Positions 1 through 64,000 of a stretch of 64,000 bases of DNA are shown piece by piece (the stretch's first letter is position 1; every line of letters starts with the position of its first letter). The notes under the pieces were generated by a model. That model did not search any database and was not told the DNA's origin. It worked only from the letters and a program-made list of their open reading frames with translations. The DNA lies in contig SNVD02013763.1 in assembly GCA_013180625.2 (NCBI GenBank), positions 21,017 to 85,016 of the forward strand, in the 5' to 3' direction. Source of the stretch: Boswellia sacra (Eukaryota; Streptophyta; Magnoliopsida; Sapindales; Burseraceae). The position numbers and the translations under genes were made by a program.

Positions 1-130
1 GAAGCAGTGATGTAAGAATACCCAACTCATATGCCCACATCTGTCATGAGTAAGATAGAATAAAAAATAATCAATACGAAGGAAACACAAATGTGTAAAA
101 GAGGAGAAGTTACCTTAATCAATGGAGTAA
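1..130 (-). pseudogene. PMD gene of Tat-like element, C-terminal-side fragment, left of CACTA insertion
   Basis: This flank aligns with the uninterrupted PMD copy near 33110-33235: both contain a CCCACATCT run followed by a similar AT-rich stretch and a CCTTAA segment. It is the far side of the PMD gene whose other part lies at 12478-13344, separated by the CACTA element. The 3 bases before the element (TAA) probably represent a mutated copy of the CAA target site found on the right side. No intact reading frame remains in this short piece. Confidence 0.6.
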
Positions 131-141
131 CACTACAAGAA
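131..141 (+). repeat. CACTA 5' terminal inverted repeat
   Basis: CACTACAAGAA matches the reverse complement of 12467-12477. After these bases the two ends differ, but both continue into an ATATTTG-type subterminal motif. Confidence 0.85.
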
Positions 142-480
142 TTTTTCATATATTTGTCACTTTGTATTTTTTTTGATTTGGCGGTTTTTTAAAAAAGTGA
201 GAAATATAATATTACTATAAAGTCAAACCCACATTTTGTTCATACTTGTCACTCATTGTTTTGACTATATTATATATTTCTCACAATTTTAGATAGTGCC
301 AAGTATGTAGACAAGCATGTACAGTAACAAAACTTTTTGTCTTGCTCCGTATTATAAAGTATTTGAAAATTTATAGAATGTATGGATTCTTATGTAATTT
401 GCAGGGACAATTTTGATAAGTCTTAATAGATAGGGATTTTCTTGAAATTTAATAAACTATATAAAGAAAGAAATGATTTC
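142..480. repeat. CACTA 5' subterminal region
   Basis: AT-rich sequence with scattered ATATTTGTCAC, TTTGGCGG, TACTTGTCAC and GCCAAGTATG motifs. These are diverged versions of the subterminal repeats at the 3' end. In CACTA elements such motifs bind the transposase. No gene is seen here. Confidence 0.55.
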
Positions 481-1324
481 TATTAACCCTAATTCCTAAT
501 AGTTTCACTTGGGTCATCCTCTCTGCTTTCAGTTTGGTCTTCATCATCTTCTTCTTCTCTGAATTCGTGTTTTTTTGCCTTCAAATTCTCAAGTTCTCAA
601 GTTGAAAACGATCCAATAGAAAAAGCTGTGAAATACGGCATATCCTAGAGAACCTGGGAAAATTTTCAAGGAAAAAAATGCTTTCTGCAAGGGAGAGCAG
701 GTGGAGATAGAATTACTGAAGATACACCTCAACATGAATCTCACCTCAACATGGATCTCTTCTGGGGAATGTTGCAGAGCGTGAACCTGTATATCTCAAG
801 CTGGATGGCCATGTTCGAAGACTTTCCTCCGAGCGTGAACCTGTATATCTCAGTCATTCAGAAGTTTCTGGGTCTTCCTCAGTGTGGAAATGGGTATCAA
901 ATTAGTGTTATTTCTTTGTCCATATTAATACCGTATTTTAATCTTTTCACGGTTCTATTTTGCTAAATCAGTGAGAGAAACATCACAGATTCATTTTACA
1001 AGGCTTTTGTTTGCTTAATTTTATGTCTGATTGCTTGGGTTATTATGGAATAAGCCCTCTGTAAATTAATGTTGCAGCCATAATACTTATGATTGTGTTC
1101 AGAAGCTTAGGGCTTTTCACACTATCAAATTTGGTTTAATTCAAGCTTAAGTTCCTTCTCCGTAAGAATATCACGCTAAGTTTTGTTTTACTAAGAAATT
1201 GGTGGAAAATGGCGGATGGTTCTGGGCTTGCTTTGCTTTCAATTAAACTATCATCCATATTTCTTGGTCTTGTCTATTTTCAATTTCTATAATATTTGAA
1301 GTTAGATAGATATCTTCTTTTTAG
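481..1324 (+). other. Leader-like and intron-like captured sequence, donor unknown
   Basis: A CT-rich, 5'UTR-like stretch (about 510-600) is followed by short exon-like sequence. The 22-base segment starting GAGCGTGAACCTGTATATCT occurs at 778 and again at 832, giving a reading frame with repeated SEREPVYL or AEREPVYL. From about 960 to 1320 it looks like intron. I do not recognise the protein. Position and orientation suggest the first exon or exons of a captured gene, possibly the same donor as the coiled-coil fragment that follows. Confidence 0.3.
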
Positions 1325-1731
1325 GATGCATATGTAGAACTGATGTTTGAGGATTTTGCGTTGTGGGTAAAAGAATTGGAAGTAGAACTTGAAACCACAA
1401 GGGATAATTGCAAAGATAACATGCAGCAAGCAGTTTCAAATGAAAAAGAGAGATTTACATAAATGCAGTGGGATGTGGAGGAACTTCGGAAGCAATGCTT
1501 TGAGATAGAAATGAAATTGAAGCATGAACAAGTTTGTTTTCAAATGTAAATATATTTTATACTGAAACACTAGTATCAGTTATTTATAAGCTTTATTAAA
1601 ATGATGTCCCGCACATGTTCCAGGCTGAAAGGGCTCGTCTTGAGTCATCAAAAACATCAACCATTCAGGAGAATGAAATGTTACTGCGTCAGTTGGATGC
1701 TACTAGGGAACAACTTGAGAACTTGCATATA
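1325..1731 (+). pseudogene. Captured coiled-coil fragment, resembling PX-domain EREX/EREL proteins
   Basis: Two exon-like blocks (about 1325-1535 and 1624-1728) are separated by an intron with a CAG acceptor at 1621-1623. The first reads DAYVELM near its start and includes NEKERFT, a stop codon, then MQWDVEELRKQC. The stop is TAA where CAA (Gln) would fit. The second reads AERARLESSKTS and then QENEMLLRQLDATREQLENL. Both are Glu/Lys-rich heptad-type coiled coils. The pattern resembles the C-terminal half of plant PX-domain endosomal Rab effectors (EREX/EREL), but no PX domain is present and a kinesin-type coiled coil is an alternative. It is a non-functional fragment. Confidence 0.45.
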
Positions 1732-1811
1732 AGTTTTTTGGCCTTCAAATTCTGTCATTTCGAGTATGAGAAAAGTTTTCATCGGTTAATATTATTAGTT
1801 CAAGTCCTACT

Positions 1812-2400
1812 TCAGTTTTGGGTTCTAGTATCGGATCTCCAAACAAAAGTGTTGTGATGGAGTCTAATGGGAATTTGGGTCCTAAGATCGTGACTGGTCC
1901 TGCTGGTTATGTTCTTGAAGATGTTCCTCATTTGACTGATTATATTCTCGATATTCCTGTAAGCTTTTTATTTCTCTTCACCTATGTGCGTGTGTGTGTT
2001 CTTTTTTTTTTATTAATAAATTTACTAACTCTTAAGTTTAGTTTCTTATTGAAAATGGTAGAAAAATAGAAAGTGGGAACATTTTCTGATTACTTTTTTA
2101 TCCTTCTCATTTTTCGATTTCAAGCAACAGACGTTGACGATCGCTTTTGCATGATCAATATATTTGAAGATATTTTTTGATCTAATAAAGTTACTGCTTT
2201 TAAAGTTTGTGGTTAAAACATTACCCTTTTTTTAAATCCCAAATTGTATCTGCTTGTTTCCCTTGAAGTTGAGATGTAGACTAATTTGTCAGCTTTGTTG
2301 ATTTTTTTTTTTGGGCTGATTTTTGTTTACTGTTTTGTTGTTTGGTTCTATAATATAATTATTTTTATTGTTGATTTGACAGACATATTCCAACCCACCG
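1812..2400 (+). pseudogene. PFK: Captured 5' end of plant ATP-dependent 6-phosphofructokinase
   Basis: The frame from the ATG at 1818 reads on to [20 protein letters not shown], the N-terminal signature of plant cytosolic ATP-PFKs. It stops at a canonical donor (CCT|GTAAG) after 1958. After a roughly 420-bp intron, an acceptor at 2381-2382 leads into TYSNPP, matching the next exon start (TYPNPLQ in the family). The PFK sequence then ends within about 20 bases and unrelated DNA follows. In the cell PFK phosphorylates fructose 6-phosphate. Only the first exon and the edge of the second are here, with no catalytic domain. The retained intron shows capture from genomic DNA rather than from a transcript. 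Confidence 0.82.
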
Positions 2401-2539
2401 CAAGTTTATTTCCAATCTGTGGTTCTTTGCCTGATCATGCTTGAAGCTTGTCAAGGATAAGCTAACAAGCTCCTGAAATAGACCAAAAGCAAAATCAGAA
2501 CAAGAGAAGAGAACAAACTTTTAGTTTTTCCTTCTGTAG

Positions 2540-3330
2540 GTACGCAAGTTTAGCAAACATTGTAGGAGTTGTGACAAATGTGTTGATGGTTTTGATCATC
2601 ATTGTCAGGTGAGTTTTAAATGTTTATTCTTGTTAGTCACTGGTTTGGTGTAGTCTCAACTCCTCCTGGTATTGGCTATATGGGAAATGATGTGGAAGTG
2701 ACTATATAGCTTAGGAATTGCAATCAGTGTGCCACAATTGAGCGTGCAGCCTTAGTTGGTTCATTAATATGTGATCTCAACACACTGTTGTGCTACATGT
2801 CCTGTCATGCAGGCTCAAAAAATTAAGTTATTTACAGCTGTTGTTTCTTTTAACTTATTTTTCCTTATTATTGGGTATGATATAAGATACCTGCATTTAT
2901 GTTGCAGTGGCTGAATAATTGTGTGGGAAGAAAAAACTATATCACCTTTGTGTGCCTTATGGCTGCAAGTCTGCTATGGGTAAGTTTTAGAGCATATGTT
3001 TTCTAACTTTCTTATTCTGTTTGGATTAAGCAACGTTTTGCTCAATTCATAATCCTTTAGTCCATACAAGTATCAATTTGATTGACCTGTGCATGTATAT
3101 CAGCTTGTTGTTGAATTTGGAGTTGGTGTTGCTGTCCTTGTCTGATGCTTTGTTGATAAGAAAGGCATAGAAAATCATATAACTGAGAGGCTCGGAGTTG
3201 GATTCTCTCTTCCTCCCTTTGCTCTCTTCCTCCCTTTGCTACTGTGGTGGTAGGAAGAGATTGTTCCTGAGCTGTTCTCACTAATATGTTTGAGCTATAA
3301 TATTGGAGAGAGTAAGCCCAAGATGACAAG
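2540..3330 (+). pseudogene. PAT: Captured fragment of a DHHC protein S-acyltransferase
   Basis: Three exons are kept in order. 2540-2608 reads [14 protein letters not shown] and then GFDHHCQ; 2908-2979 reads [15 protein letters not shown] and on to MAASLLW; 3104-3256 reads LVVEFGVGVAVLV and then [17 protein letters not shown]. Splice junctions are canonical (CAG|GTGAG, GCAG|TGG, TGG|GTAAG). This is the cysteine-rich DHHC core plus the following membrane segment of a plant palmitoyltransferase, which transfers palmitate to protein cysteines at endomembranes. The catalytic Asp-His-His-Cys (2594-2605) is intact, but a TGA replaces an Arg codon before CFVDKKG, and an 18-base stretch (CTCTTCCTCCCTTTG type, about 3207-3245) is duplicated. 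N- and C-terminal regions are missing. Confidence 0.85.
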
Positions 3331-3420
3331 AATTGGATAAAGTTTGTATTTTTAAGATTATTTTATTTTATTTTATTTTTTATGATTGAAATTATATCAA
3401 TGTCTTCATGATATTTGTAG

Positions 3421-3536
3421 CGGGCGAGCAACCAGCTTCTGTTGCCCCGAATCAAGCAAATGGAACTATAGGCTGGGAATTGGCACTCGTTACCACTCCC
3501 AGTTCAAATGAGAAAGTAGCTGCTGCAAGCAAATTG
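3421..3536 (+). pseudogene. Captured exon of an ANTH-domain clathrin assembly protein
   Basis: A single exon flanked by TTTGTAG and GTAATG reads AGEQPASVAPNQAN and then GWELALVTTPSSNEKVAAASKL. The GWELALVT..S..N..A..KL pattern is characteristic of the C-terminal, clathrin- and AP2-binding tail of plant AP180/CALM-type adaptors. Only about 38 residues are present and the membrane-binding ANTH domain is absent. Confidence 0.7.
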
Positions 3537-3737
3537 GTAATGCTGATTCTTTGATTTACCCATAGATTGTTCTTTGGTTTTTGTTTCCCGTTTAAATGTT
3601 AACAGGCCCAAAACCTTCTTCGACCCTTCATCTTGTTTTAATCTTGCCTTTAGCCTTTTCGTAAAATAATTTTGATAAAACTCTACCAAATCTTAATAGT
3701 TTTGAATTTGTTATGACATGGTTTTGCTTCAAAATAG

Positions 3738-5085
3738 GGGCATGAAAATGAAAGAGAGAAACTTATTATGGAGCATGAAGCAATCATAAAAGAGCAGGCA
3801 TCTTTGGAGAATCAATTAGCGTCACTGAGAATGTAGATTAATGGTCTCACTTTGGAAGTAGAAGAGCAAAAGAAGAAGGTAAACATCAATACCTGAATTG
3901 TCAAGCTTTGTAGTTTAAAACTAACTGCAATAGATATTCTTGTTGTAGGTTGCTGTCACACGGAATAATCATGATCAGGCACAATTTGAGCTCAATTCAA
4001 TTCGTTTAAAGATGAAGGAATGTGATTCCCAAATTCTTAACATTGTAAAGAAGCAGCAGAAACTTCAACATAAACTCAGTGACATGAAACTTGAGAGGAA
4101 GAAGTTAGAAAATGAGGTAAATTTGCTTATTATCTTATACACATTTCTACTATAGAACCAGTTGTTATTATACCTTTTTCATCAACATTTATATACCCTA
4201 AATTAAGGTCATGGTACTATAGTTTTCTATGACCTTAGTGGTGATTGCTTTTGCCTTTGTCTTTTTATTTTCCTCATGAAGCCTGGAGAAAAGGGTCAAC
4301 AAGAAGGTTATGGCAATGTTTGAGAAAGCAGAAGATGAGTACAATGATTTGATTTCCAAGAAAAACATTATTGAGGTTTGTATACACTATCTTGTGAACA
4401 TTGCTCTACCTTCTCCTTGCAAATGCTAATTTTACCTTTGTCTAGAATGACAAGTCTAAAATCAAGAAGGTGATTGAAGAACTTGATGAGACGAAGAAGG
4501 AAACACTAAAAGTCACTTGGGTCAAAGATAACAAGTAAGATTGTTTGTGCCACCTATCTCCTTCCTATTTGGTATTTTTTTTTTTGATCATTCATAGTAT
4601 CCATTTTTCTAATGGTTCTTGATTTGACAGAGGTCAATTCCATTTAATAACATTCTTAATCTTCACTTTCTTGAGGGACTTTGGATCCATCTTTTCTACC
4701 CTATTACCCAGTACGATGGCAAAGCTAGAACCTCTTGAAGGTTGCAGCTTCCTAGACGGCCTAGAAGTTCGTGTTGCCTTTGGCAGTGTTTGGAAACAGT
4801 TCTTGTCAGAACTGATTGGAGGTCAAAGATCTCTTCTGGCACTTTCTTTGATCTTGGCATTGCTTCTCCTCAAGCCAGCTCCTCTTTATATACCGGATGA
4901 GGTGCTATTAACTTTCATTTGCTCTCTTGTTTTTCACACCCATACATTTTGAGTAACAAGTTATGGGATGGATCTGGGAGTTATGACTCTTAAGTTGGTT
5001 GACAGGTTGATGCAGCTCTCGATTTGAACCACACTCAAAACATAGGAAGGATGGTCAAGTCTCACTTTCCACATTACAATTCTCT
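3738..5085 (+). pseudogene. SMC2: Captured 3' half of condensin subunit SMC2
   Basis: Six exon-like blocks with plausible splice sites lie at 3738-3878, 3949-4116, 4281-4375, 4446-4535, about 4672-4901 and 5006-5085. They encode distal coiled coil (KLQHKLSDMKLERKKLENE), then LEKRVNKKVMAMFEKAEDEY, then the ABC ATPase head ([51 protein letters not shown]). SMC2 pairs with SMC4 in condensin, which compacts mitotic chromosomes. Defects: TAG after LASLRM; the ABC signature reads LIGGQ instead of LSGGQ; Walker B reads LYIPDE instead of LYILDE. The N-terminal Walker A half, hinge and C-terminal end are missing. It cannot make a working ATPase. Confidence 0.88.
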
Positions 5086-5598
5086 TTTTGGTTTATTATA
5101 AGATTTTAGTAGGGTTTCTTTTCATTCTCTTTTTTATTTTAATTTTTAGTCTCTCTTTATGTAATTAAGGAAAGGTAGATTTAGTTAAAAAGTCACAATA
5201 TTGAATCAAATAAAACTTTTAGGCCACTGGAATAAGAGTAACCTTTAGATATTGATGTTAAAAAGTTACAATATTGATGTCTATTGTTCACCTAAACATC
5301 CTCATTTTTAAGCGCATATTGATGTTCACCATATTGATGTTCTCGGTTTCCTTCCTCCACACCAGCCTCTCTCAACCTCGCCAGCTCCTCTCTCGCCCCA
5401 AGACTCCTCTAAATGACACCGTCTTCCTCAACCCCCTCCTCTCCGATTTTGATGACTTTGTTTCCTCCAACAACAATGAAACGAGGCTGGAAGAGGCCTC
5501 AAGAGAACCTAGTAATGGAACATGTGGTTCTTTTGATAACATACTATGTGATCTCTGCTTTTATGTTTAAATACTGATTGAAACACTCTGCATGTTAG
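5086..5598 (+). other. Junction region with an unidentified exon-like stretch
   Basis: From 5086 to about 5270 is AT-rich with no gene. From 5274 to 5567 one frame stays open (98 codons), with a Pro/Ser/Asn-rich centre (SQPRQLLSRPKTPLND, then DFDDFVSSNNNETRLEE) and GC content above the surroundings. That suggests real captured coding sequence, from a donor I cannot recognise. The frame ends just before the HUB2-like exon. Confidence 0.35.
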
Positions 5599-7617
5599 GA
5601 AGGAAAGAAATTATTTCAGAATTTAAAGCCTTGGTTTCCTCATGTCCTGAGGAAATGAGTTCTATGCAAAGTCAATTAAGTAAGTACAAAGAGACTGCTC
5701 TTGATATTCACTCTGTATGGGCAGATATGCAGTCTCTTTCTAATGTTCTTAATCAGAAGGTGGGTGAAATTAAATATGTTGTCTTTCCTTACTACATATT
5801 CTTGGATTTAGTTGGACTTAAAGCTTCATTTATTTATTTTAACAGGCAAAAGAGTGTGAAACTTTATATGCAAGATCAGCTGACGAAGTTGCTGAGATAC
5901 ATAAGTTGCAAGCTATGGTATAGAATTTTTTTTATTTGATTATATTCAAGACAAATATATTTGAAACATAATTGTAGTGATCTGTTAAATACGTTGTTAA
6001 GAATCTTATAGCTAGTGGCTAACATTTTCCTGCTGTTTATAATATTTTTGATCTGAGCAACTTTCTTAAATGTACCTTTTTCAATGTATGTACCCTTCTG
6101 TTCTAGCTATGATATCTGCCTTCTTAGTGAAGTGACTGTTATTGTAGAAATAACTGATGGAATTTAAAAAAAAAATAGAGGAAGTAATTTTAGGTTGAAT
6201 GAACAGTGTAAAAGTTACGTAATGTAAAATGAAAGGGAAGGGGAAATATGACCATCAAATGCTTTAAAGACAATATTTCTGTTGATAGAGTTATGAGATG
6301 GGGGCAGATAGTAAGAAGAAGTGAAAATTGAATTATGACTGTCATTCAATGTTAGATTAGCTTGTGTGCATAGGTAGAGTCTTTCTGTACTTGACCAACC
6401 TTGGGCTTAGGTTCAAATCATTATTATTCTTGCACTGTTTAATTGTTTCTGGAATTAAGGAAATTGTTGGCATTGTGCTATTACACAATCTCATATTGTT
6501 AGTTTTCATTAAATGAAAAAAAGTATAGTATGTTGAAGGCATACAACTAAGGCATAATGCTTAATTAATTATTTATTTATTTTAAAACTATACCTTCCAT
6601 TCTCTCTTTCTAATGTGGAAAGAAAAATTTCAATAACGCAGTCATGAGTAAATGTTTTAAATGAGATTTATTCAGGTTTGACTTTTTAAGTGGAAATTTT
6701 CATGGAATTGACTAAGAGAGTAAGGAGATCAAGCAATCTAGTGCTTCAGTTTGTGTGAACCAATTTATCCTTGATGTCACATAAAAAAAGCTATGTTTTT
6801 GGACTCAAATGTTTCGTTTATGGAAAATCTGTGGTGACTTTATTTATCTCAAGGGTGGTCTTATATCCTTTCCAGTGACTTTTCTTTCCCGATCTTGGGC
6901 CTCTAAAGCACTGTATGTGAGATAGTTATACCATCAAAAAATATATAAGGAAAAATTTGTGAAGGATGGTTTCACACATGCTAAGAATGTGAGAGAGCAG
7001 AGTTTAGCAACTGCTGGCAAAATTTGTGGTGGTTATGATCTGTTCAAGGAGTTGAATCCTGGAGATGTGGATGCCTGGCTCATCGTCGATATTTTGTGTC
7101 TAGATCATATGCATGGGTTAGCTTATTTATTGTTATTCGTTGAGTAATAATATAGCAGTTAATTTTATTTTAATATGTTTTCCAAAAGTTTCTTTCCTCT
7201 CTTTTTTCATTTTGCTATTAATAACTCTCTAGCTTGTGTTATCTTTCCACTTAAAGGTGGAGTCTCTCATAGTGAATTTGATCTTGGATTGCATAACCAA
7301 AACATGGAATTTTGTTCCCTCAAACCAACTTTTAGGATCCAAAATCATTGTCCCATTTTTCTGAACCATTTTTAAGGATTTAAATAGTACTATTAAAATT
7401 TTTACTAAGGATCAGCATATCATTTCATTAATAGTTTAAATATCTTTTTTTTATTTTTTCCCTAATAATGGTCCAGATAACTTGTGACTGATTCCTCTTT
7501 AGTCCTTGCTTTTATCTATCTACATTATTCTTTGGCGCAGGTTCAAGATTTAACAAGTAGTAATTTGGAGTTGAAGTTGATTTTGGATATGTACAGACGT
7601 GAATCCACAGATTCGAG
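5599..7617 (+). pseudogene. HUB2: Captured fragment of a HUB2/BRE1-like E3 ubiquitin ligase
   Basis: Three exons are bounded by AG..GT splice sites: 5599-5759 (RKEIISEFKALVSS, then EEMSSMQSQLSKYKE), 5846-5917 (AKECETLYARSADEVAEIHK) and 7541-7617 (VQDLTSSNLELKLILDMYRR). Sequence and order match the central coiled coil of plant BRE1-like 2, which with HUB1 monoubiquitinates histone H2B in the nucleus. The RING finger is not included. The intron between exons two and three is about 1.6 kb and holds an additional exon-like reading frame (6959-7120) of other origin. The exons themselves show no stop, so this is one of the better preserved captures. Confidence 0.82.
6940..7147 (+). other. Unidentified exon-like frame inside the HUB2-like intron
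   Basis: An open frame reads KDGFTHAKNVREQSLATAGK and then CGGYDLFKELNPGDVDAWL, with protein-like composition and codon use. It is on the same strand as the flanking HUB2 exons but is not part of that protein as I know it. It could be a piece of another captured gene inserted into the intron. I do not recognise the family. Confidence 0.4.
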
Positions 7618-8055
7618 GTTAGAGAACCTACATCAAAAAGCTTTTTCCTTTTAGCTATGATGAAATATATACATTTTCAAATTTGGTAGATCGTATTTTC
7701 TTGAGTCTTTCTTTTGTTACATATTTGGTTTGTTCTATGCTGGAAGTTAAATTTGAATCCAGTTGCACAAAGAACATTTTGTTTTCTTTATATATAGTAT
7801 ATTATTATTATTATTATTTTAAATTCTTTTACCCATTTGCTATTGATTCTGGCCTGGATTTTTTTCTTATTGGGATATGGCACTGGATCCTGCATTTATT
7901 ACTCTAGTGTTTTTGCCAATTCAACTAGCTTTATTGTTTTGAGTGTCAGAGGATTTAGGAGCTACAGATGTTTGTTGTGCATCTCCAAATGAAATTTGAT
8001 TTCATTTTTCAACTATAGTCTCTGCTCATATAAAGAGATCCATCTTGTGTTGCAG
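7618..8055. other. AT-rich intron-like stretch, no gene seen
   Basis: T-rich sequence with a short TTA repeat at about 7801-7818. It looks like intron DNA between the HUB2-like and DPH6-like fragments. The exact capture junction is not visible. Confidence 0.4.
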
Positions 8056-8343
8056 GTAGCATCCATGGGGTTGGACCCTGGAAAACATTTGGGCAAAGAA
8101 ATAGCATTCTTGGAGTCCTATTTGCACAAGCTGAAAGAGTATGAAAAAAATTTCTCTTTTGTTCCTTTTTGTTATTTCTATTTTTATTTTTATTTTTTTT
8201 TGCCGTGTAGTTTTACATATTCCAAGCATAACTGTAATCTTATTCTGTTTATTTAATCATGACTTTACAGGGTGTATGGGATAAATGTCTGTGGTGACAG
8301 AGGGGAATATGAAACATTGACACTTGATTACCCACTCTTTCTT
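8056..8343 (+). pseudogene. DPH6: Captured exons of diphthine-ammonia ligase (DPH6/ATPBD4)
   Basis: Two exons are present. 8056-8140 reads VASMGLDPGKHLGKEIAFLE and then SYLHKLKE; 8271-8343 reads VYGINVCGDRGEYETLTLDY. The acceptor TTGCAG, the acceptor TTTACAG and the donor CTT|GTAAG are intact; the donor after the first exon appears lost (AAAGAG|TATG). The GINVCG.(G)GEYET motif is characteristic of the Diphthami_syn_2 ATP-binding domain, which completes diphthamide on elongation factor 2 in the cytosol. Here one Gly of the GEGGEYE-type motif is Arg. Only about 55 residues are present. Confidence 0.82.
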
Positions 8344-10776
8344 GTAAGTTCCTCCTGTGACCCCTTTACAAATAAATTAATTTTTTTAATTATTCTTCAC
8401 CATCAATTTCTTCTTTATTATTTGATTTTCTTATGAAAAAACCATGGGGTTGGTGATAAGGTGGGGGTTTTTTTTGCCGTGTAGTTTTATATAGGGTGTT
8501 AATGCTAGCAGCTTGGTTTGTGCCACCCCAACAGTCTGGCTGCAGCAGACTGGAAAGGAATGTATCTTTGCCTCTATCAATATAGAAGCCTTACCTTAAT
8601 CCTTCTTATTCCTGTTTCCTCCATTATTAATAGAGAGCAAGGTCTTACAGTAGTAAAATAACAAATTATTGAAAATGTTAGTTTCTTATTTACTTTGGTG
8701 ATTTTTATATCTTCTGTGTTTAACTTCTTTTTCAAACATTTATCTTCTTGTTAGCTTAGCCTTTGTTTATTACCCTTCAATTACGGCCCTCAAATTATTG
8801 CATTTTGCTGCTTAAATCTGAATTCTTTGCAATTATTCTTTAAGTCATGCAACATGACTAAAAATCTATTTAATTTTTTTGATGAAATGGTCTTACTTTG
8901 ATCTTATTTTGCATATATTATCTTGAATTAGTAGATGTTGCTAGATGTGAAGTATGGAAAATGAAGAGAAAGGAAAATATTTTAAAATTATCATTAGCAT
9001 CTTTAAAAAATTAAAGAGAAAACTGTAAAGTGGAGAAGGGAAAAGATAGTGTAGCCATTGGAGGACTGATAAATGTTAAATTTAAAGAAAGATTCTCAAA
9101 CAATGAAATACCTGTAGATATGATAGAAGCCATAAGTTAGGAAGGAAACGTGTGTGGTAAGAATGTTGAAAGTATACATTTGTAATGTCTCTAATGTGTC
9201 TATGATCTCTTCAATTTTTACCTTATTCCCTGTGCATGTATATTGGCATACTCACACACTGTCTTACCCCTTAACTTTCAATTATTATAGATAATAATAC
9301 AAGTTCAAGCTTCAAGCCATCTCCCAAATGCCAACTTTTGACATTTCTTTTATGGATTCTTGCTGAATTCTTCTTTTTACCATCAATCATTTTCAGTTTT
9401 TTCTGATGAATACATCTCTATTTTCTGAATTTAATTATGGTCTTGCATCTTTCAAGCATCACTAAAGATATTAAAAGTTGAGGATAAATTATTCAAAGGA
9501 TGGGGTGGTGAGAATGCATATCATGTCAGCGGGTTCCGCTACTTACTCGTGGATGGTGATAGAAATATATCCAAGGCTTCTCCATCGGGAAAGGTAACTA
9601 CCCTCACCAAAGTGAAGTGCACTACTGCAATTTTTCCTTCTACAAATAGTTTTCAGGCTTATCGTATAAGATTTTATCCATGCCATGTCCTCTAGCTGGA
9701 TGAATAACAACATTTTCGAGCAACTTCAAATTTAAATTCTTTTGAATCATTATTTGGTTTGACATGAATTTAATCTCATGTACTGTGTTGGTACTTGTTC
9801 GTTTGAATTTGCTTTGTTGTGTTGTACTCGTTTGACAATGAAGCAAGTACATCAAATTTTAGTAAAAGATTTTGAAGAACAACTTCAGTAATGAACTTTA
9901 AATAACAAACTATAGATGTTTTGTCTGTAACTAATATTTTTGGTGCAATATAGTTAATAAGAATATTTGGTTCTTTTAGATTACTAGTATGCATATCCTC
10001 ATATATTTCTTAGCCTAGATTTCAATTATTATGGAGTTCATGTGATTTTGAAGGTGGATCAGTTGATGTTAAAATCTTAAATGTGGTAGACTATGCATTT
10101 TATAGTTTGATTTCTGATCAAGTGCATGCTGCCATGTTACTCAACACATGTCTCACTTGCTCTTTGGCTACAATACTTCATACTTCTCTCGATGAACTGT
10201 CTGCCCGATTCTGTGTTGCCTCAGTTGTTGCTGCTTCAGAAGATCTGCACTAGATCTAATGTCTAGAATTAGTTTTCCAATCTTCCCCGTCCTGCATTCT
10301 CTGATTATGTTATGCAGCTCTATTATAGTTGTTAGACTTCTTTCTAAAATTCTTGTTATGTTCTGATTTCAGAAAGGTGCTCTCTTCAGAAGTGTATCCC
10401 CTGATGTCTTAATGATGGATCAAAAAGGATATTGAAAGGTCGATAATGCATAATACCTGTGCTGCCTTATATAAAATTGAATTCGTTAACTTGTCACTGG
10501 TTTATGCTTATAGATAAGTTTTTTAGCAAATTTTGTTTTGTTACTGTAGTTAGTAAACTTCAGATTTGGGAAAGACTTAACTGGCGACAGCTCATTTCAC
10601 TGTTTGTGGAATGACGAACTATTTAGCCCCAAAGATAGTGCAGGGAAAGGGCTTAATACATGTTTTGTGCATGTTGTAGATTCTGATTTTTCTTTTTATG
10701 GGTGATGAGGGTTGATTTCTGCTACCCTATGATATTGGAAGTTGTAAATTTTATCTCATGATATGATTATTCACAG
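8344..10776. other. Long captured non-coding stretch with one unidentified exon-like block
   Basis: Mostly intron-like AT-rich DNA. At about 9466-9593 a frame reads ILKVEDKLFKGWGGENAYHV and then SGFRYLLVDGDRNISKASPSG, ending exactly at a strong donor (AAG|GTAAC). It looks like a true exon of an unknown donor gene. Around 10375-10435 there is a further short exon-like segment (KGALFRSVSPDVLMMDQKGY) that I cannot assign. I see nothing else in this stretch. Confidence 0.4.
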
Positions 10777-11734
10777 ATTGTTCTCATGTGGGACAAATAA
10801 AGAAGGAGAGTCATACTTAGTGGAATGGAATGAAAGTGAGGAGCAGTCAAGCGCACATATGTTGGTCTTGGGAAGCTATCTGTAGGGGTCATGCAATTTG
10901 ATACAACGAAAAATAGGTTTTTAGCTACTGGTGATGAGTTCACCATCAAATTTTGGGACATGGACAATGTTAATATGTTGACAAGTATAGAGGCAGATGG
11001 TGGATTACCGATAATTATTTAATACAGACAAACCTTAGTTGTTTTAGTTTGATGCAATTGAGTCTGCCAGCTAACTATCTTGGTCTTGTAAATGTGCAGG
11101 ATTCACCTTGCATTTAACAAAGAAGGAATTCTATTAGCTGTCTCAACTAGCAACAATGGTGTTAAAATTCTAGCAAATACTAATGGAATCAGGCTGCTAC
11201 GCACAGTGGAGAATCGTGGATTTGGTACTTCTAGAGTTGCTGCTGCAGCTGTTCTTAAGGTAAAGGTAAAGTTTTTATGTTGACCTGCTTGTTGATAAAT
11301 GTTTTCCTAAATGCATAATGTCTATACAGGCTCCTGCAATATTTGGTTCAGTAAATATAGGTGTTGCAACAAGCATTGCAGATCGAGTTACTCTAGTAGC
11401 TGCAGCAGCAATTGTTGGAATGGTGAGTGTTGACGTCTTTGCCATGGATAATTCTGATTTTGAGTGTAGCTTAGACTTACTGTCATAGCAATGCAAATTT
11501 TTTATTGAATACAGATGGGGATACACTTGACATGAAAAAGGAATTTTGTGTAAAATGATCTAATTTTTTTCCCTTTGGCTTCTGCAGAACAATGATACTA
11601 GAAGTTTGGCTGATGTGAAACCCAAAATCACTGATGAGTCTGTGGAAAAGTCAAGGATCTGGAAACTGACAGAAATCAATGAAACATCACAGTGCCGATC
11701 TCTTAGGCTTCTGGATAATTTACAACCAATGAGG
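10777..11734 (+). pseudogene. TPL: Captured C-terminal WD40 part of a TOPLESS-type corepressor
   Basis: Four exons in native order: 10777-11009 (LFSCGTNKEGESYLVEWNES; later FTIKFWDMDN), 11100-11259 (RIHLAFNKEGILLAVSTSNN, KILANTNGIRLLRT), 11330-11422 (APAIFGSVNIGVATSIADRV) and 11588-11734 (KSRIWKLTEINETSQCRSLR). Splice sites AAG|GTAAAG, ACAG|GCT, ATG|GTGAG, GCAG|AAC and AGG|GTATG are kept. These match the second WD40 region of TOPLESS/TPR corepressors, which bind EAR-motif repressors and histone deacetylases in the nucleus. One base is missing in the first exon after WNES (about 10840), shifting the frame, and the donor after exon one is not clear. The N-terminal TPD (LisH/CTLH) and most WD40 repeats are absent. 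Confidence 0.88.
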
Positions 11735-12062
11735 GTATGGTACTTGCTTTGGAGTGCTCACTGGAAAATACAATAAGAGAATTATACCACCTGACAATCG
11801 ATTTGCATTGAAAAATTACAAAGTAATTAGATGGATTTGATACACTTAAGTTGTTATAATCCATTGTTATTCTTTGCTCTTATTGGTGCAAATTACCGAC
11901 TACATGAATTACAAAGTTGCTAATTAATTGGTATTGTGTAGTATACTTGTTTGTTATATGGATTCTTGATATATGATAAAGTGTGATTGATTCGATGATT
12001 GATGCTTGTTTTTTGAGAATTTTGTTTAATGTGACAAATGATACAGATTATGAATTTCTGAA
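11735..12062. other. Spacer between TOPLESS fragment and CACTA end repeats
   Basis: AT-rich sequence, probably intron of the TOPLESS donor grading into transposon sequence. No coding or RNA feature is seen. Confidence 0.4.
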
Positions 12063-12068
12063 ATTTTT

Positions 12069-12113
<45 letters not shown>

Positions 12114-12466
12114 CTTGGCTGATTACTAACTGCCAAGTATATATATTTTTTTATTTTTAAAACTATTTATACTTGGCGGTCAAAAACCGTCAAGTATAGT
12201 TAAGTGCATATTTGGCGGTTAAAAACTGTCAAGTATATATTTTTTTAATTTTTTAAAACTATTTATACTTGGCGGTCAAGGTGCATATTTGACGGTTAAA
12301 AACTGTCAAATATATATTTTTTTAATTTTTTAAAACTATTTATACTTGGCGGTCTTTGACCGCCAAGTATAGTAAGATGTATATTTGGCGGTGCCATTAG
12401 TGGCGCTTTCAAGACTGCCAAATATATACATAGTTGACGGTTTTTGACCGCCAAATATGGTCATTT
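12063..12466. repeat. CACTA 3' subterminal palindromic repeats, with a (TA)n run
   Basis: A (TA)n microsatellite at 12073-12110 is followed by at least six inverted pairs of TACTTGGCGGTC or ATATTTGGCGGT with their complements (for example near 12171-12200, 12211-12240, 12345-12372 and 12436-12458). The pairs could fold as hairpins. Arrays of 10-20 bp subterminal motifs are typical CACTA transposase-binding regions. Confidence 0.8.
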
Positions 12467-12477
12467 TTCTTGTAGTG
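12467..12477 (-). repeat. CACTA 3' terminal inverted repeat
   Basis: TTCTTGTAGTG is the exact reverse complement of 131-141. The following bases CAA form the right copy of the presumed 3-bp target duplication. Confidence 0.85.
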
Positions 12478-13344
12478 CAAAACTAGTAATTGTGGTGATT
12501 CCTCAATATGTGCAGTCTAAACCAAATAACAACTAGCTAAGAATAGCACAGCTGCAGTCAAATGTCCTTACTCGATCAATATCTTAGAGGCTAGGAAGCA
12601 GAGTCAAGAAGGTGGTGTCTGACGTATTGATGAAGAGCGTCGAACCAACTAGATACATGATGAAGCTTTGTGCATATTGATCTACCTCGACCGGAGTCAG
12701 ATTCAATCTTCTCTTTCAATACATGAATAAAGAATTGTACAGAATTGCAACATTGTTGATCTTCACATCATAACCAAGGAGTTGATGGACCAACTTTCGT
12801 TGATCTCTCAACTTTTTGATACAAGAATCAATGGGCAAAACCCTCCCACTGCATGGAAGGCCAATCAATGTAGCAACATCAAATGGTGTAATAGTCATCT
12901 TGCTAATCGAAAGATTAAAAGTGAGTCGTGTCCATCCACCTTTTACATAGAGTGGCTAGTGCTCAACAATCGGTGTGTCAAGAGACACGTGAAAAAGAAG
13001 TGATGAACTTTTAGAAGCTGGTAGTAGTAATCCTATTCCTAAGAACCTTATTTCCTATCTCTAAGAACCAGCTGTTGGCTCTAGAAAATGACCGGCACAT
13101 TTTGTTCTCATAGAAGTCCTCAAATGAGAAATTGAAAGTCTTTACATAAATACATGCCTAGAAAATTCCAAGAAAATGAAAAAACAAAAAATGAAGAAGA
13201 ATACATACCTAGTTGATCATGTGGGATGTGGGAATCCATGTCATAGATAACGGGCACCTCTTGGTCTTTTGGAAGACCTCTCAATATTGATCTCCAGATC
13301 GGATAGGTCTCATTCAAGTGAAGATGGACCAGATGACCAGCCAT
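12478..13344 (-). pseudogene. PMD (plant mobile domain) gene, N-terminal half, antisense inside a Tat-like element
   Basis: Read on the minus strand, the likely start is at 13344: MAGHLVHLHLNETYPIWRSI, then an intron-like gap, then a segment with MTITPFDVATLIGLPCSGRV and PIDSC (12898 leftward), then LTPVEVDQYAQSFIMYLVGS and TLFINTSDT. The pattern T..DV..L.GLP..G, then an AR(S/A)FI.YL.G.TLF core, is that of PF10536 (plant mobile domain), found in MAIN/MAIL1 and in many transposons. Stops are present in the distal part, and the gene is cut at 12477 by the CACTA element; its continuation is 1-130. It lies between pol and the GA tract of the retroelement, opposite in orientation to the LTRs. Confidence 0.72.
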
Positions 13345-13512
13345 TAGAAAGAGGAATTCGAGACAGATGCATAGGAAAAACCAGAGGCAAATTGGATGAG
13401 AAACAAAGAAATGGCATGGGAATGAAGTTCAAGCAGATGAAGGGTCAATTTATAGAAACTTTACCGTAAGCGGTTGCCGGTCGACCACAGGTTGGTGGTC
13501 CTACAACTGGAT

Positions 13513-13905
13513 AAAAGAGTAAAAGGCCAAGAAAAAAAAAGAAAGAAAGAGAAGAAATGAAAAGAAAAAATGAGAAAGAAAGAGAAAAAAAGAAAAAGGA
13601 AAAGAAAGAGAGAGAAAAAATAAGAGAAAGAGAGAAAAGAAAGAGAAAGAAGAGAGAAAAAAAGAAGGGAAAGGAAGAAAGAAGAAAGACAAGAAGAATA
13701 AAAGAAAGAGAAAGAAAAAAGAAAAGAAAGAGAAATAATGAAGAAAAGAGAGAGCAAAAGAAAAAAGAAGAAGGAGAAAAAGGAAAGAAGAGAAAGAAAG
13801 GGAGAGAAAAGAGAAAAAGAGAAAGAAAAAAGAAGGGAGAGAAAGAAAAAGAAAGAGATGAAAGAAAAGAAAAGAAAAGAAGAAAAAAGAAGAAAATCGC
13901 ATCAA
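13513..13905 (+). repeat. Strand-biased GA-rich (polypurine) tract
   Basis: About 390 bases on the + strand are almost only A and G (GAAAGA/AGAAAA patterns). Similar tracts lie at 26098-26220 and 40664-40838, each in the same position between the antisense PMD gene (or its remnant) and the 3' LTR. Long frames opened on either strand here (Lys/Arg/Glu-rich, or Ser/Phe/Leu-rich on the minus strand) are by-products of composition, not genes. Confidence 0.8.
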
Positions 13906-14995
13906 TGCAAAGTCTGAAGAATTTTCAAACAGAATCGATGGCAAGCACTTGGCCATGGCAATAGCTTAGCAACTCATAAGCAAAGTTGAGTAACATCAGT
14001 CGATGGAATCTCCGATCGAAATCACATGGAAAAATTCCTACAGAGAGTAGAAAGCAGTCTGTTGAAGAACACATCGAATGAGGTAAACTTTGAATTGATT
14101 TGAAATTATCCAGAGTGTTTGATATTTTACAGGAACTTGCAAAAAACAATGAAGAAATCCTTAATGAGTTTAAGAACCAACAACATGATAAGAATTCCCT
14201 AGTGGAGGATGTAAAATCTTATGATTCCTTAATGAAAAATACTCAATCGAAGGCATTAAGAGTGAAAGGATAAAGGCCAAAAAGATGCAATATTATAGAA
14301 TTCTCCCCATTGAGTTTGAAGAAATCAAGAAATGAAGAGTAGAAGTAAGAAGGGCATGAAACCCAATAAGTGCAACATCTGAAGAGATAAATAATGAAGA
14401 ATATTTGGCTGAAGGCATGAAGAAAGAAAGGTTTAAAGATCGTGAAATAGTGTATGATAGATGTTTTCCTAGTGGGCATGCATTAGAAGAAACCCTAGAA
14501 AGTAGATGAACTTAAAAGTATTTTAAGCCGTTAGAATAGACACAAGCCCTAAGAAGAGGCACACTAAAGAGTGTTTAAAAACCCTAAAAAGTAGGTGCAC
14601 TTAAAGTGTTTTAAGCCTTTAGATAGGCACAAACTCTAAGATGAGGTGTATTGAAGACTTTTTAAAAACCTTAGAAAGTAGGTGCACTTAAGAGTGTTTT
14701 AAGCCCTCAGAATAGGCGCATTGAAGAGTGCTAACAAACCCTAAAAAGTAGGTACACTTAATAATATTGCAACTTAGCATAATAAGGATGCACCTGTCTA
14801 TACCAGAAGAGTGCACATCATGCATCATGAAGATGCATTTCGTGCATTAGAATAATGTATTTGTCTGCACTAGAAGAGTGCATATCACGCATTAGAAGGA
14901 TGCATTTGATCGCATTAGAAAAGTGCATATTACGCATCATAAGGATGCACTTCATGTGTAGAAGGATGCTAATTAGCCCTTAAGTGGGCACACCT
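13906..14995. repeat. 3' internal region of Tat-like element with short tandem repeats
   Basis: From 13906 to 14485 is unique internal sequence whose start (GGCAAGCACTTGGCCATGGC) is shared with 26260-26280 and 40890-40910. From 14486 to 14770 imperfect copies of an AAGTAGGTGCACTTAA..GTGTTTTAAGCC unit occur. From 14770 to 14990 a GTGCATATCACGCAT..AAGGATGCAT unit repeats. No gene is present. Tandem repeats just upstream of the PPT are frequent in Tat/Ogre elements. Confidence 0.65.
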
Positions 14996-15131
14996 TTTTT
15001 GCAAGATTTGAAGAGGGGAGTAGATGATGAAAGGCCTGACCGAAAGTAAATAAAGGCAAAGATGCCAAGATAAGAAAAGGGAAGACAAAGAAAGAATACT
15101 TTGTCAGTCTTTGTGTCTCGTAAACCTCACC

Positions 15132-15147
15132 AAAGTAGGGGGTAAGT
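15132..15147 (+). promoter_or_regulatory. Polypurine tract before LTR A
   Basis: AAAGTAGGGGGTAAGT immediately precedes the LTR start. The same tract precedes LTRs C and D. It would prime plus-strand DNA synthesis and marks LTR A as a 3' LTR of the unit to its left. Confidence 0.75.
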
Positions 15148-17147
15148 TATAGACACTAGACTTTTAGGCTTGAGGATGAAGCACGAATTAGTGTTTAGCA
15201 ATGAAAATTACTAGATTGCCCTTGGAATGAAAAGAGAAGTGAACCAAGGTAAAGAGTCAAAAAGCTTTGAAAACTAACACGTGACTTTGGAAAATCACAT
15301 AATTTAATCCAAAAGGAATCTAATGATGAGTCATATATCATTGCGAGTCTACGGATATCTAGTTTTTACAAAAATTTATGAATTGCAAATCAAAGTTGAA
15401 CTCGAAGAGTTACTCACGATCAAATGGCCAAAAATTAGAAGGGACTATATTGAAAAAATGAGAAATTGAAGGGTTCGATGGGCCACCACCAGCTAGCAGT
15501 GGGAGAACAGCTGGTCGATTATGCTACCATTGACCGACAGCCCTTCCACAGTTAGTGAGTCAGTTGTCGCATGATCGACCAATGGTTCTCTCATAGTCGA
15601 CTGGCACTTCCACCATTAATTTTGGAAAATTTTGTTTAAAACCCTTCTTTTCTTTTGTTTTTTTGCTTCCTTTCTCAACTCACACCCTCTCCTATATAAA
15701 CAACCCCTTGACTCACTTCTCAAGACATCCAGAAATCCCCTCTCTCTCTCTCTTTCTCTCTCTAAGATAAACTTGAGAATTCAGGGAGTCCTTTCTAGCT
15801 TAAAGTTTTGGGTATTTTGTATTGTTCTAAACCTAGAATGGGCACGTCCCGAGAGCATTTCTCTCTTCTCTCTCCTATTTTTTAATTTATTTTTCTTGCT
15901 TAGAATTAAGCATGATTAGTTTTTTTCCTTAGAATAAGCATGTTTAATTTTTTATTTTGATGCTTAGAAGCATGTTTAGGGTTTTTATGATTTGTTTTAA
16001 CCCTTTCGCTATTTTACAAGTTGGATAAGCATGTCAAAGTAAGTCCGCTTTCGCTTATTTATTAGAACCATAATTATGAATTTATTTTCTTTATGAATGC
16101 TTAAATCATGCTTAGGAGCACATGTTAGAATCATGCTTAAGAAAACATGAATAGAATTATACTAGGAAGACTTATAATTACTTTGAAGTATGTTAGGAAA
16201 TAGCATTAGACTAGAATTGTCTTAAATGTTTGAAGTGGGCTAGAGTAACCATAATTAGGCTAGAATTGCCTTGTTTTCCTTCAATTGATCGAATTAGGAT
16301 AGAAATGTCATGTCTAGGCTAGAATTGCCATATTTTGAATTACCATGATAGAATTGCCATGATTTTAGTTCATGGCTTTAAGTAGAATTTTTATTGATTA
16401 ATATGAATGTATGTATGAATGTACCATGATTAGATTGAGTGATGCTATGAAGATGGTGGATTCATATTGACAGTAAGAGACCATCACTTAGAATAAATAA
16501 TTGAATGAATATAATGATGTCATGAAGAGACTTGATAAATAATGAATAGAGTCACATATGATTATGAAGAATTCACTGTTTATTGAGTCTCAGACTGATT
16601 GTTTATATTTAAATTACATGAATATGTTATGAATGATTGGTGATTTTGAAGTATTTAGAAGTAGAATTTACTTTGTTGGAGAGCAATGTAATCCTGTCCC
16701 TTATCCCCCATGTTTGAAAAGGAATGTAATTCAATTATCTTCCCTTTTCCTTTGTACAAATATACAGTTGCCTCGATTGAAATCACCTTACATGGCTCTA
16801 AGAAGATAAAACGAACAATGTATGCATAAAATAAACCACTTAAGTGGACTGTATGACAACTTAAGCTATTCTTATTTGGTATACCCTAATAGAGGCAGGA
16901 TTTACATCTCAACGGGTTGAAAGCTTGTATCTAACATCCTGAACCCATCTCTAAAAGGATGAGGGTAGTTTAGGTCCCGAAGCAAGGGATCAGATTGTCA
17001 TCACCCATTTTTTCAATAGAAAATTAGGTGGCAACTCTATTCTCTAGACTTGTCCATGACTTGTTTGTGTTCCCTTAAGTCTCGAAAAGGGTTTTGACAT
17101 AGTGTTGTGGTTGTAAATGCATTGGCGGGATGAAAGCCCTGTTCACA
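15148..17147 (+). mobile_element. LTR A of Tat/Ogre-like Ty3/gypsy element
   Basis: It begins TATAGACACTAGACTTTTAG (first dinucleotide changed from TG) and ends ..CCCTGTTCACA, about 2.0 kb. It shares blocks with LTRs B, C and E: the start, the AAAATCACA..TTAATCC block, the CTATATAAAC..CCCTTG box near 15690-15710 (a likely TATA box and transcription start), the CATGCTTAG-rich middle and the GGGATCAGATTG..GGTGGCAACTCT tail. A PPT lies directly to the left, and pol-derived sequence lies to the right. It may therefore be both the 3' LTR of the left unit and the 5' LTR of the right unit. Confidence 0.75.
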
Positions 17148-17203
17148 AGAGCAGTGAACAAGAAACAAATGTGAGCAATTAGCATTGATAAATGAAAAGA
17201 GGA

Positions 17204-17480
17204 TGACGACCTTGTATCACGTGCAACCATATCAACAAAGAGTGGCTCGTGCTTTCATCAAGAATATCAAGAAGAAAAAGTTTAAAGAATTATACTTGGT
17301 CCTTAAACAAGCATGGCCTCAAGTTTTTTGATCCATGAGGGAAGTTTTAACCAAATTGGGAAGGGTTGTACCTAATCAAGAAGATGTTCACTAAAGGTGC
17401 TATAAAATTGTTAGATTTGGAGGGAAGTGAATTCACAGAACCAGTCAACATCAACAGCTTGAAGAAATCCTTTGTATGAG
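17204..17480 (+). pseudogene. pol: Ty3/gypsy pol, C-terminal end fragment
   Basis: In shifting frames the + strand reads YQQRVARAFIKNIKKKKFKE, then LVLKQAWPQ, REV and YLIKKMFTKGAIKLLDLEGS and then EFTEPVNINSLKKSFV. The pattern QRVARAFN.KVKPR.F..GDLVLK..P..GP(Y)(L/V)I...GA..L.D..G.(E/Q)...PVN...LKKY(F/Y)V is the integrase C-terminus of Tat/Ogre and Athila type elements. At least two frameshifts and a stop are present. Located 57 bases after LTR A, it implies that most gag-pol was deleted. It is the only clear pol trace in the Tat-like cluster. Confidence 0.65.
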
Positions 17481-17699
17481 AGAGACGAAGAAAAAAAAAT
17501 AACAAAATAAGAGAGATAGTGACTCAAAAAATAAATAAGTCAAACAAATCGAAAAGGTTGGTTAATGACAGGAGTCACTACATGTACAAATATTATTCTT
17601 ACAAAAGATTTTCCATCATTAATAAAATGTTCATGGATTGGAAACACATATGTTATGGAAATGATTTCATTAAATTCAAAGCTACTTAAAAGAAAAACA

Positions 17700-18898
17700 T
17701 CTAACAGGAAAAGTTAAAATGTATCAATTTTCTTTTCTCAATTGTTATTTGTAGGAGTCTAATAAGCATGTCTATTGGCCTGCCAATTGACCCATGCTTT
17801 GTACTAATAATTAGTGGTAAAGTCAAAATGACAAAATAGATTCCTCTAAATAAGATAGTGTGGCCAAGTCTCTCAAACACAATCAAGGAAATGTGCCATG
17901 AGTCGTCTAGGCCTCAAGGTGGGAAGAATGGTAATGATGAGCTGCTTCTCTCTATACTGCTAGCACAGTTAAGATAGGGTATAAAAGGAACTACGGTTAA
18001 GCCCATCCAACGGGCCACATTTTGTATAAGTCCTGAGGGTCACATGCTACAATCTCCACCAAGGGTAATACCAACGGACGAGTCCATTTGATACAACGCA
18101 AAGCCATGTAGTCTAAGAATCAAGTTTCTAAAGTCTCCTATGGGAGTCATGCTGAGGCCCATAACAAAGTGGGTAAACCTAAGTCCAAGCCAGTATGGAC
18201 AACTTCTCTTGCAACCATATTTAAGGCAAGAAAGGAAAGGAGTTCGTAAAAAAAAAAATGAGATAAGACGAGACCCACCTGAAAAAGACGAAGATTGCTA
18301 GAAAACTTCATGCTTTCTCCATATTTCACACGATCCAACCCAATCAAAGTGTGGGAAAGTATTAGAGCCATAAGTGTCTTTTAAGGCCCCATCTGTGGAA
18401 ATAAAGTCACTAACAATGGGTCTCCAAAAGCATCTTTGGAAACCAATAAATACTGAACAAGCTAACAAAACTGAAATATGCCGAGCCAAGAAATGGAAAC
18501 CCTCTCCACGAATTTGATTAGAGGCATCAAAGATTGCAGCATGACTCTATAGTCTATAGTATGTATGCCTATTAAATCACATGGAATGTGAAATAAATCA
18601 GTCAAATCATACAATGTGGGTCAATCCAAATGTGGCAATATGATATCTTTGGTACTAGATGTAGAAATACACATAATGGCAACTCTTCACACAATGGACA
18701 CAACTCTTGACCATTAAAACTAAATACATGATCAGACACATCCTAGAAATTGACTGCATCTTTAAGAAAAAGGATGTCCAATCTGACCTGTTTGAGATAC
18801 CTCAATCTGAAAAGAGTATTGCATTCCAACAAATGCCATTCTGCATCTTTGACCAACTTCAAATCAGCTTGAAGCACCCCTAAACTTGCTTTACTCAT
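17700..18898 (-). pseudogene. Second antisense ORF of the Tat-like element, family unidentified
   Basis: On the minus strand a frame starts at 18898 with MSKASLGVLQADLKLVKDAE and continues LLECNTLFRLRYLKQVRLDI, then after a stop VSDHVFSFNGQELCPLCEEL. Degenerate segments at 18489-18298 (MARHISVLLACSVFIGFQRC) and 17886-17750 (MIVFERLGHTILFRGIYFVI) probably continue it. Related sequence is at 29892-30300. The FSFNG(Q)ELCP..EE pattern suggests a plant transposon-associated domain (DUF7745-like), but I cannot confirm this. Many stops and frameshifts exist. Extra antisense ORFs between pol and the 3' LTR are known in Tat-lineage elements. Confidence 0.45.
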
Positions 18899-19334
18899 GA
18901 TGAAGTTATGGAGGGAAAAGAAAGGAAGTAGTGTTGATTTATAAGGAGAAAAGAGACCAAAACAATATCAAAATTCGATGTGGGATCCAATATAGGTGAA
19001 TGCCTCTACGAGTAGGCGCACTTCTATATGCAAAATAGGTGTAGTGCCTATAGCAACCAAAGTTGAAATATTTGTTTGGATTCATTTTTGTGTAATTGGT
19101 AACAAAACAAGCTCATTTTATGTAAAATCTTCGTGTGTATAATTTTCAATGTAAAGAAAAGAAGAAAAAAGCAAAGTTTATTTATTTGTTATAAACATCC
19201 AAGCATATACAAGATATGAAACTGGGGGCGAATTACACCGACCTTCAAAAGCCTATGGCTATACAAAACGATAAACAAAAGATGAACAAAGAAAAATGAG
19301 TAAAGAGAGAGCAAAAAAGGGCAAAATCACTATG
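18899..19334. other. Spacer between the two antisense ORFs, no gene seen
   Basis: AT-rich sequence with a GCGCACTTCTATATGC..TAGGTGTAGTGCC segment reminiscent of the tandem units found elsewhere in the cluster. Nothing codes here. Confidence 0.35.
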
Positions 19335-21368
19335 TGTCACTACCACCGTACTCTTTGTCGATCTCCTCCTCATCATTGGAGCTATCAAAATCACTACTTC
19401 TCTCCTTATCCTCCTCATCCTTACCACCTAGATCATCACCCCCAGCATCATCGCCCTTACCACCAATGTCCTGATTACGCTCATCCTCAGTAGGCTAGTC
19501 ACCCTCTTGAGCCACCCCTAGCTCCTCTATTTGATCCTCCTCTTCAACCTCCTTATTAGGAATCTCTCCATTAGCCACTTGAAGGTGATGCTTTAACTCT
19601 TGGATGGTTAGGCAGGTGTTTTGAAAAGTCATCTAACCCAAGAAAAGGAGGAAAATTAGAATGCATCCATTCTTTCGTGCATGCATATAACCATAAAAAA
19701 TGCATTTTTCTTTGCCTGATGTTGTAGGGACAACTAGCTATATGCTCCTTCACCGTATAATACAATCGATCTAGAAGATTGACTATAGCCTTAGGAACCC
19801 AAAAGATCAGACAAAAATCAGAATTACTCAAGGACAATCCTAGAAATCACATAGAATCATAATGAAAGAATACTCACATCAATGGTGCCTATTGGAAAGA
19901 AGGAAGTCGTCATAGACTCATTCAATTATAGCTAACCCTTTGGATGATGACTCCATCCTCTCCAGACAATTGTATATAGTTGTCACAAATGGAACGATAG
20001 TCTATTATTGTAACTCTCAGAGACCTGGGAGTAAAAAAGGTGCTTGTGCAACTAGGGGACTCAATTCGAGCCCTCTTACAACCTAAACTAGATGATCAAG
20101 GAACATCAGAACCAAGGGGTCAACTACCAGCACCCCTGCCACTGCCTACACCACGCCCGGTGCCTCATCCAATACCTCTACTACCTCATGCAGTATCATT
20201 GACATTACCTGCCAATACAGTAGCGACCTCATTAATCATATGATACATCTCGAGGTGGGTAGGAAGAATACAACTAGAAGCCTAATTAGTATAGCACTAC
20301 TGTATAGCAGAGAAACACACTCGGTCTAAAGGAATCTTGAAAATATAATCCTCGAAGCTAGTATCCCTAGCCAACCACAGCATGCTAATCATCATGCTAA
20401 GAGGAGAGAGAGGAACATGACATCTTCTGAGGCCCCTGACCCAATTAGCCACTCGATCATCTAGGAACCACATTGCACACTCCAAGTCAATCATTAGAAG
20501 GTGAAGATGGGGAAGAGGATATGCGTCCCTCATGACGGGGGTTTAATGCATCTGACTGCCCTACCAAAAATGATGCACTTACTAGAATCACAAGTAGTTA
20601 GGTAATTGTATGGAAAGAATGGAAAACAATATGGAACTAACTCATTTTTTTTCTCTTCTTACATCGACCTAAACAAGATGGTGGGAGTAGGTACGAAAGC
20701 TATGGACGTTACAAGAGTCATCATACTCATAGCACCCTTAACTCCAATAGACAATGCATGGAAAGGATTTGGTCTAATTCTAAGGACCAGGAGGAGGTAG
20801 AAGCCTAAGCTCATATGCCCATATCTGCAAGAAGATAAGAAAGAAATTAAAGTAGAAATCAAGAAATAGAAGAAAGGAAACGTGAGTAAACATGCCTCAA
20901 CTATAGGAGCAAACCCTCCAACCACTTCGTTACTCTAACAAGCTCGGTCTAGGTAAATAAGTGAGCGAGGGTTGCTGGCCCCAATCAAAGGTGCTGACCA
21001 AATCTAGATCCTCCAATACCAAAAAGAGGTAGAGCTTTGTGTAGTTGGAGGTGTTGGTGAAGAGTGTGATCACCAACAAAAAGAAGATGAAGCTTCGTGC
21101 AATCTGCTCCACCTCAACGGGCGTGGTAATAGTCTTATCATCATCATGTCATTGCCAAGACTGCATCAATCTTTCATAGGAGATGGTGTGGGTACCCCTT
21201 ATCATCACCTCTAGACCCAAGAGCTCTACAGCAATCTCATCAAGGGTAGGAGATGTCTGTAGGTAATAGTCAAAAGGGACTAGGGTCTCTTGGCAAAGAA
21301 AGCCTAAGATAGCAGCAATGTCAAGAGGAGTGATATTCATCTTATCGAAGTTAAAGTGGAAGGAGCGA
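19335..21368 (-). pseudogene. PMD gene of the A-D Tat-like unit, main part
   Basis: On the minus strand, from right to left: NITPLDIAAILGFLCQETLV (21340 leftward), ARSFIFFLLVITLFTNTSNY, then LVLEDLDLVSTFDWGQQPSL (21112-20930), WFLDDRVANWVRGL (20533-20400), and near 19575-19335 an acidic tail (IPNKEVEEEDQIEELGVAQE; DERNQDIGGKGDDAGGDDLG; then a Ser/Asp/Glu-rich end). Order and motifs match PF10536 proteins. The gene is broken at 21368 by LTR B; its N-terminal side resumes at 41881 beyond LTR E, where the frame reads LIERWMGTT just as the family requires. Several stops are present. Confidence 0.75.
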
Positions 21369-23248
21369 TGTAGACACTAAATTTTTTAGGCTCAATGATG
21401 AGATAAAGAAGAATATTGAGCAAAAAAAATGATCAAAATGCCCTTACGACCCAAGAAGAGAAGGGTGAGAAAGAGTTGAAGAAGAGCCTTGAAAACTGAC
21501 ATGTGAATTTGAAAAATCATAGAAATTAATCTATAAAGAATCTAATAATGAGTCATATATTGTTACAAAGTTATGGATGTCTAGTTTTCATAGAAATTTA
21601 CAGATTAGAAATCAGAGTCGAATCCAAGAAGTTATGTGCAGTTGAAGGAGCAAAGGTCTAAAGGGACTACATCGAAGAATGGCAAAATAAGAAGGGACCA
21701 AAGGAATAATAGCTGGTCGACTGTCCATGATAATCGCTAGGCTCTTGGGTGATGGCTGATCAGCTATTAGATAGTTGCCCGACCGCTTGGAGATGGCCAC
21801 CCGGCTCTTTATGGCTTATTTTAAAAATTTTCAATATGAACCTTCCTTTTTTGTTTTGTTTTTTCCTTTTTCATCTTCATCCATCTCCTATATAAAACCC
21901 CCTTGGCTCACTTCTCAAGGCACACCAATTGTGGAATACAATCATCTCTTCTCTCTCTTGAAGACTCACTCAAGAATTCGATAAGTCTTTCTTAGTATAA
22001 AGTTTTCAGACGTTCTATTGCTCTAAACTTGGATAGGGTACGTCTTGATAGCAGAATTCTCTCCTTCCTCTCATTTTCTCTTTTATTTTTCTTGCTTATA
22101 AGAAGATATTTAGGGTTTAATTTTATGATTAAGATCATGCTATGGTTAGTATGAATTATTCTAACCCTATTTGTTTTGCAAGGTGGATAAGCGTGTCAAG
22201 GAAAGTCTGTAATCTCTCCTTTATTAGAATCATGCTTATGAGTTTAATTTCTTCGCGAATGCTTAGAAACATGCCTAAGAGTACATGCTTAGAATCATAC
22301 TTAAAAGCACATGATTAGAATCATGTTAGGAGAATTTATATTTGCTTTGATGAATGCTAGGAAATAGCACAGAATAGGTAAGAATTACCGTTTTACCCTT
22401 GAATTACTGTTTTACCCTTGAATGACTTGTTTGATGATGATTGCTTGAATTATATTAGAATATGCCATGAATACCATGTTTGGGCTAGAATAAACTATGA
22501 ATGCCATGGTCGGCTAGAAATGCCATGATAATTGATGTGAATTAGGCTAGAATAAGCAATAGGTAGAATTGCAATGATAGAATTTATCAAAATCTAGGCT
22601 AGAATGCCATAATATTAGATTATGACTTTATTTGATTTATAATTTGTTTGTTTATTATGTATGAACGTTTGTGTATTAAGAAGTGTAATTATGTGATGTT
22701 ATGAAGTGATGGTGGACTTACATTGATGGTGAGGGACCATTACTTAGAATGAATGTTCAAACATATGAATGTATGAAATATTTCATTATTTTGAAGAACC
22801 AATGTTGTAATCCTTTCCCCTTCCCCCATGTATGATGAAAATGTAATCTATTCTCCCTCCTCTATCTTTGTATGAATATACAATTGTATTTTATTGAATA
22901 ATCATCTCGCATGTATAAAAATATAAAAAGAGAAATGTGTGCATAAAATGAACAATCTAAGCGGTCTAAGTAACAACACGAGTATTTTCCAAGTGGAGTC
23001 GAATTTACATCCAAGGTGGGCCGAAAGACTCATACCTAACTTCCTGAACCCGTCTCTGAAGAGATGAGGGTAGTTTAGGTCCTAAAACGAGGGATTGGAT
23101 AGCCCCCATTCATTCCCAATTAAATTGGGTGGTGACTCTTTTCTCCAGACATGCCCATGGCTTGTTTGTGTTCTATTAAGTCTTGAAAGAGGCTTTGACA
23201 CAGTGTCACAGTCACAAATGCTCTAGAGGGTTCAAAGCTCCATTCACA
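21369..23248 (+). mobile_element. LTR B of Tat/Ogre-like element (5' LTR)
   Basis: It begins TGTAGACACTAAATTTTTTA and ends ..CCATTCACA, about 1.88 kb. Near 21888-21900 is CTCCTATATAAAACCCCC, a good TATA-box region. The primer-binding site follows after one base. It has the same block order as A and C. Confidence 0.82.
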
Positions 23249-23249
23249 G

Positions 23250-23267
23250 TGGCGACTCCACTGGGGA
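23250..23267 (+). other. Primer binding site after LTR B
   Basis: TGGCGACTCCACTGGGGA follows the LTR end. The same 18-mer is commonly found after LTRs of plant Ogre/Tat elements, where it is assigned to tRNA-Arg. That tRNA assignment is from family knowledge; I cannot check it here. Confidence 0.75.
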
Positions 23268-24118
23268 TAAGAGAAGTTGATTCCGATGGGAACACCAAAT
23301 TCTAATACCTTGTGTTAGCATAATGAGTCCTTGTATCACTACACTTTTTCAATAGAAAATTAAAGTGGGCTATCATTACAAGCTTGATAAAGCCTTAATA
23401 ATCCTTAATGTTGTGATAAGCCTACATTAGTAGAGAGTAGTGTGAAAAATGGGCTTATGGTAGTCCTTCTATCTTTAGAGATTGATCACTAGTTTCTATT
23501 TGCATAAAGCTATCCGAGTCTTAACAAGTGAAGTATGATTGGCTACACATACACACACACAAAGAATCTTGAATAAAGCAATTATGGCTTAGAGTTGAAA
23601 TTATGAACAATCACGATGTCAACAGATTACCATTGAGCTATTGAATTTGAGAAATCTTGGAGGAACTTGAATATGAATTAAATTGATGCACAACTTACGT
23701 TCAACATTTCAACTTGTTATTGGAGGATGTTGGGTTTATTGAAAAGAAGTCAAAAAGAAGAAAATTTGTCAACAGTTTCCATTAAGCGTGTCAAAGAAGT
23801 AACTTTGCTACCAACAGTGAAGAAGCAAGATATATGGAAGAAGTTAGCCACTTTGTCTAGTATGGATGTTTACAAAGAAGAGGGAATAATGCCTTTAAGG
23901 TTAGATGAAGAAATTCCTTGAGACAATACCAGACTCTTCATACAGGGGGTAAAAGAATTGCCCATTTGACTTAAGGACTGAAAAGAGGCAAGTGAGCAAA
24001 GAATTGCTCTAATCATCGTGAAAATCAAGGTAGATAGAATTATCTCAATCATCTTGGAGGAAGTGCAACAAAATGATGCTAGAATAGACAGCCTCTCTTG
24101 TAGCCAAATATGAAGAAA
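23268..24118. other. 5' internal region of B-C unit, no clear gene
   Basis: One + strand frame of 64 codons (23727-23918, Lys/Glu-rich) is seen but has no recognisable domain. No gag motif is found. A short (CA)n run lies near 23551-23562. Confidence 0.4.
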
Positions 24119-24440
24119 ATAAATAAATAAAAGTTTGGTAAGTTGAAAACCTTGAAAAGGCGGCTTAGGTAAAAATTAAGGCAAGCCTGCTAAGCTGAAA
24201 CCCGAAAGGGTAGCTTAGACAAAAATTAGGGTATGAAAGAAAAGAAGAAAAAGCTTGCTGAGTTGAAAACCCAGAATGGGTGGCTTAGGCAAAAGTTAGG
24301 GCATGAAAGAAGAGAAGAAAAATCCTGCTAAGTTGAAAACCTAGAAAAGGCGGCTCAGGCAAAAGTTAGGGCAAGCTCGTAAGTCAAAAACCCAAAAAGG
24401 GCAGCTTAGCCAAAATTTAGAGTTAGAAGAAAAACCTGAA
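24119..24440 (+). repeat. Tandem cassette repeats (GCTAAGTTGAAAACCC unit)
   Basis: Four to five imperfect copies of a roughly 65-bp unit with the core AAGCCTGCTAAG(C/T)TGAAAACCC.AAA.GGC(A/G)GCTTAGGCAAAA.TTAGGGCA. The same array is at 30440-30660 in the C-E unit. Such cassettes are common in the 5' untranslated part of Tat-type elements. Confidence 0.7.
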
Positions 24441-25560
24441 GAAGCAAAAGACTGCCACCGAACCTCTAACAAGAATTAATTTTGACTTGATCCAGTCTAA
24501 TCAACGTCTCAGCTAGAATCAAGGAAACTGCTGTGAAACCTAGGCTTATCTGAGAAATGATGATCACAAGATAAAGGTCACTAAGACCATTTGGAAAGAC
24601 CAATAGAGACCATGCAAGAAGGCAGAATTAAAAAATGTGAAGCCAACAAAATGAAGTCATGTCCGTCATCCCAAGCAAAGGCATGATGGAGGATAATGTC
24701 ACCCTACCACCCCTAGTGTGAATGTCCATGGTGGAACTTGGGAAGTCGAAGAAGTAGGCAAGATCAGTTGCTAATGGTGTCTAGATTGTAGGAAGAATAG
24801 GGCTCTCAGAACTGGATGAATGATGATTGAATGTAAAGAATTCCTCATACAAGGGGCAAAGCTCTTGCCTATTGAAGCAGAAGACGTGATCATAAAGATC
24901 CATAAAGATTGTGCATTCCTTTAGAAAAGGTACATCAAGCTCTACATGTCAAAGGAACTTTAGGTAAAAAAGATCGATGGATTCGAGTTGTTTCTAGTCA
25001 TCATCCTTTAAAGGCTTTAAAAGAGGCTGGAGGGTATAGAGAAGGTCTCAAACATACTAGAAAATGGGAGAAGAGACATTGGAAGGTGTAAAGAGAGGTG
25101 GAAAGGAAAATGAGAAAGCCGATGGCGACAGTCCTTACTCATCATCACTAACATTAATTGAAGAAGCAGTAACTTGAGCCTAAAAATGCTCAACCTCTCA
25201 CTCTAGACACTGGATTTGCTAGTGACCCATCTCGCCCTGGCAAGAAGCATATGGTTAGAAAAATAAACATTATGCATACATGAATCATAAATCCTTTTCT
25301 TGTAGGAAGCATGATCCAGAATGAAGCGTAGTCCAAAAGTGACCAAGAATCACAAAGCAGTATGAAATGCTGGGGGTAACTGTAAAGGAATTGGGCTCAA
25401 CATCTAGAGGAATAACAATAGAAGCAACATGATGTGCAAGGTCAGGTAGCTAAATCTCGATGAGATCCCTTCCGGTAGTATGATGTTCAAAAGTAGCTTT
25501 TTCTCGATGAGATTTCTCTTAGGCAACATTCTCTTAAACAACATGATATGCAAGAGCAAT
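24441..25560. pseudogene. Internal region with a PMD C-terminal remnant at 25130-25245 (minus)
   Basis: From 24441 to 25125 the sequence parallels 30700-31270 of the next unit (shared GAATTCCTCATACAA and AAGACGTGATCATAAAGATC) and has no gene. At 25245-25130 on the minus strand, a coiled-coil tail reads EMGHxQIQCLExEVEHF and then AQVTASSINVSDDE-stop, where x marks stops. It is colinear with HLQREVERLQAQVAAF at 31990-31935, the PMD C-terminus of the other unit. The rest of PMD is deleted here. Confidence 0.5.
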
Positions 25561-25950
25561 GAAGAGAGCATCTTATTTGAAGAATGATGTTCACCTTGAA
25601 GAAAGAATCTTCCTTGACGAAGGCGTTCACATTGAATAAGGAATCCACCTCAAAGAAGGCATCATCCTCGAAGAAGTTATCCACCTTGAATAAGGAATCT
25701 CCCTCCAAGAAGGCATCTTCCTCGAAGAAGTTATCCACCTTGAAGAAGGAATCCACCACAAAGAAGGCATCATCCTTGAAGAAGTTATCCTGAAGAAGGA
25801 ATCTCCCCCGAAGAAGGCATCTTCCTTGAAGAAGGACTCTCCATTGAAGAAAGCATCCACCTTGAAGAAGACACCTTCCTCGAAGAAGATATCCACCTTG
25901 AAGAAGGAATCTCCCTCGAAGAAGGAATCTACTATGAAGAAGACATCCTA
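25561..25950 (+). repeat. GAAGAA-based tandem repeat array
   Basis: About 390 bp of imperfect 18/36/60-bp periodic units, such as GAAGAAGGAATC(C/T)(A/C)CC and AAGAAGTTATCCACCTTGAA. One + strand frame stays open as KKESTSKKASSSKKLST-like repeats, and the minus strand as SFFKVDNFFEED-like repeats. Both are consequences of a period divisible by three; neither has a domain I recognise. Confidence 0.7.
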
Positions 25951-26097
25951 AAAGCCATCTTTTATATTTCACCATGAAGAAGGAATGTGAAGTCTACCCT
26001 ACCTAAGGAATTTTGAAGAAGAAATTTGAAGTTCACCTTGAAGGACTTGAAAAAAACAAGATTCATAGTCAGATAGTTTGCAGGATCAAGGGTAAAA

Positions 26098-26220
26098 GGT
26101 CAAAGAGAGAAAAAGAAAGAAAAAGAAAGAAAAAGAAAATGGGAGAAGGGAAAAAGAGAGAAAAAAGAGAAAAGAGAAGAGAGAGAAAGAAAGAAGAAAA
26201 AGAGAAAAGAAAAAAAGGAG
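26098..26220 (+). repeat. Strand-biased GA-rich tract, B-C unit
   Basis: About 120 bases of nearly pure A and G on the + strand, at the same relative place as 13513-13905 and 40664-40838. It is followed by the shared GGTGACAAGTACTTGACCAT segment. Confidence 0.75.
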
Positions 26221-26859
26221 AATTTCTCATCAACCTTAAGACACTTCCAACGAAATTGGTGACAAGTACTTGACCATGGCAATGGTTTAACAACTCACAA
26301 AGAAAGAAGAGCAACCTTAGTCGATAGAATCTTCGAGTTGGAATCATATGGAAGAATTTCTCCAGATATTAGAAAGCAATCTGTTGAAGAACGCACCAAC
26401 AAGGAAAAAATTTGAATTAATTTTTACATCATTTAAGATTTTTTTCCAATTTTGCAAGAACTTACAAAAACAAATGGAAGAATCCCCAACAAGTCTAAGA
26501 ATCTGGAACATCCAAATGAAGAATGGCAAATGTAAAAGAAGTCAAGAATGAAGAATGTCCAAACATGATCAAGAGATTTTCCCCAGTCGATTGAAAGGAA
26601 TCAAGAATAAAAGCTTGGGCGTGAAACCCATTCAGTACAAAATCTGAAGCAGATTAAGGAAACTTGAAGAATAGTAAGAAGGAGGGCATGAAACCCAACA
26701 AATGCAAAGACTAAAGAAGATTGAATAAGCATAAGATACTTAGAAGAGGGGCATGAAACCCAATAAATACAAAATCTAAAGAGATCAAAGATGAATGAAG
26801 AATGCTCAACCGAAGGCACGAAGAATGAAAAGGTCTAAAGACCGCAAAGTAGTGCATGA

Positions 26860-27730
26860 TAGAAGTTTTTCCAGTGGGCATGCATTAGAAGGAAGCCCTA
26901 AGAAGTAGGTGCACTTAAGAATGTTTTAAGCCCTTAGAACAGGCACAAGCCCTAAGAAGAGGTGCACTAAAAAGTGTTAAAAACCCTAAGAAGTATGTGC
27001 ACTTAAGAGTGTTTTAAGCCCTTAGAATAGGCACAAGCACTAAGAAGAGGCGTACTTAAGAGTGTTAAAAAACCTAAGAAGTAGGTGCACTTAGGAGCGT
27101 TTTAAGCCCTTAGAATAGGCGTATTGAAGAGTGTTACTGAACCCTAAAAAGTAGGTGCACTAAGGAGTGTTAGAAACCCTTAAAAGTAGGTGCACTAAAG
27201 AGTGTCACTAAACCCTAAGAAGTAGGTGCACTAAAGAGTCTTAGAAACCCTAAGAAGTAAGTGCAATGAAGAGTGTCTTATCATAGCATCATAAGTATGC
27301 TTTCTCGTCCTTGAATGGGCACGCTTTAGCCCTTAGATGGGCACGTTCACCCTTGGATGGGCATACTAGCCCTTGGATAGGCACACCTCCCAAAGATAGG
27401 CATGTTAGCCCTTGAATGGGAACACTCATCTTAGATAGGCACGTTCACCTTAGATAGGCACCTCAGCCCTTGAATGGACACACTTGCCTTAAATAGGCAT
27501 GTTCACCCTTGGATGGGCACACCACCTTAGATAGGCATGTCAGCCTTTGGATAGGCACACTCACCTTAGATAGGCACAGATAGACACCTCAGCCCTTGAA
27601 TGGGCACACTTGCCTTAGATTGGCACCTTCACCCTTGGATGGGTACCTCAGCCCATGAATAGGCACATTCGCCTTAGATAGGGTGCGTTCACCCTTAGAT
27701 GGGCATATTAGTCTCTCAATGGACACACAC
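26860..27730 (+). repeat. Two arrays of short tandem repeats before the PPT
   Basis: 26880-27290: imperfect units around AAGAAGTAGGTGCACTTAAG and AGTGTTTTAAGCCCTTAGAA. 27290-27720: more than a dozen units around CCTTAGATAGGCAC(G/A)TTCAC and CCCTTGGATGGGCAC, period about 23-26 bp. The first array resembles that at 14486-14770. Confidence 0.75.
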
Positions 27731-27854
27731 TTTGCATGAATAGAAGGGAGTAGTAAGAAAGTTTGAAAGAAGGAGGACGAAGTCGAAAATTATGTGAAGG
27801 AAGAAAGAAAGAGTAAGAATACTTTTCTGACTTTTGTGTCCCACAAACCTCTCC

Positions 27855-27870
27855 AAAGTAGGGGGTAAGC
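27855..27870 (+). promoter_or_regulatory. Polypurine tract before LTR C
   Basis: AAAGTAGGGGGTAAGC sits directly before TGTAGAAACT, the LTR start. Confidence 0.8.
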
Positions 27871-29916
27871 TGTAGAAACTAAATTTTTGAGGCTCAAGGA
27901 TCAAATAAAGATAAATGTCGACCAAAGAAAATGATCAAAATGCCCTGAGAGAGTCAATAAGAGAAGGGTGAAAAGAAGTTGGTAAAAAGTCTAGAAAACT
28001 GATACATGACATTGAAAAATCACGGAGATTAATCCTGGAGGAATCTGGTAATGTGTTATATACCGTTGCAGAGCTAGTTTTCATAGAAATTTACGGATCA
28101 CAAATCATAGTTGAATTCCAAAAGTTATGCACGATCAAAGGAATAAAGATTCGAAGGGACTGCATCGAAGGATGATAAAAAAGGAAAGGGTCGAAAAGAA
28201 ATTGGGTGACCGGCCATCAACAGCCGCCTGACCATCTGCCACCTGGCTATTGGCCAATGGCCGGCCGTCTGTTAGATGGTCATCAGGCCATCTGGAGATG
28301 GCTACCCAGCCCTCTTGGGTTTATTTCCGAAAATTTTCTTTAGAAACTTCATTTTTTGTTTGCACCCCTCCTATATATAAACAACCCCTTTTTCACTTCT
28401 CAAGGCACACTGATTGTCGAATACAATCATCTCTTTCTCCCCCTTGAAAACATGCTTAAGAATTTGAGAAGTCTTTTCTAGTATAATTTTTTAGGCGTTC
28501 TATTGCTCTAAGCCAGGAAAGGGTACGTCTTAAGAGCAGAATTCTCTCCTCCCTACTAATTTCTCTTTTATTTTTCTTGCTTAGAAGAAGCATGTTTAGG
28601 ATTTTATTTTATGCTTAGAAGCATGTTTAGGGCTTTATTTTATGCTTAGAGAATGTTTAGGGTTATTATGAATTGTTTTAACCCGATTTGTTTTACAAGA
28701 TGGATAAGCGTGTCAAAGTAAGTCTGCAATCCTTCCTTTTTTAGAATCATGCCTAGGAATTTACTTTCTTTGCGATTGCTTAGAATTATGATTAGGAAAA
28801 CATCTTTAAAATTATGCTTAAGAGGATATGATTATTATTGTTCTAGAAAAACTTATCTACTTTGATGAATGCTAGGAAATAGCATCGAATAGGTAGAATT
28901 ACCATTTTGGCCTTGAATGCTATGATTGTTGGATGTTTAAATTATACTAGAATATGCCACGAATACCATGAATTAGGCTAGAACATGCCATGAATGTTAT
29001 GATTTAGTCTAGAAATGTCATGATGATACATGATATCAACAATGCTAGAATATCAATAGGTAAAATTGTCATGATAGAATTTATCAAAATTTAGGCTAAA
29101 ATGCCATGATATTAGATTATGGCTTTGTATTGAACTAATTGATTTATAAATATATGATATGAGTATGCCATGTTTAGAAGTGCAATTGTATAATGCCATG
29201 AAGCGATGGTGGACTCACATTGATTGTAAGGGACCATCACTTAGGATGAATACTTAAATAACATGGATATGTGTTTAGAGACTTGATAGACATTGAATAG
29301 ACTCACAAATGATGGTAAGGAATTCATTATCTATTGAGTCTCTCCTTGAATGCTTATGTAAGAATTTATAATATGCATGAATGTGTAATGGATTGTATAT
29401 ATGAATGAGACATTTGAAGTGTTAAAGTAGAATTTACTTTATTGTTAAATAACAATTGTTGTAATCCTCTCCCCTTCCCCCATGTATGAAAGAAAATATA
29501 TTCTATTCTCCTCCCTCTTTCTTTGTATGAATATATAACTGCCATTGATTGAATAATCACCTTGCATGCTTAAAGAAGATAAAATGAATAATGTTTGCAT
29601 AAAATAAACAATCTAAGTGGACTAAGTAACAACACGAGATATTTCTATTTGGTATTTTCCAAGTGGATGCCGGATTTACATTTGGACGAGTCAAAAGACT
29701 CGTACCTAAATTCTCGAACCCATCTTTGAAGGGATGATGGTAGTTCAGGTCCTGAAGCGAGGGATCAGATTGCCCCCATTCATTCCTAATTGAATAATTT
29801 AGTGTGACTTTGTCCAGACATGCCCATGGCTCGTTTGTGTTCCTTTAAGTATTGAAAGAGGCTTTGACACAGTGTCGTGATCGCAAATGCTCTAGGGAAT
29901 GAAAGCCTCGTTCACA
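27871..29916 (+). mobile_element. LTR C of Tat/Ogre-like element
   Basis: It begins TGTAGAAACTAAATTTTTGA and ends ..CCTCGTTCACA, about 2.05 kb. CTCCTATATATAAACAACCC near 28367 is the probable core promoter. It is clearly related to LTR B along its length. It is not followed by the PBS seen after B: 29917 onward reads CTCACTGTATCACTCATGGC, similar to a stretch about 80 bases after the PBS of B (CCTTGTATCACTAC), suggesting deletion of the PBS. Confidence 0.78.
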
Positions 29917-30300
29917 CTCACTGTATCACTCATGGCACTGTCTAGTTCAAATTTTAGGATCAGGAATGGAAGCCTGAAAGTCACCCAATCCTTATACCGA
30001 TCGTCTGTCTTGAAATCATAATCATGGAATAGATTCCTCTCAATGGTGTGATATGGCCAAGAATCCTTCACACACTCTTGATAACAAGCAAATAGTCTCC
30101 CAAGACTGAACGCAGTCAGTGAATCCATGATCCTTTGTTTCAAACCGTACTATCAACACAGTCTAGCAGGATCATAAAATGAACTATGGGTGAAACCCAC
30201 TAAAGGCACACATATGATGTAGTTCATGATTGTCACATGCTCTAATCTCCACCATGGACAATACCAACAGATCTGAGTGTTAGGGATAACTCAGAGCCAG
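29917..30300 (-). pseudogene. Remnant of the second antisense ORF, C-E unit
   Basis: The minus strand reads MDSLTAFSLGRLFACYQECV, then WPYHTIERNLFHDYDF and DWVTFRLPF (30130-29950). Nucleotide blocks (CACATGCT..AATCTCCACCA.GG..AATACCAAC, about 30234-30270) match 18041-18075 in the A-D unit, so it is a copy of the antisense ORF at 17700-18898. Family unknown; broken. Confidence 0.5.
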
Positions 30301-30419
30301 TCAATCCAAGAGAGACGTCTCTCAACTCTTTTTCATGTATGAAGTCGAGGTCTATAATAGGAAATGTCTCCTTTAGGCGGTGCTAGAATAGACAACCAAT
30401 CTTGTAACTAGATCTGAGA

Positions 30420-30700
30420 AAAAAAAGAAACAAAGAAAAATAAGAAAAAGAAGCCTGCTAAGTTAAAAACTCAAAAAGCGTGGCTTAGGCAAAAATTAAG
30501 GCAAGCACGCTAAGCTGAAAACCTAAAAAGGGCAGTTTAGGCAAAAGTTAGGGAATGATAAAAAGAAGAGCCCACTAAGTGAAAAACCCAAAAAAGGCAA
30601 CTAAAGTTAGGGCAAGCTTGCTAAGTCGAAAAACTAAAAAGGGTGACTTAGTAAAAAATTGGAGCATAAAAAGGGGAGGGGGGGTGTGGGGGAGTGGGGG
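30420..30700 (+). repeat. Tandem cassette repeats, C-E unit
   Basis: About four copies of the AAG(C)CTGCTAAG..GAAAACC..AAAAAGGGCAG.TTAGGCAAAA unit, homologous to 24119-24440. They end in a G-rich run at 30668-30715 (GGGGAGGGGGGGTGTGGGGG). Confidence 0.7.
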
Positions 30701-31930
30701 AGAAGGGAGGGGAAGGAAGCGAATCATGAAGGAAGAACCTAAAGAAGCAAGAGACTGTAACCAAACCGTTGACTTGGATCAATCTTGACTCAATCTAGTT
30801 CGATCAAAGTCTTGGCCAAAATCATGGGAATAGTTGTGAAACCGGGTCCCATCTAAGGAATGATGGTTACAAGATGTGGATCCTTGAGACCATCCGGTAA
30901 GACTAGTAGGAACTGTTCAAGAAAGCAGAATTGAAGAAGACAAAGCCAACCAGACGAAACCCTATCTATTATTCTGATCAAAGGCATGATAGAAGATAAT
31001 ATCACTCTTACCACCCCAAGTGTGAATGCCTATAGTGAAAATCAAGAAGTCAAAGAAGTAGGCTAGATCAAATGTTGATGGTATCTAGATAGTAGGAAGA
31101 ATGAGGCTCTCAGAACTGGATGATTAATGGCCTAGTATAGCAGAGAATTCCTCATACAAAAGGCAAAGCTCTTCTCCATTGAGACTGAAGACGTGATCAT
31201 AAAGATCCTAGAAGGTTATGCAATCCTTTAAAAAAGAAATGTCAAGCTTGACATGACAAAGGAAATTCAAACGATAGAGTCCTCACTTGAGTCGTTTCCA
31301 GTCCTCATCCTTCAAAGGCCTCAGAAGAAGATAGAAGATTTGGAAAGAAGCTTTAGAAATGATGAATGGCACGGAGAGGTGTTGAAAAATGTAAAAATAG
31401 AGTCTCGAGAAATAAGGGAAAAGTATAGAGAAATAGCAAAGAGGAGCAGTACTTAAATAGTGCACAAAACAAAACAGAAAAGGGAAGAATCACCAAGAAC
31501 CGCCAGCCAACCATCTGACTATCGGTCGATTGTTGCATGATGGCTAACTAGTTATCAAATAGCTGCCCAACTGTCGGACAACTACCCAGCAGTCTATTGG
31601 CTAGCCAGCAATTATTTGGGCTAAACAACCCATTGGCCCTCCTCCTGCGCGATCCTTCAACTTTCGGAATGTTTACCAACGAGTGATTTTGAGCATGCGA
31701 CTTCTAGATTTTGTTGTTTTATTTAGAATTGAATGAATGATGATATGGGAACAAATTTGAACAAATTTGGGTGTAAATTTAGTGCAATATGCAAAGTGTA
31801 TGGAATCACAAGTAGAAAATTTTCACTAAAGTTTCTGAAAACTGTTTACATATCATAGAAGTTCACATATGGAAGCAAAATGAGCAAAAGAAAGTCCCAA
31901 TAGAAGCCAACAATGGCAGTCTTCACTCAT
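30701..31930. other. Internal region of C-E unit, no gene seen
   Basis: Parallels 24441-25120 up to about 31270. The rest (31500-31650) has CGGTCGATTG/CTGCCCAACTGTCGG motifs resembling inner LTR sequence (compare 28205-28310), so a piece of LTR may be embedded here. Confidence 0.4.
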
Positions 31931-31934
31931 CATG

Positions 31935-33992
31935 AGCATTATCAATGTTAAAAGAGAAAGCAGCGACCTGGGCCTGGAGACGCTCAACCTCACGTTGCAA
32001 ATGAGTAACTTCTTTGTTACCCGTCTAACCAAGCAAAAGAATCATATGGTTAGAAAAAGTGTTAAGATAGAATCATGCACACATGAAATATAGAAGGGTA
32101 CTTTACTTGATACTAATGAGACATCTACAAAACATATCTGTGGGAAGTGCCCTGTATATGAAAAACCCGTTCCATGGAAGATTGTGGCACCTACATCACA
32201 TTGTATTCTTATTAATGATAAATGACAGGAAATTTGAGAAACGAACAGTCAAAAGACTTACCAAAATAGTGTCTTATGGCACCAAAGGAACGGGCATTTC
32301 GGATCCTCGGTGATCATGTGGCTATGGATCGACCCATTATCATCCCATGTGTAGACAACGTTACTGGGGTAAGCTTGGGAGGTCACCAATCACATAACTA
32401 GTCAGAACAGTCAAGACATCTAAAGGAGCTAGAGGAGGAGGTGGTTGTTAAGCCACTATAAAAAAAGAATCTAACATGCGCTAGTGCCTAAAGAGGAGGC
32501 TCTCAATCTCTTCCCATGATAAGCAGAAGAACTACCAAAGTGTCTAGAGGATGAGGAATGTCATCAATAGATCGGTCGTGCCTAGTGTACAATGGAGTGG
32601 CTTGAATCCAGTTGATGTAGGAAGTCATCATCAATGGGAATTTGATCCTATTCAAGTGAATCCCAATCATGTAGTCTGACACCTTTGGCTCCACATCCAA
32701 ATCAACTGAATTTGTCATCAGAACTGATTGCGAAGGAGGAATTATATGGCATGTTAGGCCGTTGTACTAATCCTACATGGGATCACCTAAATACCACATC
32801 ATGCTGGTAAGAGGATGCGATATAAGTTAAAAAGGAAAGCAACCCTTATAGCTGCGAACCAGTTCTCCTCAGGACCCCACAATTAAGAGTGAATCTGTGA
32901 AAGAGTAGAGAAGCATGGTAAGATTCTGATATAAATAAAAATATTGACTGTAATCTCTTTTTACCTTATCCTAAGTCATCATATAAATGTAATCATGAAA
33001 GAAGTCTAGCTCATGAGACCTCATAAACTTTGCACGATGTGCAACCCACCTCTTCATCTGAGGAAAGGAAGAATCATCATAAGTAGGAAGAGGAGATGGT
33101 AGAACTCCTAACTCGTATGCCCACATCTATCATGGATAGTACAAAATCAGAAATGGAAGCTATACAGACAAATTATTGAAAGTGTAGAGAAGAAAGAAAT
33201 TTCCTTAAGAAGTAGAGCAAATCCAGAGATCCTAGCAATACTTAGACAGGCTCGATCCAAACCAAAATATAGCTGGCCAAGAGTAGTACAACCCCAGTCG
33301 AAATCCCTCACTCAATCAAGATCTTGTAGGGTAGGAAGTAAAGTCAAAGTAGTGGTGTTTAATGCATTGGCAAAGAGCGTCATACCATGTAAATAGACAA
33401 TGAAGCTGCAAGCATACTAGTCCACCTCGACTGGAGACAAGTTAGACCTTCGTCTCCAATATTCGTACAAAGGAGTGTACCAAATGGCCATGTTGCTCTT
33501 GACCTTCACCTCACACCCTAAAAGTTGTTGAATCAAATTCTATTGATCTCTTGAGTCTGCAATACATATGTCAATGGGAATGGCCTCCCCACCACATGCA
33601 AGGCTGGTCAAGGTAGCAATGTCTAAAGGCATAATAGTCATCTCACCGATGAGAAGATGGAAAGTGTGGGTCGTGTCCATCCACCTCTCGCACAAAGCGA
33701 CTGATACTTGATGATCAGTGTACGGAGGGGTATGCAAAAGACAATTGATGAATTTGCAGAAACTGGTATCAACAATCCTACTCTTAATAGCCTAATTCTC
33801 TATCTCTAGAAACCAACTGTGGGCTCCAAAAAATGACCCACACATCTTTTTCTTTTGGTATTCCTAAAGCAAGAAATTAAAGTCTCTACATGAATACATG
33901 CCTAGAAAATTTGAAGAAAATGGAAAACTGAGGGATGAAGAAGAGTACATAACAAACTAATCGTGTGGGCAGCCACGTTGTAGATAGTCGAC
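31935..33992 (-). pseudogene. PMD gene of the C-E unit, most complete copy
   Basis: On the minus strand: LCERWMDTTHTFHLLIGEMT and then IMPLDIATLTSLACGGEAIP (33690-33560), FIVYLHGMTLFANALNT (about 33400), LLPTLQDLD, then AYELGVLPSPLPTYDDSSFP and QMKRWVAHRAKFMRSHELDF (33125-33000), LDVEPKVSDYMIGIHLNRIK (32700-32640), and a coiled-coil C-terminus EVTHLQREVERLQAQVAAF ending at the stop near 31935. ALxERWxxxTHTFHL..GEMTIT..D...L.GL is the hallmark of PF10536. The copia element 33998-40398 separates this from its first exon at 40404-40481. Stops and frameshifts are present. Confidence 0.78.
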
Positions 33993-33997
33993 ACCTC
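33993..33997. repeat. Left target site duplication of copia copy 1
   Basis: ACCTC before the element equals ACCTC at 40399-40403 after it, a perfect 5-bp duplication as expected for LTR retrotransposons. Confidence 0.9.
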
Positions 33998-34327
33998 TGT
34001 TGACCCAGGTATGGCAACCCAAGAGGGGGGGTGAATTGGGTTTTTATTTATCAAAACGGATTTAGAAAACTTTTCTTGAAAGATCAAAATTATATAACTA
34101 TTTCCTTGAGAATGAAGGTGAAGAAGATGAAATTAGAATTTATCAAAGATGCAATCAAAAGAATAATAATGATGAACAATCACAAGTGCAAGTAAATGTA
34201 AAGAGGAAAGGGATAGAGAGAGTGCAAACTCAATTTACGTGGTTCGGCAAACCTTGCCTACGTCCACGGGCTCCTAGCTCCACGAGCTAAGCTTTCCACT
34301 AAGTTGTAGAAATCTTTACAACTTGCT

Positions 34328-34615
34328 TGATGAACAACCTCACCAAGACTTTTTCTTCAACCCTTGATAACACCACACCAAGAGTTCTTCTTGATGAACA
34401 ACCTCACCAAGGCAACTTCCTTCAACCCTTGATAACACCACACCAAGAGTTCTTCTTGATGAACAACCTCACAAGGCAACTTTCCTCAACTCTTGATAAC
34501 ACCACACCAAGAGTTCTTCTTGATGAACAACCTCACCAAGGCAACTTCCTTCAACTCTTGATAACACCACACCAAGAGTTCTTCTTGATGAACAACCTCA
34601 CCAAGGAAAGATCTC
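34328..34615 (-). repeat. LTR-internal 64-65 bp tandem repeats
   Basis: TGATGAACAACCTCAC recurs at 34328, 34392, 34457, 34521 and 34586. Each unit holds AACACCACACCAAGAGTTCT. Counterparts are 38927-39180 and, inverted, 59205-59355. Reading frames through it are by-products. Confidence 0.9.
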
Positions 34616-34864
34616 ACTCTCACCACAAAACAAGAACAAAGATAATTTTTACAACAAAAGTATAACTCTCTTCAAAGAGTAGATAAATAATATAAAAGCT
34701 CTCTAGACTTGATATTTCTCTTGGCTTTTTTGCTTGATAAAATGCTTCTCTTGCACTTGTTGAATGCATGGGAGAATGGCTCCTTTTATAGGCAAATGAG
34801 ATGAACTTAATCAAGTGAAGACACCATCTCCAAATTTTCTGCCCACCATAAAAACCGTAATCTT

Positions 34865-35600
34865 GTCTGCCATTTTTGTCAATGTTCCGTTTGAAATTTG
34901 AAACTCTGTAAAACATAAAATATCTGCACATTTGAATAAGCTTTCCAACGCATCAAGAATCAAGTCATTTGGATATCTGTAGCTCAAGATATGGCCAAAA
35001 CACCATTCGGTGCTCATGTGACTTGATTTTTCCTCCATGTGTCAGTCCACCGACTTGAATGATAATTCTGTCAGTCTTCCGTTTGAAATTTGAATTTCTT
35101 CAAAACATAAAAGATCTTTATATTTGAATAAGATTTCCAAAACATTAAGATTCAAAGAATTCGGATATCTCTATCTTAAGATATGGCCCAAACACCATTG
35201 GGTGCTCATGTGAGTTGATTTTTCTTCTCTGTGTCAGTCCACCGAATTGCATGTCAATTATGTCGGCCTTTCATTTGAAATTTGAATTTCTTCAAAAAAT
35301 ATGAAATGTGCCCCATTAAGTCATCTTTCTAATTCCACAAGAATCAAGTCATTTTGAATTTTCTAGCTCAAGATATGTCCAAAGGAGTATTCGGTGCTCA
35401 TGTCAGCTGCTTCCATTTGTCTTTCAACTTGCATGATGATTTGGACAACCTTGCACTTGAAATTTGAATTCATTAAAACATATGAAATGTTATAAATTGA
35501 GAATCTTTCCAAAGGCTCAAGAATCACGTCATTTGGATATTTGTAGAGATATATATGACCAATTAATTGAACATTGCTCATGTGTCACATTCCTTGAGTC
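34865..35600 (-). repeat. LTR-internal ~190 bp tandem repeats
   Basis: Four diverged copies, each with a (C/T)(T/C)GTTTGAAATTTGAA core (about 34888, 35079, 35270, 35455), a CAAGTCATTTGGATATCT block, AAGATATGGCCAAA and a GGTGCTCATGTGA block. The same is found at 39470-40160 and, inverted, 58230-58930. Confidence 0.85.
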
Positions 35601-35761
35601 AATCCTTGTTCTTAAGCTTTGGTGCCTTTAACATGTAGTCTTCTCCTTAGCTTCAACACTTCATTTAATAAGCCTCTTCTTGATTTTAAAATTATTTCAA
35701 TGATCTTACTCTTGCACATAAATAAACCTTTTAGTAAATCTCAATTAATCAATGTGTATTG

Positions 35762-36087
35762 TTATCATCAAAATTATCATGTAGCCTTAGGGCTAACAAT
35801 CTCCCCCTTTTTTATGATGACAAACCATTGATTGCTTTCAAATAATATCTAAAATAAAGAATGAAAATAAAATCAAGAATAAACAAAAAATTGGCACTTG
35901 TTATGAATATAAGCAATCCAACCATTATCATCAAAATTATCATGTAGCCTTAGGGCTAACAATCTCCCCCTTTTTGATGATGACAAACCATTGATTGCTT
36001 TCAAATAATATCTAAAATAAAGAATGAAAATAAAATCAAGTATAAACAAAAAATTGGCACTTGTTATGAATATAAGCAATCCAACCA
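35762..36087 (-). repeat. 163-bp tandem duplication across the PPT/3' LTR junction
   Basis: TTATCATCAAAATTATCATG recurs at 35762 and 35925, and everything between is duplicated almost exactly. The unit contains 37 bases of the LTR edge plus the PPT and adjacent internal DNA. Copia copy 1 therefore has two successive PPT-LTR junctions. Confidence 0.9.
35799..35815 (-). promoter_or_regulatory. Polypurine tract of copia copy 1
   Basis: Minus strand AAAAAAAGGGGGAGAT directly precedes TGTTAGCCC. Further GGGGGAGA-type runs follow at 35961, 36092, 36136 and 36152, as is common in SIRE-type elements. Confidence 0.8.
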
Positions 36088-36239
36088 TTTCTCCCCCTTT
36101 TGTTATCATCAAAAAGATAAAATCAAATTAATTACTCCCCCTAAATATATTCTCCCCCTTAACATATGCTACCATTCAAAGATTATCATATAAAAGCAAA
36201 ATTAAGCATATCCAATATGTCTAATTCTTTTTTAATTAT

Positions 36240-36840
36240 GCAAAATCTATCTTGACTAAGGGGTTTATTTGTTGAAAAAAAAATTTTTGTTTAAAAAAGT
36301 TCTCACTTGTTTTTCAAATTGACAAGCATCACAAATCTTGTTATTTTCAAATTTTATTTTTGTAAGACCATCAACAAATCATTTTTAGAAATTTTTGAAA
36401 TTGTGTCCATGCTAGCATGACCTAACCTTCTATGCCATAACCAAGTATCATGATTAACAATGAAACAATTTTCTACATGATCATTAACATCAATATCAAT
36501 TGTATAAATATTACCACATCTATTACCAACAAATAATGTCTTATTGTTACTAACATCCTTAATCACACATCTATTAGGCTCAAAAGTAATAAAATATCCC
36601 TTATCACACAATTGACTAATACTAATCAAATCATGTTTTAAACCATGAACAAGCAAAACATCTTTAATAATAGGTGAAGAAGGGTTACCAATATCACCAT
36701 GTCCGATTACCCTTCCTTTGGCATTATCACCGAAGGTCACATATCCTCCTTTCTTCATGATTAATCTTGAGAACTTGGAGGCATCTCCGGTCATATGCCT
36801 TGAGCATCCACTATCTAAGTACCACTTGTGTTTGCCATTT
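36240..36840 (-). pseudogene. pol: Copia copy 1 protease/GAG-pre-integrase, truncated in integrase
   Basis: The minus strand has the protease motif WYLDSGCSRHMTGD near 36820-36790, then an open frame (36794-36354) reading KFSRLIMKKGGYVTFGDN to WLWHRRLGHASMDTI. The GAG-pre-integrase domain and the first His pair of the HHCC zinc finger are intact; the Cys pair follows near 36330 (ICDACQ). Homology to copy 2 stops near 36250, after which A/T-rich non-coding DNA leads to the PPT. The integrase core, RT and RNase H are missing. Confidence 0.85.
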
Positions 36841-38551
36841 TGTCTCTACAATCAACATTCAAGGAGTAACTTTTTGGTACCCAAAAGTTCTTGGGTCCTT
36901 GGGGGTTAGTTTTGGTACTTTTTGGAACCCATATTTGTTTCAAATTAGGATTTCTCTTAATATAGCAAGAATGCACTTTGTGTCCTTTTCTTCCACAATA
37001 AGTACATGAATGATTAGGATTATTCCTAGAAGATGCATGGCAAAATAATTTTTAAAATACTTTTGATTTTTATGAGTTTTATAACCTAAACCTCTTTTAT
37101 CAAAAACACACCTTTGGTTTTGTAACATAGAATTCAAATTTTTTGTGCTTTTTGTAAAACTATCAACAATATTTCTTAAGTCATTATTTTCCTTTTTCAA
37201 AATAGCATTTTGTTTCTCCAATTTATCAAAATCCTTTTGTTTTAAAATGTCATTTTCAGTTTTTAATAAATGTATTTGACTTTCCAAACTTTCAAAATCT
37301 TTTTGCTTTAAAATTTCATTTTCATTTTCTAAAGCTTCATTTATTTCTACCAACTCTTCTAATTGAGATAACATGATTTTTGACTTCTTTTTGAAAGCAT
37401 TAATTTTTGAATTTTCTTATCAACTTGCACATGTAAATTTTGGAATGCTTCAAGTAATTCATCATATGAAAGTTTAGGATCATAGTTTAGAATACTTACC
37501 TCATCTTCACTTAAAGCCATGAAGAACATGTTTGCCACTTCGCAATCTCTTCTTCGGTGGAGCTTAGCTTCACTAGCATCCCAATTGTGGCTTTCATGAC
37601 TTTGGATTTCTTGTTTTGACTCTTGAAGTAAGGGACAATCCATCTTTACATGTCCCGGGTTTCTGCCACTCATAGACACAAATGACTTGATCATTTTTCT
37701 TATCTGCTTTGAGCTTTTGCCTTTGTACTCCAACTTCTAGAATTCTTCTTGAATCCTTGGTTTCTTATAATCAACGTTTTAGATTTCTTGTGGATGAATG
37801 CAAGATCTTCATCATTTCCTTCATTGTCAGAATCATCATCTTCTTTGTTGAAGATTTGAAAGCGATATTTTTCTTTTTCTTGAAATCTTCTTCATTCTCT
37901 TTCAAGGTGATTTCATGAGTCATGAGAGAATCCATAAGTTTTTCTAATGGTAGTTTGGTGAGGTCTTTTGCTTCTTGAATTGCCGTCACCTTTGGCTCCC
38001 AAGATTTTGGTAGACACCTAAGAATCTTTCTCACTATTTCAACATTAGAATAAGATTTACCAAGAGATTTCAAACTATTAATAATAATCCGTAAATCTAG
38101 TAAACATTTCAGAAATTGATTCATCCGATTTCATTTTAAAAAGCTCATAACTATGAACTAGCATACTAATTTGGATTCTTTAACTTGACTAGTTCCTTCA
38201 TGAGTTACTTCAAGTGTGTGCCATATTTCTTGTGCCGTAGAACAAGTAGATATTCTATAAACTCATTTCTATCTAGAGCACAATATAACACATTCATAGC
38301 TTTAGCATTCAAACTCAATTTCTTTTTGTCATCTTCACTAAACTCTTTAGGTTCTTTAAGCATGCATTCCCCATTTTCAATTTGGTAGGAACAAAAGGTC
38401 CTTCCAAAACAATAGACCACAAATCATAATCAAAAGATTTCAAGAAAATACTCATTCTAGTTTTCCAATAAGAGTAATCACTTCCATTAAAAAATGGAGG
38501 TCTAGAGATAGAAAATCCCTCAACATATGAAGTTGAATTAAAAGTTGCCAT
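36841..38551 (-). pseudogene. gag: Copia copy 1 gag
   Basis: It starts with an intact ATG at 38551 (MATFNSTSYVEGFSISRPPF), then WKTRMSIFLKSFDYDLWSIV, a UBN2/Retrotran_gag_2 region (SLKSLGKSYSNVEIVRKILR, PKSWEPKVTAIQEAKDLTKL), a degenerate zinc knuckle near 37660 (MSGRNPGHVKMDC, first two Cys lost) and a coiled coil (LSQLEELVEINEALENENEI) at 37374-37140. Several frameshifts split the frame. Gag would form the capsid of the intracellular particle. Confidence 0.85.
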
Positions 38552-38594
38552 AGCTCAAAAATCGATTAAGATTTAAAAAAATTTGAGCAACCTT

Positions 38595-38606
38595 GCTCTG
38601 ATACCA
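38595..38606 (-). other. Primer binding site of copia copy 1
   Basis: Minus strand TGGTATCAGAGC, two bases from the LTR end, matches the 3' end of initiator tRNA-Met, the usual primer for plant copia elements. Confidence 0.9.
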
Positions 38607-38608
38607 CT

Positions 38609-40398
38609 TGTTGACCCAGGTATGGCAACCCAAGAGGGGGGTGAATTGGGTTTTTATTTATAAAAACGGATTTAGAAAACTTTTCTGAAAGATCAAAATT
38701 ATTCAAATCTTTCTTTAAGAACAAAGGTGAAGAAGATGAAAATAGAATGCAATCAAGAGAATAGCAATAAAGAACAATCACAAATGCAAGTAAATGTAAA
38801 GAGTATAGGGATAGGAGGTGCAAATCAAATTTACGTGGTTCGGAAACCTTGTCTCACGTCCCAGGGCTCCTTAGCTACCACGAGCTAAGCTTTCAACGAA
38901 GTTGTAGAAATCTTTACAACTTGCTTGATGAACAACCTCACCAAGGCAACTTCCTTCAACCCTTGATAAACACCACACCAAGAGTTCTTCTTGATGAACA
39001 ACCTCACTAAGGCAACTTTCCTCAACTCTTGATAACACCACACCAAGAGTTCTTCTTGATGAACAACCTCACCAAGGAAACTTTCTTCAACTCTTGATAA
39101 CACCACACCAAGAGTTCTTATTGATGAACAATCTCACCAAGGCAACTTCCTTCAACTCTTGATAACACACAACAAGAGTTCTCTCAAGGATAACTATTAT
39201 CCTTTACAAGAATATCTCACTCTCACCACAATACAAGAACAAGGATAATTTTTAAAACAAAAGTATAACTCTCTTCAAAGAGTAGATAAAGAATATAAAA
39301 GCTCTCTAGACTTGATATTTCTCTTGTTTTTTGCTTGATAGATGCTTCTCTTGCTCTGTTGAATGCATGGGAGAATGGCTCCTTTATAGGCAAATGAGAT
39401 GAACTTAATCAAGTGAAGACACCAACTCCAAATTTTCTGCCCACCATAAAAACCGTAATCTTGTCTGCCATTTTTGTCAATGTTCTATTTGAAATTTGAA
39501 AATCTACAAACATAAAAGATCTGTAGATTTGAATAAGCTTTCCAACGCATCAAGAACCAAGTCATTTGGATATCTGTAGCTCAAGATATGGCCAAAAAAC
39601 CATTCGGTGCTCATGTGACTTGATTTTTCTTCCATGTGTCTGTCCACTGACTTGAATGATAATTCTGTCAGCCTTCCATTTGAAATTTGAATTTCTTCAA
39701 AACATAAAAGATCTTCATATTTGAATAAGCTTTCCAAAACATTAAGATTCAAAGAATTTAGATATCTCTATCTTAAGATATGGCCAAAACACCATTCGGT
39801 GCTCATGTGAGTTGATTTTTCTTCTCTGTGTCAGTCTACCGAATTGCATGTCAATTATGTCGGCCTTCCATTTGAAATTTGAATTTCTTCAAAACATATG
39901 AAATGTGCCCCATTAAGTCATATTTCTAATGCCACAAGAATCAAGTCATTTTGATTTTTCTAGCTCAAGATATGTCCAAAAGAGTATTCGGTGCTCATGT
40001 CAGCTGCTTCCATTTGTCTTTCAACTTGCATGATGATTTGGACAACCTTGCACTTGAAATTTGAATTTCATTAAAACATATGAAATGTTACAAATTGAGT
40101 AAGCTTTCCAAAGGCTCAAGAATCACATCATTTGGACATTTGTAGAGAAATATATGACTAATTGATTGAACATTGCTCATGTGTCACATTCCTTGAATCA
40201 AACCTTGTTCTTAAACTTTGGTGCCTTTAACATGTAGTCTTCTCCTTAGCTTCAACACTTCATTTTAATAAGCCTCTTCTTGATTTTAAAATTATTTCAA
40301 TGATATTACTCTTGCACATAAATAAACATGTTAGTAAATCACAATTAATCAATGTGTATTGTTATCATCAAAATTATCATGTGGCCTTAGGGCTAACA
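38609..40398 (-). repeat. 5' LTR of copia copy 1
   Basis: 1790 bp, TG..CA ends on the minus strand, closely matching 33998-35798. It has the same internal tandem arrays (38927-39180 and 39470-40160). Confidence 0.9.
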
Positions 40399-40403
40399 AC
40401 CTC
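40399..40403. repeat. Right target site duplication of copia copy 1
   Basis: ACCTC, identical to 33993-33997. Confidence 0.9.
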
Positions 40404-40481
40404 GTGGTCTTTCAAAAGACCCTCCAACGTCGACTTCCACACTGGATTAGTCTCGTTTTAAGTCAAGGTAGATTGAATGGC
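40404..40481 (-). pseudogene. PMD gene of the C-E unit, first exon fragment
   Basis: The minus strand begins MAGHSIYLDLKRD, parallel to MAGHLVHLHLNET at 13344. The TTGGTCTTTTGGAAGACC stretch near 13262 matches GTGGTCTTTCAAAAGACC here. It is separated from the rest of the gene (33992 leftward) by the copia element. Confidence 0.65.
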
Positions 40482-40663
40482 CTGCCATTAGAAAGAAGAA
40501 GTTTAGATGAACACGTAGGAATAAATCGAGAGCGAATCGGACGAGTGGGCTTATAGAAGCACTTAACCACCGGCCAACAGTCAGACAACCACACGACTAT
40601 TGATGAACCGTTGGGCAGCTATCAGACAGTTTGTATGCCATCTCTTTAATAAGGGACAAAACG

Positions 40664-40838
40664 GTAAAGAAGAGAAAAGAAAAAAAGAAAAAAAAGAGAA
40701 AGAAAAAGAAAAAGAGAAAAAAAAGAAAAAGAGAGAGAGAGAGAAGAAACAAATAAAGAGAAGGAAATAGAAAAGAGGAGAGAGAAAAGCGAAAAGAGAA
40801 AAGAAGAAAGAGAGAGAAGAAAGAGAAGGAAAAAGAAG
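40664..40838 (+). repeat. Strand-biased GA-rich tract, C-E unit
   Basis: About 175 bases of A and G on the + strand, followed by the same ..CCTCATCAA..GGTGACAAGCACT segment as in the other units. The tandem repeats, PPT and front half of the LTR that should follow are deleted. Confidence 0.75.
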
Positions 40839-40926
40839 GATTCCTCATCAATCCCAAGACACTAAAAGAATTTCCAAACAAAACTGGTGACAAGCACTCG
40901 GTCATGGCAATAGTTTAGAATGCAAA

Positions 40927-41880
40927 GGTAAGTCCGCAATCCCTCTTTTATTAGAATCATGTTCAGGAGTTTACTTTCTTCGCGAATGCTTAGAAACATG
41001 CCTAAGAGTACATGCTTAGATCATGCTTAAGAGCATATTATTAGAATCATGTTAGGAGAATTTATATTCGCTTTGATGAATGCTAGGAAATAACATAGAA
41101 TAGGTGTGAATTATCGTTTTACCCTTGAATGACTTGTTTGATGATGATTGCTTGAATTAGGTTAGAATATGCCATGAATACCACGTTTAGGCTAGAATAT
41201 GCCATGAATGCCATGTTAGGCTAGAAATGCCATGATAATTGATGTGAATTATACTAGAATAAGCAATAGGTAGAATTGTCATTATAGAATTTATCAAAAT
41301 CTAGGTTAGAATGCCATGATATTAGATTATGGCTTTATGTAATTTATAATTTGTTTGTTTTTGTATGAATGTATTTACATTAAGAAGTGTAATTGTATGA
41401 TGCCATGAAGTGATGGTGGACTCATATTGATGGTGAGAGACCATTACTTAGAATGAATGTTCAAACATATGAATGTATGGAATATTTCATTATTTTTAAA
41501 GAACAAATGTTGTAATCCTCTCCCCTTCCTTCATGTATGACAGAAATGTAATCTATTCTCGTCTCTCTTTCTTTGTATGAATATACAATCATTTTTGATT
41601 GAATAATCATCTCGCATGTTTAAAGAAGATAAAAAAGGAAATGTGTGCATAAAACGAACAATCTAAATGAACTAAGTAACAACACAAGTTATTTCTATTT
41701 GTTATTTCCCAAGTGGAGGTTGGATTTACATCTGGGCGAAAGACTCCTTTGAATAATTGGGTGGTGACTCCTTTCTCCATATTTGCCTGTGGCTCATTTG
41801 TGTTCCTTTAAGTCTCAAACGAGGCTTTGACATAGTATCATGGTTGCAAACATTCTAGCAAGATGAAAGCCCCATTCACA
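40927..41880 (+). mobile_element. LTR E, 5'-truncated
   Basis: About 954 bp matching the last half of LTR B from GGTAAGTCCGCAATCC to ..CCCCATTCACA. It starts directly after internal sequence (GGTCATGGCAATAGTTTAGA), so a deletion removed the PPT and the LTR front. Its right edge meets PMD sequence that pairs with the flank of LTR B. Confidence 0.75.
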
Positions 41881-42110
41881 ACTAGGTAGTGCCCATCCAC
41901 CTCTCAATAAGAGTGGAAAGGACGTGGCGATAAGTGTGTATTCTCTTTGTCGAAAGATAGGCAAAGAATATGGCATACCTGCATCGATCTATACTCCTCT
42001 TTACATTAGCATTTTGGATTTGGTTATACTATACGCGTGCCTCAGCAAGAGAGCTTCTACATTTGTGTATGCAGTCAGCCTATAAGAAAAGAAACATGGT
42101 GTGAAAGATA
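41881..42110 (-). pseudogene. PMD gene of the A-D unit, N-terminal side
   Basis: Minus strand near 41960-41890 reads KRIHTYRHVLSTLIERWMGT, matching LCERWMDTT of the copy at 33690. This is the continuation of the PMD fragment ending at 21368, displaced by the 20.5-kb B-E block. Sequence further right (to 42110) is weakly gene-like and unassigned. Confidence 0.6.
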
Positions 42111-44057
42111 AGTAAGGATGTTATAAAGGACAAAGGAAGAAAAACTAAAAAGAGCAACACAAATGGCAAAGAATAGGAGTGCACCCTCAAGAAATAGGCA
42201 AATGCCCTACACTTCAAGTGTACACCCATTAGAGTAAGCACACACCTAGTCATGCTATAGGCCATACCAATTGGTGTCCAAAAGTAGAAAACAAGCAGAG
42301 TAGGTGCCACGCCCATTTGAGTAGGTGCCACGCCCATTTGAGTAGGTGCATGCCTACACCAGTCATCCCCTACCTCTAAATAGAAGAGGCGCACACCTCT
42401 TCATCTAACTACGTAGAAATCAAAAAATGCAAAAAAATCCATAGAAAATCAACCAAAACTAATCAAAATAAAGGGAAGGAAAAGGATACTTGTCAATGCA
42501 GTGATATGCTTGTCTCAATTTGCTAAAATTAGGGGCTCTTGATTTATGGGAAGTTTTCTCAATGTAGCCTACCATTATGGCTTCATTGACAGTAAGTGAA
42601 TGATGACAGGATGATTCTCTAAAGCTTAAGGATTTGTTAATTGTTGTTAGGGTCCATAGCATGAAGAAGAGGAGTCAAATGATTTTTGAGTTTTTTGGGT
42701 TGAGAGGAAAACAAAAATGTTTAGGGTATATAGAAAGTTTGTGCAAATAAGAAGAAGAGGGAAACACAAGATTTGAATATCTTGCAAAATATATGCACGT
42801 CTATATAAGGAGAAGGCACACACCTATACAAAGAGAAGGTGCATGCCTACTCTACCCAGGTATGAAGATTTTTTCTTACCCCTCTTAAAGTTTAACAAAA
42901 TATTGTTTTGATTCCCTTTGTAGAAAGACCTCAACAGAATCCAAAATGAAACCAAAGTCCTTCCAGATTTCAAAAATCACATTGGTAGCTCAGTTAAGAA
43001 AGTGGACATCGATCTTTGAAAATTGAGTGTGATAAGACCGACCTTCACGACAATATCTAAGTCCCTAAAAAAAATCCACTAACCCTGGAACTCTTTCCCT
43101 AGTGGAATCAAAATCCAAAAATAAACATTAATCCAATTTTACTCCTAATGGAATCCGAATTTTAAGATTTAACCCCAAAATCATAAATACAGTCATACTC
43201 CAGATTATGAGTCACAAATTCAATTCCTTCCCAATGGAGTTCAAACTCTAAAGATTTAGAAACAAGTTCAAATTTAGCCCCAGTGGAACCCAATTCAATT
43301 CCTACCCAAGTAAAATAAACAGGTCCAAATTCATCCTGAGTGAAACCCAAAAGTCCAAAACTTTGAAATTGAAAGTCCAAAACCTTGATTCAATCTCCCC
43401 AATGGAATCCAAAAGACAAACACCAGTCTGATTTTATCCACATGGGAGCCTGAAATCCAAAACTTCAAAAGGAGCACAAGCTCTAATCTTAAAGTTAGAT
43501 TCTTTCCTCAGAGGAATTGGAATCCCCAAAACCCCAAATTTCACAATTCAATTTCTTCCCAAATGGAAATCAAATTCAAATCCCATCTCCTCCCCAGTGA
43601 AGTCTTAACCACTTCTCAATGAAAGTCGAAAAATTCTACTTAGTCTCTTCCCTAATGGGGTTTAGTCTGATGTTCGTCCTCAACAAAATTCAAAATCTCA
43701 AAGTCAAAATCAGTCTCTTCTCAAATCAAATTCAAATCCAAAAAATTTTGAATTATGATTGAGGTTCATCCCCAATGGAGTTCCAAATCCATAATCGAAT
43801 CCTAATCACAAAGATTTATTCACTCATTTCGACCAGAAATGTCCATTAGTTACCAGGGCTCAACTAGACCGAAGAGGTCTATTAGCTGCCATGACTCAGT
43901 CAAACCAAAGAGGTCCATTAGTCTCCAGGGCTTAGTCACACTAGAGAGGTCTTCAAGCTACAGAGTGCACAATGTAGGGTTCAGACATCTAGCCTAGAGA
44001 AGGTAAAAACATGGTAAGAGTTACTTTGTTAATGTTTGTGCTCCCGTAAACCCCTCC
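42111..44057. repeat. 3' internal region of the A-D unit with degenerate tandem repeats
   Basis: 42296-42350 holds a directly repeated AGTAGGTGCCACGCCCATTTG. 42880-43800 holds irregular repeats of a CCCCAATGGAATCCAAAATCC-type unit, some 50-60 bp apart. 43845-43965 has three units around GACCAAAGAGGTCCATTAG. No gene is seen. Position before the PPT matches the tandem arrays of the other units, but the repeat sequence is different. Confidence 0.6.
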
Positions 44058-44073
44058 AAAGTAGGGGGCAAAT
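44058..44073 (+). promoter_or_regulatory. Polypurine tract before LTR D
   Basis: AAAGTAGGGGGCAAAT directly precedes TGTAGGCATT. It is the same tract as before LTRs A and C although LTR D itself has diverged. Confidence 0.78.
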
Positions 44074-45976
44074 TGTAGGCATTGAAATTTTTGCCTATGA
44101 TTTGAGGTCCAATGATGAGACATAGCACCATCATCAAAGGCATTTGTCTCTCGGCCAAAGCTTATGGACTTCTGGAAAATAACCAAAAAACTCAAAACAG
44201 AGTAAAAACCAAGATATAACCAAATAGGTTCCAAAATGTGCAAAATAGGTGCACGCCTATATGGCCTAGAGGTGCCCGTCTTGGAAGGTTTGAAACACTT
44301 CGACAAGCATCTTAAAAACCTAAAAACCACCTAGAGTAGGCATAGCGCCAACACAACAATGCATAGTAGGTGTGGTGCCTGCACAACAAGGTGCACATCT
44401 ATAGTTGAGAAGGCACATGCCTACTCTTAGGATCCCACATTGAAAAAATATGCTTCTTGCATTGCTACAGTGCAACTATATTAGCATTAATGGTTCTTTG
44501 GTGAAAGACACAGAAGACATATGAGGAATTGGTGGAGTACACTCAAAATTAATTCCTAAACACTTTGTCTAAGTTACGTTTATCATTAAAAAACCTTAAC
44601 AACTAGTTTTCCCCAAGTTCAAGCTTTGGAAGTGAGGTAATTACCCTTGAATAAGTTGTAGAATTGAGAGTCTAGTTCCTTGATTCTTTTTTTAGTTTTC
44701 TTAAATGTTTTATCAATAACGTGATTAGGTTATTTGCCATGTTTAGAAGTATGTTTAGGTGTAATGCTTAGTTTAGGGTTTAATTGCTTTATTTCCATGT
44801 TTAGCTAATTAATTAATTAATCGTTTAGTTAGTTAGTTAATTAGTTAATTACTTAGCTTTTTAGTCAAAATAAGCATGATTAGGTTGGAATCAGTTAGGT
44901 AATGTAGGCTCAAGTTTGGTAATATATGATTTGATAATGATTGTGTTGGTGATAGCAATTAGTATTTGATTGTTTTAGTTTATGAAAGTTTAGAGTTAAA
45001 ATGATGAACGAATGACATTGCCTCATGTATTCTTGATTAAGTTTAGTTGTCCTGTTAAAATTGCATTCTAAGAGTTTCTTCACGTTTTGCTAGACCATAA
45101 AACCATTAATGCATGCAAAAACTTAGTTTCTGGCCATGAATAGGCGTGCACCTATTCTTGATTTAACAGAGGTGCTTGCCTCTTCTTGCCTCTTTCAAGA
45201 AGAGGCGCATGGCCATTTGTGGTGAAGCTCTGAATTTTTCCTTTTATTTATATTATATACCCTTCTAGTTCAAAATGAATTATTGTTTCTCTGTTTGCTT
45301 TGCAATGCATGAGTGAACTATTTAGATTATTCTTCTCGTTATTAAATGTCATGAATGATATGATGAGCTTTGATTTATTTAAGTTAATTATTTTACTTTT
45401 GTGATCAATTATATTGTTTGTATAGGTTATGACGTGATAGTTAGACTCCCTTATAACTCTTATTATCCACTCTATCATTTACTTTTTACATTATTTGGGC
45501 AATTGATGTAATCCCATACCCAACTCCCCCATGTTTGAAAGGCAAATTTAACTTTATTATCCTCCCTCTTTCTATGGATGTTTAATAATTAATTCACTCC
45601 ACATGTCTAAGAAGATAAAATTTTGTTGTGTGCAAAATGAATTTTAGATTCAGATGGATAGAAATGATGACTTAGAAGATCTCGAACTAGTAAACCCTAT
45701 TAGAAGCTAGACATTGTCCAGATATACTGAAAGTTCGTACCTAACTTCCCAATCCTAGCTCTAAAGGGGTGATGGGTAGTTAGGTCTAGAAGTAAGGGAT
45801 CAGCTACCATCATTCACATTTTTTCTGTGGTTAATTACTCAAGTGGCGGCTCCATTTCTATTCTTCGGATCTTGCCCCCATGGCTTGATCTAAAGACCCT
45901 CCAAGTCTCCTCATAGAACTTAGAAAAGTTATGCTGAGAATGCCATAGCTCTGGTAGGATGGAAGCCCCATCCACA
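44074..45976 (+). mobile_element. LTR D, diverged Tat/Ogre-like 3' LTR
   Basis: It begins TGTAGGCATTGAAATTTTTG and ends ..GCCCCATCCACA, about 1.9 kb. Tail blocks are shared with A, B, C and E: CCCAACTCCCCCATGTTTGA, TAAGAAGATAAAA, AAGGGATCAGCTACCATCAT, the GTGGCGGCTCC-like segment. The front half hardly resembles theirs. Its right edge abuts host-gene-like sequence, so it ends the retroelement cluster. Confidence 0.68.
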
Positions 45977-47115
45977 TCTGCTCCTTCATAAAATTTAAAA
46001 GTTGGAAACCGCTACAAATTTATTCTCGTGCAACATCTTCATTAACACAATCTCTAGCATTATCTATGCAAATCCTTGTTAGGAATTGTAATCTTGTACA
46101 CCGATTTCTTGACCCAATGTGCCAAATAATGGTACTACAACTGGGTCCCCAGTGTATCAATACACATTTTAACTAACTTGTCAAAATGATGAGTTTGGCC
46201 ATTCTTGAAAATCCATATTTGTTTTCTTATATGGACCACTTCTTTTCAACATTGTGATATGCTAGGCTGAGAAATGTTAGAAAACCATGGTATCTCCATG
46301 TCATTTTCTAAGATATTGTCATCACTAGCCTCCCTTGAGACTAACAAATCAAACGAAGCATCTGCAAAATACAACAACAAAAGGGCCAATTTCCTATTAA
46401 TTAATCAAATATAAAATCAAATTTTTATAGAAAATCATAATATTTGAAACAAATATTTTAACAATAAAAATTTGAAAATTTCACCTGCAAAAACAGTGAC
46501 TATGCCAATTTGAATTGTAAATGAAAATTTAAATATCACACTCCTAGTAGCATATATATCTTAAACTACCCAAAATAGCGTTTAGACAACAACTGATAAT
46601 CTTTTTATTAGATAAGAAAAAAGTATTTTTGAAATTACATACTATTCATTTATTTGTGATAACATCCCACAATTCACTTCTTTTGCTCTAGTATTTTCAA
46701 AAACAAAATGAAAGACCAAAATTTGATTCACATATGAAAAGTTTTAGAAATATAGCACAAAATAAGGAAATAGCTCCTGTCCAAGATGGTTTTTTGAAAT
46801 CATTTGCATTAAACACATTGAAATTAGATGAAATACCATTAAATGTATTCAACGAAAAAGTAAAAACTTCTAATTAGTTTTTAACTTCTATGGTTAACCA
46901 AAACCCACAGTTAGCTCAATAATGAAAGAAAAAATTAAGTTCCTTAAGAAGACAAATACCAGGATTTTAGCCGGCTTCCAAATCTGAGGGGAGGCTAAAG
47001 AGTACATGGGATTTGTTATTGCAGGGGAAGAAATTTTTGGTTTTGGGGAGTTAAGATAAAAGTTTATGAGGGAAGTAGATGGAGGAGGAGTAGGAGAAGA
47101 GACAAAGTGTTTCAA
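45977..47115 (-). pseudogene. Decayed PPR-like gene, 5' part, cut by the retroelement cluster
   Basis: On the minus strand an exon starts at 47115 with MKHFVSSPTPPPSTSLINFY and runs to about 46960, where ATCCTG|GTATTT is a donor. This N-terminus is Ser/Pro-rich like an organelle-targeting peptide. After an intron, TTTTGCAG leads at 46353 into a second exon: DASFDLLVSREASDDN, EIPWFSNISQPS, a stop, then KEVVHIRKQIWIFKNGQTHH and, after a frameshift, a LFGTLGQEIGVQDYN segment. This resembles P-class pentatricopeptide proteins of the At4g04790 kind. The assignment is from memory and tentative. It stops at the end of LTR D. Confidence 0.45.
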
Positions 47116-48140
47116 GGTACCTTCTCAAATAGTGGTGAGGTTTTAGCTCTGCTGGTGGCTTGGAGGCTTGAGCGGGAAAGAAGGCTTATTAGTTTTTTCA
47201 CATCGAAGGCTGACTTGGCATTTGATTCTATTCCTCCTATTTTTGTTTTTGTTTTTTCTATAGGAAAGAACGGGTTTCAGTGAACCTCTTTGTATTGGTA
47301 CCGCCTTTCCCACATTCAACAATAATTAGTCATAAGGTGTGTTTAGGAGAAAAATCCGTTGTTAGCTAAGTTATCTCAACAAGTTGCGGGTGTTTGTTAA
47401 ATTAACTTTCCAAAATTATTGTGCTTTCCAAAAGCTATGAATGTGTTTGGTAAATTTGATTTTCAAAATCTCAATTTCAATAAAATTCCTAAAATGTATA
47501 TAATTTTTTTGATAAAAGAAATTATAATAATATATAAATAAATTAAAAAATATAATGTCAAAATAATTAAAAATTGTAAATATCAAGAATAAATAAAATA
47601 AGATATTAAATACATTTATTAATTTTATAATAAAAATAATTAAAAAATAGAAAATGAAACTGCCGCCAGGTTGATGTGGCCAATCACTATTTGTCAGGCA
47701 CGTCCAGTGACACTACCACCACCAGAGAAGTCGTTGGAGGGAGCCCTCTCCATATCCACCATCGTCTTGTCCATTTATAGTGATCATTGACGAGATCCAG
47801 CATTTGAAGTTACGGTTGCCGAAACTTTAACCTTAGATCTCCGGCGATAGGCGACATAAAAGGCGAAGATACCAATGGATTTGGAGAGAGTGAACGACAA
47901 GCCTAGAAGTGATGGCGGTGCTGCTAACATGCCACTTTGACAATGGCTAGTGACCGACGCAACTGATGTCTGACGACTATAATAGCTGGCGTTCGACAAC
48001 TACAGTAGCTGGTGTCCGACAATTTTTTATTTTTAAAAAATTTATTTTAAAAAATAATTTTAAATAAATTTTAATTTATTTAAATAGATAGTTTAAATTT
48101 TTAGTATTTAGGGGGATTTTTGAATTTAATTATTTTGTAG
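47116..48140. other. Upstream region of the PPR-like gene, AT-rich, no gene supported
   Basis: 47116-47290 could be its promoter/5' region. 47335-47470 holds TGTTTGTTAAATTAACTTTC and GTGTTTGGTAAA segments, with inverted similarity to 49540-49735 (TTTACCAAACAC). 47660-48020 is GC-richer; the minus-strand 71-codon frame at 47999-47784 has no recognisable domain. Confidence 0.35.
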
Positions 48141-49509
48141 TAAGGGTGTTCAAAATCCAAACCAATCCACTCAAACCAACCAATCCAATCCAAACTAATC
48201 AAATTTTGATTGGATTTGATTAAATGACGGATTGGATTGGATTAGGATTTTTAAAAACCGAATAAATTGGATTGTATGATGGATCACATTAAAAAAATTC
48301 GTCATAAACCAATCCAATCCAATAAAAGGTAATAAGAGTAAATATGTAACATATAAAAAATAAAAGTGACCAAGCCATTATAATTTTAATAAAATAAACT
48401 ATGCTTAACTCTAATTAAGTAACCGTTAATACACAAGATCTATAATATGCATGGTATCAATGCTAATGCATGAAATAGATTGTTTCATATTGTGCATGGC
48501 TCATTGGAGTCCGATAAATTTATTTAAAATTGCAATATGTGTATTGGAATGATTTAAATGTTTATTGTTATTTTTATTTAGGCACTTTAAATAATTTAGA
48601 AATGAATTTTTATGTCTTATATTATGAGCTACAAATCATTTTTAAAGCTACATTAGTATACTATCATTATATTTATATCATATCACATTGACATGTGTTT
48701 TTTATCGGATCATTGGATTTTTTTTAAAGTTTCCTTGAATTTGAATTGATTTATATTTTTATGGATCGGATCGGACTAGACTGGATTATGTTTTCTACAA
48801 AATCGGAATTGGATGAGATTTCAATCTTTGATTGGATTGGATTGGATTAAAAAATCTCTAAACTGATCAATATATGATTAGATTGATTAGGAGTGGCAAA
48901 ATGACCTGGACGTCTGAGGCCAGAGAATTGCCCGAAAAACCGGAAAAATTGGCTAGGGTTGGGGCTAGGGACCCAGAATTGAACTCGGGGCATGTAATTG
49001 AAATTTGACTTATGCTAAATCATATGTAATTGAAATTAAAATTATGCTGAATCAATTTCATGTCCCTTAGTTTTCAATACTTACTTCTAACCCCTTATTT
49101 AAATTTAAGCCCATTTCTTACTTTTTTTTTAAAGAGCCCAACAGCCCAAGGCCCACCCTGCCCATGCCAAAATTGAAACAATTAAAGAGGTTAAAACAAG
49201 CTATTGCACCCATGACTACCCCTTCCCCTTTGTGTATATTGAAACCTTGCAACATGCTACCACTGGGCTATAACCCATTTAACTCAAAATATTGGACACC
49301 AATAATATATACAAACTACAAAAGGCTATCAGAATTTAAAAAAAAAAAAAGTCCAATCCAATTGGAAAACCCAACCTTGGCCTTGGGAAAAGAATTTCGA
49401 CAAATTTTTCGAGGTTGGGGTCCTCGACTCGGCCCCGGCCCCAAATTTTGCCATCCCTAAGATTGATTATTAGCTAAATTGATTGAATTCAAACCAACGA
49501 AAACCCCTA
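48141..49509. mobile_element. Non-autonomous hAT-type element (outer), rich in TTGGATTGGA motifs
   Basis: It starts TAAGGGTGTTCAAAATCCAA; its right end is ..CGAAAACCCCTA, giving imperfect inverted ends (TAAGGGTGTTC versus TAGGGGTTTTC). Flanks TTTTGTAG and TTATGTAG match at 7 of 8 bases, an 8-bp duplication as for hAT. It contains many CCAATCCAATCC/GGATTGGATT inverted pairs. No transposase. It is interrupted by the element at 48888-49459. Confidence 0.6.
48888..49459. mobile_element. hAT-type MITE (inner)
   Basis: Ends TAGGAGTGGCAAAAT and ATTTTGCCATCCCTA (13 of 15 complementary). Perfect 8-bp target duplication AGATTGAT at 48880-48887 and 49460-49467. 572 bp. The frame at 49164-49457 is not supported as a gene. 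It is nested inside 48141-49509, so it is the younger of the two. Confidence 0.85.
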
Positions 49510-51233
49510 TTATGTAGGGATAATTTTGGTATTTTTGTCTATCCAAATTTAGCTTTTCAAACTCTTATTTTCAAATGTTACCCCCTACATGCTTTTGTAA
49601 TCCGAAATAAAATTAGATTATCCAAGCAGTAGCTTCTTGGACAATCAATTTTCAATTGGTTTACCAAACACTAAAATAGTTGTAATTAGTAGCAGAATCT
49701 AAAAGCTATTGTCCAACAGCCAGGCTGACGCACTCATAGTATGTAAATTTTTCGAGAAATGATAATTTATCACAGAAACCCCTAATTTAGAATATTTTTC
49801 AATTTTTCCAACTATTTTCCCAAATTAAACATTGTATTAGAACTTGACATAGCCTAGAATTGGGTTTTCAGCTATTTTCCCAAGCTGCCCTAACTTTTCA
49901 ATTACTGAATAATGACCTTGGATTTTAGGTTGCTATTTTAGGTTTCAATTACTGAATAATGACCTTGGATTTTCAAAACTCCTATTTGATCTCATCATAT
50001 CATCAATAATATAATTAAATTCTTGAAAACAAAATTCTCAATCCCTCTAATCATCTTTTCGCTCTCATTTTTTTTCCTTAAAATTTATCATGTTCAGTAG
50101 TAGGCATGAAATTTTCTATGCCCAAACATCCTTGATATGAAACCTAAAAAGCCATTGCAACACGGCATTGCGGCAAAGATAAGACACCCCACCACTAGAA
50201 ACACTTCATTGCCAAACCAATTAGATACCCAAGTCAACCATTGCAACACATCTCAAAAACCCAAAGAAAAAGCAAACTGCCACTCTACATAACTCTGGGA
50301 CTAAAGAGACCCACCTCCCCCGTAGGTTTCTTTAGAAGAGGACTATTTTTTTTTTCAAAATCTATAATTAACAATACAATAATAATAGAATAATATTAAA
50401 TATAAATAAACAAGTAAAATAGTTGTAGATACATATTAGTCATTAATAAATAATTATATTATATTAATACTTTATTATTAATAATATATATTAAATAATT
50501 TACATTTTAAAATAATATTAATTTTACGTCTTAAAAAATAATTATATAGTTAATAATTTTTATGAAAATCCTACATTATAAGTTTATTAAAATCATTAAT
50601 TATGCAAATTTTAAATTTATTAATTACTCAACTATAGTTTAATATATTAATAAATAATTCTTATTTTTGTTTAAATATTTGACAGTCTTTTTCTAAATTG
50701 ATTTTAATTATTTTATGATAATGTATTAAAAATTAAAAATAATAAATAACATACAATACTAATTTGAAATTTGTATTATATATTTAATTTTTTGAAATAT
50801 ATTTTAATAATTTTATTTTCATAAAAAAATTATGAAAAAGGTTTAACATATATCAAATAATTATATTATCATTTACAAAATATATTATTGTAATGTTACA
50901 TATGAATAAACTATTATTAAATAAAAATATAAAATAATTTATAAATAATTAAAATATTTTTATTAAAATTAAACTTGTATAAAAATTGAAGAAGTTTATA
51001 TTTGAAAAGTAATTTCTTAAAAATTATCTTATAATAATATAGTCTTATCTTATAAGGCACCAAACATAAGACAATACGATATATAGTACAATCTCAAACA
51101 CTTATTCGTGATTCTAATCTCAATCCCAGTCCATAGTTATCTTAAAAGATACTAATAATTGAAGAACTTTTATTATCAACTTCATATGCATTTTTTTTTT
51201 AAATTAATGAGATAGATCCCTTGAGATACCATG
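49510..51233. other. AT-rich intergenic DNA, no gene seen
   Basis: 49830-50340 has moderate GC; 50340-51150 is extremely AT-rich with many ATAATTATTA-type runs. No reading frame, RNA or clear repeat boundary can be supported. Confidence 0.5.
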
Positions 51234-51983
51234 TAGGGGTGTTCAAGATCAAATGTAGTCCATCAAAACCGACCAATCCAGTCCAAATTTACTTGTATTT
51301 GGAGAATTAATGGATCAAATTAGATTAAAAAAAATAAAAAGATGAACCAATTGGATTAGTTAGCAGATTACATCACAAAAATCCACCAAAATTTGATCCG
51401 ATCTAAACAATATATATAATCCTAAAGAATTATAGTCAAATTTTATATGATTTTAACTTAAAATATATAATGCAAACATTTTATTTATTTTACGTAAATA
51501 TTAATCTAAAGAAAATCTAAAATATATACAACATTTTCTTATGCCATATTTCATAAGACTTTTGTACTTTCATCAAATAATATATTTAGTTAGATGTTTC
51601 TTAATATCATATTGGATTTGATTTATATCTTTTAAGATTGGATTGGATTGTATGGGGAGTTTTGTTATTTAAACTCCCAAAAATCTCTTTCTAGCCCCAA
51701 TTTAACTAAAATAAAAATTAACAAAGTATTTTATATGAAAATGAATAAAGAGGACATGTATGTTTTTAGTATGCCCCTTTTAATTACTTAATTTACAGAA
51801 TTTTTTAAAATCAAAATTAAAAAAATATTTTAAGTCTTTATTTTTACTTGAAATTAAGATCTATTTAAACATATTTGAAATTGATGTCATATGTTTATAT
51901 TGTGCTTTTGAATGATTAAGAATGGATCTTTACTATTGGAAAAACAATAATGAAGAAAAAGGTAAACTTTTTGTTTCTGTTTC

Positions 51984-51998
51984 ATTATTGTTGTTGTT

Positions 51999-52033
<35 letters not shown>

Positions 52034-52034
52034 G
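51984..52034 (+). repeat. (TTG)n microsatellite
   Basis: About 16 TTG/GTT units in a run, with one ATT interruption near the start. Confidence 0.9.
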
Positions 52035-52627
52035 ATTATTATCATTATTTTGTTGTAAAATCTTTTGTTCAATTGCTAGGAGCTGAATATTTTCAACTTA
52101 TTCGGTTTAGTGTAGTCGAGCATTAGCATATTAAATTCAATGTAATTGAACGACGTAAATATGTATTATTATCTAAACATCTTATTTTTTAAACAAAAAG
52201 TTATACAAATTTACAATTTGAATAGGCAACATATACAAACTTTAAGAAAAATAACATATAATTTCAACATATACAAACTTTATCAAAAGAGCAAAACCCT
52301 AGACAAACGGTAAGAAAACAGCTAGGTAGAAATATGGAGAGCAAAAACAATTGTAATGCTGAAGAAAAAGAGTTAAAAAATTGAGATTGTTGATGGCATA
52401 AGTTCTAAAATTAAATATAATTTTTTTAAAAGAAACATCAATTATAAGATATGTAAAAAGGGTATCCTTGGTCTTATATAAAGTATATTTATAAACTTTT
52501 ATCTTCGAATATTTTGTAATTGAAGTAAGGCTTAAAAAGGATTTAGAAGAGCTCAAATAACAACATTGATGTATTGGATCTCAATAATTGTTATTGGATC
52601 GGATTGGATTGAAAAATTAATCCTCAA

Positions 52628-53340
52628 GAGTAGATCCATTCAGCCCCATTTTCTATCTCATTAACCCCCACCTTGAAATTAAATAAGGCTAAAATTGTAA
52701 TAAAAATATAATAAATAAGATAATTAATACTGAGCAAGAGGACTTAACAAAAGCTCTTGTTTTCCTTATTAGGTGAGAATCTTTTTCCCTATTTTCTCTC
52801 TAATTTAACATTAACTTCACCCTTTTTGTCTCTCTCCAATTTTTTTTATGTCAAATTAATTAGGATCCATTATTTCCTTTTCTTTTTAAATTTCAACCCA
52901 TCGTATAATCTTAGATCTAAACATCAAATCATCTATTTTTCTTTCTTTCTCTCTTCCTGTCAAACACCAAAAGTAATAAAATTTTGATTAATTATTTTGT
53001 TGATATGAATTTGAAGAATTCAAAAATAAAAAAAGAAACAAGTTAAAACCTTTGATTTTTTTTTTTGGAATGTATTTTGGATTTTAGTGTTTAAATTTAT
53101 AAAAAATAAAAAAAAGTCATACACTATTAAGATTATATGATAATTTAATTAAAGATTAAATTGAAGGGGAAAAAATGTCAAACATCATTAAAATCAAATG
53201 AGAATGAATTAAGTTTACCATAAAAATATTTGAAATTGAATATTGAGTATAATGAAAGATTATTTAATTTACAATTTTATCCTCATTAAATAAAGGTGGG
53301 GGTTAATGAGATAAATGCAGGCTAAATAGAACAACTCATC
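52628..53340. mobile_element. MITE with perfect 20-bp inverted repeat core
   Basis: ATCTCATTAACCCCCACCTT at 52655-52674 is exactly complementary to 53293-53312. Imperfect similarity continues outward about 25 bases on each side (GAGTAGATCCATTCAGCC versus GAGTTGTTCTATTTAGCC), so the true ends lie near 52628 and 53340. The interior is AT-rich and non-coding. The superfamily is not settled; long inverted repeats suggest Mutator-like, but a target duplication is not visible. Confidence 0.6.
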
Positions 53341-53413
53341 TTCAAACTAACCACCATTGGATTATATTGATTTGTAGTCAAATCTATTGGATTCATACTG
53401 ACAAACACCCTTA

Positions 53414-54675
53414 CATTGTAATTTAGGAAAAAAAATTTATTAGTATTTCACATTAGACATCTTGTAGTTGAAAGAAAAAAAAAAAAGATTTGTTGATAAT
53501 ATGTAAAATGTCTTTGATGAAATGAAAAAAAAAAAATCTTTTCTCCTTTGAACTTTTAAAATGTGTCTCTTGCACTCTTGCTTTATATTTGATTTGGCAC
53601 TTATTTTGATTTTTTAAAGAAAAATTAAATCTATTTACATTTATTAAAGTTTATTTTTCAAATAATAGAATTCAAGATTGAAACTTAATTGAATGAAATA
53701 TACAACAAAAAGCAAATAAACATTTTATAAGCTATATTATATAATGATACAGAGACATTCATATAAATATATATACACCAATCACAATTTTGATAAGGGG
53801 TTAATTAATGTCCCCCCTTAGGTTCATTATAAAAAACCGATCATCCTTCTGGTATCGAAAATTGCATTTTACCTCTTACAATCAATCGGAAAACTGACAT
53901 GGCAGTTTTTTTATCACAATGAAATCCCTTTTCGATCCTTGAAAACTCTAAATAATGTAAATTAAATAGTGATTAAAATATAAATAACCAAAATTATACA
54001 AAAAAAAAAAAATAATAATATCCTCATCTTCTTCTATCCTCACCCGGTTCATCTTCGTTCAACCTTAAAAGAAATTCAACAACCCCAATCAAATAGTCTT
54101 TCACCCTTCAACAAATCACACAACCCCAACACAAAATCACAAATCTTCCTCAAGTTCATCTTCATCCAACTCATCTCTCATCCCTTAACAAATCACAAAA
54201 TCTCAACCAGTAATCCTTATAAAAAGTACCCAAATTTTTAGAAACCCTGAACAAATCACATAATCTCAATTATTGTGTACAGTTGCTGTGTTAGGGTGGT
54301 GTGGACTAGGTTTTTCGATTATTGTGTTGTTGCTCAGGTTTGTGCACGAGGGCTTTTGTGGTGTGTGAGAGGGTTGTTGGATGGATACTGTAGGAGGCTT
54401 TCTTTGGATCTCTTCCTTTTGCAATTACTGTCGTTTCGTGTTCGGGTGGCTTTGTCGTTTCATGCGATTAGGTTGAGCAAGAATTGTGTTTTGACCTCTG
54501 TGTGTGGAAGAAGGCTGTTGCAGTGTGCAATGGCTTCTGTACGATGGTTATTTTGTGTTAGCTTCTATGGGTTGTTTGTAGCTGGAGCTATAAGATGGGG
54601 GTAATGGGTAGGACTTTTGGTGCAAGGTGAGGTTTAACGGGTGGGGCTACAGCTGCAAGGTGAGGTGGCTGCTGG
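53414..54675. other. Intergenic DNA, no gene supported
   Basis: AT-rich until about 54270, then GC-richer to 54675. A 109-codon + strand frame at 54275-54601 (Cys/Leu/Arg-rich, from MYSCCVRVVWTRFFDYCV) has no recognisable domain and no conserved neighbour; I do not call it a gene. Confidence 0.45.
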
Positions 54676-55324
54676 TAGAGATGGCAATTTTCCTGGTTGG
54701 GTAAGGTACCCATATTTTACCCGCACCGCTCGGCTGCGAAAAAACCTGGATTTCTGGTGATCAAGCCCGAGCAGCGTTGCTAATGGCACACAAGTCCGGA
54801 TGCGGTGCAGGGTAGTATTTCTAAGGAAATCCAATCCTCGACCTGCAACCAAAGAGCCTAGCCCTTTTATAGTTTTATAAATAAAAATACATTACATGCG
54901 AGGCTCGAACATGACTTATAGGTCGGATTTAAGCTGTCTACCACTATGACTACGTGACTTTTTGGCTTTCATGATTAAAAATAACTTTAATTAATGAATT
55001 CGTTTGTATATTTAATTAAAACTAACATCTTCGACAGAGTTGTAAGGCTTTACCGCCACTTCTACCAGTCGTGCACTCAAGAACTTTTCAACAATATTAT
55101 ATTATTTATCCAATTTTAAGGTTTTAAAATTAAAAAAATAAAAACGAACAAAATTTGGGAATTTTTTTAGGGTGTCGGTGTTACATTTCAAAAATCATAA
55201 TTACCCGCATCCCAAAAAACTCAAAAAATCTGAAGATTTTGCAGGGATCAGAGGAAAGTTTTTTTGTCCGATACCGATGCAAAAATGCCCAACCCGCACC
55301 TGCATCCAAATTTTGCGGTCCCTA
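54676..55324. mobile_element. hAT-type MITE
   Basis: Ends TAGAGATGGCAATTTTCC and ..AAATTTTGCGGTCCCTA are imperfect inverted repeats, the same end type as the element at 48888. Flanks GCTGCTGG and GCTGTTGG (54668-54675, 55325-55332) match at 7 of 8 bases. 649 bp, non-coding, with a tRNA-like segment inside. Confidence 0.75.
54886..54962 (-). mobile_element. Possible tRNA-derived SINE head
   Basis: The minus strand reads TAGTCATAGTGG (A-box-like) and, about 30 bases on, TGTTCGAGCCTC (B-box-like), as in pol III promoters. A T-rich run follows. The cloverleaf is not complete, so it is not a tRNA gene. It lies within the hAT MITE at 54676-55324. Confidence 0.4.
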
Positions 55325-56957
55325 GCTGTTGGTGAGGGAAGATGGTGAGATGCTTTCTATGAGATGCTTTTAGAAACGTAGATGGTGATTCGATTAATTG
55401 AAGGTGGAATTTGATTTTTAATTGTTTAATATTTTATTGTATATTATTATATTTTTATTAATATGACAAACGAGGGTAGATAGGGATTTACTATTTTGAG
55501 GTTGTCAGGTCAGCTTTTCAGCAGATTTTAAGGGGCAAAAGGCAATTTCAGATACAACAGGAATGATCTTTTTTCTTAATGAATAATAAATAGAAAAATT
55601 ATTTATTTAAAAGTTAAAAATATATTGATGATAATAAATAAATAATTTAAAATTATAATAAATAAATTTATAATTAAAAATATAAATTATGACATGTTTC
55701 TTAATTTTTAATTACAAAATTTGATGATTTATATTCCATGTTATGTTAAATAAATTTATTTAAAGTTAATGTCATCAATTGTTGCATTGCCCAGGTGGTT
55801 TATAAGTTAGATTTTAGCCAAGAGATCACAGGTTCGAGCTAGTTAATTGTAATAGATTTTTCTTATTTAACATTCAACAGAAAAAATATTTGAATACCCT
55901 TTCACCGTTACGTATTCTTTAACGGAAGTGTTAGAGTGAGGGCTAAACATCACTTTTCAAACAACGGGGTTAAGATTGTTCTTTAACAAAAACCTTGGGG
56001 GTGTCACAGTTTTTAACTCATTAAACTAGCATAAACATTTGGCAATGGAATTTTTATTGGCATTTTTTGGCTAAATATCGTTCTCTCTTCAAAAATCTCT
56101 CCCATTAACTTGTAGATCAGCCGAAGATGATCATGATGGTACTGGTTATGTCATTGGACTTCCACCAAACATGGCGACCATTCTTATTGACTACAATTTT
56201 TCGGTCACCTCCACCACTAGTTTTTTTTTATAAATAAAAACGTTAATTATATATATATATATAAATATTTATTGTCATTTAAAATTTTATATTTTTATTT
56301 AATAACATTAAAAACAATAAAAAGGATACTTTTGAAACAAAAAATTGTCACTGGATTGGACGTATACAATTCATATTTAACCGAAAAATTTTCACTTTTT
56401 CAAGTAAGTGATAAATCACTTCAATTAAGTGATAAGTTTAGAAAACAAAAAAAAAAGAGAAAAAATCACTATGTCTTAAGTCTTTTAAGATTTAAGTAAA
56501 AGTGGGGGAAAACAAACAACCCCTTAGTGTAGGGGTAGAATAATTAAATGTAATAGACTAGTAATGCAGGTTTATTAACATAGTAGGTTTCCAATATACT
56601 TATATTTTTCTTCTTCGACATTTCATTATTGATAGAAATAACTTCAGTTTGTATAATCCATAGTGTATTTAGATTTTAGAAGATGAATTTGCTTGGTAAA
56701 TTGGTCATTTTGAAGTGTCTATTATTAAATATTGTTTGAAAAATTAATTTCATATGATGATGACTTAGTTTAGTATTTTTTACTTTTAATGTTAATTGAA
56801 TAGATGTTTTGTTGTTCTCACTATAATAAGGGAGAATCCCACTCAAGAAATGCCTGAAAAACGAATCCAATTTCAAAAACTGACTATAAGACCTGACTTA
56901 ACACATGCATGTGGTAGACGCCTATAATGGAAGACACATATGCATGATGGAAAGTAG
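55325..56957. other. AT-rich intergenic DNA with one SINE candidate
   Basis: Near 55787-55842 the + strand has TTGCCCAGGTGG (A-box-like) and GGTTCGAGCT (B-box-like) about 40 bases apart, followed by a T-rich tail at 55857. This resembles a tRNA-derived SINE. An (AT)n run lies at 56248-56264. Nothing codes between 55325 and 56957. Confidence 0.4.
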
Positions 56958-57255
56958 TAGATGTCTTCCATTATACATGATCATAACCATGAGCTTAATA
57001 CTCCAAGGATGGCTCAAAACTTTGGAACCAAAAGAATAACGAAGCCACATATTCAAAGGAAATTAGAATTGAATGATAAAGTTGGGATTAGGTTGAATAA
57101 GAATTTTAAATTTTTTATGGTTGAAGTCGATGGACATGGGAATGTCGTTTTTAGAGAAAGATTGTGGAAATTATTTGGATAAAATAAGATGTTACGACTT
57201 GGGGATGGTGATGCTTTTGCAATAAAAAATACTTTCTAAAAATGCAAGGTGAGAA

Positions 57256-57299
<44 letters not shown>

Positions 57300-57992
57300 G
57301 GAATTGGATGAGGAAGGTCGATTGAAGAATGTTCTATGGGTAGAAGCAAGGAGTAGAGTAGCATATACAAAGTTTGGTTATATTTTTATTTGATACGACA
57401 TTTTTAACAAATAAATATGATATGCCATTTGCTTCCTTTATTAGGGTTAATCATCATAGACAATCTATACTATTAGGGTGTGGGTTGATCTCGAATGAAG
57501 ATATTGAGATATGTTTGGCTTTTTCAATATTGGCTTACATGTATGGTTGGTTGAGCTCCAAATTCCATAGTCACTGATTAGGACAAAGCTATGCAAAAGG
57601 CAATTGATATTTTCTTTTTCCAAATGCATGAACATAAATGGTACTTATGGCATATAATGAAGAAACTGCTTGAGAAATTGAAGGGTTATAAGTTATATGA
57701 ATCCATTACATTTACACTTCAAAATATGGTGTATGATTCATTAATGCATGATGAGTTTGAAGAATGCTGGAATGGATTCATTGAAAAATATAATATTTGT
57801 AATAATAATTAGTTAATGAAAGGCAAAGTTGGTTGCCAACATTTTTAAGGGATAATTTTTATACAAGAATGTCTATTACTCAATGCACTGATAGAATGCA
57901 TGCATTCTTTGATGGATATTAATTAAAAAACTACCTTAAAGAACAATATGAGAATGCTCTATTAAATAAGGTAGAAAGGAGAGACAAGCATA
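56958..57992 (+). pseudogene. FAR1/FHY3-family (MULE-derived) pseudogene, interrupted by copia copy 2
   Basis: Fragments in order: HDHNHELNTPRMA (end of the FAR1 DNA-binding domain, about 56973-57010), a linker with RLGDGDAFAI, EEGRLKNVLWVEARSRVAYT (57310-57370), then the MULE transposase-like core FDTTFLTNKYDMPFASFI and NHHRQSILLGCGLISNEDI (57380-57510), TD-stop-DKAMQKAIDIF (57573-57605), WHIMKKLLEKLKGYKLYES and MVYDSLMHDEFEECWNGFIE (to 57790), and degenerate MHAFFDGY and EQYENALLNKVERRDKH up to 57990. FAR1 proteins are transcription factors of far-red signalling derived from Mutator transposases. Stops (for example TAG for Gln between the D residues of TDQD), frameshifts and an (AT)n expansion at 57258-57293 kill it. 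It is cut at 57992. Confidence 0.85.
57258..57293 (+). repeat. (AT)n microsatellite inside the FAR1-like pseudogene
   Basis: About 18 AT units lie between the LKMQ-type and DEEGRLKNV-type segments, within what was coding sequence. Confidence 0.85.
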
Positions 57993-59682
57993 TGTTAGCC
58001 CTAAGGCTACATGATAATTTTGATGATAACAATACACATTGATTCATTGTGATTTACTAACATGTTTATTTATGTGCAAGAGTAATATCATTGAAATAAT
58101 TTTAAAATCAAGAAAAGGCTTATTAAAATGAAGTGTTGAAGCTAAGGAGAAGACTACATGTTAAAGGCACCAAAGTTTAAGAACAAGGTTTGACTCAAGG
58201 AATGTGACACATGAGCAATGTTCAATCAATTAGTCATATATATCCCTATAGATATCCAAATGATGTGGTTCTTGAGCCTTTGGAAAGCTTACTCAATTTA
58301 TAACATTTCATATGTTTTAAAGAAATTCAAATTTCAAGTGAAAGATTGTCCAAATCATCATGCAAATTGAAAGACAAATGGAAGTAGCTGACATGAGCAC
58401 CGAATACTCCTTTAGGCATATCATGAGGTAAAAATATCAAAATGACTTGATTCTTGTGGCATTGGAAAGAGGACTTAATGAGGCACATTTCATATGTTCT
58501 GAAGAAATTCAAATTCTTAATGGAAGGTCGACATAATTGACATGCAATTCGGTAGACTGACATAGAGAAGAAAAATCAACTCAAATGAGCACCGAATGAG
58601 TTTTTGTCCATATCTTGAGCTAGAGATATCCAAATGACTTGATTTTTGTGGCATTTCAATGGAGCACATTTCATATTCTCTGAAAAAATTTAAATTTCAA
58701 ATGGAAGGCCGACATAATACACATGCAAGTCGGTGGACTGACACAAGGAAGAAAAATCAAGTCACATGAGCACCAAATGGTGTTTTGGCCATATCTTAAG
58801 CTACAAATATCCAAATGACTTGGTTCTTGATGCGTTGGAAAGCTTATTGAATTGTGCATATCTTTTATGTTTTGTAGATTTTCAAATTTCAAACAAAATA
58901 TTGACAAAAATGGCAGACAAGATTACAGGTTTTATGGTAGGCAGAAAATTTGGAGTTAGTGTCTTCACTTGATTAAGTTCTTCCCATTTGCCTATAAAAG
59001 AAGCCCTTGTCCCATACATTCAACAAGCATTTATCAAGCAAAAAACAAGAGAAATATCAAGTCTAGAGAGCTTTTATATTCTTTATCTACTCTTTGAAGA
59101 GAGTTGTACTTCTGTTGTAAAAATTTTCTTTGTTCTTGTATTGTGGTGAGAGTGAGATCTTCTTATAAAGGATAAAAGTTATCCTTGAGAGAACTCTTTC
59201 CTTGGTGAGTTTGTTCATCAAAAAGAACTCTTGGTGTGGTGTTATCAAGAGTTGAAGGAAGTTGCCTTGGTGAGGTTGTTCATCAAGAAGAACTATTGGT
59301 GTGGTGTTATCAAGAGTTGAAGGAAAAAGTCTTGGTGAGGTTGCTCATCAAGCAAGTTGTAAAGATTTCTACAACTTAGTGGAAAGCCTAGCTTGTGGAG
59401 CTAGGAGCCCGTGGACGTAGGCAAGGTTTGCCGAACCACGTACATCAAGTTTTCACTCTCTCTATCCCTATCCTCTTTACATTTACTTGCACTTGTGATT
59501 GTTCCTTATTGCCATTCTCTTGATTGCATTCTATTTTTAACTTCTTCACTTTTGTTCTTAAAGAAAGATTTAAATAATTTTGATCTTTCAAGAAAAGTTT
59601 TCTAAATCCGTTTTTATAAATAAACACCCAATTCACCCCCCCACCCACCCCCCCCTCTTGGGTTGCCATACCTGGGTCAACA
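57993..59682 (+). repeat. 5' LTR of copia copy 2
   Basis: 1690 bp from TGTTAGCCC to ..CCTGGGTCAACA. It contains the ~190-bp repeats (58230-58930) and two to three 65-bp units (59205-59355), fewer than copy 1. A C-rich run at 59636-59656 lies near its 3' end. Confidence 0.9.
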
Positions 59683-59684
59683 AG

Positions 59685-59696
59685 TGGTATCAGAGC
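59685..59696 (+). other. Primer binding site of copia copy 2
   Basis: TGGTATCAGAGC, two bases after the LTR, complementary to initiator tRNA-Met. Confidence 0.92.
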
Positions 59697-59737
59697 AAGG
59701 TTGCTCAATTTTTTAAATTTTAATCGATTTTTGAGCT

Positions 59738-61067
59738 TTGGCAGCTTTTAATTCAACTTCATATATTGAGGGACTTTCTATTTCTAGATCTCCATTGTTT
59801 AATGGAAATGATTACTCTTATTGGAAAACTAGAATGAGTATTTTTTTGAAATCTTTTGATTATGATTTTTGGTCTATTGTTTTGGAAGGACCTTTTGTTC
59901 CTACCAAAATTGAAAATGGGGAATGCATGCTTAAAGAACCTAAAGAGTTTAGTGAAGATGAGAAAAAGAAATTGAGTTTGAATGCTAAAGCTATGAATAT
60001 GTTATATTGTGCTCTAGATAGAAATGAGTTTAATAGAATATCTACTTGTTCTATGGCACAAGTAATATGGCACACACTTGAAGTAACTCATGAAGGAACT
60101 AGTCAAGTTAAAGAATCCAAAATTAGTATACTGGTTCATAGTTATGAGCTTTTAAGATGAAATCGGATGAATCAATTTCTGAAATGTTTACTAGATTTAC
60201 GGATATTATTAATAGTTTGAAATCTCTTGGTAAATCTTATTCTAATGTTGAAATGGTGAGAAAGATTCTTAGGTGTCTACCAAAATCTTGGGAGCCAAAG
60301 GTGACGGCTATTCAAGAAGCAAAGGACCTCACCAAACTACCAGTAGAAAAACTTATGGGTTCTCTCATGACTCATGAAATCACCTAGAAGGAGAATGAAG
60401 AAGATTTCAAGAAAAAGAAAAATATCGCTTTCAAATCTTCAACAAAAGAAGATGATGAGTTTGATGATGAAAGAGATGATGAAGATCTTACATTCATCAC
60501 AAGAAAGCTAAAAAGGATGATTAGAAGAAACCAAGGATTCAAGAAGAATTCTAGAAGGGAGTATAAAGGGCAAAGCTCAAAGCAAGATAAGAAAAATGAT
60601 CAAGTCATTTGCTATAAGTGCAAGAAACCAGGACATGTAAAGATGGATTGTCCTTACTTCAAGAGTCAAAACAAGAAATCCAAAGCAATGAAAGCAAAAA
60701 TTGGGATGATAGTGAAGCTATCTCCACCGAAGAAGAAGATTGCGAAGTGGCAAACATGTGCTTCATGGCTTTAAGTGAAGATGAGGTAAGTATTCTAAAC
60801 TATGATCCTAAACTTTCATATGATGAATTACTCGAAGCATTCCAAAATTTACATGTGCAAGTTGATAAGCAAAATTCAAAAATCAATGCTTTCAAAAAGA
60901 AGTCAAAAATCATGTTATCTCAATTAGAAGAGTTGGTAGAAATAAATGAAGCTTTAGAAAATGAAAATAAAATTTTAAAGCAAAAAGATTTTGAAAGTTT
61001 GGAAAGTCAAATACATTTATTAAACAAAAGGATTTTGATAAATTGGAGAAACAAAATGCTATTTTGA
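59738..61067 (+). pseudogene. gag: Copia copy 2 gag
   Basis: The start codon has become TTG (59738) where copy 1 has ATG. It continues AAFNSTSYIEGLSISRSPLF, WKTRMSIFLKSFDYDF, then after a frameshift near 60157 the UBN2-like part (ISEMFTRFTDIINSLKSLGK), a TAG at about 60385, a Lys/Asp-rich stretch, an intact CCHC zinc knuckle CYKCKKPGHVKMDC (60610-60651) and a second frameshift into a coiled coil (LSQLEELVEINEALENENKI, about 60913-61010). The knuckle binds the element's RNA in family members. Confidence 0.88.
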
Positions 61068-61089
61068 AAAAGGAAAATAATGACTTAAG

Positions 61090-61883
61090 AAATATTGTTG
61101 ATAGTTTTACAAAAAGCACAAAAAATTTGAATTCTATGTTACAAAACCAAGGTGTGTTTTTGATAAAAGAGGTTTAGGATATAAAACTTATAAAAATCAA
61201 AAGTATTTTAAAAATTATTTTGCTCATGCATCTTCTAGGAATAATCCTAATCATTCATGTACTTATTGTAGAAGAAAAGGACACAAAGTGCATTCTTGCT
61301 ATATTAAGAGAAATCCTAATTTGAAACAAATATGGGTTCCAAAAAGTACCATAACTAACCCCCAAGGACCCAAGAACTTTTGGGTACCAAAAAGTTACTC
61401 CTTGAATGTTGATTGTAGAGACAAAGGAGTGGCAAACACAAGTGATACTTAGATAGTGGATGCTCAAGGCATATGACCGGAGATGCCTCCAAGTTCTCAA
61501 GATTAATCATGAAGAAAGGAGGATATGTGACCTTCGGTGATAATGCCAAAGGAAGAGTAATCGGACATGGTGATATTGGTAACCCTTCTTCACCTATTAT
61601 TAAAGATGTTTTGCTTGTTCATGGTTTAAAACATGATTTGATTAGCATTAGTCAATTGTGTGATAAGGGATATTTTGTTACTTTTGAGCCTAATAGATGT
61701 GTGATTAAGGATGTTAGTAACAATAAGACATTATTTGTTGGTAATAGATGTGGTAATATTTATACAATTGATATTGATGTTAATGATCATGTAGAAAATT
61801 GTTTCATTGTTAATCATGATGCTTGGTTATGGCATAGAAGGTTAGGTCATGCTAGCATGGACACAATTTCAAAAAATTTCTAA
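61090..61883 (+). pseudogene. pol: Copia copy 2 protease and GAG-pre-integrase
   Basis: After a second CCHC-like segment (CTYCRRKGHKVHSC, about 61258-61300), the aspartic protease motif LDSGCSRHMTGD lies at 61447-61482. The open frame 61473-61883 runs from MTGDASKFSRLIMKKGGYVT to WLWHRRLGHASMDTI, the GAG-pre-integrase domain with the His pair of the integrase zinc finger. A frameshift at about 61850-61885 separates it from the next part. Confidence 0.88.
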
Positions 61884-62544
61884 AAATGATTTAGTTGATG
61901 GTCTTCCAAAAATAAAATTTGAAAAGGATAAGATTTGTGATGCTTGTCAATTTGGAAAACAAGTAAGAACTTCTTTTAAACAAAAGAAATTTATTTCAAC
62001 AAATAAACCTCTACAATTACTTCATTTGGATTTATTTGGACCATCAAGAACTCAAAGCCTTGGTGGAAAGTATTATGTTTTTGTTATTGTGGATGATTAT
62101 TCAAGATTCACTTGGGTATTATTCTTGAAAACTAAAAATGAGGCCATACAAGCTTTTTCAAAATTTGCAAAAAGAGTCCAAAATAAAAAAGGGTATTCTA
62201 TTGTGTCCATTAGGAGTGATCATGGTGGTGAAGTAGACAATGTTGCATTTGAAAATCTTTGTGATGAAAATGGTTTTGAGCATAATTTTTCCTCACCTAG
62301 AACTCCACAACAAAATGGTGTTGTTGAAAGGAAAAATAGGACTAGCCAAGAAATGGCTAGGACCATGTTACTTGAAAATAATTTGCCAAAATATTTTTGG
62401 GCCGAAGCCGTTAATACCGCATGCTTTATAATCAGTAGAGTCCATATTAGAGCTTTAATAAAGAAAACTCCTTATGAACTTTGGAAAGGAAGAAAACCCA
62501 ACATTGGATTTTTTAAAGTTTTTGATGTAAATGTTTTATTTTAA
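61849..62544 (+). pseudogene. pol: Copia copy 2 integrase
   Basis: 231 codons in one frame: the Cys pair of the HHCC finger in KICDACQFGKQ, then the rve core with LLHLDLFGPSRTQSLGG (first D), VSIRSDHGGEVDNVAFE (second D) and SSPRTPQQNGVVERKNR (catalytic E). The DDE triad is therefore kept. The frame ends at TAA 62542 through a frameshift near 62535; homology resumes in another frame with GKFDAKADVGIFVGYSNHSK. Confidence 0.92.
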
Positions 62545-64000
62545 ACACCAAGGATAACCTTGGAAAATTTGATGCAAAAGCCGATGTTGGAATTTTTGTT
62601 GGCTACTCCAACCATAGTAAAGCATATAGAGTTTTAAACAAAAAGACTCTTACTATTGAAGAATCTATGCATGTTGAATTTGATGAAACTAATGTTATTT
62701 CTTCAAAGAATTTAGATTATGATATTGTTGAGGTAGAAAGGCAAATCAAGGAATCAAGGCTTGATGAAAAGAGCCAAGATGAATTACAACTTCAACAAGA
62801 AAAGCTTGAGGAAGTAAATGATTTTTCCCAAGAATTACCAAAGGAATGGAGGTATGGAAAAGCTTACCCTAAAGATCTCATTATTGGTGAACCATCACAA
62901 GGTATGAAAACTAGATCTTCTTTTAAGAACTTTTGTAATCATTTTGCTTTTGTCTCTCAATTTGAACCAAAATCTTTTAAAGAAGCCGAAAATGACGAAA
63001 GTTAGATTTTGGCTATGCAAGAAAAATTGAATCAATTTGAGAGAAATCAAGTTTGGGAATTAGTCCCTAGACCCAAAAATCATTCTATTATAGGCACTAA
63101 ATGGATTTTTAGAAATAAAGTAGATGAAAATGGAACCATTATTAGAAACAAAGCTAGACTTGTTACTCAAGGATACAATCAAGAAGAAGGTATTGATTAT
63201 GAGAAAACCTTTGCACCGGTTGCTAGATTAGAATCAATTAGAATGTTGTGTGCATTTGCATATTATAAAAATTTTACATTATATCAAATGGATGTCAAAA
63301 GTGCATTTTTAAATGGTTACATTTTGGAGGACGTATATGTAGAGCAACCTCTTGGTTTTCAAAATCATGATTTTCCAAACCATGTTTTCAAACTCAAAAA
63401 GGTACTTTATGGCTTGAAACAAGCACCAAAAGCATGGTATGATAGATTGAGCAAATTTCTCATTGATAATGGTTTCGAAATAAAAAAAGTTGATACTACT
63501 CTTTTTGTTAAAACAAAAAATGATAATTTATTAATTGTTCAAATCTATGTTGATGATATTATATTTGGTGCTACTAATGTCTCTATGTGTGAGGAATTTT
63601 CCAAGTGCATACAACAAGAATTTGAAATGATCTTAATGGGAGAATTAAATTTCTTCCTTGGACTTCAAATCAAGCAATCAATAGATGGGATCTTCATTAA
63701 TCAAGCTAAATACATAAGAGATCTTCTCAAGAAGTTTGGCATGGATAATTTAAGGATATATAATACACCTATGGGTACATTAACCAAGCTTGACAAGGAT
63801 GAGAAAGGAAAAGATGTTGAGGTAACAAAATATTGAGGTATGATTGGCTCTCTCTTGTATTTAACTGCTAGTAGACCTGATATTATGTTTAGCGTGTGTA
63901 TGTGTGCTAGATTTCAATCTTGTCCAAAGGAATCTCACCTTAAGGCTGTCAAAAGGATCTTTAGATATCTTCTTGGAACCATAAATCTAGGTCTTTGGTA
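62545..64000 (+). pseudogene. pol: Copia copy 2 reverse transcriptase and start of RNase H
   Basis: 62545-63005: linker after integrase (VGIFVGYSNHSKAYRVLNKK, then MHVEFDETN, TRSSFKNFCNHFAFVS), ended by TAG where Trp is usual in ES-W-ILAMQE. 63009-63836: RVT_2 domain with WELVPRPKNHSIIGTKWIFR, VARLESIRMLCAFA, MDVKSAFLNGYILEDVYVEQ and the catalytic YVDDIIFGA (about 63547-63573). A TGA at 63834-63836 lies in [22 protein letters not shown], after which the frame continues to the window end ([15 protein letters not shown]). Catalytic Asp residues are present, but the stops abolish a full-length protein. Confidence 0.92.

Follow-up and report, generated by a model that had tools for sequence, protein, structure and literature searches.

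In the parts of the literature available to us, the closest described systems are the Tpn1 family of Ipomoea nil, for which 339 copies averaging 7,081 bp were identified (PMC5105172), and Tgm-Express1, a soybean CACTA element with pieces of five genes in 5.7 kb (PMC1947982); a further paper gives maize Pack-CACTAs as carrying the most loci per element. The stepwise example in the part of PMC8903248 available to us concerns a Pack-PIF cluster, with a gain of 163 bp and a subsequent one of 58 bp. How cut-and-paste elements acquire host genes is unsettled, with fusion of neighbouring insertions and errors of break repair being the two models.

Here we analyse a 64,000-nucleotide stretch of the Boswellia sacra genome (the window), positions 131-12477 of which are a Pack-CACTA of the Tpn1/Tgm-Express kind. 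What stands out is its number of donors, its readable history and the uniform direction of its cargo; we claim no record in donor number.

Results

Ends, class and single insertion

The features that delimit the element are as follows.

128-130: left target-site copy TAA, one base off the right copy CAA
131-141, plus strand: left terminal inverted repeat CACTACAAGAA
131-499, plus strand: left terminal segment, common to the family (17 of 42 left-end rows stop at its inner edge, query 367-369)
11746-12477, plus strand: right terminal segment of the family, with subterminal TTGGCGGT...ACCG repeats
12467-12477, minus strand: right terminal inverted repeat
12478-12480: right target-site copy CAA

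The stretch 131-12477 is one CACTA insertion. The 11-mer CACTACAAGAA has exactly two exact copies in the window, at 131 (plus) and 12477 (minus), pointing inward, with about 0.045 exact matches expected from base composition, and the element ends read CACTA...TAGTG. Ten of the 11 window matches to subterminal repeats of the TTGGCGGT(N5)ACCG type, scanned with up to two mismatches (shuffles average 0.55 per whole window), fall within 12173-12454; at the left end a single similar unit was seen by eye, near 177-186. In the plant's own genome each of the two terminal segments forms a dispersed family. With the left-end query (131-1131), 37 of 42 rows start exactly at 131, and with the right-end query 28 of the best 40 rows stop exactly at 12477, the window being included in both counts and the rows being drawn from the best 40 of 1608 and of 1526 candidates scored, respectively.

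When joined without one 3-bp copy, the flanks of the element align gaplessly across the junction with a plant-mobile-domain (PMD) paralog in the window (33087-33969, minus strand) and with the flank of another copy, C5986. Pfam assigns the PMD to the paralog at 70 bits, above cut-off, and to the element's right flank at 33.0 bits, just below the cut-off of 34.9. The two target copies are not identical, with TAA on the left and CAA on the right, and both paralogs agree with CAA. Perfect 3-bp duplications are present in the three further members of which the two ends and the flanks were read, i.e. TTT in C4363, GTG in C3912 and TTG in C2595. For C4363 a duplicate of the empty site lies nearby, the flanks matching 8747-9153 and 9151-9301, with the overlap being the 3-bp target.

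The earlier note, made from the window's sequence, took 131-12477 for a single element and named as a danger to that reading that the ends might belong to two different elements. The empty-site alignment shows that they belong to one insertion. The one-base difference between the 3-bp flanks (TAA/CAA) is what might be expected if two different CACTA elements happened to bracket a host region, but the gapless match of the joined flanks to two paralogs, the agreement of these with a CAA target and a cargo that does not come from one host locus make that reading scarcely credible.

The CACTA class, also proposed earlier, is confirmed by the CACTA-starting terminal inverted repeats, the 3-bp target-site duplications and the subterminal repeats; the superfamily is characterised by such ends and duplications and by subterminal arrays of short repeats, direct and inverted. 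Helitrons have 5'-TC...CTRR-3' ends and make no target duplication, and Pack-MULEs have long MULE terminal inverted repeats and 9-bp target duplications; both classes are ruled out by the CACTA...TAGTG ends and the 3-bp target duplications. An internal TTGTAGTG at 5972-5979 was considered as an element end; it is unsupported and sits in HUB1 donor sequence.

Nine host genes contribute to the cargo

The interior is built as follows (plus strand wherever a strand is given).

500-589, plus: 5' leader of PFK (ATP-dependent 6-phosphofructokinase 3 type), donor C2972 843-1036, with an internal deletion
606-1732, plus: fragment of EREX (PX-domain protein), inserted inside PFK, donor C6432 479-2001
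1733-2404, plus: second part of the PFK fragment, donor C2972 1014-1720
2408-3266, plus: DHHC palmitoyltransferase fragment, donor C3764 726-1575; PF01529
3266-3612, plus: ANTH/clathrin assembly protein (At5g35200 type) fragment, donor C6473 738-1081
3626-5316, plus: SMC2 fragment, donor C951 from 706
5317-5476: stretch with no gene assignment; 5340/5345-5479 recurs at 12 other loci (84-92%)
5477-7990, plus: HUB1 (BRE1-like 1 E3 ligase) fragment, donor C6835 1501-4035
7992-8470, plus: DPH6 (diphthine-ammonia ligase) fragment, donor C4299 566-1040; PF01902
8471-8487, plus: filler at the DPH6/CCZ1 joint
8488-10114, plus: CCZ1 (vacuolar fusion protein) fragment, donor C4870 695-2323
10115-10634: stretch with no gene assignment, common to siblings C5986, C2851, C988, C4022 and C3098
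10635-11745, plus: TOPLESS-RELATED 4 (TPR4) fragment, donor C5674 959-2090

Nine host genes account for about 85% of the element (about 10.5 of 12.3 kb); their donor loci (EREX, PFK, DHHC, ANTH, SMC2, HUB1, DPH6, CCZ1 and TPR4) lie on nine different contigs. Seven of these loci, i.e. those other than DHHC and SMC2, were tested with the protein of a relative, and at each of them exons of the same gene continue outside the copied segment on one side or both. All nine pieces are in the sense direction and retain introns, and therefore genomic DNA was copied. The SMC2 piece lacks about 291 bp of donor sequence at 4156, which siblings C5986, C2851 and C988 have.

Alignment to the source genome, which the earlier note had advised, thus yields nine donor loci and joints near base level, and upholds its claim of several unrelated donors. 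The loci of its PFK, DHHC, ANTH, SMC2 and DPH6 pieces were found, and its tentative EREX assignment is now firm. The piece it called HUB2 is from HUB1 instead, and its TOPLESS piece is indeed TOPLESS, more precisely TPR4. A ninth donor, CCZ1, had been missed. That the fragments pre-dated the insertion as a scrambled host locus, a possibility it had raised, is ruled out, the donors being separate loci on nine contigs.

Two joints, SMC2/HUB1 and CCZ1/TPR4, hold the extra DNA that has no gene assignment. No protein was assigned to 5317-5476 or 10115-10634, pieces of both of which lay within one protein-search query; the names in 120 of the 188 matches to that query are mostly clathrin-assembly and TOPLESS. 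Neither the PFK nor the ANTH piece was assigned to a Pfam family, and a PDB search with the TOPLESS piece returned general WD40 matches only. A candidate separate gene at 6902-7117 lies inside the contiguous HUB1 donor match and so adds no donor. The best protein matches include Acer, Pistacia and Citrus (Sapindales).

Transposase and mobility

Pfam, run on the six-frame translation of the element (stops as X, E 0.01), detected no transposase family; its only matches were SMC_N and DHHC, both sense and both below their cut-offs. We infer that the element moves when the transposase of another CACTA element acts on its ends. Transposase_21 matches are many in the genome, with all 150 that were scored, of 1265 candidates, exceeding the cut-off. 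In the CACTA superfamily the autonomous partner has the same ends and encodes a TNPD-type transposase. No Transposase_21 match was tied to these ends, with the candidate C1473 having no left end within the 4.5 kb examined. Copies C5986, C2851 and C2595 are about 99% identical, a similarity that suggests fairly recent movement.

With no transposase, captured host-gene DNA whose donors lie elsewhere and copies having the same ends and different cargo, the element is a non-autonomous CACTA (Pack-CACTA). It belongs to a large family in which the ends stay constant and the insides vary.

Relatives point to the order of assembly

The search for copies with the same ends, likewise proposed in the earlier note, found several with differing cargo; pieces in other family members derive from dehydrogenase, MCM, glycosyltransferase-20 or tRNA-synthetase genes. 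One relative, C4363, is complete from end to end. It has the same left end as the window element, then PFK interrupted by EREX, DHHC donor 726-2086 and the right-terminal repeats, with none of the later donors; its DHHC piece extends beyond donor position 1575, where that of the window is cut at the DHHC/ANTH joint. In the long DHHC piece and the right end C5191 and C3809 agree with C4363, which alone was read whole; the left part is missing from the C5191 stretch, and PFK in C3809 is interrupted by about 3 kb of unidentified inserted DNA. About 427 bp of EREX kept in C4363 are absent from the window element and from C5986, C2595, C211, C3912 and C2632.

A tree of the PFK-DHHC part does not separate the branching among window, C4363, C5191 and donor, and polarity therefore rests on structure. 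On that basis stepwise growth, which the earlier note had put forward as inferred, is supported by the complete earlier-stage relative C4363 and by the partly read C5191 and C3809. C3912 and C2632 were considered as earlier stages and rejected: about 21 bp of ANTH remain in both, and they fall within the ANTH-bearing clade, and are therefore truncated derivatives. The two have a common left flank and may be a single insertion seen twice.

Another type of transposon, or a rearranged locus, might have joined the pieces beforehand, with CACTA ends capturing the block once. Joints such as CCZ1/10115-10634/TPR4 do recur together in several copies, but the donors are separate loci, and the later ones are absent from C4363, which shares the left end and has PFK/EREX along with a longer DHHC piece, so that the block was incomplete when enclosed. 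We consider such prior assembly very unlikely.

Joints and scars

Three features of the joints bear on how the pieces were acquired. The EREX piece is nested in PFK and flanked on both sides by the same 21 bp of PFK, the last 21 bp of the leader piece being repeated at 1733, and the arrangement is identical in C4363. At the DPH6/CCZ1 joint the filler with its edges (8468-8493) is a second copy of 8194-8219 (25 of 26 positions identical); the DPH6 donor contains this sequence, and no match to it was found in the CCZ1 donor. Between the window's donor pieces there is no left- or right-terminal match.

The principal competitor to break repair is fusion of neighbours, whereby two related elements that have inserted near each other lose their facing ends and are then mobilised as a unit with the host DNA between them, repeated rounds giving many donors. 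A tandem-insertion model of this kind for Pack-TYPE elements is published with examples (in the part of PMC8903248 available to us). The window's left cargo, on the one hand, and TPR4 with the right-terminal module, on the other, occur in different element sets; the right terminus resembles that of TPR4-carrying elements (83-89%) more closely than that of C4363, C3912 or C2595, which would also fit a joining of two elements; and the change from the C4363 type to the ANTH-bearing type swaps the right part as well. The 21-bp overlap around EREX could likewise reflect two copies of one element, cut almost alike, but two independent cuts overlapping by just 21 bp would be a coincidence, whereas a single staggered break predicts an overlap. 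Further, the six donors after DHHC are on different contigs, four joints among them are direct or at most 17 bp apart with no terminal remnant between, and the copied filler at DPH6/CCZ1 resembles a repair scar. We therefore favour break repair with copied filler and regard fusion as unlikely, though well short of negligible.

Staged growth of a Pack-CACTA by break repair is, in our view, the best explanation and a reasonably probable one. The PFK leader would have come to adjoin the left end first; the EREX piece would then have been inserted into PFK and the DHHC piece added behind PFK, before the distal DHHC was replaced by ANTH and SMC2. HUB1, DPH6, CCZ1 and TPR4 would also have joined, in an order not fixed here. 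As to the engine, we infer from the scars that it was likely double-strand-break repair inside the element, e.g. after excision, in which a broken end may copy DNA of other genes, switch template and reseal with short or copied filler.

Direction of the captured pieces

All nine donors in the window element and four further pieces in relatives are in the sense direction, two of the pieces counted being in elements of which one end was read. All Pfam matches in the family's cargo are also sense, with none antisense in eight stretches scanned both ways; the raw-frame scan is insensitive, detecting two of the nine donors in the window element (SMC2 and DHHC), and therefore silence on the other strand is weak evidence. 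It is conceivable, if doubtful, that capture in the family is intrinsically directional, donor genes entering only in the sense direction relative to the left end. Repair might copy from genes under transcription, or only sense pieces might survive transcription and splicing from the left end; if so, the family builds co-directional exon trains. The 'same orientation' of PMC8903248 concerns, in the part available to us, neighbouring insertions, and we do not claim same-direction capture as unreported.

Discussion

Within one genome the family preserves a series of stages that can be read: the joints are placed close to the base, a nested insertion is bounded by a 21-bp duplication, filler has been copied, and one relative stands at an earlier stage. 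Both models of capture are therefore testable on its scars. The uniform sense direction raises the question of what determines it, selection or the way in which the DNA is copied. It also means that the family might give rise to chimeric transcripts and to small RNAs that target the donor genes.

As far as the available parts of the published accounts allow comparison, the element resembles Tpn1 (PMC5105172) in being a non-autonomous CACTA in which the terminal regions are conserved and captured host sequence has taken the place of the interior; it differs in that nine donors are resolved in one element and a relative is at an earlier stage of assembly. Like Tgm-Express1 (PMC1947982), it holds introns and exons of unrelated host genes between CACTA ends, here from nine identified donors in 12.3 kb and with a history readable from relatives; the Tgm-Express1 pieces are spliced into chimeric RNAs, whereas the present element is known from DNA. 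Growth by internal acquisition at the level of the family is shared with the Pack-CACTA and Pack-TYPE elements of Arabidopsis, maize and rice, within the same limits of the sources. Compared with what the accessible part of PMC8903248 describes, the pieces here, at 0.3-2.5 kb, contrast with those of its stepwise Pack-PIF example, and the scars, rather than pointing to its fusion model, favour break repair.

Element ends and insertion site

The 64-kb window has just two exact copies of the terminal sequence CACTACAAGAA, one at 131 (plus) and the other at 12477 (minus), against an expectation of 0.045, and direct and inverted TTGGCGGT...ACCG repeats occupy the last 350 bp of the element. The genome searched (638.6 Mb, 7431 contigs) is that of the same plant and includes the window. 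Among the 42 rows obtained with the left-end query 131-1131 (40 of 1608 candidates scored), 37, the window's own included, begin exactly at 131, and inward the 42 stop at ~499 (17), at ~574 (13) or further on (12), so that the first 369 bp are a family terminus, with the inward sequence varying by copy. With the right-end query, 28 of the best 40 rows (40 of 1526 candidates scored) stop exactly at 12477.

The earlier note's proposal of a single element is borne out by its flanks, both of which belong to a single minus-strand plant-mobile-domain (PMD) gene. Joined, less one 3-bp target copy, they align with an ungapped junction to a second PMD gene copy at 33087-33969 (minus; 884 columns, 69% identity), which we used as empty site, and they also align to the flank of the copy on contig C5986. 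The Pfam PMD match scores 33.0 bits in the right flank, slightly below the cut-off of 34.9, and 70.1 bits in the paralog. The target site reads TAA on the left and CAA on the right, one mismatch, the right form being matched by both paralogs; duplications are perfect in all three relatives with both ends and flanks read (C4363, 4,481 bp, TTT; C3912, 5,583 bp, GTG; C2595, 9,634 bp, TTG), and a duplicate of the C4363 empty site is present nearby. The C5986 member (left flank, L027 1-291) lies about 80 bases beyond the corresponding point in a related PMD gene, possibly reflecting a target preference of the family. Elsewhere in the window, two retrotransposon remnants (36354-38124, minus; 59738-63836, plus), presumably Ty1/copia-like, carry near-identical ORFs in opposite orientation.

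Donor genes

The earlier note had read fragments of at least seven unrelated host genes in the element; DNA searches with three internal tiles, and comparison with the donor loci fetched, located nine genes on nine contigs of the same genome.

Composition of the element (window coordinates)
131-499, left terminus
500-589, sense, PFK leader
606-1732, sense, EREX (named by protein search)
1733-2404, sense, PFK second part
2408-3266, sense, DHHC (named by Pfam)
3266-3612, sense, ANTH
3626-5316, sense, SMC2 (named by solved structures)
5317-5476, stretch between SMC2 and HUB1 pieces
5477-7990, sense, HUB1
7992-8470, sense, DPH6 (named by Pfam)
between DPH6 and CCZ1 pieces, filler
8488-10114, sense, CCZ1 (named by protein search)
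10115-10634, stretch between CCZ1 and TPR4 pieces
10635-11745, sense, TPR4
11746-12477, right terminus

Donor-assigned DNA makes up ~10.5 of 12.3 kb (85%, the EREX border taken as 604), is 89-95.5% identical to the donors (pieces >200 bp), and retains introns and most splice sites. At all seven donor loci probed with the protein of a relative, the gene has further exons past the copied segment: on both sides for EREX, HUB1, ANTH and TPR4, rightward for PFK, mainly rightward for DPH6 and, within the stretch examined, leftward for CCZ1. Because the in-frame stop of the captured EREX piece is also present in the donor copy, it is possible that the EREX donor was a pseudogene before capture. On contig C6432, EREX-like sequence occurs in four or more copies, located at 37, 66, 93 and 199 kb (87-94% to the element); the matching stop was found in the single copy fetched. 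A short piece at the HUB1 border (5340-5479) also occurs at 12 other loci (84-92%).

The search for further copies suggested in the earlier note returned constant termini around differing insides. The tail of C2595 has, within the element, a Glu/Leu/Phe/Val dehydrogenase piece; MCM is carried by two members, by C7289 between the left end and right-terminal repeats (24.7 bits, cut-off 24.8) and by C3734 behind the left end, the only end read (46.4 bits). C2452, likewise read at its left end only, has a family-20 glycosyltransferase behind it. In C6190, TPR4 and the right end are preceded by a class II aminoacyl-tRNA synthetase; a left element end was looked for in this member and not found. C4711 (L050), C2452 (L051) and C5213 (L052) share a PFK leader that breaks near the PFK site of EREX insertion and is followed by one other sequence common to all three; this break point is possibly a capture hotspot or a shared module. 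A ~1.4-kb repeat (94% alike) lies at different places in the composite copies C211 (L029/L036) and C2851 (L030).

All nine window donors are oriented left to right. In other members, three sense frames (with one further frame of C5213) gave Pfam matches at E 0.01 in six of 11 stretches, the scan being an insensitive one that, applied to the sense frames of the window element, recovered two of its nine known donors. Four families exceeded the cut-off (dehydrogenase, glycosyltransferase 20, tRNA synthetase and MCM), and the WD40 (C7289) and WAK-associated (C3703) matches fell below it. Antisense scans matched in none of eight of the 11 stretches, including all six with sense matches, nor did Pfam match the antisense strand of the window element. 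With MCM counted once, 13 of 13 assigned pieces, from members picked by search ranking and not randomly, and with window 5317-5476 and 10115-10634 outside the count for want of an assigned donor, are sense (sign test, ~0.0002); excluding the glycosyltransferase and tRNA synthetase, with one element end read each, the count is 11 of 11 (~0.001).

Assembly history

Stepwise capture, as the earlier note envisaged, is supported by the nesting of EREX in PFK and by C4363, with its longer DHHC piece and no ANTH joint. The PFK donor reaches ~1036 left of EREX and resumes at 1014 on the right; since EREX thus sits inside PFK with ~21 bp of PFK duplicated on both sides (the two identical to each other in C4363), PFK preceded EREX. 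C4363 runs from EREX-interrupted PFK through DHHC donor 726-2086 to the right-terminal repeats; in the window copy, C5986, C2851, C2595, C211 and C988, DHHC stops at donor 1575, where ANTH takes over from 738. In addition, C4363 keeps ~427 bp of EREX absent from the window copy, C5986, C2595, C211, C3912 and C2632. Because lost element DNA cannot easily return in register, the type with the longer DHHC piece is placed before the ANTH-bearing type. This order rests on structure, since the PFK-DHHC tree (10 rows), with 100/100 support for six siblings, leaves the branching among window, C4363, C5191 and donor unsettled.

C5191 and C3809 have the long DHHC piece and right end as in C4363, but the C5191 stretch is without the left part, and in C3809 (165529-168593) an insertion of ~3 kb separates two adjoining PFK parts. 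C3912 and C2632 stop ~21 bp into ANTH and nest within the ANTH-bearing clade, so that both lost an ANTH piece they once had. The siblings C5986 and C2851 (99% alike across 7.9 kb) are without window 5988-8835 (most of HUB1, all of DPH6 and part of CCZ1) and stop at TPR4 donor 1147, and an SMC2 deletion is specific to the window copy. Two loci, C812:1491304-1491981 and C5921:8792-9469, seemingly span the DPH6-filler-CCZ1 joint at 82-85% and are perhaps older relatives.

Mechanism and comparison with known elements

The abrupt joints, the nested insertion with its 21-bp flanking duplication and the ~26-bp filler look like scars of break repair with template switching, by which the element would have been built; the filler, at the DPH6-CCZ1 joint, is a second copy of sequence belonging to the DPH6 donor, and no match to it was found in that of CCZ1. 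Fusion of neighbouring insertions into one element, a published alternative for capture (PMC8903248), could account for both the PFK/EREX nest and the occurrence of left and right modules in different sets. Inner termini should then remain, however, and no terminal remnants were seen between the donor pieces of the window element. We infer that the element moves in trans: Pfam scans of its sense and antisense frames detected no transposase, and Transposase_21 matches are plentiful in the genome, none being found tied to these ends.

The assembly series of the family is readable in part. The nearest published relatives found are Tpn1 (PMC5105172) and Tgm-Express1, the latter carrying five genes (PMC1947982); the Boswellia element is of the same kind, with nine donors identified in one element.
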